This document shows positions 1 to 64,000 of a DNA stretch of 64,000 bases, in pieces (the stretch's first letter is position 1; the number at the start of each line of letters is the position of its first letter). The position numbers were made by a program, and so were the translations under genes. Origin of the DNA: Actinomyces wuliandei (GTDB taxonomy: Bacteria; Actinomycetota; Actinomycetes; Actinomycetales; Actinomycetaceae); the NCBI RefSeq assembly GCF_004010955.1, contig NZ_CP025227.1, positions 434,001 to 498,000 on the forward strand, read 5' to 3'. Below the pieces are notes generated by a model. That model made no database searches. It had not been told where the DNA came from and was given only the letters and a program-made list of their open reading frames with translations.

Positions 1-1
1 G

Positions 2-331
2 GACTACTACGCCTACTACAAGACGCCGCGGGGCTACCACCCCCGCTCTCTGTACTCCAACGACGGCTGGACGGTGGTCGGCGGCTCCTCCCTGATGAAC
101 GCGACCTTGCTGGGCTACATCGAGGAGATCGAGAACGCGGTGATGATCCTCCACGGGGACGTGGCGCACTCCTACTACATGGGTAAGGACGCCTTCGCCA
201 GGCTCCAGGGTGACAACAAGGAGATGGTGACCGTGCCGGGCGCCTCCCACACCGACCTCTACGACGGTGGCGGCAAGGAGGCCATCCCGTGGGAGAGGAT
301 CGCCGAGTTCCTCACGGCAAACCTGGGGTGA
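2..331 (+). CDS. alpha/beta hydrolase, YcjY-like (5' truncated by window)
   Basis: Only the C-terminal 109 residues are visible; the frame is open from base 2, so the gene starts outside the window. The visible part contains a DYYAYYKTPRGYHPRS stretch, the acid-loop region with ILHGDVAHSYYM, and a VPGASHTDLYD segment holding the expected catalytic histidine. These resemble the C-terminal half of YcjY-like (dienelactone hydrolase-type) alpha/beta hydrolases. The nucleophile elbow lies upstream and cannot be checked. No signal peptide or substrate can be inferred. A long palindrome follows 57 bases after the stop. Confidence 0.75.
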   Translation, partial: DYYAYYKTPRGYHPRSLYSNDGWTVVGGSSLMNATLLGYIEEIENAVMILHGDVAHSYYMGKDAFARLQGDNKEMVTVPGASHTDLYDGGGKEAIPWERIAEFLTANLG

Positions 332-387
332 GGCCCGGGGCGACCGGGCGGCCCTGGTAGCCCTGGCGGCCCTGGCACGATCCGGCT

Positions 388-447
388 AGGCAACAAAAAG
401 CTCATAGGCAACATGGCTCCGTGTTGCCTATGAGCTTTTTGTTGCCT
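388..447. terminator. 26-bp perfect palindrome with 8-base loop
   Basis: Positions 388-413 and 422-447 are perfect inverted repeats separated by 8 bases. Each arm begins AGGCAACA and ends AGGCAACA, with an A-run between. It follows the hydrolase stop and precedes the SDR gene, so a bidirectional or intrinsic-type terminator is the simplest reading, although the T-run sits inside the arm and not after it. A sister copy with the same layout is at 3947-4008. Confidence 0.5.
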
Positions 448-652
448 GGGGGCGTGTCTGGGGCGTGCGGCGCTGGGGCTGGGGGCGTGTCTGGGGCCGC
501 GCGTCAGCTGGCTCTGCGCTCCCACAGGCGTACCTGCGGGTGCACAGTGCGGTCAGCAGGCCGCACTGACATGCCCGGTGACATGCCTGGCCCGCAGCAC
601 CGGCAGGTCCGGCCCGTGCCGTCACGGGCCGCAGACCGGAAAGGACCACGCA

Positions 653-1438
653 GTGCCGCCAGCAGCAGAGCTGTTCAGTATCCGGGGCAAGAACGCCGTC
701 GTCGTAGGGGCCAGCTCCGGCCTGGGGGCCGACGCCGCCCGCGCCTACGCCCAGGCGGGGGCCAACGTCGCGCTCCTGGCCCGGCGTACCGACCGTCTGG
801 AGGCCCTGAGGCCCGAGCTGGAGGCCCACGGCGTCACCGTGGTGGCCGCGGGCTGGGACGTCACCGACGAGGCCAGCTGCCAGGCGGCGGTGGAGAAGGT
901 CCTCGCCGAGTTGGACACCATCGACATCCTGCTCAACAACGCCGGTGTCGCCGTGGGAGGCGGGGTGGAGACCCTGAGCGACGAGGACTGGGACACCTCA
1001 CTGGGCACCAACGTCAAGGGGATCGCCCACGTCTCCAAGTACGTCATCCCCCACATGAAGGAGGCCCACTACGGGCGCGTGGTCAACATCGCCTCGGTCA
1101 ACGCCGTCATCGCTGACAAGACCGACGCCTTCATCCGTCACTCCTACAACGCCTCCAAGGCGGCAGTCACCGGCCTGACCAAGGGCATGGCCGCCTCCTA
1201 CGCCCGCTACGGCATCACCGTCAACGCCCTGGGTCCGGGCCTGTTCCCCTCCGAGATGACGCAGCATACCCTGTTCGCCTCCCAGGAGTTCCTGGCCGCC
1301 TACAACACGCTGAACCCGGCCGGGCGCCCCGGTGCCTCCGGGGAGCTCAACGGCCCGGTGCTGTTCCTGTCCTCCGACGCGTGCAGTTACGTCCAGGGGC
1401 AGTTCATCGCCGTGGACGGCGGGATGACCATCGTGTGA
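653..1438 (+). CDS. SDR-family NAD(P)-dependent oxidoreductase
   Basis: This is a 261-residue classical short-chain dehydrogenase. The GTG at 653 is chosen because GGAAAGGA lies 8 bases upstream and the protein then begins shortly before the Rossmann motif; the frame is open further upstream but has no better start. Visible are the cofactor loop GASSGLG (residues 19-25), NNAG (95-98), and the catalytic Ser148, Tyr165 and Lys169 (YNASK), followed by a C-terminal VDGGMTIV as in FabG/gluconate 5-dehydrogenase relatives. It probably acts as a cytosolic sugar or polyol oxidoreductase; the substrate is not determinable. Its 3' end overlaps the convergent membrane-protein gene by 35 bases. Confidence 0.85.
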   Translation: MPPAAELFSIRGKNAVVVGASSGLGADAARAYAQAGANVALLARRTDRLEALRPELEAHGVTVVAAGWDVTDEASCQAAVEKVLAELDTIDILLNNAGVAVGGGVETLSDEDWDTSLGTNVKGIAHVSKYVIPHMKEAHYGRVVNIASVNAVIADKTDAFIRHSYNASKAAVTGLTKGMAASYARYGITVNALGPGLFPSEMTQHTLFASQEFLAAYNTLNPAGRPGASGELNGPVLFLSSDACSYVQGQFIAVDGGMTIV

Positions 1439-2060
1439 GGCTGGCTGCGTGAGGCCGCCCGGGCGCTCTTCTTCTCCCAGCGGCGATCTGGTAGATGGTG
1501 TAGCCCGCCCAGGTGAGGCCGCCAATGAGAAGAAGAAGGCCGCTTAACAGGTCCGAGTATCGTTCAGACCAGGGGATTTCAGGCGGTGCGACGGACAGCC
1601 TCCGGGTGACGACGGGGTCGGCGATGACGCATGCCGCCGGGACAAGGCGAGCCAGCAGTGGCAGGGCTCCACGCTGCTGTGAGAGCCACCCGAGTGCTCC
1701 CAGGGGGCAGCACAGCACCGCTCCTGCGATGAACCACTCGATGTTGGCGAGCATCGCACCGTGGTTGTAGACGGGCGTGAGGATTCCCAGTGCGTAGTGG
1801 GTTCCCAGGGCGCACTGGGCGCTCAGCACCCCGGCGAGCGCCCCTGCCCGGGGGGTCGCCGTCAGGCTGCCGCAGTAGAAGGCCAGGGCGGCCCACAGGG
1901 AGCCGGAGTTGACCAGCTTGGCGCCAGCCTTCCGAAATCCCGAGTAGGTCTGCCAGCCGCCTTCCATCTCCTCCTGGAACGAGATGTTGAGGACCAAGGA
2001 GATGGTGCCGAGAAGAACAGAGAGAAGAAGGACCTTCTTCCAGTTTGAGTGCCCGGGCAT
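1404..2060 (-). CDS. small polytopic membrane protein, DUF6518-like
   Basis: This is a 218-residue protein from an ATG at 2060 preceded by GGGAG 7 bases upstream. Five to six hydrophobic segments are visible, beginning with VLLLSVLLGTISLVLNI near residue 10 and ending with LLSGLLLLIGGLTWAGYTIY near residue 190, then a basic tail. The pattern (one N-terminal TM, a short soluble stretch with GGW, then paired TMs) resembles the actinobacterial DUF6518 family; that assignment is by recollection of the family and moderate. Function is unknown. It is convergent with, and overlaps, the SDR gene. Confidence 0.6.
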   Translation of the reverse strand: MPGHSNWKKVLLLSVLLGTISLVLNISFQEEMEGGWQTYSGFRKAGAKLVNSGSLWAALAFYCGSLTATPRAGALAGVLSAQCALGTHYALGILTPVYNHGAMLANIEWFIAGAVLCCPLGALGWLSQQRGALPLLARLVPAACVIADPVVTRRLSVAPPEIPWSERYSDLLSGLLLLIGGLTWAGYTIYQIAAGRRRAPGRPHAASLTRWSSRRPRR

Positions 2061-2520
2061 GTGGGAGCTCCCTGTGGCTGCGGTGGGACGGTGTGCGTGG
2101 AGCAGGCTGCGCGCTAGTCCTGCCCGATCCTGCTTGGCCCATAAGACTCGTTCGTCCCTGACGGCGTCGAGCGTAACGTGGCTGCTGACCGTGCCATCCT
2201 CGCCGCTGACAGCACGGCTGCCAAGTGTAACGTCTCTATAGCGAAGAGGCAAACCGGTAGGCGGCTGCGTGCTTTTCCGCGAGGGCGCGGCCCAGCTTCC
2301 CCGGTCCCTCACCTCCCTCCGGCCAGGTGCACGCGCGAGGCCACGTCGTCGTGGTGAGCGGGCTGCGTGGGCAGGGACCTGTGCGGCGCTGCGTCAGGGA
2401 CGTAGGTCAGTTCGCACGCCCCTGTTGGGGGCGAGGACCTGTGCGGCACTGCCGCCGCTGGCTGCAGGCTCCGCTGCGTCGTGGTCCGGTGGGGCTTGTG
2501 GATCTCGTCGCTCGCAGCAG

Positions 2521-2606
2521 GCGCCATCTGACCGGCTGGATGCGCGCCACATGACCGGTTAGAATGGCGCCATCTGACCGGCTGGATGCGCGCCACATGA
2601 CCGGTT
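2521..2606. repeat. two 40-bp direct repeats, 46-bp period
   Basis: Positions 2521-2560 and 2567-2606 are identical 40-base copies separated by AGAATG. Each contains CTGACCGG and ATGACCGGTT half-sites around GATGCGCGCC. They end 20 bases before the ATPase GTG and 4 bases before its Shine-Dalgarno sequence, so they could be an operator for that gene. The rest of the 2061-2626 gap has only weak GGACCTGTGCGGC duplications and no convincing ORF. Confidence 0.6.
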
Positions 2607-2626
2607 GATCAGGGGGGAAGCCTGCG

Positions 2627-3928
2627 GTGGCGCGGAAAATCGGCAAGGGAGGGGTGATGAGGGTGGCGGATGCTACGGGCTACCGGCCCAGGGTCGTTGA
2701 CACCCTGGTCACGGACATCATGGGGTACTCCGGCGGCCTGCTGCTTGAGGGTGTGCGCGCCTGCGGCAAGACCATGACCGGCCGCCACCACTGCGCCTCC
2801 GAAGTGGCCCTGGACAGCGGGCTCCCACAGGTCCAGGCGGCGCTGGACCTTGACCCCGCCCTGCTGCTGGACGGTGCTGCCCCACGGCTGGTTGACGAAT
2901 GGCAGGTTGCGCCGGTCCTGTGGAACGTCGTACGGCGAGAGATTGACCGCAGACAGGCGCCGGGACAGTTCATCCTCACCGGCTCTGCCGTGCCTTCGGA
3001 GGACGCGGCGCGGCACTCTGGTGCGCACCGCATCTCCCGGGTGCGGATGCGTCCCATGACCTTGTTCGAGCGTGGTCTGGGCGACGGACGGGTGTCACTG
3101 GCTGCTCTCTTTGCCGGTGAGCTCCCGGACCCGGTGCTCGACTCCACCATGACAGTCCCCGACGCCCTGGACGCCCTGGTGCACGGCGGCTGGCCGGGGG
3201 ACCTGGGCGCCACGACGACCCAGGCGCAGCGCCACCTGCGCGACTACGTTGACGACATCGTCAGTACTGACGTGGGCCGTCTAGACAGGGAGCCCCGTCG
3301 CGACCCGCTCCGTCTCCAGGCCCTCCTGCGCTCGCTGGCCCGCAACGTCGCCACGGAGGCGTCCTTCGCTACCCTTGTCAAGGACGCCTCCACCCAGTCG
3401 ATGAGGGTGGAGACCGCTGTCGCCTACGTCAACGCCCTCAAGCGGCTCTTTGTTGTCGAAGAGCAACAGGCATGGGCGCCGCACCTGCGATCCCGGTACG
3501 CTGTGCGGACCTCCCCCAAGTTGCACCTCGTTGACCCGGCACTGGCGGCTGCTGTCACCTCGACCTCGACGCAGCGTCTCATGCACGACCTCCCGACTGC
3601 GGGGCTGTGGTTCGAGTCCCAGGTTGTCCAGCACCTACGGGTCTTCGCCGAGGCACTGGGTGGCCGGGTGTACCACTACCGGGACAAGGCGGGTAAGGAG
3701 GCGGACGCCGTCGTCGAGCTCGACGACGGACGCTGGGCCGCTTTTGAGGTCAAGCTCGGGCAGAGGCAGGTTCCTGCCGCGCAAGCCTCCTTGGCCAGCC
3801 TCGTCGCTGACATTGACACGGCGCGCACGCCCGCGCCGGTGCTCACCGCCGTGGTCACCGCCGACGGCCCCACGATGCGGTTGCCCGACGGCGTCCTCAC
3901 CTTCCCGCTCCACGCCCTGGGGCCGTAG
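2627..3928 (+). CDS. ATP-binding protein of the AAA/DUF4143 family
   Basis: This is a 433-residue protein. The GTG start at 2627 has AGGGGGGAAG 6 bases upstream. The N-terminal AAA part has the Walker A GVRACGKT (about residues 42-49), a Walker B-like LVDEWQ and the sensor LTGS. The C-terminal DUF4143 part ends in a restriction-endonuclease-like motif, with YRDKAGKEADAVVE followed by FEVKLG. The domain order and length fit the widespread DUF4143 ATPases, often described as accessory-genome genes; their role is unknown, with defence or toxin-antitoxin links suggested. It is monocistronic, with direct repeats in front and a palindrome behind. Confidence 0.85.
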   Translation: MARKIGKGGVMRVADATGYRPRVVDTLVTDIMGYSGGLLLEGVRACGKTMTGRHHCASEVALDSGLPQVQAALDLDPALLLDGAAPRLVDEWQVAPVLWNVVRREIDRRQAPGQFILTGSAVPSEDAARHSGAHRISRVRMRPMTLFERGLGDGRVSLAALFAGELPDPVLDSTMTVPDALDALVHGGWPGDLGATTTQAQRHLRDYVDDIVSTDVGRLDREPRRDPLRLQALLRSLARNVATEASFATLVKDASTQSMRVETAVAYVNALKRLFVVEEQQAWAPHLRSRYAVRTSPKLHLVDPALAAAVTSTSTQRLMHDLPTAGLWFESQVVQHLRVFAEALGGRVYHYRDKAGKEADAVVELDDGRWAAFEVKLGQRQVPAAQASLASLVADIDTARTPAPVLTAVVTADGPTMRLPDGVLTFPLHALGP

Positions 3929-3946
3929 GCGATCGCCCGCGCGCTC

Positions 3947-4008
3947 AGGCAACAGAAACGTCGTAGGACAACACGGCACCATGTTGTCCTACGACGTTTC
4001 TGTTGCCT
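3947..4008. terminator. 27-bp perfect palindrome with 8-base loop
   Basis: Arms 3947-3973 and 3982-4008 are perfectly complementary. The arm starts AGGCAACAGAAA and ends GGACAACA, close in sequence and in loop length to the element at 388-447. It lies 18 bases after the DUF4143 ATPase stop, consistent with a terminator role. Confidence 0.55.
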
Positions 4009-4502
4009 CATAGGGCGACCGGTCCCTCATTGGATGACCGGAACGTCGGTCTTCTGTGAAGATTCGCTACATCCTGAGGATTCGGTTCTCGGTGAGGATT
4101 TGGTACGTCTGGTGGGTGCCTGCGGTCGGCGTACACTGTCTGGGGCTGCTCGCGGCGTGACTGACCTGACGGTGAGGCTGAGTCCGCTCGGCAACAGCGA
4201 CCGGGTCGTGCCGAGGCTCCGGAGCCATCTCCGGAAGTAGTTCCAGAAACAGGTCGGGCGGATGGGCTATGCTGCCCTCGTGCTCGACGGTGAGCGCACA
4301 GGTGGCCTCATGCGCCGTCGGCCAAGCCGCATGCAGGTGCGTGACCAGCTCGGCTAGTCCTCGGAAGGAGGCGATCCGCCGTGGGGCACCGAACAGGACG
4401 GCACGGACCAGGTACCAGGGCACGACCCGGGCGGCACGCCGGGTCCCGGGCCAGGTAGCAGGTGTGGTAGTGCAGGACACGAGCCGGGAGGCTGATGGCA
4501 CC
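4009..4502. other. 494-base intergenic stretch, no confident gene
   Basis: This is the leader of the GH3 gene. A minus-strand frame (about 4067-4440) has a fairly protein-like composition (for example RIASFRGLAELVTHLHAAW) but no ribosome site and no family I recognise; it may be a gene remnant. Short direct repeats of the GAGGATT(T/C)GGT type occur near 4076-4102. Confidence 0.4.
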
Positions 4503-6983
4503 ATGAACCAGCACGAGATGAACCAGTACGAGATCGACCACTTGGAGGCAGTGCGCGCGGGCGCGCCCGAGTCCATGGTGCTGCTGAAGACCGACGGCTC
4601 CTTCCCCCTGGAGCGCCCCGGGCACCTGGCCCTGTACGGGGCGGGGGCACGGCGCACCGTCAAGGGCGGCACCGGCTCCGGCGACGTCAACTCCCGCCAC
4701 GTCGTCACAGTTGAGGAGGGGTTGGAGAAGGCGGGCTTCACCATCACCACTAAGACCTGGCTGGACGCCTACGACCGCATTGCCGAGGAGCACCACCAGG
4801 CCTTCGTCGCCGGTATCCGGGAGCAGGCCAGGCAGGAGGGGCGGCCCGCCATCATGGTGGGCATGGGCGCCGTGGAGCCCGCCCCCGACTATGACCTGCC
4901 GCTGGACGGTGGTGGTGAGGCCGCCGTCTACGTCCTTGCCCGCGACTCCGGGGAGGGCAGCGACCGCAGCCCCCAGGCCGGCGACGTGCGGCTGACCGCC
5001 TCCGAGGTCCGCGACATCACCGCGCTCGCGGCGGCGCACGAGCGGTTCCTCCTAGTCCTCAATGTCGGAGGAGTCGTGGACCTGAGCCCGGTGGCCGACG
5101 TCGCCAACATCCTCCTGCTCTCCCAGCTGGGGGCAGTCACCGGTGACGCCTTCGCCGACGTCCTGCTGGGCAGGAGCTACCCCTCCGGCAGGCTGTCCAC
5201 CACCTGGGCGGCCTGGGAGGACTACTCCACCGAGGGCGACTTCGGCGAACCGGACGACACCAGCTACCGCGAGGGCGTCTACGTCGGCTACCGCTACTTC
5301 GACTCGGTAGGCAAGGTCCCGATCTTCCCCTTCGGCCACGGCCTGGGCTACACGACCTTCTCCATCGGCGCTCCCGCCGTCAGCGCATCCGGCTCCGGGA
5401 TCTCCGAGATCACTGTCAAGACCACCGTCACCAACACCGGTGCCGCCGCAGGTAAGGAGGTCCTCCAGGTCTACGTGTCCGTGCCCGCAGGCAGGCTTGA
5501 CCAGCCCTACCAGGCCCTGGCCGGGTTCGCCAAGACCGGTGAGCTCGCCCCCGGGGCCACGCAGGAGGTCACCATCACCGTTGACCTGACCGACCTCGCC
5601 TCCTATGACGCCTCCAGGACCGCTACCGTCCTGGAGGCGGGCGACTACGTGGTCCGGGTGGGCTCCTCCAGCCGTGACACGGTGCCTGCCGCCGTCGTCG
5701 AGCTGGCTGAGACGGCGGTGGTCCGCCAGCTCCACAACGTCCTGGGAGACCCCGGCTTCACCGACTTCCGACCAGCCTCCCCGGTGAGCGTCGGGGCGCC
5801 CGCTGACGTCCCGCGCCTGGCTGTGGCTGCCGCAGACCTGCGGCGTGAGGACACCCAGCTGCCGGTGGACCTGAGCGGGGCCATCGACGAGGTGAGGCGA
5901 CTGTCTGACGAGAAGCTCGCCTACGTCGTGCTGGGCCAGTACGAGGACAGCGCGGACAGGCAGTCCGTCGTCGGCCAGGCCTCCCAGACGCTCGTCGGTG
6001 CCGCCGGACAGACGACCACGCGTGTCGAGGGCCTGCCCTCCCTGGTCATGGCTGACGGCCCCGCCGGCCTGCGCCTGGCGCCCCAGGTGGGTGAGGACGC
6101 CGAGGGCCGGTTCCCGCTGGGGGAGGCGCTGGGCGGCCTGTTCGCCGAGCTCATGGACGAGGAGTCCGTCGTCGCGCTGGGCGGTGAGGTCGGCGCCGAC
6201 ACCGAGCGCGTGCCGGAGCGCACGTTTGAGCAGTACGCCACCGCCATCCCGATCGGTACCGCTGTGGCCCAGTCCTGGAACCCGGACCTGGCTGAGTCCT
6301 ACGGCGACCTAGTCGGCGCGGAGATGGACCACTTCGGTGCCCACCTGTGGCTGGCCCCGGCCTTCAACCTGCACCGCTCCATCCTGTGCGGGCGCAACTT
6401 CGAGTACCTCTCCGAGGACCCGCTGCTGGCTGGGCGTGTGGCGGTCGGCATCACCCGCGGCGTGCAGTCCCACCCGGGGCGCGGCGTGACCGTCAAGCAC
6501 CTGGCCTTCAACAACCAGGAGACCAACCGCTTCAACTCCAACAGCCGCGTGTCGCAGCGGGCCGCCCGGGACCTGTACCTGCGCAGCTTCGAGATTGTGG
6601 TCCGTGAGGCCCAGCCGCGCGCGGTCATGACCTCTTACAACCTGGTCAACGGGGTGCACACCTCCGAGTCCGCCGAGCTGCTGGAGACGATCCTGCGCCA
6701 GGAGTGGGGTTTCGTCGGCCTGGTCATGACCGACTGGGTGGTGCGCGCCATGACCCGTACCGACCTCACCTACCCGCGCGCCACTGCGGCGGCTACCATC
6801 AAGGCGGGCAACGAGCTGTTCATGCCCGGCTGTGAGGAGGACCGCCAGGATATCCTGGCCGCCTTGCACGGCCAGCCCGAGTCCGGGGTGAGCCTGACCC
6901 GGGCTGAGCTGGAGAAGCAGGCCGCCCGGGTGGTGCGCATGGCCCACAGGCTCGGTGACACCGCGCCCGCGCCGCAGGCGTGA
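4503..6983 (+). CDS. GH3 beta-glycosidase with permuted domain order
   Basis: This 826-residue protein starts at ATG 4503 (GGGAGG 11 bases upstream; a second ATG at 4518 is possible). The usual GH3 order is swapped. A GH3 C-terminal (alpha/beta sandwich) domain comes first (about residues 15-290, with GSGDVNSRHVVTVEEG). It is followed by a fibronectin-III-like domain (about 300-385) and then the catalytic TIM-barrel domain (about 500-820). The barrel contains GRNFEYLSEDP, VKHLAFNNQETNR and the nucleophile Asp in LVMTDWV. Such circularly arranged GH3 enzymes are known, for example in Ruminococcus and Clostridium beta-glucosidases. There is no signal peptide, so it is probably intracellular and hydrolyses short beta-glucosides. 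Confidence 0.9.
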   Translation: MNQHEMNQYEIDHLEAVRAGAPESMVLLKTDGSFPLERPGHLALYGAGARRTVKGGTGSGDVNSRHVVTVEEGLEKAGFTITTKTWLDAYDRIAEEHHQAFVAGIREQARQEGRPAIMVGMGAVEPAPDYDLPLDGGGEAAVYVLARDSGEGSDRSPQAGDVRLTASEVRDITALAAAHERFLLVLNVGGVVDLSPVADVANILLLSQLGAVTGDAFADVLLGRSYPSGRLSTTWAAWEDYSTEGDFGEPDDTSYREGVYVGYRYFDSVGKVPIFPFGHGLGYTTFSIGAPAVSASGSGISEITVKTTVTNTGAAAGKEVLQVYVSVPAGRLDQPYQALAGFAKTGELAPGATQEVTITVDLTDLASYDASRTATVLEAGDYVVRVGSSSRDTVPAAVVELAETAVVRQLHNVLGDPGFTDFRPASPVSVGAPADVPRLAVAAADLRREDTQLPVDLSGAIDEVRRLSDEKLAYVVLGQYEDSADRQSVVGQASQTLVGAAGQTTTRVEGLPSLVMADGPAGLRLAPQVGEDAEGRFPLGEALGGLFAELMDEESVVALGGEVGADTERVPERTFEQYATAIPIGTAVAQSWNPDLAESYGDLVGAEMDHFGAHLWLAPAFNLHRSILCGRNFEYLSEDPLLAGRVAVGITRGVQSHPGRGVTVKHLAFNNQETNRFNSNSRVSQRAARDLYLRSFEIVVREAQPRAVMTSYNLVNGVHTSESAELLETILRQEWGFVGLVMTDWVVRAMTRTDLTYPRATAAATIKAGNELFMPGCEEDRQDILAALHGQPESGVSLTRAELEKQAARVVRMAHRLGDTAPAPQA

Positions 6984-7022
6984 CCACTGCGGGCAGGTCC
7001 CGGTCCGGGGCTGCTTGTGCTG

Positions 7023-7322
7023 CTACGTGTGCTCGGGAGTAACCCAGCGAAGATCTTTGAAGCGGGCGAAGTCGCTGTCAAAGGAGCAAACGCTGGTTCC
7101 GTGCTCAAGGGCAAGCGCGGCGAGGTGGGCATCGGTCACCATGTTTCCGCGCAGGTCGCCGCTGATGAGAAGCTGGCTGAGAATGTCGCGGTGGCGGACT
7201 CCCGGAGTGGGTACCCAGACCTGGTCGGCGTCGAGCCAGTCGGTGACGTACCTCCACGCGTCACCTGGGGTGAGAGGGGCTGCTGACGCGCGCGGGCGGG
7301 TAGGCGGGTCCGGACGGGCCAC
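7023..7322 (-). pseudogene. vapC: VapC-type PIN-domain toxin, C-terminal remnant
   Basis: About 85 residues match the second half of a PIN-domain RNase toxin: TPGDAWRYVTDWLDADQVW, the conserved GNMVTDAHLAALALEHG (acidic metal ligand Asp) and CSFDSDFARFKDLRWVTP. The N-terminal half with the first catalytic Asp (normally about 45 residues earlier) is missing, and upstream sequence in all minus frames shows no PIN homology or antitoxin gene. The toxin is therefore almost certainly inactive. It is convergent with the GH3 gene, 39 bases from its stop. Confidence 0.7.
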
Positions 7323-7960
7323 CCACCTGGCTGCTCCTTGAGTGGTGATCGCCGCGCGAGCGGTAGGTGGGCGCCTCGGGGCCTGGCTGTGCTGGGGCCT
7401 GTTGTGTGGTGGCGGGATTTGTGCGCTCCTCTGGTGGTGCGTCTGGGGGCTGGTGGTCGTGGCTCGTGGGCTGGGTTGCGCACGCTCGTTCTGGGGTTGG
7501 GCGCGAAAGCCGCGTGATTACGCGGATCCTGGTTTGACGCGTGACCGGTGTACGGGGCTCCCATGTGCAACAAGGAGCTTGATGCACATGGGAGCCTTTC
7601 AGGCCCTGCGAGCCTGTGTGGTGAAATGGCGTGACTCCGCGGATCCGTATAGATACGGAGGAAGGTGGGCGTGTCGCCGGCTCCAGCGTCATGGGCGTCG
7701 GCTCGGGCTGGTGACCGGCTGCGGGCAGCCGGTCTGTGCCAGGTCTCCTCGGGCGGAGGTGCTCTCCGTCCTACGCTCCGGCCCGGAGCGTCTGTGCCAG
7801 GTCTCCTCGGGCGGTAGGGCTGGCTGAGTGGCTGTCGGGACGGGCGCAGCAGGTAGAGGTCTGCTTGTGAGCCGCCTTCCGACTACTGGTGCGCCAGGGG
7901 GGCGTACGATGGGCGGCCACGCGGAAGCTACGCCTATCGGGACAAAAGTCCTTGCTGATA
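7323..7960. other. long non-coding leader upstream of nrdD
   Basis: No convincing gene is visible. It contains a 14-bp hairpin (arms 7556-7569 and 7583-7596) whose loop holds AAGGAG and whose right arm overlaps an ATG, a duplicated 24-base segment (7733-7756 and 7791-7814), and duplicated CGCGGATCC palindromic bits near 7520 and 7640. The missing front half of the VapC remnant is not here. Confidence 0.4.
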
Positions 7961-7976
7961 CCACAATATATTGTGT
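7961..7976. promoter_or_regulatory. NrdR box 1
   Basis: CCACAATATATTGTGT matches the NrdR consensus ACACWATATATWGTGT at 15 of 16 positions. It lies about 240 bases upstream of the nrdD start in an A+T-rich island and should mediate repression of the RNR operon when dATP is abundant. Confidence 0.8.
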
Positions 7977-7992
7977 CTGTGAGGGAATCGAG

Positions 7993-8008
7993 ATACCAGA
8001 TGATGTGT
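7993..8008. promoter_or_regulatory. NrdR box 2 (degenerate)
   Basis: ATACCAGATGATGTGT matches the NrdR consensus at 11 of 16 positions. Its centre is 32 bases (about three helical turns) from the centre of box 1, the spacing typical of paired NrdR boxes. The spacing is the main support. Confidence 0.5.
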
Positions 8009-8213
8009 TGTGGTGGTTAGAGGTGGCTCCCTTAAGGAGTAGGCTCAAGGCTGTCGCCGCCGTCCGGGAGGTCTGCGAGGGGGGCGACGGCGCCCGCCGG
8101 AGCTGGTCGTGTCAGTGCCAGCGGGCACCATGGCGCCCAGGGTCTGCAGGCCCTGGACCGTACAAGAACAGCCTTCACCGACACCGAACCTGACCACGTC
8201 ATCGGAGAGACCC

Positions 8214-10244
8214 GTGCTTGACCACACCAACGACCTCACTGGCGACACCGACCACGACACTGACGGCATCAGCAGTGTGGGTGGCGGCGAGGGTGCCGCC
8301 ACCCTGGCCCCTGCTGCCCTGGGCTCCGCTGCCTCGGACACCGCCGCCCGGGGCTCTGCGGACTCCGTCGTCGTGCAGGGCGGCCGCCCCCAGGTGGACG
8401 CGGTGTCCACCATCACCGAGTACCTGGACCGCTCTGACTGGCGCGTCAACGCCAACGCCAACCAGGGCTACTCCCTGGGCGGGATGATGCTCAACACCTC
8501 CGGCAAGGTGGTGGCCAACTACTGGCTGTCCCACGTCTACCCCGCTGTGGCCGGGCAGGCCCACCGCGACGCCGACCTCCACATCCACGACCTGGACATG
8601 TTCGCCGGGTACTGCGCGGGCTGGTCGCTCAAGGACCTCCTCCAGCAGGGTCTCAACGGCGTCCCCGGCGCCATCGCCGCAGGCCCCGCCCGGCACTTCT
8701 CCTCCGCCGTCGGCCAGATCGTCAACTTCCTGGGCACGCTGCAGAACGAGTGGGCCGGGGCACAGGCCTTCTCCTCCTTCGACACCTACATGGCGCCCTT
8801 CGTCCGACTGGACTCCATGACCTACGAGCAGGTCAGGCAGTGCATGCAGGAGCTTGTCTTCAACCTCAACGTCCCCTCCCGGTGGGGCACCCAGACCCCC
8901 TTCACCAACCTCACCTTCGACTGGACCTGCCCCGCCGACCTGCGCGACGAGCACCCCCTGATCGGAGAGGAGGTGTGCGACTTCGCCTACGGCGACCTCC
9001 AGGCGGAGATGGACCTCATCAACCGCGCCTTCATGGAGGTCATGACCGAGGGCGACGCCGAGGGGCGCGTGTTCACCTTCCCCATCCCCACCTACAACAT
9101 CACCCGGGACTTCGACTGGGACACCCCCAACGCTGACCTCCTGTTCACCATGACCGCGAAGTACGGCCTGCCCTACTTCCAGAACTTCATCAACTCCGAG
9201 CTCGACCCCGGCATGATCCGCTCCATGTGCTGCCGCCTCCAGCTCGACCTGCGCGAGCTGCTCAAGCGCGGCAACGGTCTGTTCGGCTCCGCCGAGCAGA
9301 CCGGCTCCGTGGGCGTGGTCACCGTCAACATGGCCCGCCTGGGCTACCTGCACGCCGGGGACGAGTCTGCCCTGACCGCCCGCCTGGACGAGCTCCTGGA
9401 GATCGGGCGCGACACCCTGGAGCTCAAGCGCGAGGTCATCCAGCACCACATCGACGCCGGGCTGTTCCCCTTCACCAAGCGGTACCTGGGAACCCTGGAC
9501 AACCACTTCTCCACCCTGGGCGTCAACGGCATGAACGAGATGGTCCGCAACTTCACCCGCCACGAGCCTGGCGGCGGCTACGACATCACCGACCCGCGCG
9601 GCCACGCCATGTGCGTGCGCCTGCTCGACCACGTTCGTCAGCGCATGGTGGCCTTCCAGGAGGCCACCGGGCACCTCTACAACCTGGAGGCCACGCCCGC
9701 AGAGGGCGCCACCTACCGCTTCGCCAAGGAGGACCGCAGGCGTTACCCCGACATCCTCCAGGCCGGCACCGACTCCAACCCGTACTACACCAACTCCTCC
9801 CAGCTGCCCGTGGGCTACACCGACGACCCCTTCACTGCCCAGGAGATGCAGGAGGAGCTCCAGACCCGGTACACCGGCGGCACCGTGCTCCACCTCTACA
9901 TGAACGAGCGCATCTCCTCCGCTACCGCCTGCAAAGAGCTGGTGCGCCGCAGCCTCACCGCCTTCCGCGCCCCCTACATCACGATCACCCCCACCTTCTC
10001 CATCTGCCCCGTCCACGGCTACCTGGCCGGGGAGCACACCACCTGCGGCAGGTGCGCCGCCGCGCACCCCGAGGCCGAGCCGGTGGAGTGCGAGGTGTGG
10101 ACCCGGGTCATGGGCTACTTCCGCCCCGTGCGCTCCTTCAATATCGGCAAGAAGGGCGAGTACGCCGAGCGGCAGATGTTCACCGAGCAGGCGGCAGGTG
10201 ACCACGGTGAGCCGGTCTCCCGCCTGGCGGCGGTGGGTGCCTAG
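8214..10244 (+). CDS. nrdD: anaerobic (class III) ribonucleoside-triphosphate reductase
   Basis: This 676-residue enzyme reduces NTPs to dNTPs using a glycyl radical. GTG 8214 is chosen because GGAGAG lies 4-5 bases upstream; a GTG at 8109 would add 35 unconserved residues. The body begins with PQVDAVSTITEYLDRSDWRV. The C-terminus has the zinc-type cysteines (CPVH ... CGRC) and the radical site RVMGY, with Gly634 as the radical residue. The first 45 or so residues are low-complexity Asp/Thr/Ala sequence, not an ATP-cone, so the allosteric activity domain seems absent. nrdG follows after 21 bases. Two NrdR boxes upstream indicate NrdR control. Confidence 0.95.
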   Translation: MLDHTNDLTGDTDHDTDGISSVGGGEGAATLAPAALGSAASDTAARGSADSVVVQGGRPQVDAVSTITEYLDRSDWRVNANANQGYSLGGMMLNTSGKVVANYWLSHVYPAVAGQAHRDADLHIHDLDMFAGYCAGWSLKDLLQQGLNGVPGAIAAGPARHFSSAVGQIVNFLGTLQNEWAGAQAFSSFDTYMAPFVRLDSMTYEQVRQCMQELVFNLNVPSRWGTQTPFTNLTFDWTCPADLRDEHPLIGEEVCDFAYGDLQAEMDLINRAFMEVMTEGDAEGRVFTFPIPTYNITRDFDWDTPNADLLFTMTAKYGLPYFQNFINSELDPGMIRSMCCRLQLDLRELLKRGNGLFGSAEQTGSVGVVTVNMARLGYLHAGDESALTARLDELLEIGRDTLELKREVIQHHIDAGLFPFTKRYLGTLDNHFSTLGVNGMNEMVRNFTRHEPGGGYDITDPRGHAMCVRLLDHVRQRMVAFQEATGHLYNLEATPAEGATYRFAKEDRRRYPDILQAGTDSNPYYTNSSQLPVGYTDDPFTAQEMQEELQTRYTGGTVLHLYMNERISSATACKELVRRSLTAFRAPYITITPTFSICPVHGYLAGEHTTCGRCAAAHPEAEPVECEVWTRVMGYFRPVRSFNIGKKGEYAERQMFTEQAAGDHGEPVSRLAAVGA

Positions 10245-10265
10245 CGGGCTCGTCCCGCCTCGCTC

Positions 10266-11147
10266 ATGCCCGCGCGTCTGCCACTGCCTCCCCCCGCCGT
10301 GCTACCTGGCAGCGGGCGGAAGGAGCACGCCCGTGCCTGTCGCCGTGCTGACGACCTGGTCATTGCCGGGCTGGTCCCCCTGAGCACCGTCGACTGGCCC
10401 GACCACCTGACCGCCACGGTCTTCACCCAGGGCTGCCCCTGGGACTGCACCTACTGCCACAACCAGGCCCTCATCCCCACCCAGGCGCCGGGCCTGGTGG
10501 CCTGGCAGGAGGTCCGCGACCTGTTGGCCAGGCGAGCGGGCCTGCTCGACGGCGTCGTCCTCACCGGTGGGGAGCCTCTGCGCCAGGACGCGCTGGCTGC
10601 CGCCGCCGCCGAGGTGCGCGGGGCCGGGTTCGCCGTCGGCCTGCACACGGCGGGCGCCTACCCCCGCAGGCTGCGCGACCTGGTGAGGCGGGGCCTGCTC
10701 GACTGGGTGGGCCTGGACGTCAAGGCCCTGCCTGAGCACTACCGGGAGGTGGTCGGCCGCCCGCACGCCGGGGCCAGGGCCTGGGAGAGCCTGCGGGTTC
10801 TCCTGGAGGCGGTCGCGGGCCGCAGGGGGTCGCACGGCAGAGGCCTGCGCGGCAGGAGCCCGGGCGGCAGCGCTCCGGACAGGCTCCCCAGCTTCCCCGA
10901 CGTCTTCCCCGACGTCGAGGTGCGCACCACCGTGGTGCCCGGGGACGTCACAGCCACCGACGCCTACGAGGTCGCCCGGCGCGTGCACGACATGGGTGTT
11001 CGCACCTACGCCCTCCAGCAGGCCCGTAGCAAGGGGGCACGGGAGGGGCTCGTGGCCACCGTCCCCGGGTGGGACGCCCAGTGCGAGGACCTGGCTGCCC
11101 GCATTGAGGCCCTGGGGTGGGAGAGGTTCACCTACCGGCCCGCTTGA
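10266..11147 (+). CDS. nrdG: anaerobic RNR activating protein (radical SAM)
   Basis: This 293-residue protein generates the glycyl radical on NrdD. The radical-SAM cluster motif is CPWDCTYC (CxxxCxxC, about residues 57-64), followed by VVLTGGEPL and VGLDVKAL. The N-terminus fits the short NrdG type (VIAGLVPLSTVDWPDHL). A Gly/Arg/Ser-rich insert of about 30 residues sits near residue 185. No good ribosome site is seen at ATG 10266; GTG 10299 is an alternative. It is 21 bases downstream of nrdD, surely cotranscribed. Confidence 0.92.
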   Translation: MPARLPLPPPAVLPGSGRKEHARACRRADDLVIAGLVPLSTVDWPDHLTATVFTQGCPWDCTYCHNQALIPTQAPGLVAWQEVRDLLARRAGLLDGVVLTGGEPLRQDALAAAAAEVRGAGFAVGLHTAGAYPRRLRDLVRRGLLDWVGLDVKALPEHYREVVGRPHAGARAWESLRVLLEAVAGRRGSHGRGLRGRSPGGSAPDRLPSFPDVFPDVEVRTTVVPGDVTATDAYEVARRVHDMGVRTYALQQARSKGAREGLVATVPGWDAQCEDLAARIEALGWERFTYRPA

Positions 11148-11293
11148 CCCGGGGCGCCCCGGCTGCTTGGACCGCTGCGGTCCCGCGTGAGTGGCTCCGG
11201 TAAGCACCTGGTAGGCGGGTTGTACGCGGCCCGCCCCTCCGCTAGCGCGCAGCGTGCCTCCTGAGGGTTGCGGGCCTCAGGGAGGCGCGCTGC

Positions 11294-12145
11294 TCAGCGC
11301 CGCTTCCGGCGGGTCCGGGGGTGCCCGGCCTGCTGCCGCTTCTGCTCTTTTCCCACTCCCTTGTTCCTCCGGGTGGTCTGTCGGTCTCTCCGGGTCTTCC
11401 GCCGCCTCTCCTGGCCGTCCCGGGGCCGCTGAGCTCGTCGTCTCCTGGCCACGACCACCAGCCCCAGGGCGGTTCCTGCCGTCACCAGGATGGCGGTGAC
11501 CCAGGTGGCAGGGTTGGCGGTCCAGGAGGTGCCCTGGGACTGCTCCGCGTAGCCAGAGGCGGTGACCCCCTCGGTCAGGGCGTCCGCGTCCTCCCAGGTG
11601 ACGGTCCTGCCGGATACTGAGCCGCCGTCGGCCTCGGTGACGCTCCCGGGGAAGGTCACCGAGACCCGGGTGTCCACCAGGGTGTTGAAGGAGGCGGCGG
11701 TGGAGCCCCCCGTGTCCTGAGCCCCCTGTGTAGGGGCCAGCGCCGCAGGGTCACCTCCCAGGTCGGGGGCGGCAAGGCTGACGGTGTAGACGTCGCCGTC
11801 ACGCACCACGATCGCGCCCTCCTCGGCCTCGGAGGCATCCGGGACCGTCACGCCGGTAATCGTCACCAGGCAGCCGACCTCGTCGCTGCCGCCGGAGAGG
11901 GGCTCGGCCTCGACCTGGGCGTCCTGGGAGACCTCAAGGACCTCGGGGTCCGCCATCGTGGCGCAGTCCTCCTCGCTGCCGATCACCTCCCCGGTGGTGT
12001 CCCGCATCTCCAGGGTGATGTCGTAGGTGCCCGTCGGGGTGATCGCCATGTCCATCTCCAGGGTGCAGCCCGACAGGGCCAGGCAGGCCAGGGCGCAGGA
12101 CGCGGCGAGCCGCACCGGGCGGTGGGTGCGGGGGCGCTGAGACAT
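11294..12145 (-). CDS. LppM-like membrane-anchored lipoprotein
   Basis: This 283-residue protein starts at ATG 12145. The N-terminus is a lipoprotein signal (basic RPRTHRPVRL, hydrophobic stretch, lipobox LSGC at about residues 23-26). A beta-rich extracytoplasmic domain begins LEMDMAITPTGTYDITLEM, as in the LppM family of Actinobacteria. A TM helix (WVTAILVTAGTALGLVVVA, about 220-240) follows, then a very basic cytoplasmic tail of about 40 residues. LppM of mycobacteria is linked to envelope composition; the role here is inferred only by family. It is divergent from pckG. Confidence 0.75.
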   Translation of the reverse strand: MSQRPRTHRPVRLAASCALACLALSGCTLEMDMAITPTGTYDITLEMRDTTGEVIGSEEDCATMADPEVLEVSQDAQVEAEPLSGGSDEVGCLVTITGVTVPDASEAEEGAIVVRDGDVYTVSLAAPDLGGDPAALAPTQGAQDTGGSTAASFNTLVDTRVSVTFPGSVTEADGGSVSGRTVTWEDADALTEGVTASGYAEQSQGTSWTANPATWVTAILVTAGTALGLVVVARRRRAQRPRDGQERRRKTRRDRQTTRRNKGVGKEQKRQQAGHPRTRRKRR

Positions 12146-12410
12146 GTGTGGCAGGCTACACGCGTCGTGTCTCGGCTCGTCCGGCTCGCGCCGCCACGGC
12201 ATCGTTACCGCCTTCACTGAGGGCGGAACGGAGGTGCGGAACTCCCCTCCAGAGGGCGGAAAACCGCCTCACGTGGGCGAAAGCACCCCTGTCGCGGGCG
12301 TTTGCGGGGTGCTGCTGGGACCTTCGGCGACGTGACCCTGCGGCTGCAGTGGGGAAGGATAGGTGCTGACTACCTCTGTCAGTAACTGACCCCCTTAGGA
12401 AGGGACTCGT

Positions 12411-14258
12411 ATGACTGTGTCCGAGCAGGACGTCCGCTCCGCTGCTCCCACCAACGCTCCCGAGGACGTGATCGAGTTCGTCACGCGCATCGCCGAGCTC
12501 GGTAAGCCCGACAGCGTCTACTTCGCCGACGGCAGCGATGAGGAGTGGGACCGCCTCACCACGGAGATGGTGGAGTCTGGCACCTTCGTCCGCCTCAACC
12601 CCGACAAGCGTCCCAACTCCTTCCTGGCCCGCTCGCTGCCCAGTGACGTCGCCCGCGTGGAGTCCCGCACCTTCATCTGCTCTGAGAAGGAGGAGGACGC
12701 CGGACCGACCAACAACTGGTACGACCCGGCGGAGATGAAGAAGATCCTCAACGAGAAGTTCGACGGTGCCATGCGCGGCCGCACCCTCTATGTGATCCCC
12801 TTCTCCATGGGCCCCCTGGGTGGCCCCATCTCCCAGCTGGGCATCGAGATCACCGACTCCCCCTACGTCGTGGTCAACATGCGCATCATGACCCGCATGG
12901 GTGCCGCCGCCATGGACCTCATCAACGAGGGCCGCACCTGGGTGCCCGCTGTCCACTCCGTGGGTGCTCCCCTGGCCCCGGGGGAGAAGGACGCCGCGTG
13001 GCCCTGTAACGAGGAGAAGTACATCACTCACTTCCCCGAGACCAACGAGATCTGGTCCTACGGCTCGGGCTACGGCGGCAACGCGCTGCTGGGTAAGAAG
13101 TGCTACGCGCTGCGCATCGCCTCCACCATGGCCCGCCGCGACGGCTGGATGGCTGAGCACATGCTCATCCTGCGACTCACTGACGAGAAGTCCGGCAAGC
13201 AGTACCACGTGAGCGCGGCCTTCCCCAGCGCCTGCGGCAAGACCAACCTTGCCATGCTGCGTCCCACCATCCCCGGGTACAAGGTGGAGACTGTCGGCGA
13301 CGACATCGCCTGGATGCGTCCCGGGCCGGACGGCACGCTGCGCGCCATCAACCCCGAGGCCGGCTTCTTCGGCGTGGCGCCGGGCACCTCCTACGACACC
13401 AACCCGATGGCCATGGACACGATGCGTGAGAACACCATCTTCACCAACGTGGCCCTGACCGACGACGGCGACGTGTGGTGGGAGGGCATCGACGCCCCGC
13501 TGCCCGACCACCTCATCGACTGGCAGGGCAACGACTACACCCCGGCCGACGCCGAGGCTGGCAAGAAGGCCGCTCACCCCAACTCCCGCTTCACCACCCC
13601 GGCCTCTCAGTGCCCGATCATCTGCCCGGACTGGGAGGCCCCCGAGGGTGTGGCCATCGACGCCATCCTCTTTGGTGGGCGCCGCGCCACCAACGTCCCG
13701 CTGGTGGCCGAGCAGTACGAGGCCGCCCACGGCGTGTTCATCGGCGCCTCCGTGGCCTCCGAGGTCACCGCCGCCGCCCTGGACGCCAAGGTCGGCTCGC
13801 TGCGTCATGACCCCTTTGCCATGCTGCCCTTCTGCGGCTACCACATGGCTGACTACTGGTCCCACTGGCTGGAGATGCAGGAGAGGCTGGGGGACAAGTT
13901 CCCCAAGGTGTACCAGGTCAACTGGTTCCGCAAGGACGAGGACGGCAAGTTTATCTGGCCTGGCTTCGGGGACAACTCCCGCGTGCTGGACTGGATCGTG
14001 CGCCGGGCCGCCGGTGAGGTCGAGGCCGTTGACGGCGTGACGGGCCGCTACCCCAGGCTTGAGGACTTCAACCTGGAGGGGACCGATCTGGGTGAGGCCG
14101 ACTGGGCCAAGCTCTTCGAGATCGACCCCGACGCCTGGGCCGCAGAGATGGACGACACCGAGGAGTACTTCAAGCAGTTTGGTGACAAGCTCCCCGCTGC
14201 CATCACCGAGCAGCTCGCGAAGTTCCGCGAGCGCATTGAGGAGGCTCGCAAGGCCTGA
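12411..14258 (+). CDS. pckG: phosphoenolpyruvate carboxykinase (GTP)
   Basis: This 615-residue enzyme interconverts oxaloacetate + GTP and PEP + CO2, the gluconeogenic or anaplerotic branch point. The start ATG has AGGAAGGGA 7 bases upstream. The kinase P-loop is SACGKTNL at about residue 272, preceded by [14 protein letters not shown], the [11 protein letters not shown] motif and [15 protein letters not shown] follow, as in GTP-type PEPCK. The length is normal. It is a single-gene unit closed by a strong intrinsic-like hairpin. The 265-base leader contains two GAGGGCGGAA repeats that might bind a regulator. Confidence 0.97.
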
Positions 14259-14287
14259 GCACCATCGCGGTGGCAGGCTGCCGTTGA

Positions 14288-14322
14288 CGAGGCTCCCGAC
14301 CCCCAGGGTCGGGAGCCTCGTT
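14288..14322 (+). terminator. intrinsic terminator after pckG
   Basis: A 15-bp stem (14288-14302 with 14306-14320, CGAGGCTCCCGAC...) with a 3-base loop lies 29 bases after the stop and is followed by TT. This is the clearest terminator in the window. Confidence 0.75.
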
Positions 14323-14476
14323 GCTGGCGCGTGGGCGCGATCTGTCTGCTGGCAGGGACGTGCTGTGGCTGGCTAGTCGTGTCCACGGCCAGCGGGATAC
14401 GGCCCTGCACCACCTGTGTCAGCGGTGTCTGCGTGTCCACGGCGGCCACAAATGGCCTGACGGGTCGTGCAAGTCT

Positions 14477-15448
14477 TTAAGTAGACCGCGTGATTGCAAT
14501 GTTCTGTACTCTTGGTCGAGCTGTGGCCGACTCGTTTGTGGCCGCTGTGGACAGTCTGGCCTCATAACGTGGCCTGGAAAGCAGGAGCCCGGGCACCTCC
14601 TGGGCCACCTTTCCTTGCCGAACATCCTTGGCTGTGAAACGGGCGACCCGGAAGCCCCGGCGCATCAGCTCTCGGTCCCGGTGGCGGTCCCGGCCGAACT
14701 GGTACTCGCCGACGTGGTAGGCATAGCCGTCCAGCTCGAGCACGAGCCAACCGTCGACAACGATGTCCACCTCACCGACGCCAGGGATGACCACACCGTC
14801 CTCGAACGGGATGCTCGCACGATGGAGCTGCAGCCGCGCCAGCGTCTCCAGCGGTGAGCGTGAACGGGGGCTGGCCAGGCGCAGACGTGACCTGGCTCGC
14901 GCTGAGCCAGGTCCGTGAAGCAACGCCTTGATGGCGTCAGGCGTGGTGTCCTCCTCGTGGAGGGCGGCGTCGCAGGCCATGACCGGGGCCTCGGCACTGG
15001 GATGGCAGCGCAGGAAGCGAGCCAGCGCGAGGTCCACTGGCGCGACCGGAAAGCTGGTGGGGGACGGGGGAGTCAGTGCGCGCTCGACGTGGAGGACTTC
15101 CCGGCGCACCGGTGCGAACCTGCGCTTGTCCGGAACGGCGACGTGGATCGGTTGCTCGGGCCCGGTGGTCGGGTACCCGTAGTAGCAGACGGCAGTCCGG
15201 CAGGTCATGGCCCCTCCGTGGATCCGGGCCAGGATGATGGCCTCCTCCGTGCCTGGTACTGCGATGACCCCATGGGGGTGAGAGAGGAGGTCGTTGGCCT
15301 CAACGAGCCGGGCCACCTGCCTGCGCTCGGTGCGGTCGAGACGCAGGTCCCGCATCCGGACTGCTCCGTAGCAGCCGCGTACCCGCGCCAGGATGTCGTC
15401 TCTGCCGTCCACGGAGCCATCGTCGGAACAGGGCTGGCAGGCGGGCAA
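14477..15448 (-). CDS. AbiEi-like winged helix plus DUF559 nuclease-fold protein
   Basis: About 323 residues from a TTG at 15448; GTG 15412 and ATG 15355 (GGAG 8 bases upstream) are alternative starts. The N-terminus (DDILARVRGCYGAVRMRDL ... VARLVEANDLL) looks like the wHTH of AbiEi-type antitoxins. The C-terminus (about 205-300) is a Vsr/DUF559-like restriction-endonuclease fold with VGEVDIVVDGWLVLELDG and RDRELMRRGFRVARFT. Such proteins are abundant in Actinobacteria, with no settled function. It is convergent with pckG and stands alone. Confidence 0.75.
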   Translation of the reverse strand: MPACQPCSDDGSVDGRDDILARVRGCYGAVRMRDLRLDRTERRQVARLVEANDLLSHPHGVIAVPGTEEAIILARIHGGAMTCRTAVCYYGYPTTGPEQPIHVAVPDKRRFAPVRREVLHVERALTPPSPTSFPVAPVDLALARFLRCHPSAEAPVMACDAALHEEDTTPDAIKALLHGPGSARARSRLRLASPRSRSPLETLARLQLHRASIPFEDGVVIPGVGEVDIVVDGWLVLELDGYAYHVGEYQFGRDRHRDRELMRRGFRVARFTAKDVRQGKVAQEVPGLLLSRPRYEARLSTAATNESATARPRVQNIAITRST

Positions 15449-15613
15449 GGAGGTCGAATGGGTTCTGCGGACAGGGATGCTGTGCGGGTCCCCTGTGGAG
15501 TCCTTGCTGGGATGCCTGGAGCCTGGTTAGAGAAACCGCTGGTCGGCGCACAACCCGACTACGCCTGCCGCACCTACTGTCGTCACCCCGGCCTGTCTGG
15601 CTAGGCTAGGGCC

Positions 15614-16867
15614 GTGAAGATCCTGCTGCTGGGGTCCGGCGCGCGCGAGCACGCCCTGGCCCGCGCCCTTGCTTCCGATCCTGCCACCACCGAGCTTGTC
15701 ATCGCTCCCGGCAACCCCGGCACCGCGAACGTGGGTACCAATCTCCACATCGACCCTAGTGCCCCGGAGGAGGTGGTGGACCTGGCCGCCCAGATGGAGG
15801 CGGACCTGGTGGTTGTCGGCCCGGAGGCGCCCCTGGTGGCGGGCGTGGCCGACGCGGTGCGCGAGGCGGGCGTGCCCTGTTTCGGCCCCGGTGCGCAGGC
15901 GGCCCGCCTGGAGGGGTCCAAGGCCTTCGCCAAGGAGGTCATGGCTGCAGCCGGGGTGCCCACGGCGGCCTCGGTCGCGTGCTCCACCCCGGAGGACCTG
16001 CGCGCAGCCCTGGACCGCTTTGGTGCCCCCTACGTGGTCAAGGAGGACGGCCTGGCCGCGGGCAAGGGCGTCGTGGTCACCTCCGACCGTGACGCCGCCC
16101 TGGAGCACGGCCTGGCCTGCCTGGCCAGGGAGGGCGGGTGCGTTGTCGTCGAGGACTACCTGGACGGTCCGGAGGCCTCCGTCTTCTGCGTCAGCGACGG
16201 AGCCACCGTCCGCGCCCTGGCACCCGCTCAGGACTTTAAGCGCCTGGGTGACGGCGATGAGGGTCCCAACACCGGTGGTATGGGCGCCTACACCCCCGTG
16301 GGCTGGGCGCCAGCCGACCTGGCTGAGCGTGTGGTGCGGGAGGTGGCCCAGCCGGTTGTTGACGAGATGGCCCGACGTGGTACCCGCTTTATCGGCCTGC
16401 TCTACTGCGGCCTGGCCCTGACCCGGGAGGGGCTGCGCGTGGTGGAGTTCAACGTGCGCTTCGGCGACCCGGAGACCCAGGCGGTCCTGGCTCGCCTGAC
16501 CTCCTCCCTGCCTCAGCTGCTGCACGCCGCCGCCACCGGTCACCTGGGCGGAGTGCCTGAGCCCACCTGGAGCAACCAGGCTGCGGTTGACGTCGTCCTG
16601 GCCGCTCCCGGATATCCCGGTACGGTAACCACCGGCGGGCGCGTGACTGGCGTGGAGGCCGCCGAGGCGCTTGAGGGGGTGCACGTGCTGCACGCCGGCA
16701 CCTCCCGGGACGAGGAGGGAAACCTGGTCGCCTCCGGGGGGCGGGTCCTGTCCGTGGTGGCCGTGGGGGCGGACGTGGCCGCTGCCCGGGCACGGGTCTA
16801 CGAGGCGGTGGCCAGGATCCACCTCGACGGTGCCCAGTACCGCCGGGACATTGCTGCGGGGCGGTGA
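15614..16867 (+). CDS. purD: phosphoribosylamine-glycine ligase (GAR synthetase)
   Basis: This 417-residue ATP-grasp enzyme catalyses step 2 of purine synthesis (PRA + glycine + ATP to GAR). The N-terminal motif is ILLLGSGAREHALA. The ATP-grasp region has VVKEDGLAAGKGVVV, the substrate loop is GMGAYTPV, and NVRFGDPETQ is near residue 280. The length is normal. GTG 15614 is used; the ribosome site is weak. purC follows after 223 bases that contain a GTGGTACCAC palindrome (16911-16920) and likely its own promoter. Confidence 0.97.
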   Translation: MKILLLGSGAREHALARALASDPATTELVIAPGNPGTANVGTNLHIDPSAPEEVVDLAAQMEADLVVVGPEAPLVAGVADAVREAGVPCFGPGAQAARLEGSKAFAKEVMAAAGVPTAASVACSTPEDLRAALDRFGAPYVVKEDGLAAGKGVVVTSDRDAALEHGLACLAREGGCVVVEDYLDGPEASVFCVSDGATVRALAPAQDFKRLGDGDEGPNTGGMGAYTPVGWAPADLAERVVREVAQPVVDEMARRGTRFIGLLYCGLALTREGLRVVEFNVRFGDPETQAVLARLTSSLPQLLHAAATGHLGGVPEPTWSNQAAVDVVLAAPGYPGTVTTGGRVTGVEAAEALEGVHVLHAGTSRDEEGNLVASGGRVLSVVAVGADVAAARARVYEAVARIHLDGAQYRRDIAAGR

Positions 16868-17090
16868 GCCTGGCCCACCCGGTTCGCGTGTGAGGGGCTG
16901 CGCTGTTTCTGTGGTACCACGTTGGTTGCCACCAGAGGCTGGGAGGTGCCCCAGTCTAGGAAGAGCCTCACGGCTCCACGCTGCTGGTAGCACGTTACCA
17001 CCCTTGTCCACCTCGTGGTGGGACGGGTGGGCTCCGCAGGCGCCCAGTAGCGTCCTCGCACCCCTGCCCGTGCAGTGGCAGGATGTGGGT

Positions 17091-18125
17091 ATGACTTCTC
17101 CCGCCAGCCCCGCTCCCTCAGCGGTCCCGCACGCTGCCCCCGGCGCCGTGGAGCCGGGCCGTGGAGCCCGTGAGGGCGTCGGCCCCGAGCACCCAGGTCA
17201 CCACGCTGGTCCACGGCTGCCCGGGGAGGTTCCCGCCCCGTCCCGGCTGCCTGGGTGGGAGCACCATCTCAGCGGGAAGGTGCGTGATGTCTATGTGCCC
17301 GCTGCGGACGGCCCCTGGGCGGGGCGTGACGTCCTCCTCGTCGTCGCCTCGGACCGTATCAGCGCCTACGACCACGTCCTGCCCACCCCCGTCCCGGGCA
17401 AGGGCGCGGTGCTGACTGCCCTGACTGCCTGGTGGCTCGGCCAGCTGGCCGACATCGTCCCGGGCCACCTGCTCAGCCTGGACGTGCCCCGGGAGGTGGC
17501 TGGGCGGGCCATGGTCTGCCAGCGTCTGGACATGCACCCTGTGGAGTGCGTGGCCCGCGGCTACCTCACCGGCTCCGGCCTGGCCGAGTACCGCGCCCAC
17601 GGCACCGTGTGCGGCATCGGCCTGCCCGGCGGCCTGACGGAGGCCTCCCGCCTGCCCGAGCCGGTCTTCACCCCTGCTGCCAAGGCCGGTCTGGGCGGCC
17701 ACGACGAGAACATCACCTTCGAGCAGGTTCAGGCCCTGGTTGGTCCCCAGGCGGCCTCAGACCTGCGCCGTACCACCCTGGAGGTCTACGCCCGCGCGGC
17801 GGACGTCACCCACGAGCGCGGCATCATCTTGGCTGACACCAAGCTTGAGCTCGGCATCGACGCTGAGGGGCGCCTGGTCCTGGCCGACGAGGTCCTTACC
17901 CCCGACTCCTCCCGGTTCTGGCCCGCCGACGCCTGGGCGCCCGGCCAGCCCACCCCTTCCTTCGACAAGCAGTACGTGCGTGACTGGCTCACCTCACCCG
18001 CCTCCGGGTGGGACCCCGCTAGCGGCCAGGCCCCCCCGCCCCTGCCCGACGACGTCGTGGACCGCACCCGGCAGCGCTACCTGGAGGCCTATGAGCGGCT
18101 CACCGGTGGTCCCCTGGCGCTCTGA
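17091..18125 (+). CDS. purC: SAICAR synthetase
   Basis: This 344-residue enzyme condenses CAIR with aspartate. ATG 17091 is chosen because AGGATG lies just upstream; the frame stays open back into purD but the residues there are not PurC-like. After an unusual Pro/Ala-rich leader of about 50 residues, the domain starts at LSGKVRDVYV. DRISAYDHVLPT, GYLTGSGL, the GGHDENITFEQ loop and LADTKLELG follow, all classical PurC signatures. The N-terminal extension is longer than in most PurC proteins (about 290-300 residues). Confidence 0.96.
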   Translation: MTSPASPAPSAVPHAAPGAVEPGRGAREGVGPEHPGHHAGPRLPGEVPAPSRLPGWEHHLSGKVRDVYVPAADGPWAGRDVLLVVASDRISAYDHVLPTPVPGKGAVLTALTAWWLGQLADIVPGHLLSLDVPREVAGRAMVCQRLDMHPVECVARGYLTGSGLAEYRAHGTVCGIGLPGGLTEASRLPEPVFTPAAKAGLGGHDENITFEQVQALVGPQAASDLRRTTLEVYARAADVTHERGIILADTKLELGIDAEGRLVLADEVLTPDSSRFWPADAWAPGQPTPSFDKQYVRDWLTSPASGWDPASGQAPPPLPDDVVDRTRQRYLEAYERLTGGPLAL

Positions 18126-18287
18126 GATGCTCGTGGCGCACCCGGCGGGGATGGTGGTGGCTGCCGCGCCCGCAGGCGTGTCCCAGTCTCCTGGTCGTCC
18201 GGGTCTGTGTTTCGGACCGGGTCCGTTGCCTGGTCCGCACCCTAGCCTGGTCTCCTGTGACCTCCGCACCGACAGGAAGCAGCCTGT

Positions 18288-18914
18288 ATGACACCTTCAC
18301 GAGTTTTTCGACCTGGTCTCGGCTTTGGCGTGGCTCTGGGACTGGCCGCCCTTGTGGTCGTCCTGGCGCTGGCGGCGGCAGTCAGCAGCGCCCTGGGTGC
18401 GCGGGAGGCCTCGAGCATCCTGGGCGGAGCCGCCCTTGTCCTGGTGGGGCTCGGGCTCCTGGCGGTGCTGAGGGTCCCGGCCCGGTCCCTGGTGGTCAAC
18501 GCCCCTCGCCTGCGCCTGGAGCGCAACCGGGCCAGGGCGGCGCGGGAGCGCAGCAGGCAGCGCAAGGCGGGTGGCCGGGGCGGGAGCCGAGCCCGGGCCG
18601 ACGGGCGCAGCGGGACCAGCGGGCTACGGGACGACTCACCTGAGGGCACGCTCGTACCGCTGGTGGTACCGGGTACCGGCGTGGTCATCCCTGAGTCCAC
18701 GGGCAGGCGGGAGCTGACCACAATGGACGTCGTCTCCGGGCCGGTGACGACGGCGCTGGCCGCGACCCGGGTCGGCCGTGCCGCCGACGAGCGCCTGGCT
18801 GGGACGACGACGGGGGAGACTCTGGTGCGGGTGGGCCAGCTGCTCGCCGGGGCACTTGGCTTCGTCCTTCTCGCGCTGGGCCTGGCCTCGGTCCTGGGGC
18901 AGGTGCTGTCGTGA
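18288..18914 (+). CDS. hypothetical membrane protein
   Basis: This is a 208-residue protein of no family I recognise. ATG 18288 has ACAGGAAG upstream. It has two TM helices near residues 12-35 and 42-60, a highly basic Arg/Gly-rich cytoplasmic loop (about 75-110), and a third TM near the C-terminus (LLAGALGFVLLALGLASVLG). It overlaps the next gene by 4 bases (GTGA), so the two are translationally coupled and probably interact. Conserved-looking IPESTGRRELTTMDVVSGPV lies before the last TM. Confidence 0.6.
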   Translation: MTPSRVFRPGLGFGVALGLAALVVVLALAAAVSSALGAREASSILGGAALVLVGLGLLAVLRVPARSLVVNAPRLRLERNRARAARERSRQRKAGGRGGSRARADGRSGTSGLRDDSPEGTLVPLVVPGTGVVIPESTGRRELTTMDVVSGPVTTALAATRVGRAADERLAGTTTGETLVRVGQLLAGALGFVLLALGLASVLGQVLS

Positions 18915-19951
18915 CACCGCGTGAGCGTCGCCCCGAGGAGGAGCAGGGGCCGGTGGACTGGGGCACCGGCAGGTCCGCGGACCAGGTCCGTCCGGGCCGA
19001 TCCCGCAGCGGCAGCGGGGCCGGGGGAGCCTGGCGGGACGGCGGGCACCGGGCTGAAGGGGCCGGAGGCGCTGCTGGTGCTCGAGTGGATGACGGTGCCC
19101 GTGCCTCCGGCAGCCCTACCGCCCTTGACGCTGACGACCCAGGTAGGTCGGGCAGGCTCGACGGTCCCGACTGGGGTGTGGGCCGTGGGCCGGCAGCCCG
19201 TCAGCCCACGCCGGGGCAGCGGGCACGAACCCCCTGGCCTGCAGCCGTGCGCAGGCAGCGCCTGGCGGGGGTGGTCTTTGCCCTGGTCGGCCTGGTCACG
19301 GCCACCTTCTCCGCCATGAACCTGGCTGAGAACGCCGAGGTCGGGCGCCTGTGGGTCCCGCCGTGGCTGGTGGCCGTCCTGGGCGGGGCGGGGCTGGTTG
19401 CTGCGGCCGGCTACCTGGCTTGGGCCGGGGGCACCCCGGTGCGCCACGAGGCGCAGCGCTGGCAGCCACGGGTCCTGGACGCTGCGGCTGGCCTGACAGC
19501 CGGGAGGGTGCAGGTCGCTGACCCCGCTCGTCTCCTCGCGAGCGCCGGGGGCGGGCAGGACAATCCTGGGGACGCGCCTGTCGACGAGGCTGGCGGGGAA
19601 GCTGGTGAGGAGGCTAGCGGGTGGGCCGGGCGCGGTCCGGGCGTCGAGCATGGTGGGACCGCCGGGGCTGCCCCTCTCCAGCCGGACAGGGGCGCGGGAG
19701 GCTCCCCGCCCCTGCGGGTGAGCGTGGACTCGGCACCCCGGCCGATCATGGGAGCCTCGACCGTGGAGCAGTCCGTGCACGCACCTGCTGGGGTAGCCGG
19801 GGCGGTAGGCGGTTTCATGATGGCGGCCGCCGTGGTCTGCGCGGTTCTTGCCCTGGCGCTGGGGCCGTCCTGGCTCATCGCAACCGCTGCCCTGTCCCTG
19901 GGTGGGCTGGTGTCCGTCAGGCTGGCAGGCGACTGGCTGGGAGTCGTCTGA
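18911..19951 (+). CDS. hypothetical membrane protein with disordered N-terminus
   Basis: This 346-residue protein starts at a GTG overlapping the previous stop. The first 110 residues are Gly/Arg/Asp-rich and probably disordered. TM helices follow near 118-138 (VVFALVGLVTATFSAMNL) and 148-172, then a second Gly-rich linker and two closing TMs near 297-345. The organisation matches the partner protein just upstream: TM pairs tied by disordered linkers. Function is unknown; the pair sits between purC and purS, but nothing links it to purine metabolism. Confidence 0.6.
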   Translation: MTPRERRPEEEQGPVDWGTGRSADQVRPGRSRSGSGAGGAWRDGGHRAEGAGGAAGARVDDGARASGSPTALDADDPGRSGRLDGPDWGVGRGPAARQPTPGQRARTPWPAAVRRQRLAGVVFALVGLVTATFSAMNLAENAEVGRLWVPPWLVAVLGGAGLVAAAGYLAWAGGTPVRHEAQRWQPRVLDAAAGLTAGRVQVADPARLLASAGGGQDNPGDAPVDEAGGEAGEEASGWAGRGPGVEHGGTAGAAPLQPDRGAGGSPPLRVSVDSAPRPIMGASTVEQSVHAPAGVAGAVGGFMMAAAVVCAVLALALGPSWLIATAALSLGGLVSVRLAGDWLGVV

Positions 19952-20197
19952 GCTGCACATCTTCAGTGCTGGCTCCAGCGATGGCGCATTGGCTTGCTCT
20001 GGGATTCTGCGGTTCCTCCTCTGTGCGCCGGTAGGCAAGAGGCCCAAGATGTGCAGCGCAGGTGACGCTGCACATCCTGGACCCGGGGAAGACGGCTGGT
20101 GGTGGCGGGCACTGCTGCTATTCCAGGAAGAGACAGAGATTCCTGGGGTCGATTCCTGGGGTCCTGTCGCGTGCTTGAGGGTCTGAAGATGTGCAGC
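19952..20197. repeat. array A of the GCTGCACATC / GATGTGCAGC motif upstream of purS
   Basis: Four copies of one 10-base motif are present: 19952-19961 (GCTGCACATC), 20048-20057 (GATGTGCAGC), 20067-20076 (GCTGCACATC) and 20188-20197 (GATGTGCAGC). The inner two form an 11-bp-stem hairpin with a 7-base loop. The outer two extend to 14-base inverted repeats (GCTGCACATCTTCA against TGAAGATGTGCAGC). The last copy is 61 bases before the purS ATG. The same arrangement recurs at 40544-40855. Confidence 0.8.
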
Positions 20198-20258
20198 ACT
20201 GGGGGTGGGGCCGGGTAGGGTGGGCTCAGCATTCACCCCGCTGTTGTCAGGAGCACCA

Positions 20259-20621
20259 ATGGGACGCATTGTCGTCGAGGTCATGCCCAAGCCCGAGATC
20301 CTGGACCCTCAGGGCAAGGCTGTCGTGGCCAGCCTGCCCCGCCTCGGATTCGAGCAGTTCACTGCGGTCCGCCAGGGGCGACGCTTCGAGCTGACTGTGA
20401 AGGGGCCGGTCACCCAGGCCCACCTTGACGCGGCCCGCCAGGCGGCTGACACCCTTCTGTCCAACCCGATCATTGAGGACGTTGTCTCTGTTGCCGAGCT
20501 CCCCGGCGATGTCCCCGGTGATGCCGCCGCGCAGGCGGCTGGGCCGGTCGGTGCGGCCAGTGGGGCTGGCGGTCCGGCGGCGGGCAGCGGGCGGTACGCC
20601 GCTGAGGAGGCCCAGGCGTGA
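20259..20621 (+). CDS. purS: FGAM synthase subunit PurS
   Basis: This 120-residue protein starts at ATG 20259, with CAGGAG 5 bases upstream. The first 80 residues ([20 protein letters not shown], then VRQGRRFEL and [12 protein letters not shown]) are standard PurS, the small bridging subunit that links PurQ and PurL and helps channel ammonia. A Gly/Ala-rich tail of about 35 residues is extra. It overlaps purQ by 4 bases. Confidence 0.95.
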
Positions 20622-21325
20622 GCGCGCTCGTCCGCATCGGCGTCATCACCTTCCCCGGGACGCTGGACGACGTCGACGCCGCCCGGGCCGTGCGCCTGGC
20701 TGGGGCGGAGCCGGTGCGTCTGTGGCACAAGGACGCGGACCTGCACGGCGTGGACGCTGTCGTGGTCCCCGGGGGCTTCTCCTACGGCGACTACCTGCGC
20801 TGCGGCGCGATCGCCCGTTTCGCCCCGGTCATGGGGGAGGTCGTCTCCGCTGCCGGGCGGGGCATGCCGGTGCTGGGCATCTGCAACGGCTTCCAGGTGC
20901 TTGCTGAGGCGCACCTGCTGCCCGGCGCCCTCATCCGTAACGACCACCAGCGTTTTGTCTGCACCGAGCAGCGTCTGAGGGTGGAGTCCTGTGACACGGC
21001 CTGGACCAGCCAGTACGACGACGGCCAGGAGATTGTTGTCCCCATGAAGAACGGGGAGGGCAACTTCATCGCCTCTCCGGACGAGCTCGACCGTCTGGAG
21101 GGGGAGGGTCTGGTGGTCTTCCGCTACCTAGGGGGCAACCCCAACGGGTCGGCACGTGACATTGCCGGGGTGCGCAACGAGCGTGGCAACGTGGTCGGGC
21201 TCATGCCCCACCCTGAGCACGCCGTGGAGCACGGCTTCGGCCCGGCCTCGTCGGCCGGGCCGCGCACGGGTACTGACGGCCTGGGGGTCTTCTGCTCTGC
21301 CGTCCGGTCCCTCACGGCGGTCTGA
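20618..21325 (+). CDS. purQ: FGAM synthase glutaminase subunit PurQ
   Basis: This 235-residue class I glutamine amidotransferase supplies ammonia for FGAR to FGAM. The GTG start overlaps the purS stop (GTGA). Motifs are [13 protein letters not shown], the nucleophile Cys in GICNGFQ and the His/Glu pair in MPHPEHA. purL, usually next, is displaced about 2.9 kb downstream beyond a non-coding stretch and a divergent glycosyltransferase. Confidence 0.97.
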
Positions 21326-22490
21326 CATGCTGTCTGGGTTGGCAGTCATGGCTCCCGACACCCTTGTCCTTACACCCTGTCTTCTTCTGTGCCGACAGGC
21401 GCGGGCGTCTGGGCGCCAGGCTGCTCAAGGGCAGCAAACCGCTGCTTCTGTGTCGGCAGGCGTGGGTGTCTGGGAGCGGCCCGGCTATAGCGGGAGCTCC
21501 GGAGGCGGCGGGTCCCAGGGGGCGGGTGCCTGGTCGGGGCAGACTGCTCCTTTCACCACCCCTTCGGAGCTGCCCGGTGCTGTAGTTGTTCTGGTTCCTC
21601 GTCCGGGTGGGCACGCTGCCGGGAGGCGAGGAGGTGACCGTGTGAGGCGGGGCGCCCCGGCCCTTACCAGATCCGGAGCCAGGTGTCTTTGTGGTTGTCC
21701 ACAGAACCTCGCCAGCCCTGTGGGTTACGTGCCTCAGAGGGGCGGAGCCATGGGGATCGAGCAGCGTGGCCACCCGTGTCCGGCGGGTGTGAGACGTGAC
21801 CGTTCTGCCGCTGCTACCTGTTCGTCTTGAGACCTGGGCCGCGTGGGAGGAGGACTGTGGCAGGTGGGACGCTGACCGTCGGCTCGCCGTGCGGCCTCCC
21901 GGCTCGCCATGCGGCTCCGTGGGGGAGTACCGATGGGATGACGGAACGTTTCCCTTGGTTTTGCAGTGTTTACGCAGTGTTCTTGCAGTGTTGGCGGATG
22001 GCGGTGCGGCGAGCGTGTGGGTGGCGGGAGGTGCTTTGCGGGACATCGGAGAGAACCGGTGATCCAGCCTGAGGCTACCGTCCGGTCCGGAGACCCGCCC
22101 TCTTCCAGGATGCGTGGACGCGTGCTCCAGGTTGCGGAAAGGTGCCTGCTACCGCCCCTCCGACGGAGGGGCGCGCCGGTGCTCCATGACTCCCAACGGG
22201 GGCGGCCGCCTGTGGACAGTGCCTGTGGAGAAGAATGCGGTGGCCCGTGCTGACCCGCTGTGCCTGTCGCCCCGGTCAGTGACGTCGCGGCGTGCGCCGG
22301 GGACAGGAGAAGACGACGCCGGACCCTGTCCCGCAACCGGCAGCACACGTTTATAACCGGCTGTACCCGGGTGTGCCTGGCCTCCCGTGGCCGGGCTCCG
22401 GTGGTGCCGGGGACGTGCTGACCTCAAGGAGGGCGGCAGCGCGTAGCGGCTCCGAGCCCGTTGCGGCCTGCCCGTCCGGCGTCGTGGTAG

Positions 22491-22533
22491 CCGGCCCCGG
22501 CGAGCCGGCCCGGGGCCGGCTCGCCGGGGCCGG
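22491..22533. repeat. 18-bp all-G/C perfect inverted repeat
   Basis: Arms 22491-22508 and 22516-22533 (CCGGCCCCGGCGAGCCGG type) are perfect, with a 7-base loop. There is no T-tract on either side. It lies between the gene-poor region and the end of the glycosyltransferase gene. Confidence 0.6.
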
Positions 22534-22585
22534 GCACTGATGTGGTGGTCGGGGCAGGGTCGTGGCTGTCCGGCGGTCTTTTTAG

Positions 22586-22619
22586 GGGGTCTTGTGGTGC
22601 TTCGGCACCGCAAGACCCC
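22586..22619. terminator. 15-bp hairpin at the 3' side of the glycosyltransferase gene
   Basis: Arms 22586-22600 and 22605-22619 pair with one wobble; the plus-strand loop is a stable TTCG tetraloop. It sits 8 bases beyond the stop of the minus-strand glycosyltransferase and probably ends its transcript or protects its 3' end. No T-run follows on the minus strand. Confidence 0.45.
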
Positions 22620-22626
22620 GAGGCCG

Positions 22627-24045
22627 CTACGGGACGACGCGGGTGAGGATCTCCAGTATGTCCTGCAGGTGGCGGTTGGGCAGGAACTCCCGGCGCACGG
22701 ACTCGTGCGCGGCCGCACCCATCTCTGCCGCACGCTCCGGGAACAGCAGCAGGTCCGCGACGGCACCGGCCCAGGCGGCTCCGTCGGCCGGGTCCACCAG
22801 GACCCCGTCCACCCCGTCCTCGATCTGGTCACGGATACCGCCGACGGCTGAGGCCACGACAGGAGCCTTCTTCCACATGGCCTCGGCGACAGTCAGCCCG
22901 AAGGCCTCCACCAGGGACCGCTGGGTGACCACCGAGCTGACCCGCTGGACCGCGTTGACGACCGTGGCGTTGAGCTCGCGGTCCTCCATGCTCACCGCAG
23001 CCACGTGGATACGGGAGGCTACCGACTCCGGCAGCACGGAGCACCGGTCAACCACCGAGGTCAGGACCGCCGTGGCCTCCCGGTCGTGCTCGGGGTCCGG
23101 TGCGGGGCCCAGCAGCAGCAGGTGGCAGTCCTGCGGCAGCAGGGAGAGGTGGCGGGCAAAGGCCTCCACCAGCTCCAGCCCGCCCTTGAGGCGGTCCCAG
23201 CGGCTGACCTGTGTGACGACCCGGCAGCCCAGCGGAACCGGCCCGCCCGCCAGGACGGGGTCCTCCGCCAGGCCCCGGAAGGCGTCTGCGCGCCCGTCGT
23301 GACGGACGAAGGGAACCGCCTGGAAGGGAGGCTCGCCGGCGAAGACCCCCGACAGCCGGGCCACCGACCAGGACTCGTCCAGGTCCAGGACCCGGTTCTT
23401 GGGCGAGTCGGCGTCGATGGAGGGCGCCAGGACGGCGCAGCGCTCCTCCTCAATGTAGGGCGGCCGGTACTCGGGCCGGGACACCACGACCAGGTCCACG
23501 TCCTCCAGGTACCTGTCCAGGAAGGCCCAGGCGTAGTCTGCGGCGTCCCCGGTCGCGGCCGCCCCGGCGTGGCAGCGCCACACCACGGAGGCCCCCGTGG
23601 CCCGCACGGCCTTGGCCAGCCCTGCGGTGGGCGGGTCGTGCAGGATCACGACGTCGCCCTCACGCAGCTCCTCGACGACGTTGTCCGCGTTGGAGGCCAG
23701 GACGTGCTCGTAGACGTCGCGCTGAACGTCCCCGAGCCTGCCGCCGTCTCCCTGGTCGCCATGGATGCCCGCGTACAGGCGGGCGGCGATCTGCTGGAAC
23801 TGCGCGGGGGCGTCCAGAGTCAGCCACCGGGCGTCCAGGCCCGCCCCACGGGCGTAGCCCACCAGCGGCCCCGCGATCTCCGCAGGGCCGGCCCCGGCGG
23901 CCGAGGGCGTCACCGTCCACACGGTGCGGCCTTCCAGCAGGGCGTGGGCGGCGGTCACGGTGTCGCGCAGGCGGCGGACAGCGACCTCGTCGAGGTGGCT
24001 CTCAAGGTGCGACAGCGGCAGCGGGGCGACGTCGATGGCTCTCAT
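22627..24045 (-). CDS. GT4 glycosyltransferase, TreT (trehalose synthase)-like
   Basis: This 472-residue protein starts at ATG 24045 with GGAGAGGAT upstream. It resembles trehalose glycosyltransferring synthases (TreT: NDP-glucose + glucose to trehalose). Visible are the N-terminal HDPPTAGL and VVWRCHAG motifs, QVSRWDRLKGGLELVEAF at the start of the donor domain, and the GT4 EX7E motif in SLVEAFGLTVAEAMW. It is probably a cytosolic enzyme of trehalose or compatible-solute synthesis; acceptor and donor are not proven. It is divergent from purL across 205 bases. Confidence 0.8.
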   Translation of the reverse strand: MRAIDVAPLPLSHLESHLDEVAVRRLRDTVTAAHALLEGRTVWTVTPSAAGAGPAEIAGPLVGYARGAGLDARWLTLDAPAQFQQIAARLYAGIHGDQGDGGRLGDVQRDVYEHVLASNADNVVEELREGDVVILHDPPTAGLAKAVRATGASVVWRCHAGAAATGDAADYAWAFLDRYLEDVDLVVVSRPEYRPPYIEEERCAVLAPSIDADSPKNRVLDLDESWSVARLSGVFAGEPPFQAVPFVRHDGRADAFRGLAEDPVLAGGPVPLGCRVVTQVSRWDRLKGGLELVEAFARHLSLLPQDCHLLLLGPAPDPEHDREATAVLTSVVDRCSVLPESVASRIHVAAVSMEDRELNATVVNAVQRVSSVVTQRSLVEAFGLTVAEAMWKKAPVVASAVGGIRDQIEDGVDGVLVDPADGAAWAGAVADLLLFPERAAEMGAAAHESVRREFLPNRHLQDILEILTRVVP

Positions 24046-24250
24046 GGTCTGATCCTCTCCTGAAATCGTGTGAGTCGCAGCACTTTGGTGGTGCGAGTGT
24101 CGTCGACCGCCCGGGTCCTGCGGTGGCAGGAGCCCGGGCGCCGCGGCGCGCCCGGTGCTGCTGATGCCTCCGCTGCTGTCTCCACGGGGCGGGTATCCTC
24201 GGCCCCGCCCGCCTTTGAACCACTGCGTCCTCGACCCCCCGGGAGAACCT

Positions 24251-26752
24251 ATGGCCCCCGAGCCTGTCGCCCCCGTCAGCCCTGTGGTGGCTCCAGCAGC
24301 CCCAGCGGACCCAGCAGCCTCGTCGCCACCGGGTGCTGCAGCGCACCCGGGCGCCGCCCGTGCGGGCGCGGTGACGGGCGCCCACCCCCCTGCCACTGAC
24401 AGCCCGGGCGCGGACCGCCCAGACACGGTCGCCCACGCCCAGGCCACTCCTGACCGGGAGATGCCCTGGGCCGAGCTCGGCCTCAAGGCGCAGGAGTACG
24501 ACTCCATCCGCTCCCTGCTGGGCAGGCGGCCCACGGCCGCCGAGCTGGCCATGTACTCGGTCATGTGGTCCGAGCACTGCTCCTACAAGTCCTCCAAGAC
24601 CCACCTGCGCCGCTTCGGTGAGACCACCACGCCCCGGATGCGCGAGCACCTCCTGGTGGGCATGGGGGAGAACGCCGGCGTCGTCGACATCGGGGACGGC
24701 TGGGCCGTGACCTACAAGGTGGAGTCCCACAACCACCCCAGCTTCGTGGAGCCCTACCAGGGGGCGGCCACCGGCGTGGGCGGGATCGTGCGCGACATCA
24801 TCTCCATGGGCGCGCGCCCCGTGGCGGTCATGGACCAGCTGCGCTTCGGCGCGGTAGACCACCCCGACACGGCCCGTGTGGTCCACGGGGTCGTGGCCGG
24901 GGTGGGCACCTACGGCAACAGCCTGGGCCTGCCCAACATCGGCGGCGAGACCGAGTTCGACCCCTCCTACCAGGACAACCCCCTGGTCAACGCCCTGTGC
25001 GTGGGGGTGCTGCGCCACGAGGACATCCACCGGGCCTCCGCCTCCGGGGCGGGCAACAAGGTGGTGCTCTTTGGGGCGCGCACCGGTGGCGACGGCATCG
25101 GCGGCGCCTCCATCCTGGCCAGCGAGTCCTTCGAGGACGGTGTGCCCGCCAAGCGCCCCAACGTGCAGGTGGGAGACCCCTTCATGGAGAAGGTGCTCAT
25201 CGAGTGCTGCCTGGAGCTGTTCGGCGCGGGCCTGGTGCTGGGCATCCAGGACCTGGGCGCGGCAGGTATCTCCTGCGCCACCTCCGAGCTGGCCTCCAAC
25301 GGGGACGGGGGCATGCACGTGGACCTGGAGAAGGTCCTCCTGCGCGACCCGACGCTGACCGCCGGGGAGATCCTCATGAGCGAGTCCCAGGAGCGGATGA
25401 TGGCTGTCGTCGCCCCGGAGCGGCTCGACGCCTTCATGGCGGTCATGGACACCTGGGACGTCGAGGCCAGCGTCATCGGGGAGGTCAACGGGTCGGGGCG
25501 CCTGACCATTGACCACTTCGGGGAGCGCATCGTCGACGTCGACCCGCGCACCGTGGCGCACGAGGGTCCCACCTACAACCGTCCTTACGCCCGCCCCGCC
25601 TGGCAGGACGCCCTCAACGCCGACACTACTGACCGCCTGGAGCGCCCGGACACGGCCGCCGGGCTGAGCGCCCAGGTGCGCGCGGTCCTCACCAGCCCCA
25701 ACCAGGTCTCACCCGCCTGGGTCACTGACCAGTACGACCGCTTCGTGCGTGGGGCCACCGCCCTGTCCCAGCCCGACGACGCTGGCGTGGTCCGTGTTGA
25801 CGAGGCCACCGGCCGTGGCGTGGCCGTGTCCACCGACGCCAACGGGCGCTTCACCAAGCTTGACCCGGCTACCGGGGCCGCCCAGGCCCTGGCCGAGTCC
25901 TACCGCAACGTGTGCACCGTGGGTGCACGGCCCCTGGCCGTCACCGACTGCCTCAACTTCGGCTCCCCGGAGGACCCCGACGCCATGTGGCAGCTGGTGG
26001 AAGCCATCAACGGCCTGGCCCAGGCCTGTGCTGCCCTGGAGGTGCCGGTCACCGGGGGCAACGTCTCCCTGTACAACTCGCACGGGCCGGACAAGGGAAG
26101 GATCGACTCCTCCATCAACCCCACCCCCGTCGTCGGCGTCCTGGGGGTCATGGACGACGTGAGGCGGGCGGTCCCCTCAGGGTGGCACGAGGAGGGCCTG
26201 GCGCTCATGTCCCTGGGGCGCACCCGCGCCGAGCTGGACGGCTCGGCCTGGGCGCGCGTGGTCCACGACCACCTGGGAGGCCTGCCGCCGCAGGTGGACC
26301 TAGAGGCGGAGGCCGCCCTGGGCCGCGTGCTCCTGGCCCTCCACGAGGCGGACGGCCCCCAGGGCGAGCGCCTGGTGCGCGCCGCCCACGACTGCTCCGC
26401 CGGCGGCCTGGTCCAGACCTTGGCGGACTCCTGCCTGCGCTGTGGCGTGGGGGCCAGCGTGGACCTGGTGGCCGTCCAGGGGGAGGAGGGTGTCGACGAC
26501 CTCACCGCCCTGTTCTCCGAGTCCGGGGCCAGGGCCGTGGTGGCTGTGCCGGAGTGGGCGGTCCCGGCCGTGCTGGCTGCAGCCGAGGCTGAGGGCGTGG
26601 CGGCCACCCGCCTGGGGACCACGGGCGGGGACATGCTCGTGGTCACCGGCTCCGACCTGCTGGCCGACAGCGGGGACGGGCAGCCCCTCGTCCTGGACCT
26701 GGACGAGCTGGGCGAGGCCGTGGGGTCCACCCTGCCGACACTGTTCGGCTGA
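24251..26752 (+). CDS. purL: FGAM synthase large subunit PurL
   Basis: This 833-residue protein uses ATG 24251, with GGGAG 5 bases upstream. It forms FGAM from FGAR, ATP and PurQ-derived ammonia. After a Pro/Ala-rich leader of about 70 residues the PurL core starts at [45 protein letters not shown], the [12 protein letters not shown] loop and [11 protein letters not shown] are present; there is no fused glutaminase domain, matching the separate PurS/PurQ system. The leader makes it longer than typical small PurL proteins (about 740-760). Confidence 0.97.
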
Positions 26753-26887
26753 GGCGGGTCAGGCGGCTGACGGGGGTCAGGGCGCGCGGCTGGAACGGGG
26801 CGAGGACGGTCATCGACGGTCATCTGGTTGCCGTGTCAGACATGGTGACAGAGGACAACAGAGGACATGGTGCTCGCCCTCGACCTC

Positions 26888-29800
26888 CTAGGACCGCAGC
26901 TCGCGGAAGTCGAACTGGAAGATGCCCATGGGGACCCAGCTGGCCACGAGGCGGGCACCGGTGTCGGCCCCGTTGTGCCACAGCTCGGACTCGATGACGG
27001 CGCCACCGCCCCCGTCCAGCTCGCTGAGGGCCAGCCGGTGGTGGTCGTTGACGTAGTCGTCAGCACGCTCCAGCGGGTAGAGCTCCAACTCGGAGGCGGG
27101 GACGGGCAGCCTCTCCAGCTGCTCGTCCAGCGCTGCCAGCGGGTCCCCGGAGATGCCGTAGCGGCTGGCCAGCTCGTTGAGGTCGCGTCTGGCCAGGACC
27201 GCGACGAACTCCTCCACCTCGGCGTGGACCTGGCGGCGCAGGGCGGGGTCTCCCCACGGGGCGGGCGCCTGCGGCGAGGTCCCTGCCTGCTCGTCCTCCA
27301 CCCGCTGCTCCTCTGCCCGCAGGCCCTCGACCGCCCCGGCCTGGTCCTGGCTGGCCGGGGGGGCCGAGGGGGGTGTCGCGGCCGTGCTCGTCTGCCTGCC
27401 CGGGTCCGGGCTGTCGATGACGGGGATGACGTCCCAGGGGCCGGGAGCCGAGGAGGCGATGAACGGTGCCCCGTGCTCGTCTGCCTGGGCTCCAGCGGCT
27501 GCCTGGACCGCCCCAGCCTGGGTGGCCTCAGCAGCTGCCGGGGCGCCTGTTCCAGTGTCTGTAATGGTGTCCGGGGTGGGCTGCGGCGGGACTCCCTCCG
27601 CAGCCTCCGGCACTGCGGCCTCTCCTGAGCCGACTGGGCTCTCTGCGCCCTGTGGGGGCTCCAGGCCCCTGGGGTCCCCAACGTCCTGTGGTGCGTCGGT
27701 GTTGGTGACGTCCTGCGCGCCGCCGTCTGTGTCTGCGGGCTCCTGCGGGTCCTGTCCCGGTGCCTGCGCGTCCGCCTGGGAGGGCAGGGGCGGGGCGTGG
27801 GAGGGCTCCACAGGCAGGCGCGTGCGCTGGCCGTCGGTCAGGACGGAGCGACCCAGGTAGTCCCACACGGCCTGTGAGCCCGCGCGCAGCCCCAGGGTGG
27901 CGGTGTCCAGCGCCGCCGCCTGTCCGTCGGGCAGGAAGCAGAGCATGATGCCGGTAGCCTCGCCGGTGGCGGCGTCCCACAGCCGTAGGGTCCCGTCCTC
28001 GGAGCCGGTGAGTATCCGGGTGCCGTCCGGGCTCCACTGCAGGGTGGTGATGCCAAAGCGGTGGCCCTCCAGGCGCAGCACCTCCGTGCCCGCGACCTCG
28101 TCCCAGACCCGCGCGGTGCCGTCGTTGAAGCCGGCCGCGACCCGCTTCCCGTCGGGGCTCCAGGAGAAGGAGCGCAGCATCGCCCCGTCTCCCGTCAGGG
28201 TCACCAGCTCGCCCCCGGTGATGGCGTCCCAGACGTGCCCGACCCCCTCCCTGCTGCCGGTGACGACCCGGGGGCCGCCGCGGGTCCACACCACCTCGCG
28301 CAGCCAGTCGTGGCTGAAGGTGTGGACCGCCTGCCCGGTCGTGGTGTCCCAGATCTGCGCGGTCCCGTCCTGGGAGGCAGTCAGCACGCGGGCGCCGTTG
28401 GGGCTCCATGCCACGGACGTGACGACGTCGTGGTGGCCCTCGAGCCTGAGCACGACCGCGCCGGTGCCCACGTCCCACACCACGGCCAGGTCGAGGCCCA
28501 CGCCGGTGAGCGCCCTGCTGCCGTCGGGGCTCCAGGCGAAGGCGTTGACGGCGGCCGACCGGGCACCCAGCGACCGCTCCAGCCTCCCGGTGGCGGCGTC
28601 CAGGATGGCGACGCTCTCCGAGTAGTAGGAGTCCACGGCCAGGCGTGCGCCGTCCGGGCTCCAGCTGACGGTACTGAGCTCGCTGCTGGTCGCCTCCAGG
28701 TCCACAGCGGCCTCGCCGGTGGTCAGGTCCCAGACTCGGGTGGGGCCGACCGTGGTCCCCACGACGACCCGGGTCCCGTCAGGGCTCCAGGACGCGGTCT
28801 CCACCGAGCACCCGGGGCCGAGCACGGCCAGGGCCTGGCCGGTAGCGGCGTCCCAGACCCGGACGGTGCGGTCGTAGGAGCCGGTGGCCACCCGGGCAGA
28901 GTCAGGGCTCCACGCTAGGGAGCAGGCCCAGGTGTCGTGGCCCGACAGCGCCATCTGCTCCGTTCCCGTCACCGGGTCCCAGACGTGGGCGGTCGCGGCG
29001 CGCAGGTTGTCGGTGAGGACCCGGGTCCCGTCGGGGCTCCAGGCCACCGTGCTGACCAGGTCGGTGCCGGGACTGGTCAGGGACACGACCTCCTCGCCGG
29101 TGACGGCGTCCCACACCCGTGGCAGGGTGCCGTCGAAGGCGGTGATGAGGTGGCGGGAGTCCGGGCTCCAGGCGATGCCGGTCATCGGCTCGACGTCCTC
29201 AATGCCATCAATGTCCCTGGTGCCCTCTGCCCCGGCGGCGCCCTCGACCGCCCCGCCCGATCCGTCCTGGTCCTGCGGGCCGTCCTGTGAGCCTGCGCCG
29301 GCGGGGTGCCCGTCAGGCCGGGCCGCCGACCCGGGCAGGGGGCCGACGTGAAGGAGCCCGGTGCCCGTGGTGACGTCCCACACGCGTGCGGTGCCGTCGT
29401 CGGAGGCGGTGGCGACCCGGGTGCGGTCCGGGCTCCAGGCCACAGCGGTCACCTTGCCGGTGTGCTCCGCCAGCGTGCGGAGGGCCTGGCCGGTGGCTGT
29501 GTCCCAGATGCGGGCCTGGGCGTCGCCGAAGTGGGTGAGCAGGCGGATGGAGTCGGGGCTCCAGGCCAGTGCCCCGCCTACGCCCTCGCCACCGACCTCT
29601 AGGGTGAGGAGGTGGTCCCCGGTGGCGGCGTCCCACACGCGCGCGGTGCGGTCCTCGGAGGAGGTGGCCAGGTGGCTGCCGTCCGGGCTCCAGGCCACGG
29701 CGTTGACGGACATCGAGTGCCCGGTCAGGGCGAAGACCTCGCGACCGGTGGCGACGTCCCACACGCGCGCGGTACCGTCGTGGGACCCTGAGAGGATGCG

Positions 29801-29920
29801 CGAGCCGTCCGGGCTCCAAGCCAGTCCCCACAGCCCGTCGAAGTGGCCGGTGTACAGGGACACCTCGCGCGGGTCAGTAGTCCCAGAGGTAGTCCCAGAG
29901 GTCTCTGATGGCTCAGTCAT
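26888..29920 (-). CDS. 14-repeat WD40 protein with actinobacterial C-terminal domain
   Basis: This 1,010-residue protein starts at ATG 29920; no clear ribosome site precedes it. Fourteen successive WD40 units (WSPDG ... VWD pattern, about residues 20-690) suffice for two seven-bladed propellers. The twelfth unit is degenerate (VVWTRGGPRVV). A Gln/Ala/Pro-rich linker (about 720-895) leads to a compact C-terminal domain of about 110 residues (VEEFVAVLARRDLNELASRYG). There is no kinase, protease or TIR domain and no membrane segment; it probably works as a cytosolic scaffold. It is monocistronic and divergent from gdhA. Confidence 0.85.
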   Translation of the reverse strand: MTEPSETSGTTSGTTDPREVSLYTGHFDGLWGLAWSPDGSRILSGSHDGTARVWDVATGREVFALTGHSMSVNAVAWSPDGSHLATSSEDRTARVWDAATGDHLLTLEVGGEGVGGALAWSPDSIRLLTHFGDAQARIWDTATGQALRTLAEHTGKVTAVAWSPDRTRVATASDDGTARVWDVTTGTGLLHVGPLPGSAARPDGHPAGAGSQDGPQDQDGSGGAVEGAAGAEGTRDIDGIEDVEPMTGIAWSPDSRHLITAFDGTLPRVWDAVTGEEVVSLTSPGTDLVSTVAWSPDGTRVLTDNLRAATAHVWDPVTGTEQMALSGHDTWACSLAWSPDSARVATGSYDRTVRVWDAATGQALAVLGPGCSVETASWSPDGTRVVVGTTVGPTRVWDLTTGEAAVDLEATSSELSTVSWSPDGARLAVDSYYSESVAILDAATGRLERSLGARSAAVNAFAWSPDGSRALTGVGLDLAVVWDVGTGAVVLRLEGHHDVVTSVAWSPNGARVLTASQDGTAQIWDTTTGQAVHTFSHDWLREVVWTRGGPRVVTGSREGVGHVWDAITGGELVTLTGDGAMLRSFSWSPDGKRVAAGFNDGTARVWDEVAGTEVLRLEGHRFGITTLQWSPDGTRILTGSEDGTLRLWDAATGEATGIMLCFLPDGQAAALDTATLGLRAGSQAVWDYLGRSVLTDGQRTRLPVEPSHAPPLPSQADAQAPGQDPQEPADTDGGAQDVTNTDAPQDVGDPRGLEPPQGAESPVGSGEAAVPEAAEGVPPQPTPDTITDTGTGAPAAAEATQAGAVQAAAGAQADEHGAPFIASSAPGPWDVIPVIDSPDPGRQTSTAATPPSAPPASQDQAGAVEGLRAEEQRVEDEQAGTSPQAPAPWGDPALRRQVHAEVEEFVAVLARRDLNELASRYGISGDPLAALDEQLERLPVPASELELYPLERADDYVNDHHRLALSELDGGGGAVIESELWHNGADTGARLVASWVPMGIFQFDFRELRS

Positions 29921-31676
<1,756 letters not shown>

Positions 31677-31894
31677 GGCCTGTGCGGGTCACGTCGGACC
31701 CGCCTGAGCAGGCGCGGGCGCCGCTCCGGTCCGGGGGTGGCGCCCGCTGTGTGCGGAGGAGCCCCCTGAGCCCCCGCTGAGCCCGCGTGCACCCACTCAG
31801 GATGTCTGATCGGGCACCAGGGTCTCGACAGGCATGCACGGTATGGGGTAGTCTCGTGCCCGAACGGGCGACAGAGACGTCAGGAGGTGGGACC

Positions 31895-32665
31895 ATGGAT
31901 GCCAGCAGCAGGCACCGTCTCATCGTCGAGCAGGTGGAGTCCGTCGGCCGTGTCGTTGTCACCGAGCTGGCTCAGCGCCTTGACGTCACTCCTGAGACCA
32001 TCCGCCGGGACCTGACTGCACTGGACCGCTCCGGCGCGCTGCGCAAGGTCCACGGCGGGGCTGTGCCCGCCTCCGCCCTCGCCCTGCCCGAGACCGGCGT
32101 CAGTCACCGTGAGCGTCTCAACACGGCAGCCAAGAACGCGATCGCCCGGGCGGTGCTGGGGCACCTGGACCTGGCCCCGGGCACCTCGGTGCTTGTCGAC
32201 GCCGGGACCACCACGGGGACGCTGGCCCGCCTCCTGCCCGAGGACCGTGACCTGACCGTTCTCACCAACTCGGTCCTCACAGCCGCCCACCTGGCCTCTC
32301 GTGGCGGGATGACGGTGCGGATGCTGGGCGGCCACGTACGTGGCCTGACTCAGGCCGCCGTGGGCCCCGAGGCCCTGGCGACCCTGTCCGCCCTGAGGGT
32401 TGACCTCGCCCTCATGGGGACCAACGGGATCAGTCCCACCCACGGGCTGTCCACGCCCGACCCTGACGAGGCCACGGTCAAGGCGGCCATGGTCGGTGCC
32501 GCCCGCTACGTCGCGGTCCTGGCGGACTCCACCAAGATCGGCCAGGAGCACCTGGTCTCCTTTGCTGCCCTGGATGACGTCAACCTCATCGTCACCGACG
32601 CCGAGCCGCCCCCGGCACTGTCCACCCAGCTCACCACTACCGGAACAGAGGTCCTGCTCGCATGA
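31895..32665 (+). CDS. DeoR-family transcriptional regulator of the fructose operon
   Basis: This 256-residue protein starts at ATG 31895 with CAGGAGGTGG upstream. The N-terminal helix-turn-helix carries the DeoR signature (VTELAQRLDVTPETIRRDL then ALRKVHGGA). The C-terminal part is the sugar-phosphate-sensing DeoRC fold (VDAGTTTGTLA, GTNGISPTHGLSTPD). It overlaps fruK by 4 bases (ATGA), so it heads the fruK-fruA operon and very likely represses it, with a phosphorylated fructose as inducer (inference from family). A 7-bp inverted repeat (31811-31817 with 31856-31862, CGGGCAC/GTGCCCG) in the leader is a candidate operator. Confidence 0.88.
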   Translation: MDASSRHRLIVEQVESVGRVVVTELAQRLDVTPETIRRDLTALDRSGALRKVHGGAVPASALALPETGVSHRERLNTAAKNAIARAVLGHLDLAPGTSVLVDAGTTTGTLARLLPEDRDLTVLTNSVLTAAHLASRGGMTVRMLGGHVRGLTQAAVGPEALATLSALRVDLALMGTNGISPTHGLSTPDPDEATVKAAMVGAARYVAVLADSTKIGQEHLVSFAALDDVNLIVTDAEPPPALSTQLTTTGTEVLLA

Positions 32666-33678
32666 TCCTGACACTCACCCCCAACCCCTCGCTGGACCGC
32701 ACCGTCACCCTGCCGGGCCCCCTGCAGCGGGGCGCGGTCAACCGGCTGGAGACCGTCACCGTGGAGCCCGGCGGCAAGGGCGTCAACGTCGCGCGGGTCC
32801 TGGCCTGCTCGGGGCAGGCCGCCACCGCCCTGCTCCCGGCGGCCGGGCACGACCCGCTCCTGGGTGCCATCGCGGACCTCGCCCTGCCGGGGCTGACGGC
32901 GCTGCCCGTGAGCGTCGGCGCGGCCGCGCGTGTCAACACCGCCGTCACCGAGCCCGACGGCACCACCACCAAGATCAACGAGCCCGGTGCCGGGCTGGCC
33001 CCCCAGGAGGTGGAGGCCGTCGAGCAGGCCCTCCTGGCGGCCCTGGGGGGTAGCGCCCCAGGCTTGCCGGAGTCCTCTAACGGGCCAGGCGCGGGGGAGC
33101 CGTCCTGGGCCGTCCTGTCCGGCTCGCTGCCCCCTGGCGTCCCGGTGGACTGGTACGCCCACCTGGTGGACCTCCTGCGGCCCCTGGGGGTGCGTATCGC
33201 CGTGGACACCTCTGACGCCCCCCTGGCGGCCCTGGCTGCGGCCCTGCCGGGCAGCGCCCCCGACCTCATCAAGCCCAACGGGGAGGAGCTCGCCCAGCTG
33301 GCAGGCACCGGGGCCACTGACCTGGAGGAGGCCGCCGTCGCCGGGGACCTCGCCCCGGTGGCCGCCGCTGCCCGGGTCCTCGTGGAGCTGGGTGTCGGCG
33401 CGGTCATGGCCACCCTGGGGCCCGCCGGTGCCGTCCTGGTCACCCCCGAGGGAGCCTGGCACGCCACCGCCCCCGAGGTGCCCGTGGTCTCCACCGTGGG
33501 GGCGGGGGACTCCTCCGTGGCGGGCTACGTGCTGGCCGACGTCCAGGGCGGGGACGAGGCGCAGCGGCTGCGTACCGCCATGGCCTACGGCTCCGCCGCC
33601 GCCTCCCTTCCGGGGACCGCCCTGCCCGTTCCCTCCGACCTGCCGCAGGAGCCCGCCCGCGTGACCCCCCTGACCTGA
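32662..33678 (+). CDS. fruK: 1-phosphofructokinase (PfkB family)
   Basis: This 338-residue kinase converts fructose 1-phosphate to fructose 1,6-bisphosphate. The start overlaps the regulator stop. PfkB hallmarks are MILTLTPNPSLDRTV, the EPGGKGVNVARVL substrate loop, KPNGEEL and the C-terminal catalytic STVGAGDSSVAGYV with the base Asp. Slightly longer than average (usually about 310) because of a Gly/Pro insert near residues 128-145. It sits between DeoR and EIIABC, which supports fructose-1-P as substrate. Confidence 0.92.
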   Translation: MILTLTPNPSLDRTVTLPGPLQRGAVNRLETVTVEPGGKGVNVARVLACSGQAATALLPAAGHDPLLGAIADLALPGLTALPVSVGAAARVNTAVTEPDGTTTKINEPGAGLAPQEVEAVEQALLAALGGSAPGLPESSNGPGAGEPSWAVLSGSLPPGVPVDWYAHLVDLLRPLGVRIAVDTSDAPLAALAAALPGSAPDLIKPNGEELAQLAGTGATDLEEAAVAGDLAPVAAAARVLVELGVGAVMATLGPAGAVLVTPEGAWHATAPEVPVVSTVGAGDSSVAGYVLADVQGGDEAQRLRTAMAYGSAAASLPGTALPVPSDLPQEPARVTPLT

Positions 33679-33720
33679 TCCGCCGACCAGCCAGCCCAGC
33701 GTCCGGCTGCCCGCCCAGCC

Positions 33721-33771
33721 CTGTGCTGACCCGCCGCCGACCACCCCTGTGCTGACCCGCCGCCGACCACC
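33721..33771. repeat. tandem 25-base direct repeat between fruK and fruA
   Basis: Positions 33721-33745 and 33747-33771 are identical copies (CTGTGCTGACCC...) with a 26-base period, inside a CCGCCGACC-rich leader. Probably simple slippage sequence. Confidence 0.7.
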
Positions 33772-33838
33772 GCCGACACGAACTGCCCGCCGACCTCGTA
33801 CCCGCGAGGCGGACCCACTCGGAACACAAGGAAGACCC

Positions 33839-35977
33839 ATGACCGAGACGACCCCGCTTATCATCCCCGAGCTGGTGGCGCTGGACGCCAGTGCCGGCCC
33901 CGGCAAGGAGGATGTCATCGACTTCCTGGCGCGCACGGTCGCCAGCGCCGGACGCGCCGCCAGCCCCGACGGCCTGGCCACCGACGCCAGGGCGCGTGAG
34001 GCCACCGCACCCACCGGTATCCCCGGTGGCATCGCCATCCCGCACTGCCGCAGCCCCCACGTCCTGGCTCCCAGCCTGGGCTTTGCCCGCCTGACCGAGG
34101 GTGTGGACTTCGGGGCGGCTGACGGGCAGGCGGCCGACCTGGTCTTCATGATCGCCGCCCCCGACGGCGCTGACGACGTCCACCTCCAGCTCCTGGCCAA
34201 GCTCGCCCGGGGCCTCATGCAGACGGAGTTCACCGACGCGCTGCGTGCCGCCTCCAGCGCAGAGGAGGCCGCACGCGTCGTCACCCAGCAGGTCCAGCCC
34301 GAGCTGCTGGAGGACACTGAGGGCGCCGGTGACAAGGATACGGGAACGGCTGAGGGCTCTGCTGGCTCCGCCGAGGCGGCCGACGCTGCTGGTGACGCTG
34401 CCAACGGCGCGGATGACGCTGCTGGCAGCGCAGGAGCAGGCGAGGCTGGGGCGGCAGGCACCGTCATCGTGGGCGTGTCCTCCTGCCCCACCGGTATCGC
34501 CCACACCTTCATGGCCGCAGAGGCGCTGGAGCAGGCGGGCAAGGACCGTGGTGTCACCGTGGCCATCGAGGGGCAGGGCTCGGGCAGGATCGACGCCCTC
34601 GACCCTGCCCTCATCGAGAGGGCCAGCGCCGTCATCTTCGCCCACGACCTGCCGGTCAAGGGGCGTGAGCGCTTCGCTGGCAAGCCGGTGGTCGACGTCG
34701 GCGTCAAGGCTGCCGTCAACGACGCAGGCTCCCTGGTGGACCAGGCCCTGGCTGCCATCGACGACCCGCAGGCGGCCCGGGTGCAGGCCGGCGGCGGCGA
34801 GGACGCCGCTGACAGCAGCGAGGAGGGCAGCGAGCACTGGGCCCGCCGCCTCCAGCGCTCCGTCATGACCGGGGTGTCCTACATGATCCCCTTTGTGGCC
34901 GCAGGCGGTCTGCTCATCGCCCTGGGCTTCCTCTTCGGCGGCTACGACATCACCGAGACGGCGGAGAACATCGTCACCGGCTCCAGCCTGTGGAACCTCC
35001 CGGACCTGAGCAGCGCCGACCTCGCCGCGCCCAACGCCCTGGGAGGGTCCGCACTGGCGGCCTACATCGGGGCGGTCCTGTTCACGATCGGCAACGCGGC
35101 CATGGGGTTCCTCGTACCCGCCCTGGCCGGGTACGTCGCCTTCGGGCTGGCCGGGCGGCCCGGCATCGCTCCCGGCTTCGCCATGGGCGCGGTGGCTGTC
35201 GCGGTTGACTCCGGGTTCATCGGAGGCCTCATCGGAGGCATCATCGCCGGCTACGTGGCCGCCTGGCTGGCCGGGCTGGACGTCCCCCGGTGGCTGCGGG
35301 GCCTCATGCCCGTCGTCGTCATCCCCCTGGGCACCACCCTGGTCGTGGGCGCGCTCATGTACATGGTCCTGGGCCGCCCCCTGGCCTCCCTCATGAACGC
35401 TCTCCAGGACGGGCTGACCTCCATGTCCGGCGGGGGCTCCGCAGTCCTCCTGGGCGTCATCCTGGGGCTCATGATGTGCTTCGACCTGGGCGGGCCGGTC
35501 AACAAGGCGGCCTACCTCTTCGCCACCGCCGGGCTGTCCGCCGCCACGGACGCCTCTTACGAGATCATGGCCGCAGTCATGGCGGCAGGCATGGTCCCGC
35601 CCCTGGCCATGTCGGCGGCGACCTTCCTGCGCCGCAGGCTGTTCACCGAGGCGGAGGCTGAGAACGGCCGCAGCGCCTGGCTGCTGGGACTGTCCTTCAT
35701 CTCCGAGGGCGCGATCCCCTTCGCCGCGGCCGACCCGCTGCGCGTCATCCCCGCCACCATGGCCGGGGGCGCGGTGACCGGCGCCCTGACCATGGCGCTG
35801 GGCGTGGGCTCACGCGCCCCGCACGGCGGCGTGTTCGTGGCCTTCGCCATCAACAACTTCCTGGGCTTCGTCCTGGCGATCCTGGCCGGGACGGTCGTGA
35901 CCACCGCGCTGGTCGTCCTCCTCAAGGGGCTGAGGCAGTCCTCGCAGGCACCCGCCGCAGCTGCTGTGGCCGCCTGA
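33839..35977 (+). CDS. fruA: PTS fructose transporter subunit IIABC
   Basis: This 712-residue protein starts at ATG 33839 with AAGGAAG upstream. Domains run EIIA (residues 1-150; phospho-His69 in AIPHCRSPHV), an Ala/Glu-rich linker, EIIB (about 208-310; phospho-Cys216 in VSSCPTGIAHT) and EIIC (about 338-700; eight or more TM helices starting VMTGVSYMIPFVAAGGLL). It imports fructose and releases fructose 1-phosphate to the cytoplasm for FruK. EI and HPr are not in this window. Confidence 0.95.
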   Translation: MTETTPLIIPELVALDASAGPGKEDVIDFLARTVASAGRAASPDGLATDARAREATAPTGIPGGIAIPHCRSPHVLAPSLGFARLTEGVDFGAADGQAADLVFMIAAPDGADDVHLQLLAKLARGLMQTEFTDALRAASSAEEAARVVTQQVQPELLEDTEGAGDKDTGTAEGSAGSAEAADAAGDAANGADDAAGSAGAGEAGAAGTVIVGVSSCPTGIAHTFMAAEALEQAGKDRGVTVAIEGQGSGRIDALDPALIERASAVIFAHDLPVKGRERFAGKPVVDVGVKAAVNDAGSLVDQALAAIDDPQAARVQAGGGEDAADSSEEGSEHWARRLQRSVMTGVSYMIPFVAAGGLLIALGFLFGGYDITETAENIVTGSSLWNLPDLSSADLAAPNALGGSALAAYIGAVLFTIGNAAMGFLVPALAGYVAFGLAGRPGIAPGFAMGAVAVAVDSGFIGGLIGGIIAGYVAAWLAGLDVPRWLRGLMPVVVIPLGTTLVVGALMYMVLGRPLASLMNALQDGLTSMSGGGSAVLLGVILGLMMCFDLGGPVNKAAYLFATAGLSAATDASYEIMAAVMAAGMVPPLAMSAATFLRRRLFTEAEAENGRSAWLLGLSFISEGAIPFAAADPLRVIPATMAGGAVTGALTMALGVGSRAPHGGVFVAFAINNFLGFVLAILAGTVVTTALVVLLKGLRQSSQAPAAAAVAA

Positions 35978-35999
35978 GCCCGGCTGCGCCCCACCCCAC

Positions 36000-36087
36000 A
36001 GAACGTACCTCCCCCTCGTTGGTCCTCCTCGCGGGTTTCTTGTCAGGAACCTGCCCACAGGCGTTCCGCGAGGAGGAGGTACGTTCT
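36000..36087. terminator. long bulged hairpin between fruA and the sugar-acid kinase
   Basis: A 22-bp stem in two blocks: 36000-36010 pairs with 36077-36087 and 36024-36034 pairs with 36066-36076, with a 13-base bulge on the left side only and a 31-base loop. It begins 23 bases after the fruA stop and ends 98 bases before the next start. It could terminate the fructose operon or act as a leader structure for the following one. Confidence 0.5.
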
Positions 36088-36184
36088 ATGCTGGAGGTGC
36101 CCCAGAGCCGGTGCTGCCTGTGGGGTCCTGCGGGTCCACGGGTGTCGGCACGTGAGGGGTGCCCGTGTCGCAAAGGAGCGAGAC

Positions 36185-37669
36185 ATGACGAAGTGTGCCC
36201 ACCCAGCCAGTCCGGACCGTCGTCCAGCCGGGTCTCCGGCTGACTCAGCCCCGGTGGGGCTGGCGGACCTCACCCGGGGCCTGCCCGACGGGCCGCCCGT
36301 GGAGGCGACTGCGGTTGCCGCCCGGCTCACCCGCGCCCTGGTGGTCCTGGACGACGACCCCACCGGCACCCAGTCCGTCGCGGGCCTGCCCGTGGTGACC
36401 CGCTGGGAGGAGGCTGACCTCGCCTGGGCGCTGGGCACGGGGGCGCCCGCCGTCTACGTCATGACCAACTCCCGCTCCCTCGACCCGGCAGACGCCCAGC
36501 GGGTCAACCGGGAGGCAGTCACGTCCGCGCTGGCCGCCTCCCAGGCCACCGGCCGCCCAGTCACCTTCGTCTCCCGCTCCGACTCCACCCTGCGCGGCCA
36601 CTTCCCCCTGGAGCCGGACACGATCGCCGAGCAGCTGGAGAAGGCTGGCACGCCGGTGGACGGCATCGTCCTGTCGCCCGCCTTCCCGGACGCCGGGCGC
36701 GTCACCGTCCACGGCGTCCACTACGCGGGGTCACCGGGCACCGGGTTCGTCCCCGTGGGGGACACCGAGTTCGCCGGGGACGCGACCTTCGGCTACCACT
36801 CCTCCAGCCTGCCCCAGTGGGTGGAGGAGAAGACCGGGGGCGCGGTGAGGGCCTCCTCGGTCCCGGTGGCGGACCTGGAGGTCCTGCGCGGCGACGAGGG
36901 CGCCGTCGTGGACACCCTCACGTCCCTTGGCGGGCGGCAGCCGGTGGCCGTGGACTGCGTGGAGGAGAACGACCTGCGCCTGCTGGCCCGAGCCCTCCAG
37001 CGCGCTGAGGAGGCAGGCTCCACCTTCGTCTACCGGGTGGGGCCGCCCTTCGTGCGTGCCCGTATCGGCCAGGAGCCCCACCCGCCGCTGACCGCCAGCC
37101 AGGCCCGCCCCACCGAGACCGCCCCTGACACCGACGCTGCGGGCGGGCTGGTGGTCGTGGGCTCCCACGTGGGGCTCACCGGTCGGCAGGTCGAGGCCCT
37201 GCGCACTGCCACGGGCACCCCCGAGGTGGTCCTGGACGTCCCCACGGTGCTGCGTGCCCGGGACCGTGACGCCCACGTCGCCCAGGTCGCCTCCCAGGCC
37301 GCCGCCGCCCTGGGAGAGGGCAGCGTCGTGGTACGTCGCGGCGGGGCGTTCGTGCCCGGCCGCGACGCGCAGGAGTCCCTGGCCTTCGCCCGGGCCGTCT
37401 CCGACGCCGTGGTCGAGGTGGTCCAGCAGGTGGTGGCCCGGCGCTGCCCGCGCTTCGTCATCGCCAAGGGCGGTATCACCTCCTCCGACGTGGCCAGCCG
37501 CGGCCTGGGCATCCGCCGGGCGCTGGTGCGCGGCCCGATGCTGCCCGGCATCGTCTCCCTGTGGGAGCCCCAGGACGGCCCCGCCGCAGGCGTGCCCTAC
37601 ATCGTCTTCGCCGGCAACGTGGGCGACGACGACTCCCTGGCCCAGGTCGTCTCCGTCCTGAGCGCCTGA
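36185..37669 (+). CDS. otnK: four-carbon acid sugar kinase (OtnK/DUF1537 family)
   Basis: This 494-residue protein starts at ATG 36185 with AAGGAG upstream. The N-terminal domain contains VVLDDDPTGTQSVAGL, SRSDSTLRGH and LSPAFPDAGRVTV. The C-terminal nucleotide-binding domain contains VVGSHVGLTGRQVE and FVIAKGGITSSDVASRGLGI. These are the DUF1537 signatures of kinases that phosphorylate 3-keto-tetronates (or D-threonate). Followed directly by the matching dehydrogenase and a GntP permease, it probably phosphorylates a 3-oxo four-carbon acid; whether the substrate is a threonate or an erythronate cannot be told. Confidence 0.88.
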   Translation: MTKCAHPASPDRRPAGSPADSAPVGLADLTRGLPDGPPVEATAVAARLTRALVVLDDDPTGTQSVAGLPVVTRWEEADLAWALGTGAPAVYVMTNSRSLDPADAQRVNREAVTSALAASQATGRPVTFVSRSDSTLRGHFPLEPDTIAEQLEKAGTPVDGIVLSPAFPDAGRVTVHGVHYAGSPGTGFVPVGDTEFAGDATFGYHSSSLPQWVEEKTGGAVRASSVPVADLEVLRGDEGAVVDTLTSLGGRQPVAVDCVEENDLRLLARALQRAEEAGSTFVYRVGPPFVRARIGQEPHPPLTASQARPTETAPDTDAAGGLVVVGSHVGLTGRQVEALRTATGTPEVVLDVPTVLRARDRDAHVAQVASQAAAALGEGSVVVRRGGAFVPGRDAQESLAFARAVSDAVVEVVQQVVARRCPRFVIAKGGITSSDVASRGLGIRRALVRGPMLPGIVSLWEPQDGPAAGVPYIVFAGNVGDDDSLAQVVSVLSA

Positions 37670-37774
37670 GCCGCTGCCCCTGTGGCATCACCCCCTGTGA
37701 CATCACCGACACCACCGAACCAGCACCACCGACGCTTCCTGCCAGCCTGCCCGCAACGACCTCAGGAGACCACC

Positions 37775-38953
37775 ATGACCCTACCCACTCCGCCCCCCGG
37801 TACTGATGCTGGTACCGCTCCCGTGCCCGGCGGTCGCTCCACCGCCTCCCCGGGCGCTCCAAGCCGTACCGCTGTCGCTGTCCTGGGTCTGGGCGCCATG
37901 GGACTGCCCATGGCCACCCACCTCAGCACTCCCTGCGCCGCGGGCGGGGCAGGCCTGAGCGTGCGCGGCTACGACGTCTCCCAGGAACGCCTTGACCTGG
38001 CGGCCAGGGCCGGGGTCAGCCCCGCTCGCAGCGCGGCCGACGCCGCCCGTGGCGCCGACGTGGTCCTGGTCGCCGTGCGTGACCAGGACCAGCTTGACGA
38101 GCTCCTCTTCGGTGAGCCCGCCGTCGCCGCGAGCATGAGCCCGGGTGCGGTCGTCGTCCTGACCTCCACGGTCGGTGAGCAGGGCGCACGCGCCGTGGCC
38201 GCCCGGCTCTGCCAGGCGGGGGTCGGGCTCGTGGACGCCCCCGTCTCCGGAGGGCCGGGGCGGGCCGGGACTGGAGACCTGCTCGTCGTCGTCGGTGCGG
38301 ACGACCAGGCCTGGGAGGCCGCCCACGACGTCCTGGAGGCCATGAGCTCCACGCTGGTGCGGGTGGGGTACGAGCCCGGCTCCGGCCAGGCCATGAAGAC
38401 GGTCAACCAGCTCCTGTGCGGGGTGCACATTGCTGCCGCCGCAGAGGCCCTCGCCCTGGCCCAGGCTCTGGGGCTGGACCCCCGGGCCGCGCTGGAGGCC
38501 CTCATGGCTGGCGCCGCCAGCTCCTTCATGCTGGGTGACCGGGGCCCTCGCATGCTCCAGGCTCTCCAGGACCTCCAGGTCTGCGAGGCTGAGGGAGTCG
38601 ACGGGGCCCGGGGCGCCCCGGACGCCGAGGGGCCTGAGGGCACCGGGGCTGCCGGCAGTACCGGGGGCGCCGGGGGTGTCGAGGTCCGATCCCGCCTGGA
38701 CATCTTCGTCAAGGACATGGGGATCGTCACTGCGGCCGCCCGGGGGGCGGGCCTGCCCACTCCGGTGGCTGCCTCCGCCGAGCAGCTCTACCTCCAGGGA
38801 GCCAGCCGGGGCCTGGCAGCCCGGGACGACTCCTCGGTCATCACCGTGCTCGTCCCCGCTCCGGAGCCCACCCGAGGCAGCCACCGTGCCACCAGCCGTG
38901 ACCCCGGGCAGGACTCCCGCCAGGAGCCCGGCCCCGGCTCGCTCCGACAGTGA
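37775..38953 (+). CDS. ltnD: NAD-dependent beta-hydroxyacid dehydrogenase (L-threonate dehydrogenase-like)
   Basis: This 392-residue protein starts at ATG 37775 with AGGAGA upstream. It has the Rossmann motif VAVLGLGAMGLPMA, the family signature DAPVSGGPGRAGTGDL and the catalytic-Lys segment GQAMKTVNQLL, all of the 3-hydroxyisobutyrate dehydrogenase superfamily. Two extras are seen: a Pro/Gly-rich leader of about 35 residues and a Gly-rich insert of about 30 residues near residue 280. Its place between OtnK and a permease supports oxidation of a four-carbon sugar acid at C2. The symbol is by context. Confidence 0.82.
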   Translation: MTLPTPPPGTDAGTAPVPGGRSTASPGAPSRTAVAVLGLGAMGLPMATHLSTPCAAGGAGLSVRGYDVSQERLDLAARAGVSPARSAADAARGADVVLVAVRDQDQLDELLFGEPAVAASMSPGAVVVLTSTVGEQGARAVAARLCQAGVGLVDAPVSGGPGRAGTGDLLVVVGADDQAWEAAHDVLEAMSSTLVRVGYEPGSGQAMKTVNQLLCGVHIAAAAEALALAQALGLDPRAALEALMAGAASSFMLGDRGPRMLQALQDLQVCEAEGVDGARGAPDAEGPEGTGAAGSTGGAGGVEVRSRLDIFVKDMGIVTAAARGAGLPTPVAASAEQLYLQGASRGLAARDDSSVITVLVPAPEPTRGSHRATSRDPGQDSRQEPGPGSLRQ

Positions 38954-38965
38954 GGGGTGCCAGCT

Positions 38966-40336
38966 GTGTCTGCTCCGGTCCTGCTCCTCCTGGCGGTTGC
39001 CGCCATCGCCGTCCTGCTGATCCTGGTCATCCGGGTCAGGATGCCCGCCTTCGTGGCGATGCTGCTGGTCTCGGTCGTCCTGGCGCTGGCGGCCCGGGTG
39101 CCCGTGGGCGACATCGCCCAGACCATGACCGACGGCATGGGGTCGACACTAGGGTCGGTGGCCATGGTCGTCGGCCTGGGCGCCATGCTGGGGCGCGTCG
39201 TCGAGGCGGCTGGTGGTGCCGAGGTCCTGGCTGAGCGCTTCACCCGGGTGCTGGGGCGCCGCCGGGTCGCCGTCGCCGTCACTGCGGCTGCCTTCGTCCT
39301 GGGCGTCCCGATCTTCTTCGACGTGGGCTTCATCATCCTGGCCCCCATCGTCTTCGGCTTCGCCCACGTTGCCGGGACGAGGCCCCTGACGATCGGGCTG
39401 CCGGTGGCAGCGACCCTCATGGCTCTCCACGTCGTGGTCCCGCCCCACCCTGGACCCGTGGCCGCCGCAGCCTCCCTGGGGGCCGACATCGGCGTGCTGG
39501 TGCTGGTCTCCCTGCCCGTGTGCGCCGTGGTGACCGTGGTCTCCTACCTGGCCTCCAGGCGGCTGGGGCTGGAGAGGGTCGAGACCGGTGAGGGGCCGCT
39601 GGGCTCGGCCAGGCGGGTCGCCGAGGAGACCTACACCCCCGGCGGAGCCGTCCCCCGTGCCCACGGCACTGGCCCGGGCACCGTGGTGCTGCTCATCATC
39701 GCGCCGATAGCCCAGATCATGGTGGGCACGGTCGGGCAGATGGTCACTGCGGAGGGCACCACCGCCCACGCCGTGCTCGGCTTCGTCGGATCCTCGCCTC
39801 TCGCCCTGCTCACCGCCGTCGTGCTGGCCTACCTCGTTGTCGGTCACCAGCAGCGCTGGTCCCTGGAGCGGCGGGGACAGGTCCTGGACTCCGCGCTGCC
39901 CGACGTGGCCACCATCGTGTTCGTCACCGGGGCGGGAGGCGTGTTCGCCGCAGTGCTCGTGGCCAGCGGCATCGGTGAGGCCCTGGCCCAGGCCCTGGTC
40001 GCCGCCCACCTGCCCGTGCTGCTGAGCGCCTTCGTCATCTCCCTGGCGATACGCGCCTCCCAGGGGTCGGCGACCGTCGCCATCCTCACCGCCGGGGGGC
40101 TGCTCAGCGACGCCGTGGCCCAAGGCGGGTACTCCACGCTCCAGGTCGCCCTCATCCAGATGGCCGTGGGTTTTGGTGCCCTGTGCGTGTCCCACGTCAA
40201 CGACTCCGGCTTCTGGATCGTCACCAAGTACATGGGCCTGTCAGTGGCCGACGGCCTGAGGACGTGGACAGTGCTGTCCACGGTGGCCGGCACGACGGGG
40301 TTCCTGGTCACAGCCGCCTTGTGGGCGGTGGTGTGA
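38966..40336 (+). CDS. GntP-family gluconate/sugar-acid permease
   Basis: This protein of about 456 residues starts from GTG 38966, chosen because GAGGGG lies 8 bases upstream; GTG 38957 is in frame and also possible. It is very hydrophobic throughout with about 12-14 TM helices. Family motifs include GVPIFFDVGFIILAPIVF, HVVVPPHPGPVAAA, and the C-terminal SHVNDSGFWIVTKYMGLSVADGL. GntP proteins are proton symporters for gluconate and related acids; the neighbouring kinase and dehydrogenase suggest a four-carbon acid. It is last in the otnK-ltnD-permease operon. Confidence 0.92.
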   Translation: MSAPVLLLLAVAAIAVLLILVIRVRMPAFVAMLLVSVVLALAARVPVGDIAQTMTDGMGSTLGSVAMVVGLGAMLGRVVEAAGGAEVLAERFTRVLGRRRVAVAVTAAAFVLGVPIFFDVGFIILAPIVFGFAHVAGTRPLTIGLPVAATLMALHVVVPPHPGPVAAAASLGADIGVLVLVSLPVCAVVTVVSYLASRRLGLERVETGEGPLGSARRVAEETYTPGGAVPRAHGTGPGTVVLLIIAPIAQIMVGTVGQMVTAEGTTAHAVLGFVGSSPLALLTAVVLAYLVVGHQQRWSLERRGQVLDSALPDVATIVFVTGAGGVFAAVLVASGIGEALAQALVAAHLPVLLSAFVISLAIRASQGSATVAILTAGGLLSDAVAQGGYSTLQVALIQMAVGFGALCVSHVNDSGFWIVTKYMGLSVADGLRTWTVLSTVAGTTGFLVTAALWAVV

Positions 40337-40543
40337 GGGCAGTGTGGGCTTGGTGTAGGTGTGGTGCTGCACGGACTGCGTGGTAGGTACAGGGGTAAAA
40401 GTAAGACCTCCCAGTTTGGGCGGGTCCGAGGACGAGAAGCCTGGGAGGTGTGACGCTGCCGTATTACACCAGGTTCTGCGCTGTGTCCAGGTGACGGCGA
40501 GGCTTGTCGCGGGTGCTTGTGGGAGGGGCCGGGTGCTGGAGCG
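40337..40543. other. intergenic stretch after the permease
   Basis: It contains one weak hairpin (ACCTCCCAG at 40406-40414 with CTGGGAGGT at 40441-40449, 26-base loop) that may end the permease transcript. Together with the motif array that follows, the gene-free gap before 40955 is 618 bases; no ORF in it looks real. Confidence 0.4.
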
Positions 40544-40855
40544 GCTGCACATCTTGGACTGGGCGCTTGCAGTGCCCCTGGGCGAGGAAGCGAAGGATTC
40601 CCCGTAACTGTGCGGGAGGCGGGCCAGCCACCGCACCCACCACGCATTGCCGCCAGCCCCATGATGTGCAGCAAGACGGTTGCTGCACATCATGGAGACT
40701 GTAAGGCGAGGAGGCTGGGAGGGATAGTTCTCGCTCCTCACGTACTGAGCCTGGCGTAACCCGCAGAAACATGCGGATCTTTACACCTGCCTCAGCCTCG
40801 ACAGAGAAGCTGGCCTCCACCCCCTATAACCACCGGGCACCTGAAGATGTGCAGC
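40544..40855. repeat. array B of the GCTGCACATC / GATGTGCAGC motif upstream of the purF block
   Basis: Four copies occur in the same order and orientation as array A: 40544-40553, 40663-40672, 40682-40691 and 40846-40855. The inner pair forms a perfect 13-bp stem with a 7-base loop (40661-40693). The outer pair are 12-base inverted repeats (GCTGCACATCTT against AAGATGTGCAGC). The last copy is 99 bases before the GTG at 40955. Spacer sequences differ from array A but share a short GAGGAA-rich / GATTCC block. Confidence 0.8.
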
Positions 40856-40954
40856 TCACCTGCTGCTGGCCTGACGGGCCGCCTCAGTCTCTGGCTGGTG
40901 CCCGGAGCTCCCAGAACTCCTGGGTTCCTCTGCGCCCCCGGGTACGATCAGGCC

Positions 40955-41425
40955 GTGCCACCACGCCGACGCATCGACCCTGCCGCTGGCGCCCAGGCCC
41001 TGCGCCAGTGGGCCGCCCAGGCGCAGCCGGACGCTCCTGCGGGCAAGGACACCGAGGACATTGAGGACACTGACACCGTGCCGCTTCAGCAGCCTCGACA
41101 GCACCGGATACCCGAGCGCCAGGTCACCGCGACTGCCGTGCGCTACACCCTGGAGGAGCTGGCTGCCCGCGCCCCCGGGCGCGCCGTGGAGGTGCGGGTC
41201 CCGCCCTTCGGCGTCACCCAGGCCGTGGCGGGCACCGTCCACCGCCGGGGCACCCCGCCTTCCGTGGTCGAGACCGACGCCTCCACGTGGCTGGCCCTGG
41301 CCACCGGGACCCTGACCTGGCCCCAGGCCCTGGCCTCGGGGGCGCTGCACGCCTCCGGGGAGCGCTGTGACCTGTCGCCCTACCTTCCCCTGGTGCGGCT
41401 GGGAGGGGACGGTACCGGTCGTTAG
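40955..41425 (+). CDS. sterol-carrier-family protein (actinobacterial, purF-linked)
   Basis: This 156-residue protein starts from GTG 40955 (weak AGG upstream). The start PPRRRIDPAAG and the block YTLEELAARAPGRAVEVRVPPFG, then PPSVVETDASTWLALATG and ALASGALHASGERCDLSPYLPL, match the conserved actinobacterial family annotated as sterol carrier family protein, often seen next to purF. The fold should be SCP2-like, and a lipid-binding role is assumed from the fold only. It lies 120 bases upstream of purF in the same direction. Confidence 0.8.
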   Translation: MPPRRRIDPAAGAQALRQWAAQAQPDAPAGKDTEDIEDTDTVPLQQPRQHRIPERQVTATAVRYTLEELAARAPGRAVEVRVPPFGVTQAVAGTVHRRGTPPSVVETDASTWLALATGTLTWPQALASGALHASGERCDLSPYLPLVRLGGDGTGR

Positions 41426-41427
41426 GC

Positions 41428-41510
41428 CGCCTCCGCCGCGCCCGGTCGTGCCGGAGCCTGCCGGGGTGAGCCGGGAGAGCCTGGCGGCGCCTCCGCCGCG
41501 CCCGGTCGTG
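41428..41510. repeat. 23-base direct repeat with 60-base period
   Basis: Positions 41428-41450 and 41488-41510 are identical (CGCCTCCGCCGCGCCCGGTC...). They fill the gap between the sterol-carrier-like gene and purF. Confidence 0.65.
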
Positions 41511-41545
41511 TCAGACCTCGCCAGAGTCTGTGGGAGACTGGGGGC

Positions 41546-43249
41546 GTGCGCACTGGAGAGATCGAGTCCCCTCCTGCGGAGGAGTGCGGCGTCTTCGGGG
41601 TGTGGGCACCTGGGGAGGAGGTCTCCCGGCTGACCTACTTCGGCCTGTACGCCCTGCAGCACCGGGGCCAGGAGGCTGCGGGGATCGCCACCTCCAACGG
41701 CTCCCAGATCCTGGTCTACAAGGACCTGGGCCTGGTCTCCCAGGTCTTTGACGACCTGGCCCTGACCAACCTCAGCGGGCACATCGCGGTGGGCCACGTG
41801 CGCTACGCCACCACCGGGGCCACTACCTGGGAGAACGCCCAGCCGATGCTGGGGCCGGCCTCAGGCTCCACGCTCGCCCTGGCGCACAACGGCAACCTCA
41901 CCAACACCCGCGAGCTCGTGGAGGCCGTCCACGCCACCAGCGGGGAGGACCTCACCGGCGAGCTCGGCCGCGGCTCCTCCACAGACACTGCGGTGATCGC
42001 CGCCCTGATGGGCCTCGTGGGAGAACGGGGGGCACTGGAGGGCTGGGACTCCGCCGCTGACGTCATCGTCTCCGGCGTCACCGACGAGGAGGAGCTGGCC
42101 CAGGCCTACTCCGCGCCCGCCCCGCTCACGCTGCACCAGGCGGCCCGCAGGGTCCTGCCCATGCTGCGCGGGGCCTTCTCCCTGGTCTTCATGGACGAGC
42201 ACACCCTCTACGCCGCCCGCGACCCCCAGGGGATCCGGCCGCTGGTGCTCGGCCGCCTGGAGCGCGGCTGGACGGTGGCCTCGGAGACCGCCGCCCTGGA
42301 CATCGTGGGGGCCACCTTTGTGCGCGAGGTGGAGCCGGGCGAGCTGCTTGAGATCGACGACGAGGGCGTGCGCTCCACCCGCTTCGCCGTCGCCCGGCGG
42401 GCCGGGTGCGTCTTTGAGTACGTCTACCTGGCCCGCCCCGACACGCGTATCGCGGGCCGCAGCGTCAACGCCGCCCGCAACGCCATGGGGGCCGCCCTGG
42501 CCCGGGAGCACCCGGTGGAGGCGGACCTCATTATCGCCACCCCCGAGTCGGGGACACCTGCGGCCATCGGCTACGCCCAGGCCTCGGGGATCCCCTACGG
42601 GCAGGGGCTGGTCAAGAACGCCTACGTGGGGCGCACCTTCATCCAGCCCACTCAGACCCTGCGCCAGCTGGGCATCCGCCTCAAGCTCAACCCCCTGCGC
42701 GAGGTCATCGAGGGCAGGCGCCTGGTCGTCGTCGACGACTCGATCGTGCGCGGCAACACCCAGCGTGCCCTGGTGCGGATGCTGCGCGAGGCCGGGGCGG
42801 CGGAGGTCCACGTGCGTATCTCCTCCCCGCCGGTGCTGTGGCCCTGTTTCTACGGCATCGACTTCGCCACCCGGGCCGAGCTCATCGCTGCGGGTATGAG
42901 CGTGGAGCAGATCTGCCAGTCCATCGGTGCCGACACCCTGGGGTTCTTGTCCGTGGCCGGGATGGTGGAGGCCACAGGCCAGCAGCGTGACAGCCTGTGC
43001 ACGGCCTGCTTCACCGGCGACTACCCGGTGCCTCCTCCGGTGGCGGGGACGCCGACGGCCGCGATCCCGGTCAGCCCGGTCCCCGCCGTCTACCGGCGGC
43101 GCTTGCAGGGCCGGACGGGCCGTGGTCGTGAGGACCGTGACCGTGCGCGCCGCCAGGGCAGCCTCGTGGAGGCTGCGGTACCCATTGCGCCCCAAGGCGT
43201 GACCCGTCCTGACCTGAGGTCGGGCAGCCCGCCCGGCTCCGGGTCATGA
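41546..43249 (+). CDS. purF: amidophosphoribosyltransferase
   Basis: This 567-residue enzyme catalyses the first committed step of purine synthesis (PRPP + glutamine to phosphoribosylamine). GTG 41546 gives a 13-residue propeptide before the N-terminal nucleophile Cys14 (EECGVFGVW). The glutaminase domain has LQHRGQEAAGI and HNGNLTN. The PRPP loop is VVVDDSIVRGNTQ. Cysteines in GCVFEYVYLARP and SLCTACFTGDYPVP fit the iron-sulfur (Bacillus-type) PurF. The C-terminal tail after about residue 500 is Arg-rich and variable. purM follows 93 bases later. Confidence 0.97.
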   Translation: MRTGEIESPPAEECGVFGVWAPGEEVSRLTYFGLYALQHRGQEAAGIATSNGSQILVYKDLGLVSQVFDDLALTNLSGHIAVGHVRYATTGATTWENAQPMLGPASGSTLALAHNGNLTNTRELVEAVHATSGEDLTGELGRGSSTDTAVIAALMGLVGERGALEGWDSAADVIVSGVTDEEELAQAYSAPAPLTLHQAARRVLPMLRGAFSLVFMDEHTLYAARDPQGIRPLVLGRLERGWTVASETAALDIVGATFVREVEPGELLEIDDEGVRSTRFAVARRAGCVFEYVYLARPDTRIAGRSVNAARNAMGAALAREHPVEADLIIATPESGTPAAIGYAQASGIPYGQGLVKNAYVGRTFIQPTQTLRQLGIRLKLNPLREVIEGRRLVVVDDSIVRGNTQRALVRMLREAGAAEVHVRISSPPVLWPCFYGIDFATRAELIAAGMSVEQICQSIGADTLGFLSVAGMVEATGQQRDSLCTACFTGDYPVPPPVAGTPTAAIPVSPVPAVYRRRLQGRTGRGREDRDRARRQGSLVEAAVPIAPQGVTRPDLRSGSPPGSGS

Positions 43250-43342
43250 GGACCTCGTCCCGGGCCGGGCAGGCCGGCGCCGGGAACCCGAGCACCGTGC
43301 CCGCGACCCATCCGGACCTTGACCACGGAAGGAGCCAGCCGC

Positions 43343-44590
43343 ATGACTGACGACCCTGACCGCTCCCACAGCCATGCAGGGCCTGGCATCCCTGGTGACG
43401 GCGTCCCCTCCGCCGGTGCTGGCGGCCCGGTCGGCCCGGACGGAGCCCTCCCGCACCAGACCCGCCCGCCCCAGGGGGCCACCTACGCCGCCGCCGGGGT
43501 GGACACGGCCGCAGGGGACCAGGCCGTGGCGCTGATGAGGGCCTCGGTGGCCGCGACCATGAACCCGGCTGTTGTCGGCGGTGTGGGTGGGTTCGCCGGG
43601 CTGGTGGACGTCACCGACCTGCGCGACTACCGCCGCCCTCTGCTGGCCACCTCCACCGACGGGGTCGGTACCAAGGTCGCCGTGGCCCAGGCCCTGGGTG
43701 TCCACGACACGATCGGGCAGGACCTGGTGGCCATGGTGGTGGACGACATCGTCGTCGTCGGTGCCCGGCCCCTGCTCATGACCGACTACATCGCCTGCGG
43801 CCGTGTCGTTCCTGAGCGGGTGGCGGACATCGTGCGTGGCGTCGCCCAGGCCTGCGCCGCTGTGGACACGCCCCTGCTGGGCGGGGAGACTGCGGAGCAC
43901 CCCGGCCTGATGGGGCCTGATGAGTACGACCTGGCGGGTGCTGCCACCGGGGTGGTGGAGGCCGACCGGCTCCTGGGGGCGGACCGGGTCGGCGCGGGCG
44001 ACGTGCTGGTGGCCATGGGCTCCTCCGGGCTGCACTCCAACGGGTACTCCCTGGTGCGCCACGTGGTTGCCCGGGCGGGCTGGGGCCTGGAGCGTCACGT
44101 CCCCGAGCTGGGGCGGACCCTGGGCGAGGAGCTGCTGGAGCCTACCCGTCTGTACGCGCGTGTCTGCCTGGCCATGCTGGACACCCTGTCCTCGGCGGCG
44201 GCGCCCCCCACGATCCACGCCCTCAGCCACGTCACCGGGGGCGGGCTGGCGGCCAACCTCGCTCGTGTGCTGCCCTCGGGGCTCGTGGCGCAGGTGGACC
44301 GCGGCTCCTGGCTGCTCCCGCCGGTCTTCAGCCTGGTGCGCTCCCTGGGGCAGGTGCCCTGGGAGGACCTGGAGGCGACGCTCAACATGGGGGTGGGGAT
44401 GGTGGCTGTCGTCGATCCGCGAGGAGTCGACGGCGTGCTGACCGTGGCCCGGGGGGCGGGTATCCCGGCCTGGGTCCTGGGGGAGGTCAGCGAGGCCGCT
44501 GACGGGCGGGTGCTGGGCCGGCTGGTCGCGGGCACCAAGGGCGTCGACGGCGGGGCAGTAGATATTCACGGCAGCTACGTGACTGACTGA
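43343..44590 (+). CDS. purM: AIR synthetase (FGAM cyclo-ligase)
   Basis: This 415-residue enzyme closes the imidazole ring (FGAM + ATP to AIR). ATG 43343 has GGAAGGAG 8 bases upstream. The core starts at ATYAAAGVDTAAGDQAV after a Gly/Pro-rich leader of about 50 residues. LLATSTDGVGTK, VDDIVVVGARPLLMTDY, LLGGETAEHPGLM and LSHVTGGGLAANLARVLP are diagnostic. It is cotranscribed with purF. Confidence 0.97.
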   Translation: MTDDPDRSHSHAGPGIPGDGVPSAGAGGPVGPDGALPHQTRPPQGATYAAAGVDTAAGDQAVALMRASVAATMNPAVVGGVGGFAGLVDVTDLRDYRRPLLATSTDGVGTKVAVAQALGVHDTIGQDLVAMVVDDIVVVGARPLLMTDYIACGRVVPERVADIVRGVAQACAAVDTPLLGGETAEHPGLMGPDEYDLAGAATGVVEADRLLGADRVGAGDVLVAMGSSGLHSNGYSLVRHVVARAGWGLERHVPELGRTLGEELLEPTRLYARVCLAMLDTLSSAAAPPTIHALSHVTGGGLAANLARVLPSGLVAQVDRGSWLLPPVFSLVRSLGQVPWEDLEATLNMGVGMVAVVDPRGVDGVLTVARGAGIPAWVLGEVSEAADGRVLGRLVAGTKGVDGGAVDIHGSYVTD

Positions 44591-44744
44591 GGGGTGGGAG
44601 ACGGCGCCCAGGGGAGTCACAGGAGCGGTCTCGCGCCGTGGCGGTGGAGCGGGTAGACGACAGCCTCCGGGCGGCCGGACAGTGGCGACAGTGGCGGGTG
44701 CTGGCCGACGCCGCTCGGAGGTGGTCTCCGCGAGTGGTGCCCCA

Positions 44745-44804
44745 GTGACACCAGCCCCGTCGTGACTGACGTCTGGTGGTGAGTCACGACGGGGCTGGTG
44801 TCAC
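44745..44804. terminator. 23-bp perfect palindrome after purM
   Basis: Arms 44745-44767 and 44782-44804 (GTGACACCAGCCCCGTCGTG...) are perfect with a 14-base loop. It stands between convergent purM and the DUF3073 gene, which favours a bidirectional terminator. The 44591-44963 gap has no gene. Confidence 0.55.
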
Positions 44805-44833
44805 CGGCACATCCGGCACCGTGTCAGGTCTGA

Positions 44834-44878
44834 CATCTCGTGGGGGAGCCGGGTCAGGTCCCGTTCTCCCACGAGATG
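44834..44878. terminator. 11-bp stem hairpin near the DUF3073 3' end
   Basis: CATCTCGTGGG (44834-44844) pairs with CCCACGAGATG (44868-44878). It is the second hairpin in the convergent gap and lies 86 bases past the minus-strand DUF3073 stop. Confidence 0.4.
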
Positions 44879-44963
44879 CCCTCAGGAGGTGCCAGGTGCT
44901 GTACACAGTACGGCCCTGGAAGGAGGAGACGTTGGACCGACGGCCCCGAGTGCACCGTGGCGG

Positions 44964-45167
44964 TTACTTGTCGTCCTCGTCCCAGTCGTCGTCATCGACG
45001 GCATACTTGGCGGCCAGCTTCTCATAGTCGATCTCGTCGTCAGCCTCGGAGCCGGATGACGCTGACACGAGCTCGCGCTCGAGAGCCGCGTAGTCGGTTT
45101 CTGGACTGAAGTACTTGAGCTTGCGGGCAACCTTGGTCGCCTTGGCCTTCTGACGGCCGCGCCCCAT
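44964..45167 (-). CDS. DUF3073 protein
   Basis: A 67-residue protein whose start MGRGRQKAKATKVARKLKYFSPETDY is the hallmark of DUF3073, found only in Actinobacteria. ATG 45167 is preferred to the upstream in-frame ATG at 45185 because the family begins MGRGR. The second half is strongly acidic (DDDDWDEDDK). A basic head with an acidic tail suggests a nucleic-acid or ribosome partner, but function is unknown. It is monocistronic. Confidence 0.92.
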   Translation of the reverse strand: MGRGRQKAKATKVARKLKYFSPETDYAALERELVSASSGSEADDEIDYEKLAAKYAVDDDDWDEDDK

Positions 45168-45417
45168 AGGCTCGACCCCCTCCAACGTGTCACGGCGCGC
45201 CCGTGGGCGCGCTCTTCCTGGTCAAATATGTCGTAGGCCAACCGTACAACGTTGACGTATGGGAACACCATTCGTACACCGGGGGAGAACCGTGGTGACT
45301 CCCACCCTGGGGGCTGTTGCGGTCCGGTTGGTCCTGTAGCAAGGTGCGCGGCCGGTGCAGCCGCAGGACGGTACCTGCTGCTGCGTAGCCGCGCGCAGGA
45401 GCCGTGTCCCGCAGGAC

Positions 45418-45750
45418 TTAGCGACGCGCCAGCCCGCTGACTGTCAGCACGGCCGCGAGCAGGCTGCCAACGGCGGCTGCGCCGAGGGCAGCGGCTGCGC
45501 CGGTGCTGACCCCGTAGGCCTTCGCGTAGGCCTGCGCACGCTGGCGCAGGTCGGTGAGCCTGGCCTCTGCCTGGCCGCGCAGCTGCTGGCTGGCTTGACG
45601 GGTCTGGGTCCGCGGGTCAACCCGAGCCGCCAGCTCGTCGACGTTGGCTGCCAGCGCCTGGCGCTGGGCGCGTAGACGCTCCTCGATCTGCTCGGGAACC
45701 TGCTCGGGCGTAGTGGCGGCACCGTCCTGGCCCGTGGTGGCGCCGCTCAC
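45418..45750 (-). CDS. DUF3618-type protein with C-terminal TM
   Basis: A 110-residue protein from GTG 45750, overlapping the upstream gene by 4 bases. Residues 20-75 form a probable helix (RLRAQRQALAANVDELAARVDPRTQ), the DUF3618 core, and LGAAAVGSLLAAVLTVSGL is a single C-terminal TM. It is third in a holin-X/DUF3618 operon. Such genes occur together in Actinobacteria and are thought to act at the membrane; role unproven. Confidence 0.8.
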   Translation of the reverse strand: MSGATTGQDGAATTPEQVPEQIEERLRAQRQALAANVDELAARVDPRTQTRQASQQLRGQAEARLTDLRQRAQAYAKAYGVSTGAAAALGAAAVGSLLAAVLTVSGLARR

Positions 45751-46355
45751 GAGCGGATCACCCGGGCCAGGGTGAGGATGCCCAGTCCAGCCGCCGTGAG
45801 ACCCGCAGCGGTGACGACCGCCAGGGAGACCGGGTCCCCGTCGCGGGCGTCGTCAATCAGGCGGGCAAGGCGTTGGGGCAGGGGCAGCGGCTGCGCGGTG
45901 TTTGACGCGGTGTCTGACACGGTATGGGGTGCTGCTGGCAGCGTGCCGTCAGGGTGAGCCGGGTTGAGGGCGCTGGGCATGACCCCGTAGGCGGAGGCCG
46001 GGCGGGGCGAGGAGGTGAGCCCTGCCTGCGAGGCGAGCTCCTCGGCCTGCTCGCGCAGGGCCTGGGTCCTGCTGCGCAGGCTCGCGACAGCGGCGTCCGC
46101 CGTCTCCTGGGCCACCCGCTTGAGGCTGGCGGGAGCCAGCCTGGCGGCGACCTCGTCCACGTCAGCGGCCAGGGCGCGACGGCGCGCCTCCAGATCCGCC
46201 GCGATCTCCTCGACGGAACGAGAGGGGGCCGCAGGGGCCTGCTGCGCCTGGGCTGTCGGCTCCTGCTGGCGCGCTGCTGCGGGCACGGGAGCGCCAGCAG
46301 GCGGGGGTGCGGAGTACTGCGAGCCTGCCGGGACGGGGGCGTTCGTGGTGCTCAC
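45747..46355 (-). CDS. DUF3618-type protein, longer paralogue
   Basis: A 202-residue protein from GTG 46355 (GGAGAGGGGG 8-9 bases upstream; overlap of 4 bases with the preceding gene). After a Pro/Ala/Gln-rich head it repeats the DUF3618 helix (EIAADLEARRRALAADVDEVAARLAP), then a second helix, and ends in a TM (LAVVTAAGLTAAGLGILTLA). It is clearly related to the next gene downstream, so the pair arose by duplication. Confidence 0.78.
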   Translation of the reverse strand: MSTTNAPVPAGSQYSAPPPAGAPVPAAARQQEPTAQAQQAPAAPSRSVEEIAADLEARRRALAADVDEVAARLAPASLKRVAQETADAAVASLRSRTQALREQAEELASQAGLTSSPRPASAYGVMPSALNPAHPDGTLPAAPHTVSDTASNTAQPLPLPQRLARLIDDARDGDPVSLAVVTAAGLTAAGLGILTLARVIRS

Positions 46356-46831
46356 TGGGCGTTCCCCCTCTCCAGGCCGGAGGCGACGGCGGTCCTGACC
46401 GCCTCGACGCTGCTTCTCAGGCCCTCCTGGGGGGCGGGGGTGTCCTCCCGGGCCGCCCGCAGCCTTCTTGCCCCCAGGAGGGCCAGGACCGCCACGACGA
46501 TGAGCAGGAGCGCGGCGACGACGAGGTAGCCGGCCCACAGGGGCAGCAGCTCGCCGATGCCGTGGGCCAGCGAGGCCAGCAGCATGCCCACCGCGTAGAG
46601 GGCCACGACGCCGGCGGCGGCCAGCAGACCGGCTCCTGTGCCCATCTTCCTGGCCATGCGCTGACCCTTGGCCCTGGCGAGGTCAATCTCTCCACGGATC
46701 AGCAGGGAGATGTTCTCAGAGACGCGGGCGACAAGCTCGCCGAGTGAGGGCTGGGTGCCAGCGGGACGGCCTCCGGACGAGCCCGGGGGCGGTGTCGGCG
46801 GAGGAGCAGCAGGAGGCTGGTACTGGGACAT
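46352..46831 (-). CDS. holin-X / phage-holin-superfamily membrane protein
   Basis: A 159-residue protein from ATG 46831. A Pro-rich head is followed by LGELVARVSENISLLIRGEIDLARAKGQ, the amphipathic helix typical of the actinobacterial Holin-X family (DUF1469-like), then two adjacent TM helices (about 68-90 and 95-118). It is first gene of the three-gene operon with 4-base overlaps. The family is not a phage holin in practice; envelope or stress roles have been suggested. Confidence 0.82.
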   Translation of the reverse strand: MSQYQPPAAPPPTPPPGSSGGRPAGTQPSLGELVARVSENISLLIRGEIDLARAKGQRMARKMGTGAGLLAAAGVVALYAVGMLLASLAHGIGELLPLWAGYLVVAALLLIVVAVLALLGARRLRAAREDTPAPQEGLRSSVEAVRTAVASGLERGNAQ

Positions 46832-47056
46832 GGGTTGATGACCTTCTCAGTGTGCTCTACATGGCGTTGGGTACGGAGCCTGCGGTACGCGGTGTACGGC
46901 TGGTGCAGACCTTAGTCCATGCGACAAGAATCTCACATCCCACCCTAGGGGTGAAGGCGGGTACCGGTTGGGACTGTGCACGCATGTGCGGCAGTTCCGG
47001 GACGGTGTGGGCGGGGAGGTCGGCGTGGGGCGGAGGGGAGGCCAGGGCGTCCACGG

Positions 47057-48070
47057 TCAGGACGCAACGGAGCCCGTCACCCCTGCTGCCGCTCCCGGTG
47101 GGTCCTGGGGCGCTGTGAGTACGGACACTTCCTGGCGCAGCGCGTGCACCTCGCTGACGAGCTTGTCCAGGACCTCGGCGGTCTCCGTCGTCGTTGGGTG
47201 CTGGCTGGGGTGCGGGTCGGGCCCGGGGCGCGGCTGCCCCCCGGGGTCTGCGGCGGCGTCGCCTGCTTCCTCCGGCTTCTCAGTCTCGCGGCTGCTGCCG
47301 ACCTGGGCCATCGTGTCCACGATGACGGCGACGAACAAGTTGAGCATGGTGAAGGCGGAGACGAGGATGAAGGGGACAAAGAAGGCCCACGCCCAGGGGA
47401 AGTGCTCCATGACCGGGCGCACGATCCCCATGGACCAGCTCTCCAGGGTCATGACCTGGAAGAGGGTGTAGAGGGAGCGTCCCAGGGAGCCGAACCAGTC
47501 GGGGAAGGCCTCACCGAACATGGCCGTGGCCATGACTGCGGCGACGTAGAAGATCATGGTCATGAGGGCGGCGATGGCGCTGATACCCGGCAGGGACAGG
47601 AGGAGTGCCTCCACCACGCGCCGCAGGCTGGGCAGGAACTTGATGACCCTGAGCAGGCGCAGGATTCTCAAGGTCCGCAGGACCGAGAGGGGGCCGGCTC
47701 CGGGGACGAGCGCGACGGCCACCACCAGGAAGTCAAAGACGTGCCACCCGTTGCGGACAAAGCGGCTCGGCCCTATCGCGACCAGCGTGAGCACGATCTC
47801 GGTGACAAAGACTGTCAGGGAGGCGTGGTCCACCAGACGCAGTGCCCGGTAGGCCAGAGACCCCTGCTGGACAGCCGTCTCCAGGCCGATTGAGACACAG
47901 TTGACCACGATGACCGCCATGACCAGGTTCTGGACCCGGGGCGCCTCAAGGTAGTCCTCCAGGCGCTGACGCCAGGTGGTCCGTACGGGTGCCTTCTCCG
48001 GCGGCGCTGCGGCCGCGAGGGCCGGGGCGACTGAGTCCGGGTGAGCCGGGATGCTCCTTACCTGAGCCAC
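47057..48070 (-). CDS. voltage-gated sodium channel, NaVBac type
   Basis: A 337-residue single-domain six-TM ion channel from GTG 48070 (AGGAG 6 bases upstream). S1 lies near residues 46-64, S4 carries a gating-charge ladder LRTLRILRLLRVIKFL, and the pore loop holds the selectivity filter TLESWSM (about residues 207-213), identical to that of the Arcobacter channel NavAb. S6 (FTMLNLFVAVIVDTMAQV) and a C-terminal helix with heptad-like spacing (VLDKLVSEVHALRQEVSVL) fit a tetramer. Sodium selectivity is inferred from the filter. Confidence 0.92.
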   Translation of the reverse strand: MAQVRSIPAHPDSVAPALAAAAPPEKAPVRTTWRQRLEDYLEAPRVQNLVMAVIVVNCVSIGLETAVQQGSLAYRALRLVDHASLTVFVTEIVLTLVAIGPSRFVRNGWHVFDFLVVAVALVPGAGPLSVLRTLRILRLLRVIKFLPSLRRVVEALLLSLPGISAIAALMTMIFYVAAVMATAMFGEAFPDWFGSLGRSLYTLFQVMTLESWSMGIVRPVMEHFPWAWAFFVPFILVSAFTMLNLFVAVIVDTMAQVGSSRETEKPEEAGDAAADPGGQPRPGPDPHPSQHPTTTETAEVLDKLVSEVHALRQEVSVLTAPQDPPGAAAGVTGSVAS

Positions 48071-48390
48071 TCATCACTCCTGGGGTGCTTGTACTTCTGG
48101 GGACAGCCCGGGCTGCGTGGCACAGTCCGGTCTGCTCGGCCCGGTCAGGGGTGCGTGCGAGCAGAGGCTGACCGTGTGGCACCGTTGCGCGTCGGTGCGG
48201 CTGGTCGGGTTCCTGGTCCTGCCAGTGGCGAGCAGGAGCTGAGCCTAGGGGAGGCGGTGGGGTCTGTCAGCCCGAGTATCTGGGAGGACTCCTCGGGACG
48301 TCCCGTCAGCACTGCGGAGGAGCCTAGGGAGGTGCGTAAAGCCGGGGAAGTGGCGTAGAGGAGCTGAGGAGGGTTAGCACGTGGGCTCTG
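48071..48390. other. intergenic stretch between the channel gene and the IS remnant
   Basis: 320 bases with no convincing gene or strong repeat. In particular, no minus-strand frame here contains the missing C-terminal half of the flavin reductase found on the other side of the IS. Confidence 0.5.
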
Positions 48391-49942
48391 GCCTCGGGGT
48401 TTTGTGGTTGAGGGGCTGAGGCGGGGGTGAAGGTGTCGTTTCGTCTGGAGTGGTGTGGGTTGTTGGGGTCTGTCGTGTTTCAGGGGAGGGACAGCTTCGA
48501 GGTGGGGACTGCAGCAGGGTTGTGCTTGTTGGTGGGTGTCGGGACCGGCTGGGTCAACGTGCTTGCTCATGGTGGTGGAGTGCTGCTGGCCGAGACGGTG
48601 CGCGCCCGTGGGCTGGACGTGCTGCTGTCACAGGTTCTGGCGCCGTGGTCCAGGCTGCTGGCGCGCCATGACCCGGTCAAGGTCGTCCTCGACCTGGCGC
48701 TGTCGCTGGTGGTTGAGCGCGCGGTGGTCCTGGCCAGGGCGCGCCGCGCGGGCTGGACCCTGGCCGGAGCGTGGGCGCTGACGGCCGCTGTCAGCGCCCA
48801 GCGGCCGCTGGTCACTGATACCGGCGCCACCTTGGTCACCGCCCACCCTGACAATGAAGGAGGGGGGTGGCACCGACCTTCAAGAAGGGCAGGAAGGGGC
48901 TTTGGGCTCCGTCCCTTGACCGCGTGGACCGACCACGGTCCCCAAGGTGCCGGCGAGAACGCCGCGGTCATGCTGCGGCCCGCGAGCGCGGGGTCGGACA
49001 CCGCCGCCGACCATGAGGCTGTCATCGCCGTGGTGCTGGCCCGTGTGGGCCTGGGTCCCGGGCCCGGACGCAAGGTGCTCGTGCGCACCGACGCCGCTGG
49101 TGGGACCAAGGCCACCTTGGCCGCCCTGGAGCGCAGAGGGGTGTCCTGCAGCGTCGGACTCACCCTGCCCAGTGACATGTCGCGGGCCTGCAGGCTGGTC
49201 CCCGCCCAGGCCTGGACCCCTGCCTGCGGCGTCGACGCGGCTCCCGCGAGGCGGCGGACGTGGCAGGGCTGACGGACCTGGTCGACGTGGGCGGGTGGCC
49301 CAGGGCCACGCGTGTCATCGTGCGCCGCGAAAGACCGCGCCCCGGCGCCCGGCCCAGGCTCGACGACGTCGACGGCTGCCGGCTGACCGCCTTTGGGACC
49401 AGCACCAGGACCGGCCAGCCCGCCGACCTGGAGGCAGGCCACCGCCAGCGGGCCAGGTGCGAGGACCGTGTCCGCCGCGCAGGGCACCGGGGTCGACCGC
49501 GTGCTGCTGCAGGCCCTCGCGGCCAACCGCACCTGGTGCCAGGTCGTGGCCCTGGCCCGCGACACCCTCGCCTGGGCGCAGGTGCTCTGCCTGGCAGACC
49601 ACCCCGCCCGCAGGTGGGCGCCCAAGCCCGTGCGCCACCGCCTGCCCAGCGTGCCAGCTGTCATCACGCGCCACGCGCGGCGCACCACCACCCGCTGCAA
49701 GACCCCCAGCCCCCTTCGCCGACCTGCTGACCCCAGCGATCACCACCCTGCGCGCACGCCGACCCACAGCACCAGCAAACCACCACCCACCCACCAGCCC
49801 CAGGAAGGACCCGCCAGCAGGCAAGGCCCACCCACCGCGACCACACGCCCCACCCCGCCACACCCACACGCCACAACCAACCCCACCCCAACAACCCCGA
49901 ACCCCCACAAGCCCACCCACCCCACCCACGAAACATCGAGGC
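48391..49942 (+). mobile_element. degenerate IS1380-family insertion sequence
   Basis: The ends are imperfect inverted repeats: 48391-48410 (GCCTCGGGGTTTTGTGG...) and 49923-49942 on the other strand agree at 16 of 20 positions. The interior is a broken IS1380-type transposase. No target duplication is obvious. It marks the junction between the normal high-G+C chromosome and the lower-G+C biosynthetic region; exact termini are uncertain by a few bases. Confidence 0.65.
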
Positions 49943-49945
49943 TAA
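48427..49945 (+). pseudogene. IS1380-family transposase, frameshifted and internally deleted
   Basis: The N-terminal part (GGGVLLAETVRARGLD) and the DDE-core region (VTDTGATLVTAHPDNEG, WTDHGPQGAGENAAVMLRP, VLVRTDAAGGTKATL, VGLTLPSDM, QAWTPACG) match IS1380 transposases. Defects: about 70 residues seem deleted near residue 100; a compensated pair of frameshifts near 48865-48905 garbles what should read APTFKKG; another shift near 49255 moves the frame to GLTDLVDVGGWPRATRVIVRRERP; and one near 49470 shifts again to LLQALAANRTWCQVVALARD. A Pro/His/Thr-rich readthrough tail ends at 49945. It is certainly inactive. Confidence 0.85.
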
Positions 49946-50231
49946 CTCCGGAGACGCTCCAGGAAATCTCCTCGAACTTGTGTGGGTTGCTCCGCCCCAT
50001 CCGTTCCGCCACGCCCGCCTGCTGGTGAGTCAAGAAGTTCACCGCAAAGGTTCCTGCATCCCGGATCAGCGGCCAAACACGGAGCGATCGCCCCGGGCGG
50101 AACAGCACCAGCGGTGGGGACAAAGAGACCGATGCAAATACCTGGCACGTCATCCCCACTGGTCGACCATCTGCCATCGCAGTCACCACCGTCACGCCAG
50201 ATGCGAATCTGAAAGTGTGCGCCGGGACCAT
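49943..50231 (-). pseudogene. flavin reductase, C-terminus removed at the IS edge
   Basis: From ATG 50231 about 96 residues match NAD(P)H:flavin oxidoreductases of the HpaC-like family: FRFASGVTVVTA, GRPVGMTCQVFASVSLSPP, LVLFRPGRS, FAVNFLTHQQAGVAERMG. The family is usually about 160 residues; here the homology stops at the inverted repeat of the IS and the frame runs on into IS sequence to 49740. A stop codon two codons before the ATG suggests the N-terminus is also short. It follows the megasynthase by 88 bases in the same direction, so it was probably a tailoring gene of that cluster. Confidence 0.75.
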
Positions 50232-50319
50232 GCTTCATCGTCAACTGAGTCGACTGATGCCGTGACCCGCCGCGCAGGCGGCGCATCTGTAGCCTCTCCC
50301 GGCTGAGCCAGTGCGCGCT

Positions 50320-53300
50320 TCATTGAATAGCACCATCGATCATCGAGCACACCTCTACGGATCTACGCTCCGCCGTGAACTTCCTCAGCACCTTCACGGT
50401 GTTGCCAAATGGACTAATGAGCGTATAAACGCCCTCCACGCTCAACGCGCGTTCAATCCATGAGTGCGCCGCACTATACGGTACTGGCCGGATCCCCTCA
50501 GCTTCGATTTCCAAGGCCTTAGGCCCCTGGAAGCTCATACCCCCCTCAGGCCACGCCGACCATGCTACCGAAATACTGCGGCCAGTCTGAGCCCGACTGC
50601 GTTCCGCAATATACGCTTCAACTGCTCTATTCGCCGCAGCATAGGCAGCGCACCCTACTGCTCCCGCATGCGCGGCGACCGAAGAGAAGGCAACAAAAAC
50701 GCCTGGCGCATCGACGCGAGTCGCAAGGTCCAGGTTAATTAACCCGCCGAGCTTTACTTCGACCTGGTCCTTGAGCTCATGCACATCACAGGCCACGAAT
50801 AGCCCTCCCGGCTCGGTTCCAGCAAGATGGTAGACCGCGCGGACCGGTCCGAGCTTGCTCCGCCAGTGATCAAGGCATCGTCTCAGGGCGGACATGTCTT
50901 TGACGTCGACTTGCTGATAGTAGACAGAATCACTAAGCAGATCGGACCGGTCCTCCGCCCGACCGATCGCAAGCACGGTTGCACCGTCATCAACGAGACG
51001 GTCGCAGAGATGCGATCCGATGAAGCCTGCGCCCCCTGTGACCAGGACGAAGCCTCCGCCCTCTGCACCACCGCCTAGTAGCCTCTGCTCGCTTTCCAGG
51101 CGCGGAATCTGGACAGGTTCGAGGACCTGCTCCTGTAGTACACCGCTCCGAACACGGTAGAGCCCACCTGCCCGGGACGCGTGCAACGCAGCAGAGCACC
51201 ACGACCATTCCGGCGGAGAGAGTAAGACTGCCGCGGAGACACCGGGAACCTCGGCTCGGAGGGTCTCAACAAGACCGGCTAGACCAGAAGCCACGATCTC
51301 GGCGCCTGGCTGGGCCTCAGGTACCACAAAGACCATCGTGCGCACGGACCCTGGCTCCATGCTGCCCATTCCCCTATAAACCTCCTGCACAGCAGTCATG
51401 CAGTCAAGCAAGACCTCTTGGGGGCCCTTCTCAAGACTCACGCGTAGTGTCAGACTTGAGTCACTCTCTCTCACCCATGAGGCGACTCCTGATAAACCGC
51501 CTTCAGGCCGAGAGGGCAGAGCCTCCTTTTGGCCCATGCCTCCATGGCCCGCGTGATCGAGCCGAGAGTCCCTCCAGGTTGGCTCGAGCCCAACGAAGCC
51601 GTCTGTCTCGTCGACGCCCCCTGAGAGCTCCTGCCCCCTCACACCCTTCAGAGCAACACACGGGGTGCCCGCGTCGTCGAAGAGCCACACGTCATGGCGC
51701 GTCCCCTCCGCCGCCTCCGTCACACGTACGAACCCCTCTCGGGTCGGAGCGCGGCGCAGTTCCACTGCCTCGGCGAAGACAGGGACTCGTGTCCCCTCTT
51801 TCCCGTTGAACGCCTCGAACAGCATCACGGCCTGGAACAGAGCATCCACGATGGGGATCGATAGTTCCCTGTCTTCGACCGCAGCGTGCTCGCTCAAACG
51901 AACATGTGCGAGTGCCTCGTCTGGGGACACCCAGAAGTCCTTAATGACCTGAAAGAGGGGACCATAATCGATCCGCTTGCCTTCGAACTCTCTTTTGCAT
52001 TCGTCGGTGCTGTAGTGGCGCGAGAAGGTTCTCCGATACGCCGTGAGCGGCGGCTCATCGTTCAGGCGGCTGCGGTCAACGCGCATGGAGCACAAGGTTG
52101 GGGCGCCATCTACCCGTCGTCGGAAACCGATCCGGTCGTCATCCCGCTCTACCAGCACGTCGGCCGCCGGCTCCCCCTGAAGTGTGAGCGGCGCCTGGAG
52201 CACCACGTTGCGAAGAGACACGTCACTGCTCGCATGGAGAAGTTGAGCAGCAGCAACGATCCAAGCAGCCCCTGGCAGGACCGGTTCTCCAGCCACGGAA
52301 TGCTCCGCCAGGAACCCGTCACGCGCGGTCACGCGCAGGATCTGCTCCCCTGAGGCAAATTCAAGAGGACGCCACCTGCAGCGCCCGGAGGAGGGCACTC
52401 TCTCAAGTGCCGAGTGCCAGAACCGCTGGGGCCGAAGACGCGACAGAGGCAACCGGGCCCGTCTTGGCTGGCTGGACGGGAGAGTGCTGAGCCGGGACCA
52501 GTCAGCCGTCTCCGCCGACACCTGCCACGCCTCGGCAACACTCTCGACCGAGCCTGAGCGCAATGCCACGTCAAGGGGCTCACTGCCATGCCCGACCGCG
52601 CCACCGTTCACGGAACGCAACGCCGATACAAGCTCGTCCCGGGTACTCGCAACGATGGCAGCACGCCGGCTGTCCTGCACACGGCCCCACCGCAGTGTAA
52701 AAGCAACATCCGCTAGAGGCACGTCTCTGCCTTCGTCCTCGAGCCAGCTCGCAAGACTGTTCGCGTACCAGTTCAGATCGGAGTCCGTTCGGGCACTTAG
52801 CACAAAAAACTCGGTGGCGTTGCGCTCCTGCCGGGGCTCGCACGCCGGCGCTTCCTCAAGCACGGCAAAGGCGTTCACGCCCCCAAAGCCGAAGGCACTG
52901 ACGGTCGCTCTCCGTGTGAGCCCTGCACTTTCGTTTACCGCCGGGTCGCTCCAATCGAGCCGCTGCCCACCAAGATGAATTAGAGACGGATCAAGATCGA
53001 TCCGAGGGTTCACGGTCTGCAGGTGCACCAGTGGCGGAATCTCCCTATTTTGTAGGGCGAGCACCGCCTTGATGAATCCCGCTACCCCAGCAGCAGCCTC
53101 GGCATGTCCTATCGCGGACTTGACCGATCCCACAGACACGGGGGTAGGCAGGCACTCCATGCCTTCCCGCTCAAGTTGCGTCCTAATCGCACGCTGAAAC
53201 GCGTCAAGCTCAATCGGGTCCCCCAGCACTGTGCCGGTGCCGTGAGACTCGTGGAGTCCAAGCCCTGCTACGCCCGGGCCAGCCTCCTCCAGAGCCTGCT

Positions 53301-56300
53301 CGATCAGGTTTGTCTGGGCTGCAACGTTTGGTGCGGTCAAGGCAGACGAGCGCCCTCCGTGGTTGATCCGGCACGTCCTGACAACCGCCCTGACCTGATC
53401 CCCATCAGCCAGAGCGGCCGACAGAGGCTTGAGTAGTACCAGCCCGATTCCTTCACTGCGTACGTATCCGTCAGCACGCGCATCAAACGTCTTGCACCGG
53501 CCATCTGCGGCGAGGACGCCGACCTTGGACAGGGCAATATGAGGCCTGGAATCAATCAGTACTGACACGCCGCCAGCCACAGCCATGGCACAGTCGCCAC
53601 GCTGAAGTGCTGAGACTGCATGATGAATCGCAACCAGTGAACTCGAACAGGTGGTATCGATCACCTCACTTGGACCTGACCAGTTGAGGGTATAGTTGAC
53701 TCGGTTTGCAATGATCGAGCGCCCCGTCCCGATCAGGCTGAGCTGATCCTGCACGACGCCTCTTTCTGCCAGCAACGCCCCGTACTCGTCCCCAGTCACT
53801 CCCAGAAACAGCCCCACGCTCTGGGGAGTAGTAGTTACCGGCGCGTACCCCGAGTCTTCCATCAACTGCCACACCCCGCTCAGGGCAAGTCGTTGCCGCG
53901 GATCCATCATCTCCGCCTCCCTCGGCGAGACTCGGAAACGGTCCGCGTCAAACCTGTCAACGTCGCTAAGGAACCCGCCCCACCGGGAGGTGGTTAGGTC
54001 ACGTCCTGCCTCATCACCGTAGACCGCCTGCCAGTCCCAACGGTCCTCAGGCACCTCCACCACGCAATCCCGCCCCTCGACGAGGTTGAGCCAGTACTGC
54101 TCCGCACTATTAGCCTCCGGCATTCGCGCATACAGCCCGACCACGGCGACAAGGTCCTCTGTGGCTGTGCTCGACGGAGGGGAACCAGCACCCAGACGCT
54201 CGCTCACCCCGTCCCGAGGAGCATCTTCCCCACCTCGGCTTGCTCCCTCTAGCCCAACCTTGTGACTTGCCGGTGCACCCTGACTCGGGGACGCCTCCGC
54301 CTGCACACCCCCACGTGAAGGAGACACACCGTCTCCGACGAGTCCGCTTACGAACTCAATCACCTCATCGAGTGAGGCCAGCGGAAGCAACTGGGCGGTC
54401 GTGACATCGCAGCCGAAGTTGTCACAAATCTGGTTAGCCAAGAGTGCATAGTGCAGCGAGTTGAAGCCCTGGTGCCCCAGGCCCAAGGAACCATCGAGGT
54501 CCTCAACTGAGCATTCGAGCACATCTGAGACGAAGTCCAGTAGCCAGCTCTCAATACTCGCACCGTCATCCCTATCGCGGGAGTCGCCACCCTCACTTCC
54601 AGCCGGCGACAACGGATGCTGATCGACCATTAGCAGAAGAGCCGCGTTGTCGAGCTTCCCATTCACCGTCGTGGGGTAGCCGCCCACCACGGTGATCCTG
54701 GACGGGATCATGTGTGCTGGCAGCAGATGTTCCAATCGCTCCTGCGCATGTCGATTCCTTGTTCCTGTACAGAAGCCGACGAGCGAACGCTTCATCGCGT
54801 TGGCCTGGCCCCCCTCCGTCGCTAGAGCGACGGGAGCGACGAATCCCGCCTCAGCCATGGCACGCTCAACCTCGCCGAGCTCGATTCGATGCCCGCGGAC
54901 CTTTACCTGGCGATCCGAGCGCCCCAGGAACTCGATCTCGCCGTTATCCATGAACCGGGCTCTGTCGCCCGTCCGATAGATCTTGCGGTTCTCGTCTCTC
55001 GGGTCAGGAACAAACGCTGCTCGAGTCTGCTCGGGGTCGTTGACGTATCCATCGCTCAGACACTCACCACCGATGTATAGATCTCCGGGGACCCCAGGGG
55101 GCTGCGGTTGCATTGATTCGTCAAGGACCCAGTACTCAGAGTTCTGGATCGGACGCCCATACGGGATCGATAGCCAATCGCTCGAGACCTGCGTAATCAG
55201 ATGAAGATTCGACCAGACCACGGCTTCTGTCGCCCCGCCGAGGGCGACGACCTGCGTTTGTGGCACCTCCGCGAGGCACCGACGAGCGAGTTCCAGCGGA
55301 ATCCAATCCCCGCTAAGGAAGGCAAGTCTCAATCGGCACTGCTGGACTAGCCGAAGGCCGATGATCTGTTCCAGAACAGGCTGAAAAAAAACCGGGGCTG
55401 AGTTCCAGAAAGTAATCCCTTCAGATGCGATGATGCGCGCGATTCTCCTCGGGTCAAGCCGATCCACCTCATTGACTACACGGATGGTAGCGCCTGCCGC
55501 CAACAGCCCGAACAGGTCAAAAATCGTCAGGTCGAATCCAGCCGCGTTGACCCAGGCCCCTTTGTCTTGAGGACCAATTCCAAACCTGGGAACCAGGTCC
55601 TGAAAGAGGTTGACGACCGGCCTGTGCCGCACCAACACCCCCTTGGGCGATCCGGTACTGCCGGAGGTGAAGACAATGTATGCCAGTGACTCTGCCGTTG
55701 ATGCATCTGGAACTACGGTATTCGCGCGAGCAAGGGGGTCTTCAAGCTCTGCAACTGTGACTGACTCGCCCTTGATCTGCTCGTCTGGGACAGACAGCAC
55801 TGTGAGCCGTGCTTGAGACTTCTCAATGCTCTTGTTGTGGCGCTCAGTTGGCTCACCGTGGTTGAGGGGTACGAAGGCTGCCCCGAGTCGCATCACTGCT
55901 AACAGGACAGCAGGCTGTCTCCGGTCGCGTTTCATTCGGACCGCGACGACGTCGCCGCATCCGATTCCGTGACCCTGGGAGAGGGCACGGGCGTACGCAT
56001 CAACGCGGTCCGAGAGTTCAGCATACGTCCATTTCTCGTGGTCGTCAGTGACCGCCACACTGCTGGGCCATGTCTTTGCAGCCCTATCGAAGAGCTGAAC
56101 GATCGTTGCGTCACGTTCGAATGGCGCGCTAGTTCTGTTTTGCCGTGCCTGGAATTCCTCGGCGTCCACATCTGCCTCACTAGCGTTCTGCTCAATGGCA
56201 CGCATGCCCTGCGAGTCGAGAGCCGCTTTGAAGCCCTTCAGCATTTCCTCAGTCTCCTTCGCATTCATCTGTGCTGTACCGACGCTTAGTTCGGCAGTCA

Positions 56301-59300
56301 CCTTACTCCCCGCCCCATAGACGAGACAGTCCACGACCACGCCCACTGTGTATGCCGCGGCGTGAGTGGCAGTCATCTCTGAGGCGGCGTTGGAATGCTG
56401 CCAGCTCAGGGCGTCGGTGAATGCGGTACGGAAGGGCGTGACTGAAGCGCCGAGGTATTCATGCGTCAAGGGAAACCAGTCTGTCCTTCGATTCTCGACG
56501 TCGTCCCTTCGTTGCGCCTTAACGCTTTCAAGGCTCTCATATTCGGCGCCGGGCAGAAGAAACCCAAACGTACTGAAGTCGCCGAGCGCAACCTCCCACG
56601 AGGGACGCTCCGTTCGATCGACATAATCGATGCAAATGGTTGCATGATGCGAGAGTTCTGCCACGCTCTTTAGCCCTCTACGGAACGCCCATGCAACAAG
56701 CGCGGCACTATCTGTTCTGGTCTGCCCGACAGGAACGGAGAAGTCTAAGGAGTAGACTCGCGTCTCTCCATACCCTGGCGTAGATGTAGATAAGGACGAG
56801 CGAGGGAGCGCCCCAGAAAGTCTCTCTAGGCGAGCACGCCAGTATTTCTCCCCACCGTTTGTGGCCGCGTGGTCTTTCTGCCACGTCGCATACTGAAGCG
56901 CGTCGTCCCGCTCCCGATCCAGATCTGTATCGCTGGTCGCCGAGAGTAATGATCGGGACACCAGTAGCGTCGAGACGGCGTCCAGAGAATGGCAATTGAA
57001 AGCGATAAAGAGGTAGTTAAGCTCGCCATGGGTTCCGACGGATAGACGAACCGGTGGCCACGCGCTCTGTGCAAGCGCGGCTGCCTCCCACTCTTCGACC
57101 TGCGACAGCCAGTCGCCTAGCTTGCTCGTGACCGATGCTTCGTAGCGTGTCACGGTCGGCGATAGCGCTCGACCGCTGAGTCGGAACTGTCCGTGTGGCG
57201 TCTGTACTGTGTGCAGGGCTTCGTGATGCAAGAAGAGAGCACGCCACCGTGCGAACACAGCTGGCAGCTGGTCTGCGTCAATGGCATACACGCGCACTGC
57301 ATACGCGACCGCGTTGTCTCTCGCCAACGCCCTCTGAGCTTGGTAGCTACGCATTGCCCGTGTTAGCGGCACCCGGGTAAGAGGCGCATCAGAGCCATCA
57401 CTGGCCGTGGTGCTCGCCTGTCCCTCAGACACAGAAAGGCCTTCAGTAAGGTACTGTGCAACGAGTTCGCGGTACTCGTCGAACAGCTCTCGCGCGCTTT
57501 CATCTCCCAATGCTTGCGTATCGACGTCCCAGTCCAGGAGCACCTCACCGCTCGCCTCCCGAGTCGCGTGAGCATGAATCTGGACCCCCGAGGTCACACT
57601 CAGGGATCTGGATACCGGGTAGCCACGCCCCCGTGCACGTTGGGTCACCGACGAGTACACCACCCGAGGCGGATCGATAGACCTCTTCCTCAGGATCTCT
57701 GTTCCTGTCATCGACCTGTACGTGAGATCTCGGTCCAGTTCCTCTTGCAGTTTCCAAGCAGCAGTTGCCCGCGCACCGACCTCGATCGGGTGGAGCATCA
57801 TCTCTGTGAAGGGCCCAACGACCGAATCAATGTCCTTCCAATCATGCGGACGGTCTGTAACCGTGAGAGCCACGAGAATCTGCTCCCGAGAACGATTGGC
57901 ACACCATTCTCGAAATATGCCAAACAGATACGTAAGGACCGGTACTCCGATTCGTTGCGCCTTCGTCTCAAGGACAGTCCTCTGCGCTGTCGTAAGGCGG
58001 TGGCTGAGTCTCATCCAGCCCTGGCTCTCCGCATCGGATGTCCTGGCTACGCGCAGTGCTTCCACGGTTGCCGGTCGGCACCCGCTGATCCGACCATCCC
58101 AATGCTTCAGTGCAGCTCGGCGAGCGTCATCGTTCCTCACTGACTCCTGGTCGCACCGAATGCCGAAGAACGCCCCATCGGGAATGTCTGGCCCGAGCTC
58201 CGCACCGTCGTATGCACTCCAGAGATCCCCCAGGGCGATGTGTGTACTCATAGCGTCTGCGACGAACGAGTCGACGCCCACGACAAGTTTGTCCGTCGTG
58301 GGCCCCCGAAGGATCCTGAGTGTCACCATCGGTCCCTCGGCCCACCCGGCAGCCTCAGCCAGCATTTCTGCTACGAGGGACTCCTCGGACTGCACCGGCC
58401 GGATGACCGGAACTGAATGCGAATCGGGCATCGCGATGTACTGACGCCCCAGCCGTGTCACCCTCGCCCGTAGCATTCCGTGTCGTTCGGTGACCCGATT
58501 CCAAGCGCTGGAGAGCCGATCTTCGTCAAGGCGAACTCCCGGATCGATGAACATGACATTCCAAGCACCAACCCGCTGTTCAACAGGTCCTCGCTGCATT
58601 TTCGCAGCCAGGTACACGCCCTGAAGGTCCGTCAAGGGGGCCGAGTCGGCATCGACCAGCCGCATACGAGGCCGGTCCTGTTCAAGGAATGCCTCATTGG
58701 AACGCGCGGCCCCCGAACCGGGTGCAAGGGTGCGCTGAAGTGAGGCAAGGCTCGCCGTCTCTTGTAGCTCAAACAATGATGGACTACTTCCATACTGCTC
58801 CTGAAGCGAGTCCTTCAGGCTCACTGCACGAATCGAGTCCAAGCCGAGATCGCGTAGCGGCGTCTCCGCGGAGGCTTCCCAGTCCTGGTCCCCGACACAG
58901 CGGGTGCAAAGCCTTTCAAGTACGGTGCTCAATCCACCGTTTGAGCCTCGCGCCGCCTCCCAATCACAGCGACCTCCACCACTGTTCTGCCATCCGTTGC
59001 TGGCTGCAGTTCCCTCCCCCGATACGGGCAGGTGAACGACGCTAGCGCCGGAACTAGGCTCGGCTGGCCACGGGCCGTCCACATGCTGGTGGTGAGCTCC
59101 CTGTGACTCGATCAGGTGAAGTTGCTCGATGAGCTCCTGGACACTTCCAACAAGGAGCGTGACCGCTTCCCTCTCTCGGGACCGGCGGTTTAGCGTTGTG
59201 GAAATGCCCGACAGAGAGAGGGCCGTAGACTGCTCTAGCGCATGAGCCAGGTCACCTGCATACGAACGCAGGGCAGCGTCATCGGCTGCGCTGAGATGAA

Positions 59301-62300
59301 TAGTATCCGCCGCAGCGTTGCGCTCCTCTGGCGCACCTTGCCGCGTCGGCTCCATGCGAAGGATGGCATGCGCGTTTGTTCCGCTCATACCGAAGGCACT
59401 TACGCCAGCATACGGCTTGCTAGTAGGCCAGTCCGTGGCCCGGCGCGGAAAGACGAATGACTCTAGTGCCTCCCCCGTGATGGCAGGGTTAGCAGCGTTA
59501 AACCCGGCGAGGGGAGGGAGCTCCCGACGGTGCATACACAGGACCGTTTTGATGACCCCAAGCAGGCCAGCCGCGGCATTAGTGTGCCCGATATTTGCTT
59601 TTAGCGAGCCGAGGGTTATCGGGCCTGTTCTACCTTCGAGACGCAGAAGTGCCTGGATCTCGACAGGGTCACCTAAGGCTGTGCCGGTCCCGTGTGTTTC
59701 GATATACGCAAGCCGCTCTAATGCGACAGGGTTGGCCCCATAGATCTGGTTGAGTAGCATCGCCTGGGATGCACCATTTGGCGAGGTCAGCGATTTTGAG
59801 AGACCATCGTGATTTAGGCGGGTGTCCACAACTGTCGCCCAAGGCTCCCGACCAGCCGCATCAGCGTCCCCTGGCCGTTCTAGGTAAATGCATGCGGAGC
59901 CTTCCGCAGGCACGAACCCACTTGCGGCGGCGTCAAATGGGCGGCATCGCCCATCCCTTGATGTCACGCCAAGCATGGACGTCTTGCGTAGGAACTCAGG
60001 ATCGCTCATCACACACGCCGCTACCACGAGGGCGGACTCGCACTCACCTGACTCGATAGAGTGACGAGCAAGATGCAGGGCCGTGATCCCCGACGAGCAA
60101 GTCGTGTTCACGGTCATGGCAGGACCCCTGACATCAAGCCAGTGGGCGATCCGACCGGCGAGGATTGCCTCATCCGAGCCTAGGAACGCCTCTGGGCTTC
60201 GCGAGACGCTTGCATCGTCCTCAAGCGCCGCAAAGCCGCTCGGGCGACACGCGACAAATACTCCGACGGAGCGCCCCCTAAGGGACTCTCTCGATATCGC
60301 GGCGTCATCTAGGCACTGCCTGACACCGGAGAGCATTACCCTGAGTTGGGGGTCCATCCGGAGTGCCTCCTCCGGGCTCATCCCATAGAGTCGAGCGTTT
60401 AGCCCTAGGTCTTCACCGAGGAATGCCCCGCTCAATTCACAGTCATCAGGCGACTCCAGGGGCCACCGTCCAAGGGGAACTGACGCCTCTGCCACCGCAC
60501 CGTTTCTCACCATTTGCCACAGTGCATCGAGTGAGTCTGCCCCCGGCACCCTTGCGGACATGCCGGTGATTGCAAGGCCACCCCGTTCTGCATCATGTGT
60601 GGACGCCGTTGCCGCAGGTTCGGGCAATGGCCTCAAAGTTGTTAGATGTTCAAGGAGTCTTCCGGGAGTCACATGATCGAAGAATTCAGTCGCACTCAGG
60701 GCGACCCCAAGACGCGCGCTTAACTCTTGCGCCATCGCGACAGTGCTGAGTGAGTTCAACCCAAGTAGATCCCAGGTCTCCTGGTTGTGCTCTTCCGTGA
60801 GCCGCCGTCCAGTTACCGCCTGATATGCAGCGCGCATGGCATCACCCGCGCTTGATGACTCGGAGTTCACCTCGTTGTCCATGTGCCCTGACGCAAGGAT
60901 CTTCCCGAGCGCATCCCGGTCGAGCTTGCCCGTGGGGAGTTTCGGCAGCGCCTTCACTTGTACAAGCCGTGACGGGACCATGTGCCGTGGCAGAATATCG
61001 GAGACAAGCCGTCGGACGTTGCGGAGGTCAAGAGCGTGGTCAGTCACCACAGCCGCATGCAGTTCCGACCAAGCCTCCGTGTCGCCAGTTTCACTGACAG
61101 CTGCCGCTGCACCAACCACACCGGGAACTTCACGGAGGGCCCTCTCGATGGCCTCCAAGTCCAGCACCAGCCCGTTCAGCTTCACCTGATCGCGAACTCT
61201 GCCGAGCAACAGGAAGCCGCCGTCCTCAAGCATCCTTGCGCGATCGCCCGTTCGGTACGCTCGACCGAGGCCCTCGATCTCACAGAACCTGGTCTCATTC
61301 AGAGACTCGTCTTGCCAGTATCCAAGTGCAACCCCTTCCCCTGCTACGCAGAGCTCCCCCTCCTTGCCGTCGGGGAGACGTTCTCCATGTTCATCCAAGA
61401 TGGCGACCCGCACGCCATCGATCGGGTAAAATAGTGGCTCCCCGCTGCTAACGCGAAGTCCTGCCGCGATCGTGTTGGCTTCAGTGGCGCCGTAGTCCTC
61501 GAGAAGCTGCGCATCGGGCAAAAGACGGCGGGATAGATCGACCACTCGATCAGGCAGCGTATTCCCACCAACCGTGACCACCCGCAGCGGCGGTACCACC
61601 GCCAAACCTAGATGGCCCATCTCTGTCAACAGGATTCTGAGAAGATCCGGCGTGAGTGTGATCCGTGTCACCGAGAACGCCGCCAGCCGCCTTAGCCACC
61701 GAGCTGGATCGTGCAAGTCTTGCCCGCCAATGAAAAGCGTCGGAGTGCCCATTGCGAGCCCTCCGAAGATTTCCCACAGGGAGGGCATTATCGACACCGT
61801 CGGCCTGGCTGCGCACACCTCATCCTCGCTCGGCGGAAATGCCTTGATCATCCAGCGAAACCGATTGACTGGCTGTCGATGACAGTGAAGAACCCCCTTG
61901 GGACTTCCTGACGAACCCGATGTGAACATCAGCAGGAATGGCGTCTCCGCGCTACTAACGCACGGCACCTCCAAGGGGTCAGGCTGCTGCTCGAGCTCAC
62001 TGATCCATGGGTGGGACTCCGGGAGGTCCGACTCATCAGCCAGTACCATTGTTGCCCCGGCTCGCTCGATGAGGTCCCTCCGGTAACGAAGCGGTAGGTC
62101 AGGTGAGAGGGGCACCACGATCGCTCCCATATGCATGAGCGCCAAGGCGGCTGAGACGTACTCGGCGGAAGCCGTACCGTTCAGACCTACGCAGTCGCCC
62201 GGCCCCACCGCTTTATCCGCAAAGAGCCCAATGTACTGACGTTTCCTCGTGGACAACTCCTCGAAAGTCCACCGCTTCCCATCTGCATCGATGAGCGCGA

Positions 62301-62382
62301 CGGATCCCGGGTTCGCTTCGCTGACTGCCTCAATCCATCGGTCAATCGACGGGTATGTATCTGTCATTACAGCCCTTCCCAT
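50320..62382 (-). CDS. trans-AT hybrid PKS/NRPS megasynthase
   Basis: 4,020 residues from ATG 62382 (AAGGAGGG 9 bases upstream; ATG 62367 also possible). Domains: acyl/adenylate ligase (about 10-510, FTSGSSGSPKG near 153); carrier (Ser544); KS1 (600-1025, Cys762-His897-His933); carrier (Ser1183); heterocyclization domain (1245-1620, D1371xxxxD1376); second Cy-like domain (1665-2060, N1796xxxxD1801, GDFSTF); cysteine-type A domain (2085-2590; FDLTIFD, WNSAP, FLSGDW, GGATEAVVWS); carrier (Ser2642); KS2 (2740-3170, Cys2912-His3047-His3093); DH (3320-3590, His3361 in HSVAGEPVLPG, Asp3513 in DALFQ); KR (3620-3990, VTGGAGFIGS, Tyr3914). There is no AT, no oxidase, no final carrier and no TE. The likely product is an acyl-ketide-thiazoline extended by one reduced, dehydrated ketide. 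Codon use and G+C differ from the left-hand genes. Confidence 0.93.
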   Translation of the reverse strand: MGRAVMTDTYPSIDRWIEAVSEANPGSVALIDADGKRWTFEELSTRKRQYIGLFADKAVGPGDCVGLNGTASAEYVSAALALMHMGAIVVPLSPDLPLRYRRDLIERAGATMVLADESDLPESHPWISELEQQPDPLEVPCVSSAETPFLLMFTSGSSGSPKGVLHCHRQPVNRFRWMIKAFPPSEDEVCAARPTVSIMPSLWEIFGGLAMGTPTLFIGGQDLHDPARWLRRLAAFSVTRITLTPDLLRILLTEMGHLGLAVVPPLRVVTVGGNTLPDRVVDLSRRLLPDAQLLEDYGATEANTIAAGLRVSSGEPLFYPIDGVRVAILDEHGERLPDGKEGELCVAGEGVALGYWQDESLNETRFCEIEGLGRAYRTGDRARMLEDGGFLLLGRVRDQVKLNGLVLDLEAIERALREVPGVVGAAAAVSETGDTEAWSELHAAVVTDHALDLRNVRRLVSDILPRHMVPSRLVQVKALPKLPTGKLDRDALGKILASGHMDNEVNSESSSAGDAMRAAYQAVTGRRLTEEHNQETWDLLGLNSLSTVAMAQELSARLGVALSATEFFDHVTPGRLLEHLTTLRPLPEPAATASTHDAERGGLAITGMSARVPGADSLDALWQMVRNGAVAEASVPLGRWPLESPDDCELSGAFLGEDLGLNARLYGMSPEEALRMDPQLRVMLSGVRQCLDDAAISRESLRGRSVGVFVACRPSGFAALEDDASVSRSPEAFLGSDEAILAGRIAHWLDVRGPAMTVNTTCSSGITALHLARHSIESGECESALVVAACVMSDPEFLRKTSMLGVTSRDGRCRPFDAAASGFVPAEGSACIYLERPGDADAAGREPWATVVDTRLNHDGLSKSLTSPNGASQAMLLNQIYGANPVALERLAYIETHGTGTALGDPVEIQALLRLEGRTGPITLGSLKANIGHTNAAAGLLGVIKTVLCMHRRELPPLAGFNAANPAITGEALESFVFPRRATDWPTSKPYAGVSAFGMSGTNAHAILRMEPTRQGAPEERNAAADTIHLSAADDAALRSYAGDLAHALEQSTALSLSGISTTLNRRSREREAVTLLVGSVQELIEQLHLIESQGAHHQHVDGPWPAEPSSGASVVHLPVSGEGTAASNGWQNSGGGRCDWEAARGSNGGLSTVLERLCTRCVGDQDWEASAETPLRDLGLDSIRAVSLKDSLQEQYGSSPSLFELQETASLASLQRTLAPGSGAARSNEAFLEQDRPRMRLVDADSAPLTDLQGVYLAAKMQRGPVEQRVGAWNVMFIDPGVRLDEDRLSSAWNRVTERHGMLRARVTRLGRQYIAMPDSHSVPVIRPVQSEESLVAEMLAEAAGWAEGPMVTLRILRGPTTDKLVVGVDSFVADAMSTHIALGDLWSAYDGAELGPDIPDGAFFGIRCDQESVRNDDARRAALKHWDGRISGCRPATVEALRVARTSDAESQGWMRLSHRLTTAQRTVLETKAQRIGVPVLTYLFGIFREWCANRSREQILVALTVTDRPHDWKDIDSVVGPFTEMMLHPIEVGARATAAWKLQEELDRDLTYRSMTGTEILRKRSIDPPRVVYSSVTQRARGRGYPVSRSLSVTSGVQIHAHATREASGEVLLDWDVDTQALGDESARELFDEYRELVAQYLTEGLSVSEGQASTTASDGSDAPLTRVPLTRAMRSYQAQRALARDNAVAYAVRVYAIDADQLPAVFARWRALFLHHEALHTVQTPHGQFRLSGRALSPTVTRYEASVTSKLGDWLSQVEEWEAAALAQSAWPPVRLSVGTHGELNYLFIAFNCHSLDAVSTLLVSRSLLSATSDTDLDRERDDALQYATWQKDHAATNGGEKYWRARLERLSGALPRSSLSTSTPGYGETRVYSLDFSVPVGQTRTDSAALVAWAFRRGLKSVAELSHHATICIDYVDRTERPSWEVALGDFSTFGFLLPGAEYESLESVKAQRRDDVENRRTDWFPLTHEYLGASVTPFRTAFTDALSWQHSNAASEMTATHAAAYTVGVVVDCLVYGAGSKVTAELSVGTAQMNAKETEEMLKGFKAALDSQGMRAIEQNASEADVDAEEFQARQNRTSAPFERDATIVQLFDRAAKTWPSSVAVTDDHEKWTYAELSDRVDAYARALSQGHGIGCGDVVAVRMKRDRRQPAVLLAVMRLGAAFVPLNHGEPTERHNKSIEKSQARLTVLSVPDEQIKGESVTVAELEDPLARANTVVPDASTAESLAYIVFTSGSTGSPKGVLVRHRPVVNLFQDLVPRFGIGPQDKGAWVNAAGFDLTIFDLFGLLAAGATIRVVNEVDRLDPRRIARIIASEGITFWNSAPVFFQPVLEQIIGLRLVQQCRLRLAFLSGDWIPLELARRCLAEVPQTQVVALGGATEAVVWSNLHLITQVSSDWLSIPYGRPIQNSEYWVLDESMQPQPPGVPGDLYIGGECLSDGYVNDPEQTRAAFVPDPRDENRKIYRTGDRARFMDNGEIEFLGRSDRQVKVRGHRIELGEVERAMAEAGFVAPVALATEGGQANAMKRSLVGFCTGTRNRHAQERLEHLLPAHMIPSRITVVGGYPTTVNGKLDNAALLLMVDQHPLSPAGSEGGDSRDRDDGASIESWLLDFVSDVLECSVEDLDGSLGLGHQGFNSLHYALLANQICDNFGCDVTTAQLLPLASLDEVIEFVSGLVGDGVSPSRGGVQAEASPSQGAPASHKVGLEGASRGGEDAPRDGVSERLGAGSPPSSTATEDLVAVVGLYARMPEANSAEQYWLNLVEGRDCVVEVPEDRWDWQAVYGDEAGRDLTTSRWGGFLSDVDRFDADRFRVSPREAEMMDPRQRLALSGVWQLMEDSGYAPVTTTPQSVGLFLGVTGDEYGALLAERGVVQDQLSLIGTGRSIIANRVNYTLNWSGPSEVIDTTCSSSLVAIHHAVSALQRGDCAMAVAGGVSVLIDSRPHIALSKVGVLAADGRCKTFDARADGYVRSEGIGLVLLKPLSAALADGDQVRAVVRTCRINHGGRSSALTAPNVAAQTNLIEQALEEAGPGVAGLGLHESHGTGTVLGDPIELDAFQRAIRTQLEREGMECLPTPVSVGSVKSAIGHAEAAAGVAGFIKAVLALQNREIPPLVHLQTVNPRIDLDPSLIHLGGQRLDWSDPAVNESAGLTRRATVSAFGFGGVNAFAVLEEAPACEPRQERNATEFFVLSARTDSDLNWYANSLASWLEDEGRDVPLADVAFTLRWGRVQDSRRAAIVASTRDELVSALRSVNGGAVGHGSEPLDVALRSGSVESVAEAWQVSAETADWSRLSTLPSSQPRRARLPLSRLRPQRFWHSALERVPSSGRCRWRPLEFASGEQILRVTARDGFLAEHSVAGEPVLPGAAWIVAAAQLLHASSDVSLRNVVLQAPLTLQGEPAADVLVERDDDRIGFRRRVDGAPTLCSMRVDRSRLNDEPPLTAYRRTFSRHYSTDECKREFEGKRIDYGPLFQVIKDFWVSPDEALAHVRLSEHAAVEDRELSIPIVDALFQAVMLFEAFNGKEGTRVPVFAEAVELRRAPTREGFVRVTEAAEGTRHDVWLFDDAGTPCVALKGVRGQELSGGVDETDGFVGLEPTWRDSRLDHAGHGGMGQKEALPSRPEGGLSGVASWVRESDSSLTLRVSLEKGPQEVLLDCMTAVQEVYRGMGSMEPGSVRTMVFVVPEAQPGAEIVASGLAGLVETLRAEVPGVSAAVLLSPPEWSWCSAALHASRAGGLYRVRSGVLQEQVLEPVQIPRLESEQRLLGGGAEGGGFVLVTGGAGFIGSHLCDRLVDDGATVLAIGRAEDRSDLLSDSVYYQQVDVKDMSALRRCLDHWRSKLGPVRAVYHLAGTEPGGLFVACDVHELKDQVEVKLGGLINLDLATRVDAPGVFVAFSSVAAHAGAVGCAAYAAANRAVEAYIAERSRAQTGRSISVAWSAWPEGGMSFQGPKALEIEAEGIRPVPYSAAHSWIERALSVEGVYTLISPFGNTVKVLRKFTAERRSVEVCSMIDGAIQ

Positions 62383-62505
62383 ACCTGAATACCCTCCTTG
62401 CAATGCCTCACGGAGACACACTCCGATGCACACGGGGTCGGCACCGAAACGGCCCTCGAGCCGTCAGGCAGTGCCAGCGCAGAACCGCATCGGAAACTCG
62501 CTCGC

Positions 62506-64000
62506 TTACGAAGCGCCCTCAGGTGCTTCAAACGCCACATCAACGAGCCATTCATATTCTTCTCCGGTCGTTCCATCCACGGGGAGGAGCTCGGACAGCT
62601 TGCCTTTCAGAACCTTCCCCGTCACACCTCGAGGTATGAATTCCGGATGCACGATGTAGACACCACCAAGACAGACCATCCCACGCCCTTCGAGTCCTTC
62701 GTTGAACGTTCTCAGAAGCTCGGCCGCAGCCGGACCGGTCGTGTCTACACCCCAAGCGACCGCGACCGGCACAACGACCCCATCGTCCTTGGCGGGACCA
62801 CGGACGACAACACAGTCAACCACTCTGTCGTCGAGTGTTAGCAGATACTCCTCCGTAAGCAGGCTGTAGCATACTCCGGAGGGGGTCTTCATCGCGTCAG
62901 TCACGCGGTCTACGTGGAAGAAGCGCCCCGATTCGTCGCGGTAGACAAGATCTCCTGTGAGAAAGAACCCATCGATCCTTGACCGGGCCGTTAATGCACT
63001 GTCGTTCCAGTACCCAACCGTTACCGACGGAGACTTGATACCCAGCCGTCCGACATCCCCGGGAGGACAGAGGTGACCGTCGTCGTCAAACACCCTTGCT
63101 GATACCCAGGCGTGCGGGCGGCCGACGCAGCGCTCATAGAGCGAACTCTGCGCTGTGTGTTGAGTGGGGAAGCTGATATGTCCCATCTCAGACGAACCTA
63201 GTCCATCAACGTATATCGATCCACTTGTCCGCTTTCCCCCACGGACACTATGTCCCTCTGCCACTAGACGGCGAATATGCGCCTCGTGGGAGGCGTCCCC
63301 GCTGCTGATCCAGTACCGAACCGAGGAGAAGTCACGACGGCCAGCGTGGCGAGTCGCCAGCTCAACGAAGGTGTGCGGAAATGCCGAAACACTCTCCGGG
63401 TGGACTTCCTCGATCCTGTCAGCAAGAGCATCGGGATCCGTGGATGGCACCACATGGACCCGGCCGCCGTCAAGGACTGCGTGTATCAGGAAAGCCAGCG
63501 ATGCGTTATGAGTGGTGGGTAGCGCATGCACCCGCACTCCCCCAGGAACGCCTGCCTGCCGCGCAATGTTGTCGCGAATTCCGTGGAACCATTGCCCGTG
63601 GGCAAGAGTCGCCGCTTTCGGAAACCCTGTGCTGCCTGATGTGTGCGCGATTAGCACTGGGTCGCCGTATGAGTGCCGGAACCTCTCCATATCCGTGGCT
63701 GACTCCGCCGGTAGCGAGGTTAGGGCCACGTCAACGCAGAAACTGTCTCTGCAGAAGTCCCGAGAAAGGCCAGCGCGCTGAGCTGCCGAGCAGACACTCC
63801 CTTTGATGCCAACCTCAGAGAGATAGCGCTCCGCTACTTCCGGCTTCATGGCTCCGTTGACAACCGCAGCGATCGCCCCTATGGACGACAGGGCGCACAG
63901 GTGCACAAGTGCGTGAAAACCTTCATCGACGTATACGCCCACAACGTCGTAGGGCTGGATCCCCTTGTTCCGGTACCAAGTTGCCCATCGTTCAGATAAG
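62506..64000 (-). CDS. AMP-forming acyl ligase (5' end beyond window)
   Basis: The frame is open to the right edge (LSERWATWYRNKGIQPYDV before the first internal GTG at 63942), so the start is outside. About 498 residues are visible. The P-loop is LIAHTSGSTGFPKAATL, the A5-like motif GLGSSEMGHISFPTQ, the hinge FLTGDLVYRDESGRFFHVDR, and the C-terminal catalytic-Lys segment IPRGVTGKVLKGKL. This is the acyl/aryl-CoA (or acyl-ACP) ligase superfamily. It lies 123 bases upstream of the megasynthase in the same direction, so it probably activates a building block or starter acid for it; the substrate is unknown. Confidence 0.85.
   Translation of the reverse strand, partial: LSERWATWYRNKGIQPYDVVGVYVDEGFHALVHLCALSSIGAIAAVVNGAMKPEVAERYLSEVGIKGSVCSAAQRAGLSRDFCRDSFCVDVALTSLPAESATDMERFRHSYGDPVLIAHTSGSTGFPKAATLAHGQWFHGIRDNIARQAGVPGGVRVHALPTTHNASLAFLIHAVLDGGRVHVVPSTDPDALADRIEEVHPESVSAFPHTFVELATRHAGRRDFSSVRYWISSGDASHEAHIRRLVAEGHSVRGGKRTSGSIYVDGLGSSEMGHISFPTQHTAQSSLYERCVGRPHAWVSARVFDDDGHLCPPGDVGRLGIKSPSVTVGYWNDSALTARSRIDGFFLTGDLVYRDESGRFFHVDRVTDAMKTPSGVCYSLLTEEYLLTLDDRVVDCVVVRGPAKDDGVVVPVAVAWGVDTTGPAAAELLRTFNEGLEGRGMVCLGGVYIVHPEFIPRGVTGKVLKGKLSELLPVDGTTGEEYEWLVDVAFEAPEGAS

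What the first reader, a model, noticed from the sequence alone, without database searches (positions are those of the whole stretch)
50320..64000. Trans-AT thiazoline-forming PKS/NRPS locus with no obvious described counterpart
One 4,020-residue protein reads ligase-carrier-KS-carrier-Cy-Cy-A(Cys)-carrier-KS-DH-KR, with a second acyl ligase upstream. Neither KS is followed by an acyltransferase domain, only by short post-KS linkers, so malonyl units must come from a trans AT. Established logic of these families predicts: activated acid loaded, one ketide extension, condensation and cyclization with cysteine to a thiazoline, then a further reduced and dehydrated extension. I do not recall a characterised pathway with this domain order; that is memory, not a search.
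Basis: partly seen in the sequence, partly recalled or inferred. Interest (0 to 1): 0.85.

Follow-up and report, generated by a model that had tools for sequence, protein, structure and literature searches.

The report
Orphan aryl-diazo thiazoline assembly line
A bacterium of the genus Actinomyces carries a foreign 30-kb gene cluster that, by its sequence, should build a sulfur-ring molecule from an amino-phenol starter and turn its amino group into a reactive diazo group using nitrite; I found no known product, so it is a concrete target for discovery.

Summary
The protein at 50320-62433 (-) reads ligase-ACP-KS-ACP-Cy-Cy-A-PCP-KS-DH-KR, neither KS has an AT behind it, and the second A-domain pocket reads as Cys. 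Past the window end the cluster continues to about 79445: a discrete AT, type II thioesterase, HpaB-like hydroxylase, a DhnA-type aldolase, a DHQS-II enzyme, a SAP-domain protein, an MFS exporter and a second PKS (ACP-KS-KR-ACP-TE).

The interpretation needs one large correction. The "second acyl ligase" (62506-64266) belongs with the nitrite-activating ATP-dependent diazotases: the 12 best structural matches are chains of CmaA6 and Tri17. With the aldolase/DHQS-II pair this predicts a 3-amino-4-hydroxybenzoate starter whose amine is diazotised. No nitrite-making (nitrosuccinate) gene was found; narG is present.

The island has 60.8% GC against about 70% around it and lies between two IS1380-family copies. 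Its Cy-Cy region was not found in 48 genus-mates or 393 sampled class genomes. Homologues occur in Pseudovibrio axinellae, and a like-built cluster on Sinorhizobium medicae plasmids. I found no characterised product. KS1's type is unsettled. New variant of a known kind; chemistry inferred.

The parts
50320..62433 (-). PKS1: A0(ligase)-ACP-KS1-ACP-Cy1-Cy2-A(Cys)-PCP-KS2-DH-KR, 4037 aa (4020 from Met18 at 62382)
62506..64000 (-). ATP-dependent diazotase-family enzyme, 586 aa; the gene starts beyond the window at continued position 64266 (contig 498266). The rest of the cluster lies beyond the window too and is listed with coordinates in the Full report section
48384..49898 (+). IS1380-family copy, left border of the foreign island (the right-border copy is beyond the window, continued 79674-81187)

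Best explanation
This is a horizontally acquired trans-AT PKS-NRPS cluster for an aryl-thiazoline polyketide whose aromatic amine is diazotised. Proposed course: (1) the aldolase and DHQS-II enzyme make 3-amino-4-hydroxybenzoate (3,4-AHBA). (2) The N-terminal A0 domain loads it on ACP0. (3) KS1 adds one malonyl unit, left as the beta-ketone, supplied by the discrete AT. (4) Cy1/Cy2 and the Cys-specific A domain form a thiazoline, giving a 2-(aroylmethyl)thiazoline-4-carbonyl chain. (5) KS2-DH-KR adds a C=C ketide, whose ACP lies at the N-terminus of PKS2. (6) KS3-KR adds a last ketide, apparently left as the alcohol, since no DH is recognised in PKS2. (7) The TE, with Cys in the nucleophile position, releases it. 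(8) The HpaB-like enzyme hydroxylates the ring. (9) The diazotase adenylates nitrite and converts the aryl amine, ortho to the phenol, to an o-quinone diazide. Shown by sequence: domain order, motifs, enzyme families. Inferred: all substrates, the order of steps 8-9, and the product.
For: Diazotase: phmmer against PDB gives four sequences at 294-301 bits (8ztz, 9xb8, 9bq0, 8tf7), the next (malonyl-CoA synthetase) 79 bits. A model built from 16 sequences (pLDDT 83.4) has chains of CmaA6 and Tri17 as its 12 best PDB matches (E 1.7e-49 to 4.2e-38), the next, feruloyl-CoA synthetase, 1.5e-33. Tri17 = 9BQ0/8TF7 and the diazotase role of CreM/AvaA6/CmaA6 are described in PMC11705231 and PMC10777205. 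A Streptomyces homologue scoring the same on the AvaA6 model (356.8 against our 357.7 bits) lies, with two genes between, near a protein that passes the nitrosuccinate lyase cut-off (788.6 against 650). Starter: the aldolase and DHQS-II lie in the cluster; the genome has its own aroB above cut-off, so the DHQS-II is not needed for the shikimate pathway; A0 lacks the Asp of amino-acid A domains and its M-P-W, D and N-T-I positions recur in 7 of 7 relatives (position numbering recalled). Trans-AT. Cys: pocket D-L-F-N-F-S-L-V-W, near-constant in the family (code recalled). Conservation of the set: the S. medicae plasmid cluster has the same domain series split differently, plus DHQS-II (42%), aldolase (33%), HpaB (49%; next listed plasmid hit 35%), diazotase-like (36%) and DUF6434 (26%) proteins. 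For 4 pairs the diazotase and PKS1 homologues report the same longest-contig length (25668, 31340, 26697, 38964), so they probably lie together.
Against: One of the four PDB matches, 9xb8, is deposited as a fatty-acid-CoA ligase; I do not know its activity. The diazotase is far below the AvaA6 equivalog cut-off (357.7 against 975), and the DHQS-II and aldolase are below the 3,4-AHBA-specific cut-offs (261.3 against 750; 70.6 against 500), with a general DHQS-II subfamily model (299.3) and ADH synthase models (119.8, 105.9) scoring higher; the HpaB-like protein is below its cut-off too (268.5 against 480.2). No CreE-like match (the tool notes that an empty answer without a positive genome shows nothing, and NCBIfam names no family for the query) and no nitrosuccinate lyase above cut-off (two weak hits, 52 and 33 bits). 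KS1 leans to the cis-AT side. S. medicae KS1 falls elsewhere in the KS tree, so that cluster is not a simple orthologue. I found no product.
Confidence: 0.65

Rival explanations
1. Diazotisation-dependent deamination: the diazo group is made and then reductively removed as in avenalumic and p-coumaric acid pathways, so the final product has a 4-hydroxyphenyl end and no N-N bond. (This shares all earlier steps with the best explanation, so the odds overlap.)
For: The closest solved enzyme is CmaA6, which works in exactly that route; the starter pathway is the same.
Against: No oxidoreductase that looks like the AvaA7 step was seen among the cluster genes; I had no AvaA7 sequence and did not search the rest of the genome for it.
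Confidence: 0.25
2. One reading: 62506-64266 is an acyl or aryl ligase that supplies a starter or extender.
For: It is an ANL-superfamily protein with a Pfam AMP-binding hit; general CoA-ligase models score up to 135 bits; one of its four best PDB sequence matches, 9xb8, is deposited as a fatty-acid-CoA ligase.
Against: The AvaA6 diazotase model scores 357.7; sequence and fold matches both put diazotases first by a wide margin; the GDxxHxxH and GSSE blocks of the diazotases are present, and PKS1 already has its own loading ligase.
Confidence: 0.08
3. An aryl-thiazoline siderophore of the pyochelin/yersiniabactin sort.
For: Aryl-type starter domain, tandem Cy and Cys A domain.
Against: A KS and ACP lie between the loading ACP and the Cy domains, so the ring would not be attached directly to the phenol; no siderophore receptor or salicylate gene among the cluster genes; AHBA-type genes and a diazotase instead.
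Confidence: 0.07
4. A silent or decaying passenger left by mobile elements. (Concerns expression, so it overlaps with the chemistry above.)
For: IS1380 copies on both sides and a broken transposase-like remnant between PKS2 and the DHQS-II gene; no relative of the Cy-Cy region in 48 genus-mates.
Against: The two synthase frames are open over 12.1 and 6.3 kb; motifs mostly intact; 95%-identical versions of the diazotase (71 members) and of the compared part of PKS1 (242 members) recur in public assemblies.
Confidence: 0.1

Closest known systems
ava/cma clusters (avenalumic acid, p-coumaric acid; PMC10777205)
   Same: 3,4-AHBA-type aldolase and DHQS-II genes, aryl loading by an adenylating ligase, ATP-dependent diazotase; CmaA6 is the best structural match
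   Different: There a type II highly reducing PKS, ANS genes (in ava and cma) and a denitrifying reductase; here a modular trans-AT PKS-NRPS with thiazoline formation, no ANS genes found, no AvaA7-like gene seen in the cluster
Tri17, triacsin N-nitrosylase (9BQ0, 8TF7; PMC11705231)
   Same: Same diazotase branch of the ANL superfamily by sequence and fold
   Different: Tri17 acts on a hydrazone in a different pathway
Pseudovibrio axinellae AD2 trans-AT PKS-NRPS orphan cluster (PMC5563371)
   Same: P. axinellae proteins P0006 (54%) and P0136 (42% over the Cy-Cy-A part) are homologues of the diazotase and PKS1; the paper reports a trans-AT PKS-NRPS cluster in that strain, KSs on independent branches. 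That P0136 belongs to that cluster is my inference
   Different: P0136 ends after the A domain; the paper has no word beginning diazo or thiazol in its main text, and no product is named in the passages I saw
Sinorhizobium medicae plasmid cluster (NZ_CP149880.1 viewed; five more records match)
   Same: Same domain series, DHQS-II, aldolase, HpaB, diazotase-like and DUF6434 genes
   Different: Split after Cy2; KS1 placed apart from ours in the KS tree; has SagB-type oxidase, B12 radical-SAM and PPTase; its diazotase has an OsmC-like tail; no discrete AT listed in the 41.7 kb viewed

Membership tests
ATP-dependent diazotase (CreM/AvaA6/CmaA6/Tri17) | Closer to solved diazotases than to acyl-activating ANL enzymes | tested here: met
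   (exception: 9xb8, deposited as a fatty-acid-CoA ligase, scores alike)
ATP-dependent diazotase (CreM/AvaA6/CmaA6/Tri17) | Conserved Glu of the GSSE block (taken as the Mg-binding Glu; equivalence to CreM E352 inferred) | tested here: met
   Present here; a G-[ST]-[ST]-E pattern in 120 of 120 listed homologues; E352 role in passages of PMC11705231
ATP-dependent diazotase (CreM/AvaA6/CmaA6/Tri17) | Passes the AvaA6 equivalog cut-off | tested here: not met
   357.7 against 975 bits; so not an AvaA6 equivalog
ATP-dependent diazotase (CreM/AvaA6/CmaA6/Tri17) | Nitrite-dependent N-N bond formation | not testable with these tools
   needs enzyme assay
ava/cma-type cluster | ANS pathway (CreE/CreD) in the genome | tested here: not met
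   (the CreE test is the weaker one); 72 of 134 ava-like clusters also lack it in the cluster (PMC10777205)
ava/cma-type cluster | Type II KS-CLF assembling the chain | tested here: not met
   modular type I PKS instead
ava/cma-type cluster | 3,4-AHBA synthase pair | tested here: inconclusive
   both families present, specific cut-offs not reached
trans-AT PKS | KS modules without AT plus a discrete AT | tested here: met
trans-AT PKS | KSs fall in the trans-AT clan | tested here: inconclusive
   KS2 and KS3 yes; KS1 clade on the cis-AT side of a split with SH-aLRT 97 (59 KSs, quick tree)
Cys-heterocyclising NRPS module | DxxxxD Cy motif and Cys A-domain pocket | tested here: met
   Cy1 DSFVAD; Cy2 NCHSLD (first Asp replaced); A pocket (code recalled)
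IS composite transposon | Matching target duplications or an empty site | tested here: not met
   no matching short repeats by eye; the right flank is not beside the left flank in any of 8 relatives' loci and lies far away in G015

The most novel reading that the evidence does not exclude
The first modular trans-AT PKS-NRPS that ends in an aryl diazo group, and one that takes nitrite from nitrate respiration or the surroundings instead of making it with dedicated ANS enzymes, so product formation would follow nitrate supply. The CH2 between the aryl ketone and the thiazoline is an active methylene, so diazonium coupling there could join two molecules as a hydrazone (the chemistry of the tasikamide precedent is recalled). 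'First' rests on memory and on the paper searches named in Tried and rejected.
Probability: 0.3. Interest if true: 0.78.

Novelty: new variant of a known kind. Interest (0 to 1): 0.6.

Why it matters
The review passages I saw (PMC11705231) place diazotases in the cremeomycin, tasikamide, spinamycin, avenalumic acid and p-coumaric acid pathways; I saw none there with a modular trans-AT PKS-NRPS. A scattered orphan family with a shared gene set in Actinomyces, a Pseudovibrio and rhizobial plasmids gives a defined genome-mining target, and the nitrite question (72 of 134 ava-like clusters lack their own nitrite genes, PMC10777205) becomes testable in a bacterium that has narG.

Tried and rejected
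Rejected: second acyl ligase (see rivals). Rejected as proof: composite transposon, since no target duplication matched by eye and no empty site was found. The related-loci scan of genome contigs gave 5 loci (own or very near genomes may be left out) that match mainly in KS, KR and DH domains; beyond these only AT (2 loci) and A-domain-level hits (1 locus) were seen at E <= 1e-8. A single-sequence model of the SAP protein was poor (pLDDT 59, pTM 0.31) and was not searched. DUF6434: role unresolved; in one Niallia plasmid it stands outside such a cluster. KS tree: KS hits shorter than 330 residues, and all of L015 and L074, were left out. Diazotase tree: 17 of the 120 listed homologues were used. 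Paper searches with no hit: 3,4-AHBA with trans-AT and thiazol, S. medicae trans-AT, diazo with thiazoline and trans-AT PKS, DUF6434. The oral Actinomyces searches listed 3 and 8 papers; passages of two were seen. The Xenorhabdus bovienii trans-AT search listed 6 papers, none read for it beyond PMC5563371 passages. Papers: PMC10777205 parts 1-2 of 4 and passages; PMC11705231, PMC5563371, PMC8549736, PMC6469967 passages only; all others search listing only.
Full report
Setting. The window is bases 434001-498000 of a single 3.11-Mb contig. The genus is Actinomyces as judged by NarG homologues: among the best-scoring named hits are Actinomyces sp. 565 (83%), A. trachealis and A. respiraculi (81%). 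Species and habitat were not established. Coordinates above 64000 continue the window (contig = coordinate + 434000).

Observation. Confirmed. The domain order is right. Past the window the cluster continues on the same strand, with short overlaps or small gaps between most genes.

Genes of the cluster, all on the minus strand, in continued coordinates: PKS1 50320-62433; diazotase-family enzyme 62506-64266 (586 aa); DhnA/DeoC-type aldolase 64263-65090 (275 aa); SAP_new25-domain protein 65115-65750 (211 aa; homologous to DUF6434 proteins, though the DUF6434 model itself does not hit it); discrete AT 65747-66643 (298 aa); type II TE 66640-67566 (308 aa); HpaB-like hydroxylase 67626-69167 (513 aa); PKS2 69136-75408 (2090 aa); then a 1.6-kb stretch; DHQS-II 77033-78184 (383 aa); MFS exporter 78186-79445 (419 aa; best NCBIfam model a Cmx/CmrA efflux transporter, below cut-off, 187.7 against 400). 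IS1380-family copies: 48384-49898 and 79674-81187, both plus. PKS2 begins with the ACP that the KS2-DH-KR module of PKS1 lacks, then KS3, a stretch without Pfam hit, KR, ACP and an alpha/beta-hydrolase TE. The TE has Cys where Ser is usual, as does the S. medicae TE (read).

The upstream enzyme. Against NCBIfam the best model is the AvaA6 diazotase (357.7 bits, cut-off 975), next 135 bits. Against PDB sequences four entries score 294-301 bits and the next 79. Two of the four are Tri17 (identified in PMC11705231); one is CmaA6 (named); the fourth, 9xb8, is deposited as a fatty-acid-CoA ligase and I do not know its activity. An AlphaFold model from 16 sequences has CmaA6 and Tri17 chains as ranks 1-12. 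Of the 120 listed homologues, 120 have a G-[ST]-[ST]-E pattern and 114 a GD[AS]xHxxH pattern; the two A domains of PKS1 have neither. In a quick tree of 25 proteins (17 of the 120 listed homologues) it sits with P0001-P0007, beside Xenorhabdus (P0010) and Regiella (P0013) proteins (the tool warned of long branches in the outgroup and plasmid rows). This is family evidence, not proof of activity.

Starter and nitrite. The aldolase and DHQS-II families are those taken to make 3,4-AHBA in the ava and cma pathways (PMC10777205, with GriI/GriH recalled), but neither protein reaches the specific cut-offs. For the DHQS-II, the BagC/FevH 3,4-AHBA model (261) outscores each DHQS-II equivalog model (at most 234) but not the general subfamily model (299); for the aldolase the ADH synthase models (120, 106) outscore BagB/FevI (71). 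The genome has a canonical aroB. No match was found with a CreE-like Streptomyces query; that query is CreE-like by its place beside a nitrosuccinate lyase, NCBIfam gives it no family, and it matches its counterpart in another Streptomyces at 72%. No nitrosuccinate lyase passes the cut-off (best 52 bits). narG is present above cut-off. PMC10777205 reports that 72 of 134 ava-like clusters lack ANS genes in the cluster and lists exogenous nitrous acid as one option.

Assembly line. Pocket residues read as D-L-F-N-F-S-L-V-W for the second A domain, close to the recalled Cys code; A0 lacks the amino-acid Asp and its key positions recur in 7 of 7 relatives. Cy1 has DxxxxD; Cy2 has NxxxxD. KS2 and KS3 match best in PDB to PKSs that are named AT-less or PksJ, or that I recall as trans-AT. 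KS1's best single-domain matches are cis-AT (the top hit sums two domains). In a 59-KS tree the KS1 clade (SH-aLRT 100) lies, with one AT-less KS of a Streptomyces plasmid, on the same side of a split (97) as the nine AT-linked KSs of L070/L073; KS2, KS3 and S. medicae KS1-KS3 lie on the other side, among 33 reference AT-less KSs and one AT-linked KS, L016. So KS1 may descend from a cis-AT line although no AT follows it. Three AT hits in the genome: the cluster's, FAS I's and one near 62.6 kb. Two PPTases lie elsewhere.

Island. GC is 60.8% between the IS copies against 70.9% and 69.4% outside. The two 1515-bp IS1380-family copies are direct and 99.7% identical; one more full and two deleted copies are in the genome. 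The Cy-Cy region has no match in 393 other sampled genomes of the class (E <= 1e-40); in the genus (48 others), 11 genomes hit the ACP-Cy-Cy-A query at E <= 1e-30, but no hit reaches the first 805 of 1421 positions, that is, they are A-domain matches.

Relatives. PKS1 (residues 1160-2720 compared): P0121 at 95% (242 members), P0122-P0124 at 44-48%, P0131 at 41%, P0136 (P. axinellae) at 42%. Diazotase: P0001 at 95% (71 members), P0002-P0007 at 50-56%. For P0002/P0124, P0003/P0123, P0005/P0131 and P0006/P0136 the longest-contig lengths coincide, which I take as linkage; P0001/P0121 and P0004/P0122 do not coincide. The S. medicae plasmid locus L029 has the same series of domains and five shared accessory families; six S. 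medicae records match the diazotase, DUF6434 and HpaB queries, of which I viewed one. PMC5563371 (passages) reports a trans-AT PKS-NRPS cluster only in P. axinellae AD2 among the strains studied, 61% similar by antiSMASH to one in Xenorhabdus bovienii. Actinomyces had one MIBiG entry when PMC8549736 was written (passage).

Verdict. Novel in combination rather than in kind; the chemistry is a prediction.

Noticed in passing
window-continued 75409-77032 (L009:9409-11032): No cluster gene; plus-strand frames read like pieces of a transposase (ISL3-like by eye) broken by stops and frame changes; GC 67%, unlike the cluster.
   Followed up: partly
contig 62.6-69 kb: A pair of KS hits and an AT, possibly an aryl-polyene-like or other type II cluster.
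   Followed up: no
L030 (Klebsiella michiganensis plasmid) 10723-16656: DHQS-II, ADH-synthase-type aldolase and a divergent diazotase-like gene together on a plasmid from a fruit-fly isolate, with no PKS gene listed within about 10-15 kb on either side.
   Followed up: partly
L029 20055-22184: The S. medicae diazotase-like protein carries a C-terminal OsmC-like domain.
   Followed up: no
65115-65750 (continued): SAP-domain protein inside the cluster; its S. medicae counterpart (with DUF6434) overlaps the diazotase gene by a few bases. A DNA-binding self-protection role is only a guess.
   Followed up: partly
window 47057-48070 (-): Ion_trans-family channel gene just outside the left IS copy.
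   Followed up: no
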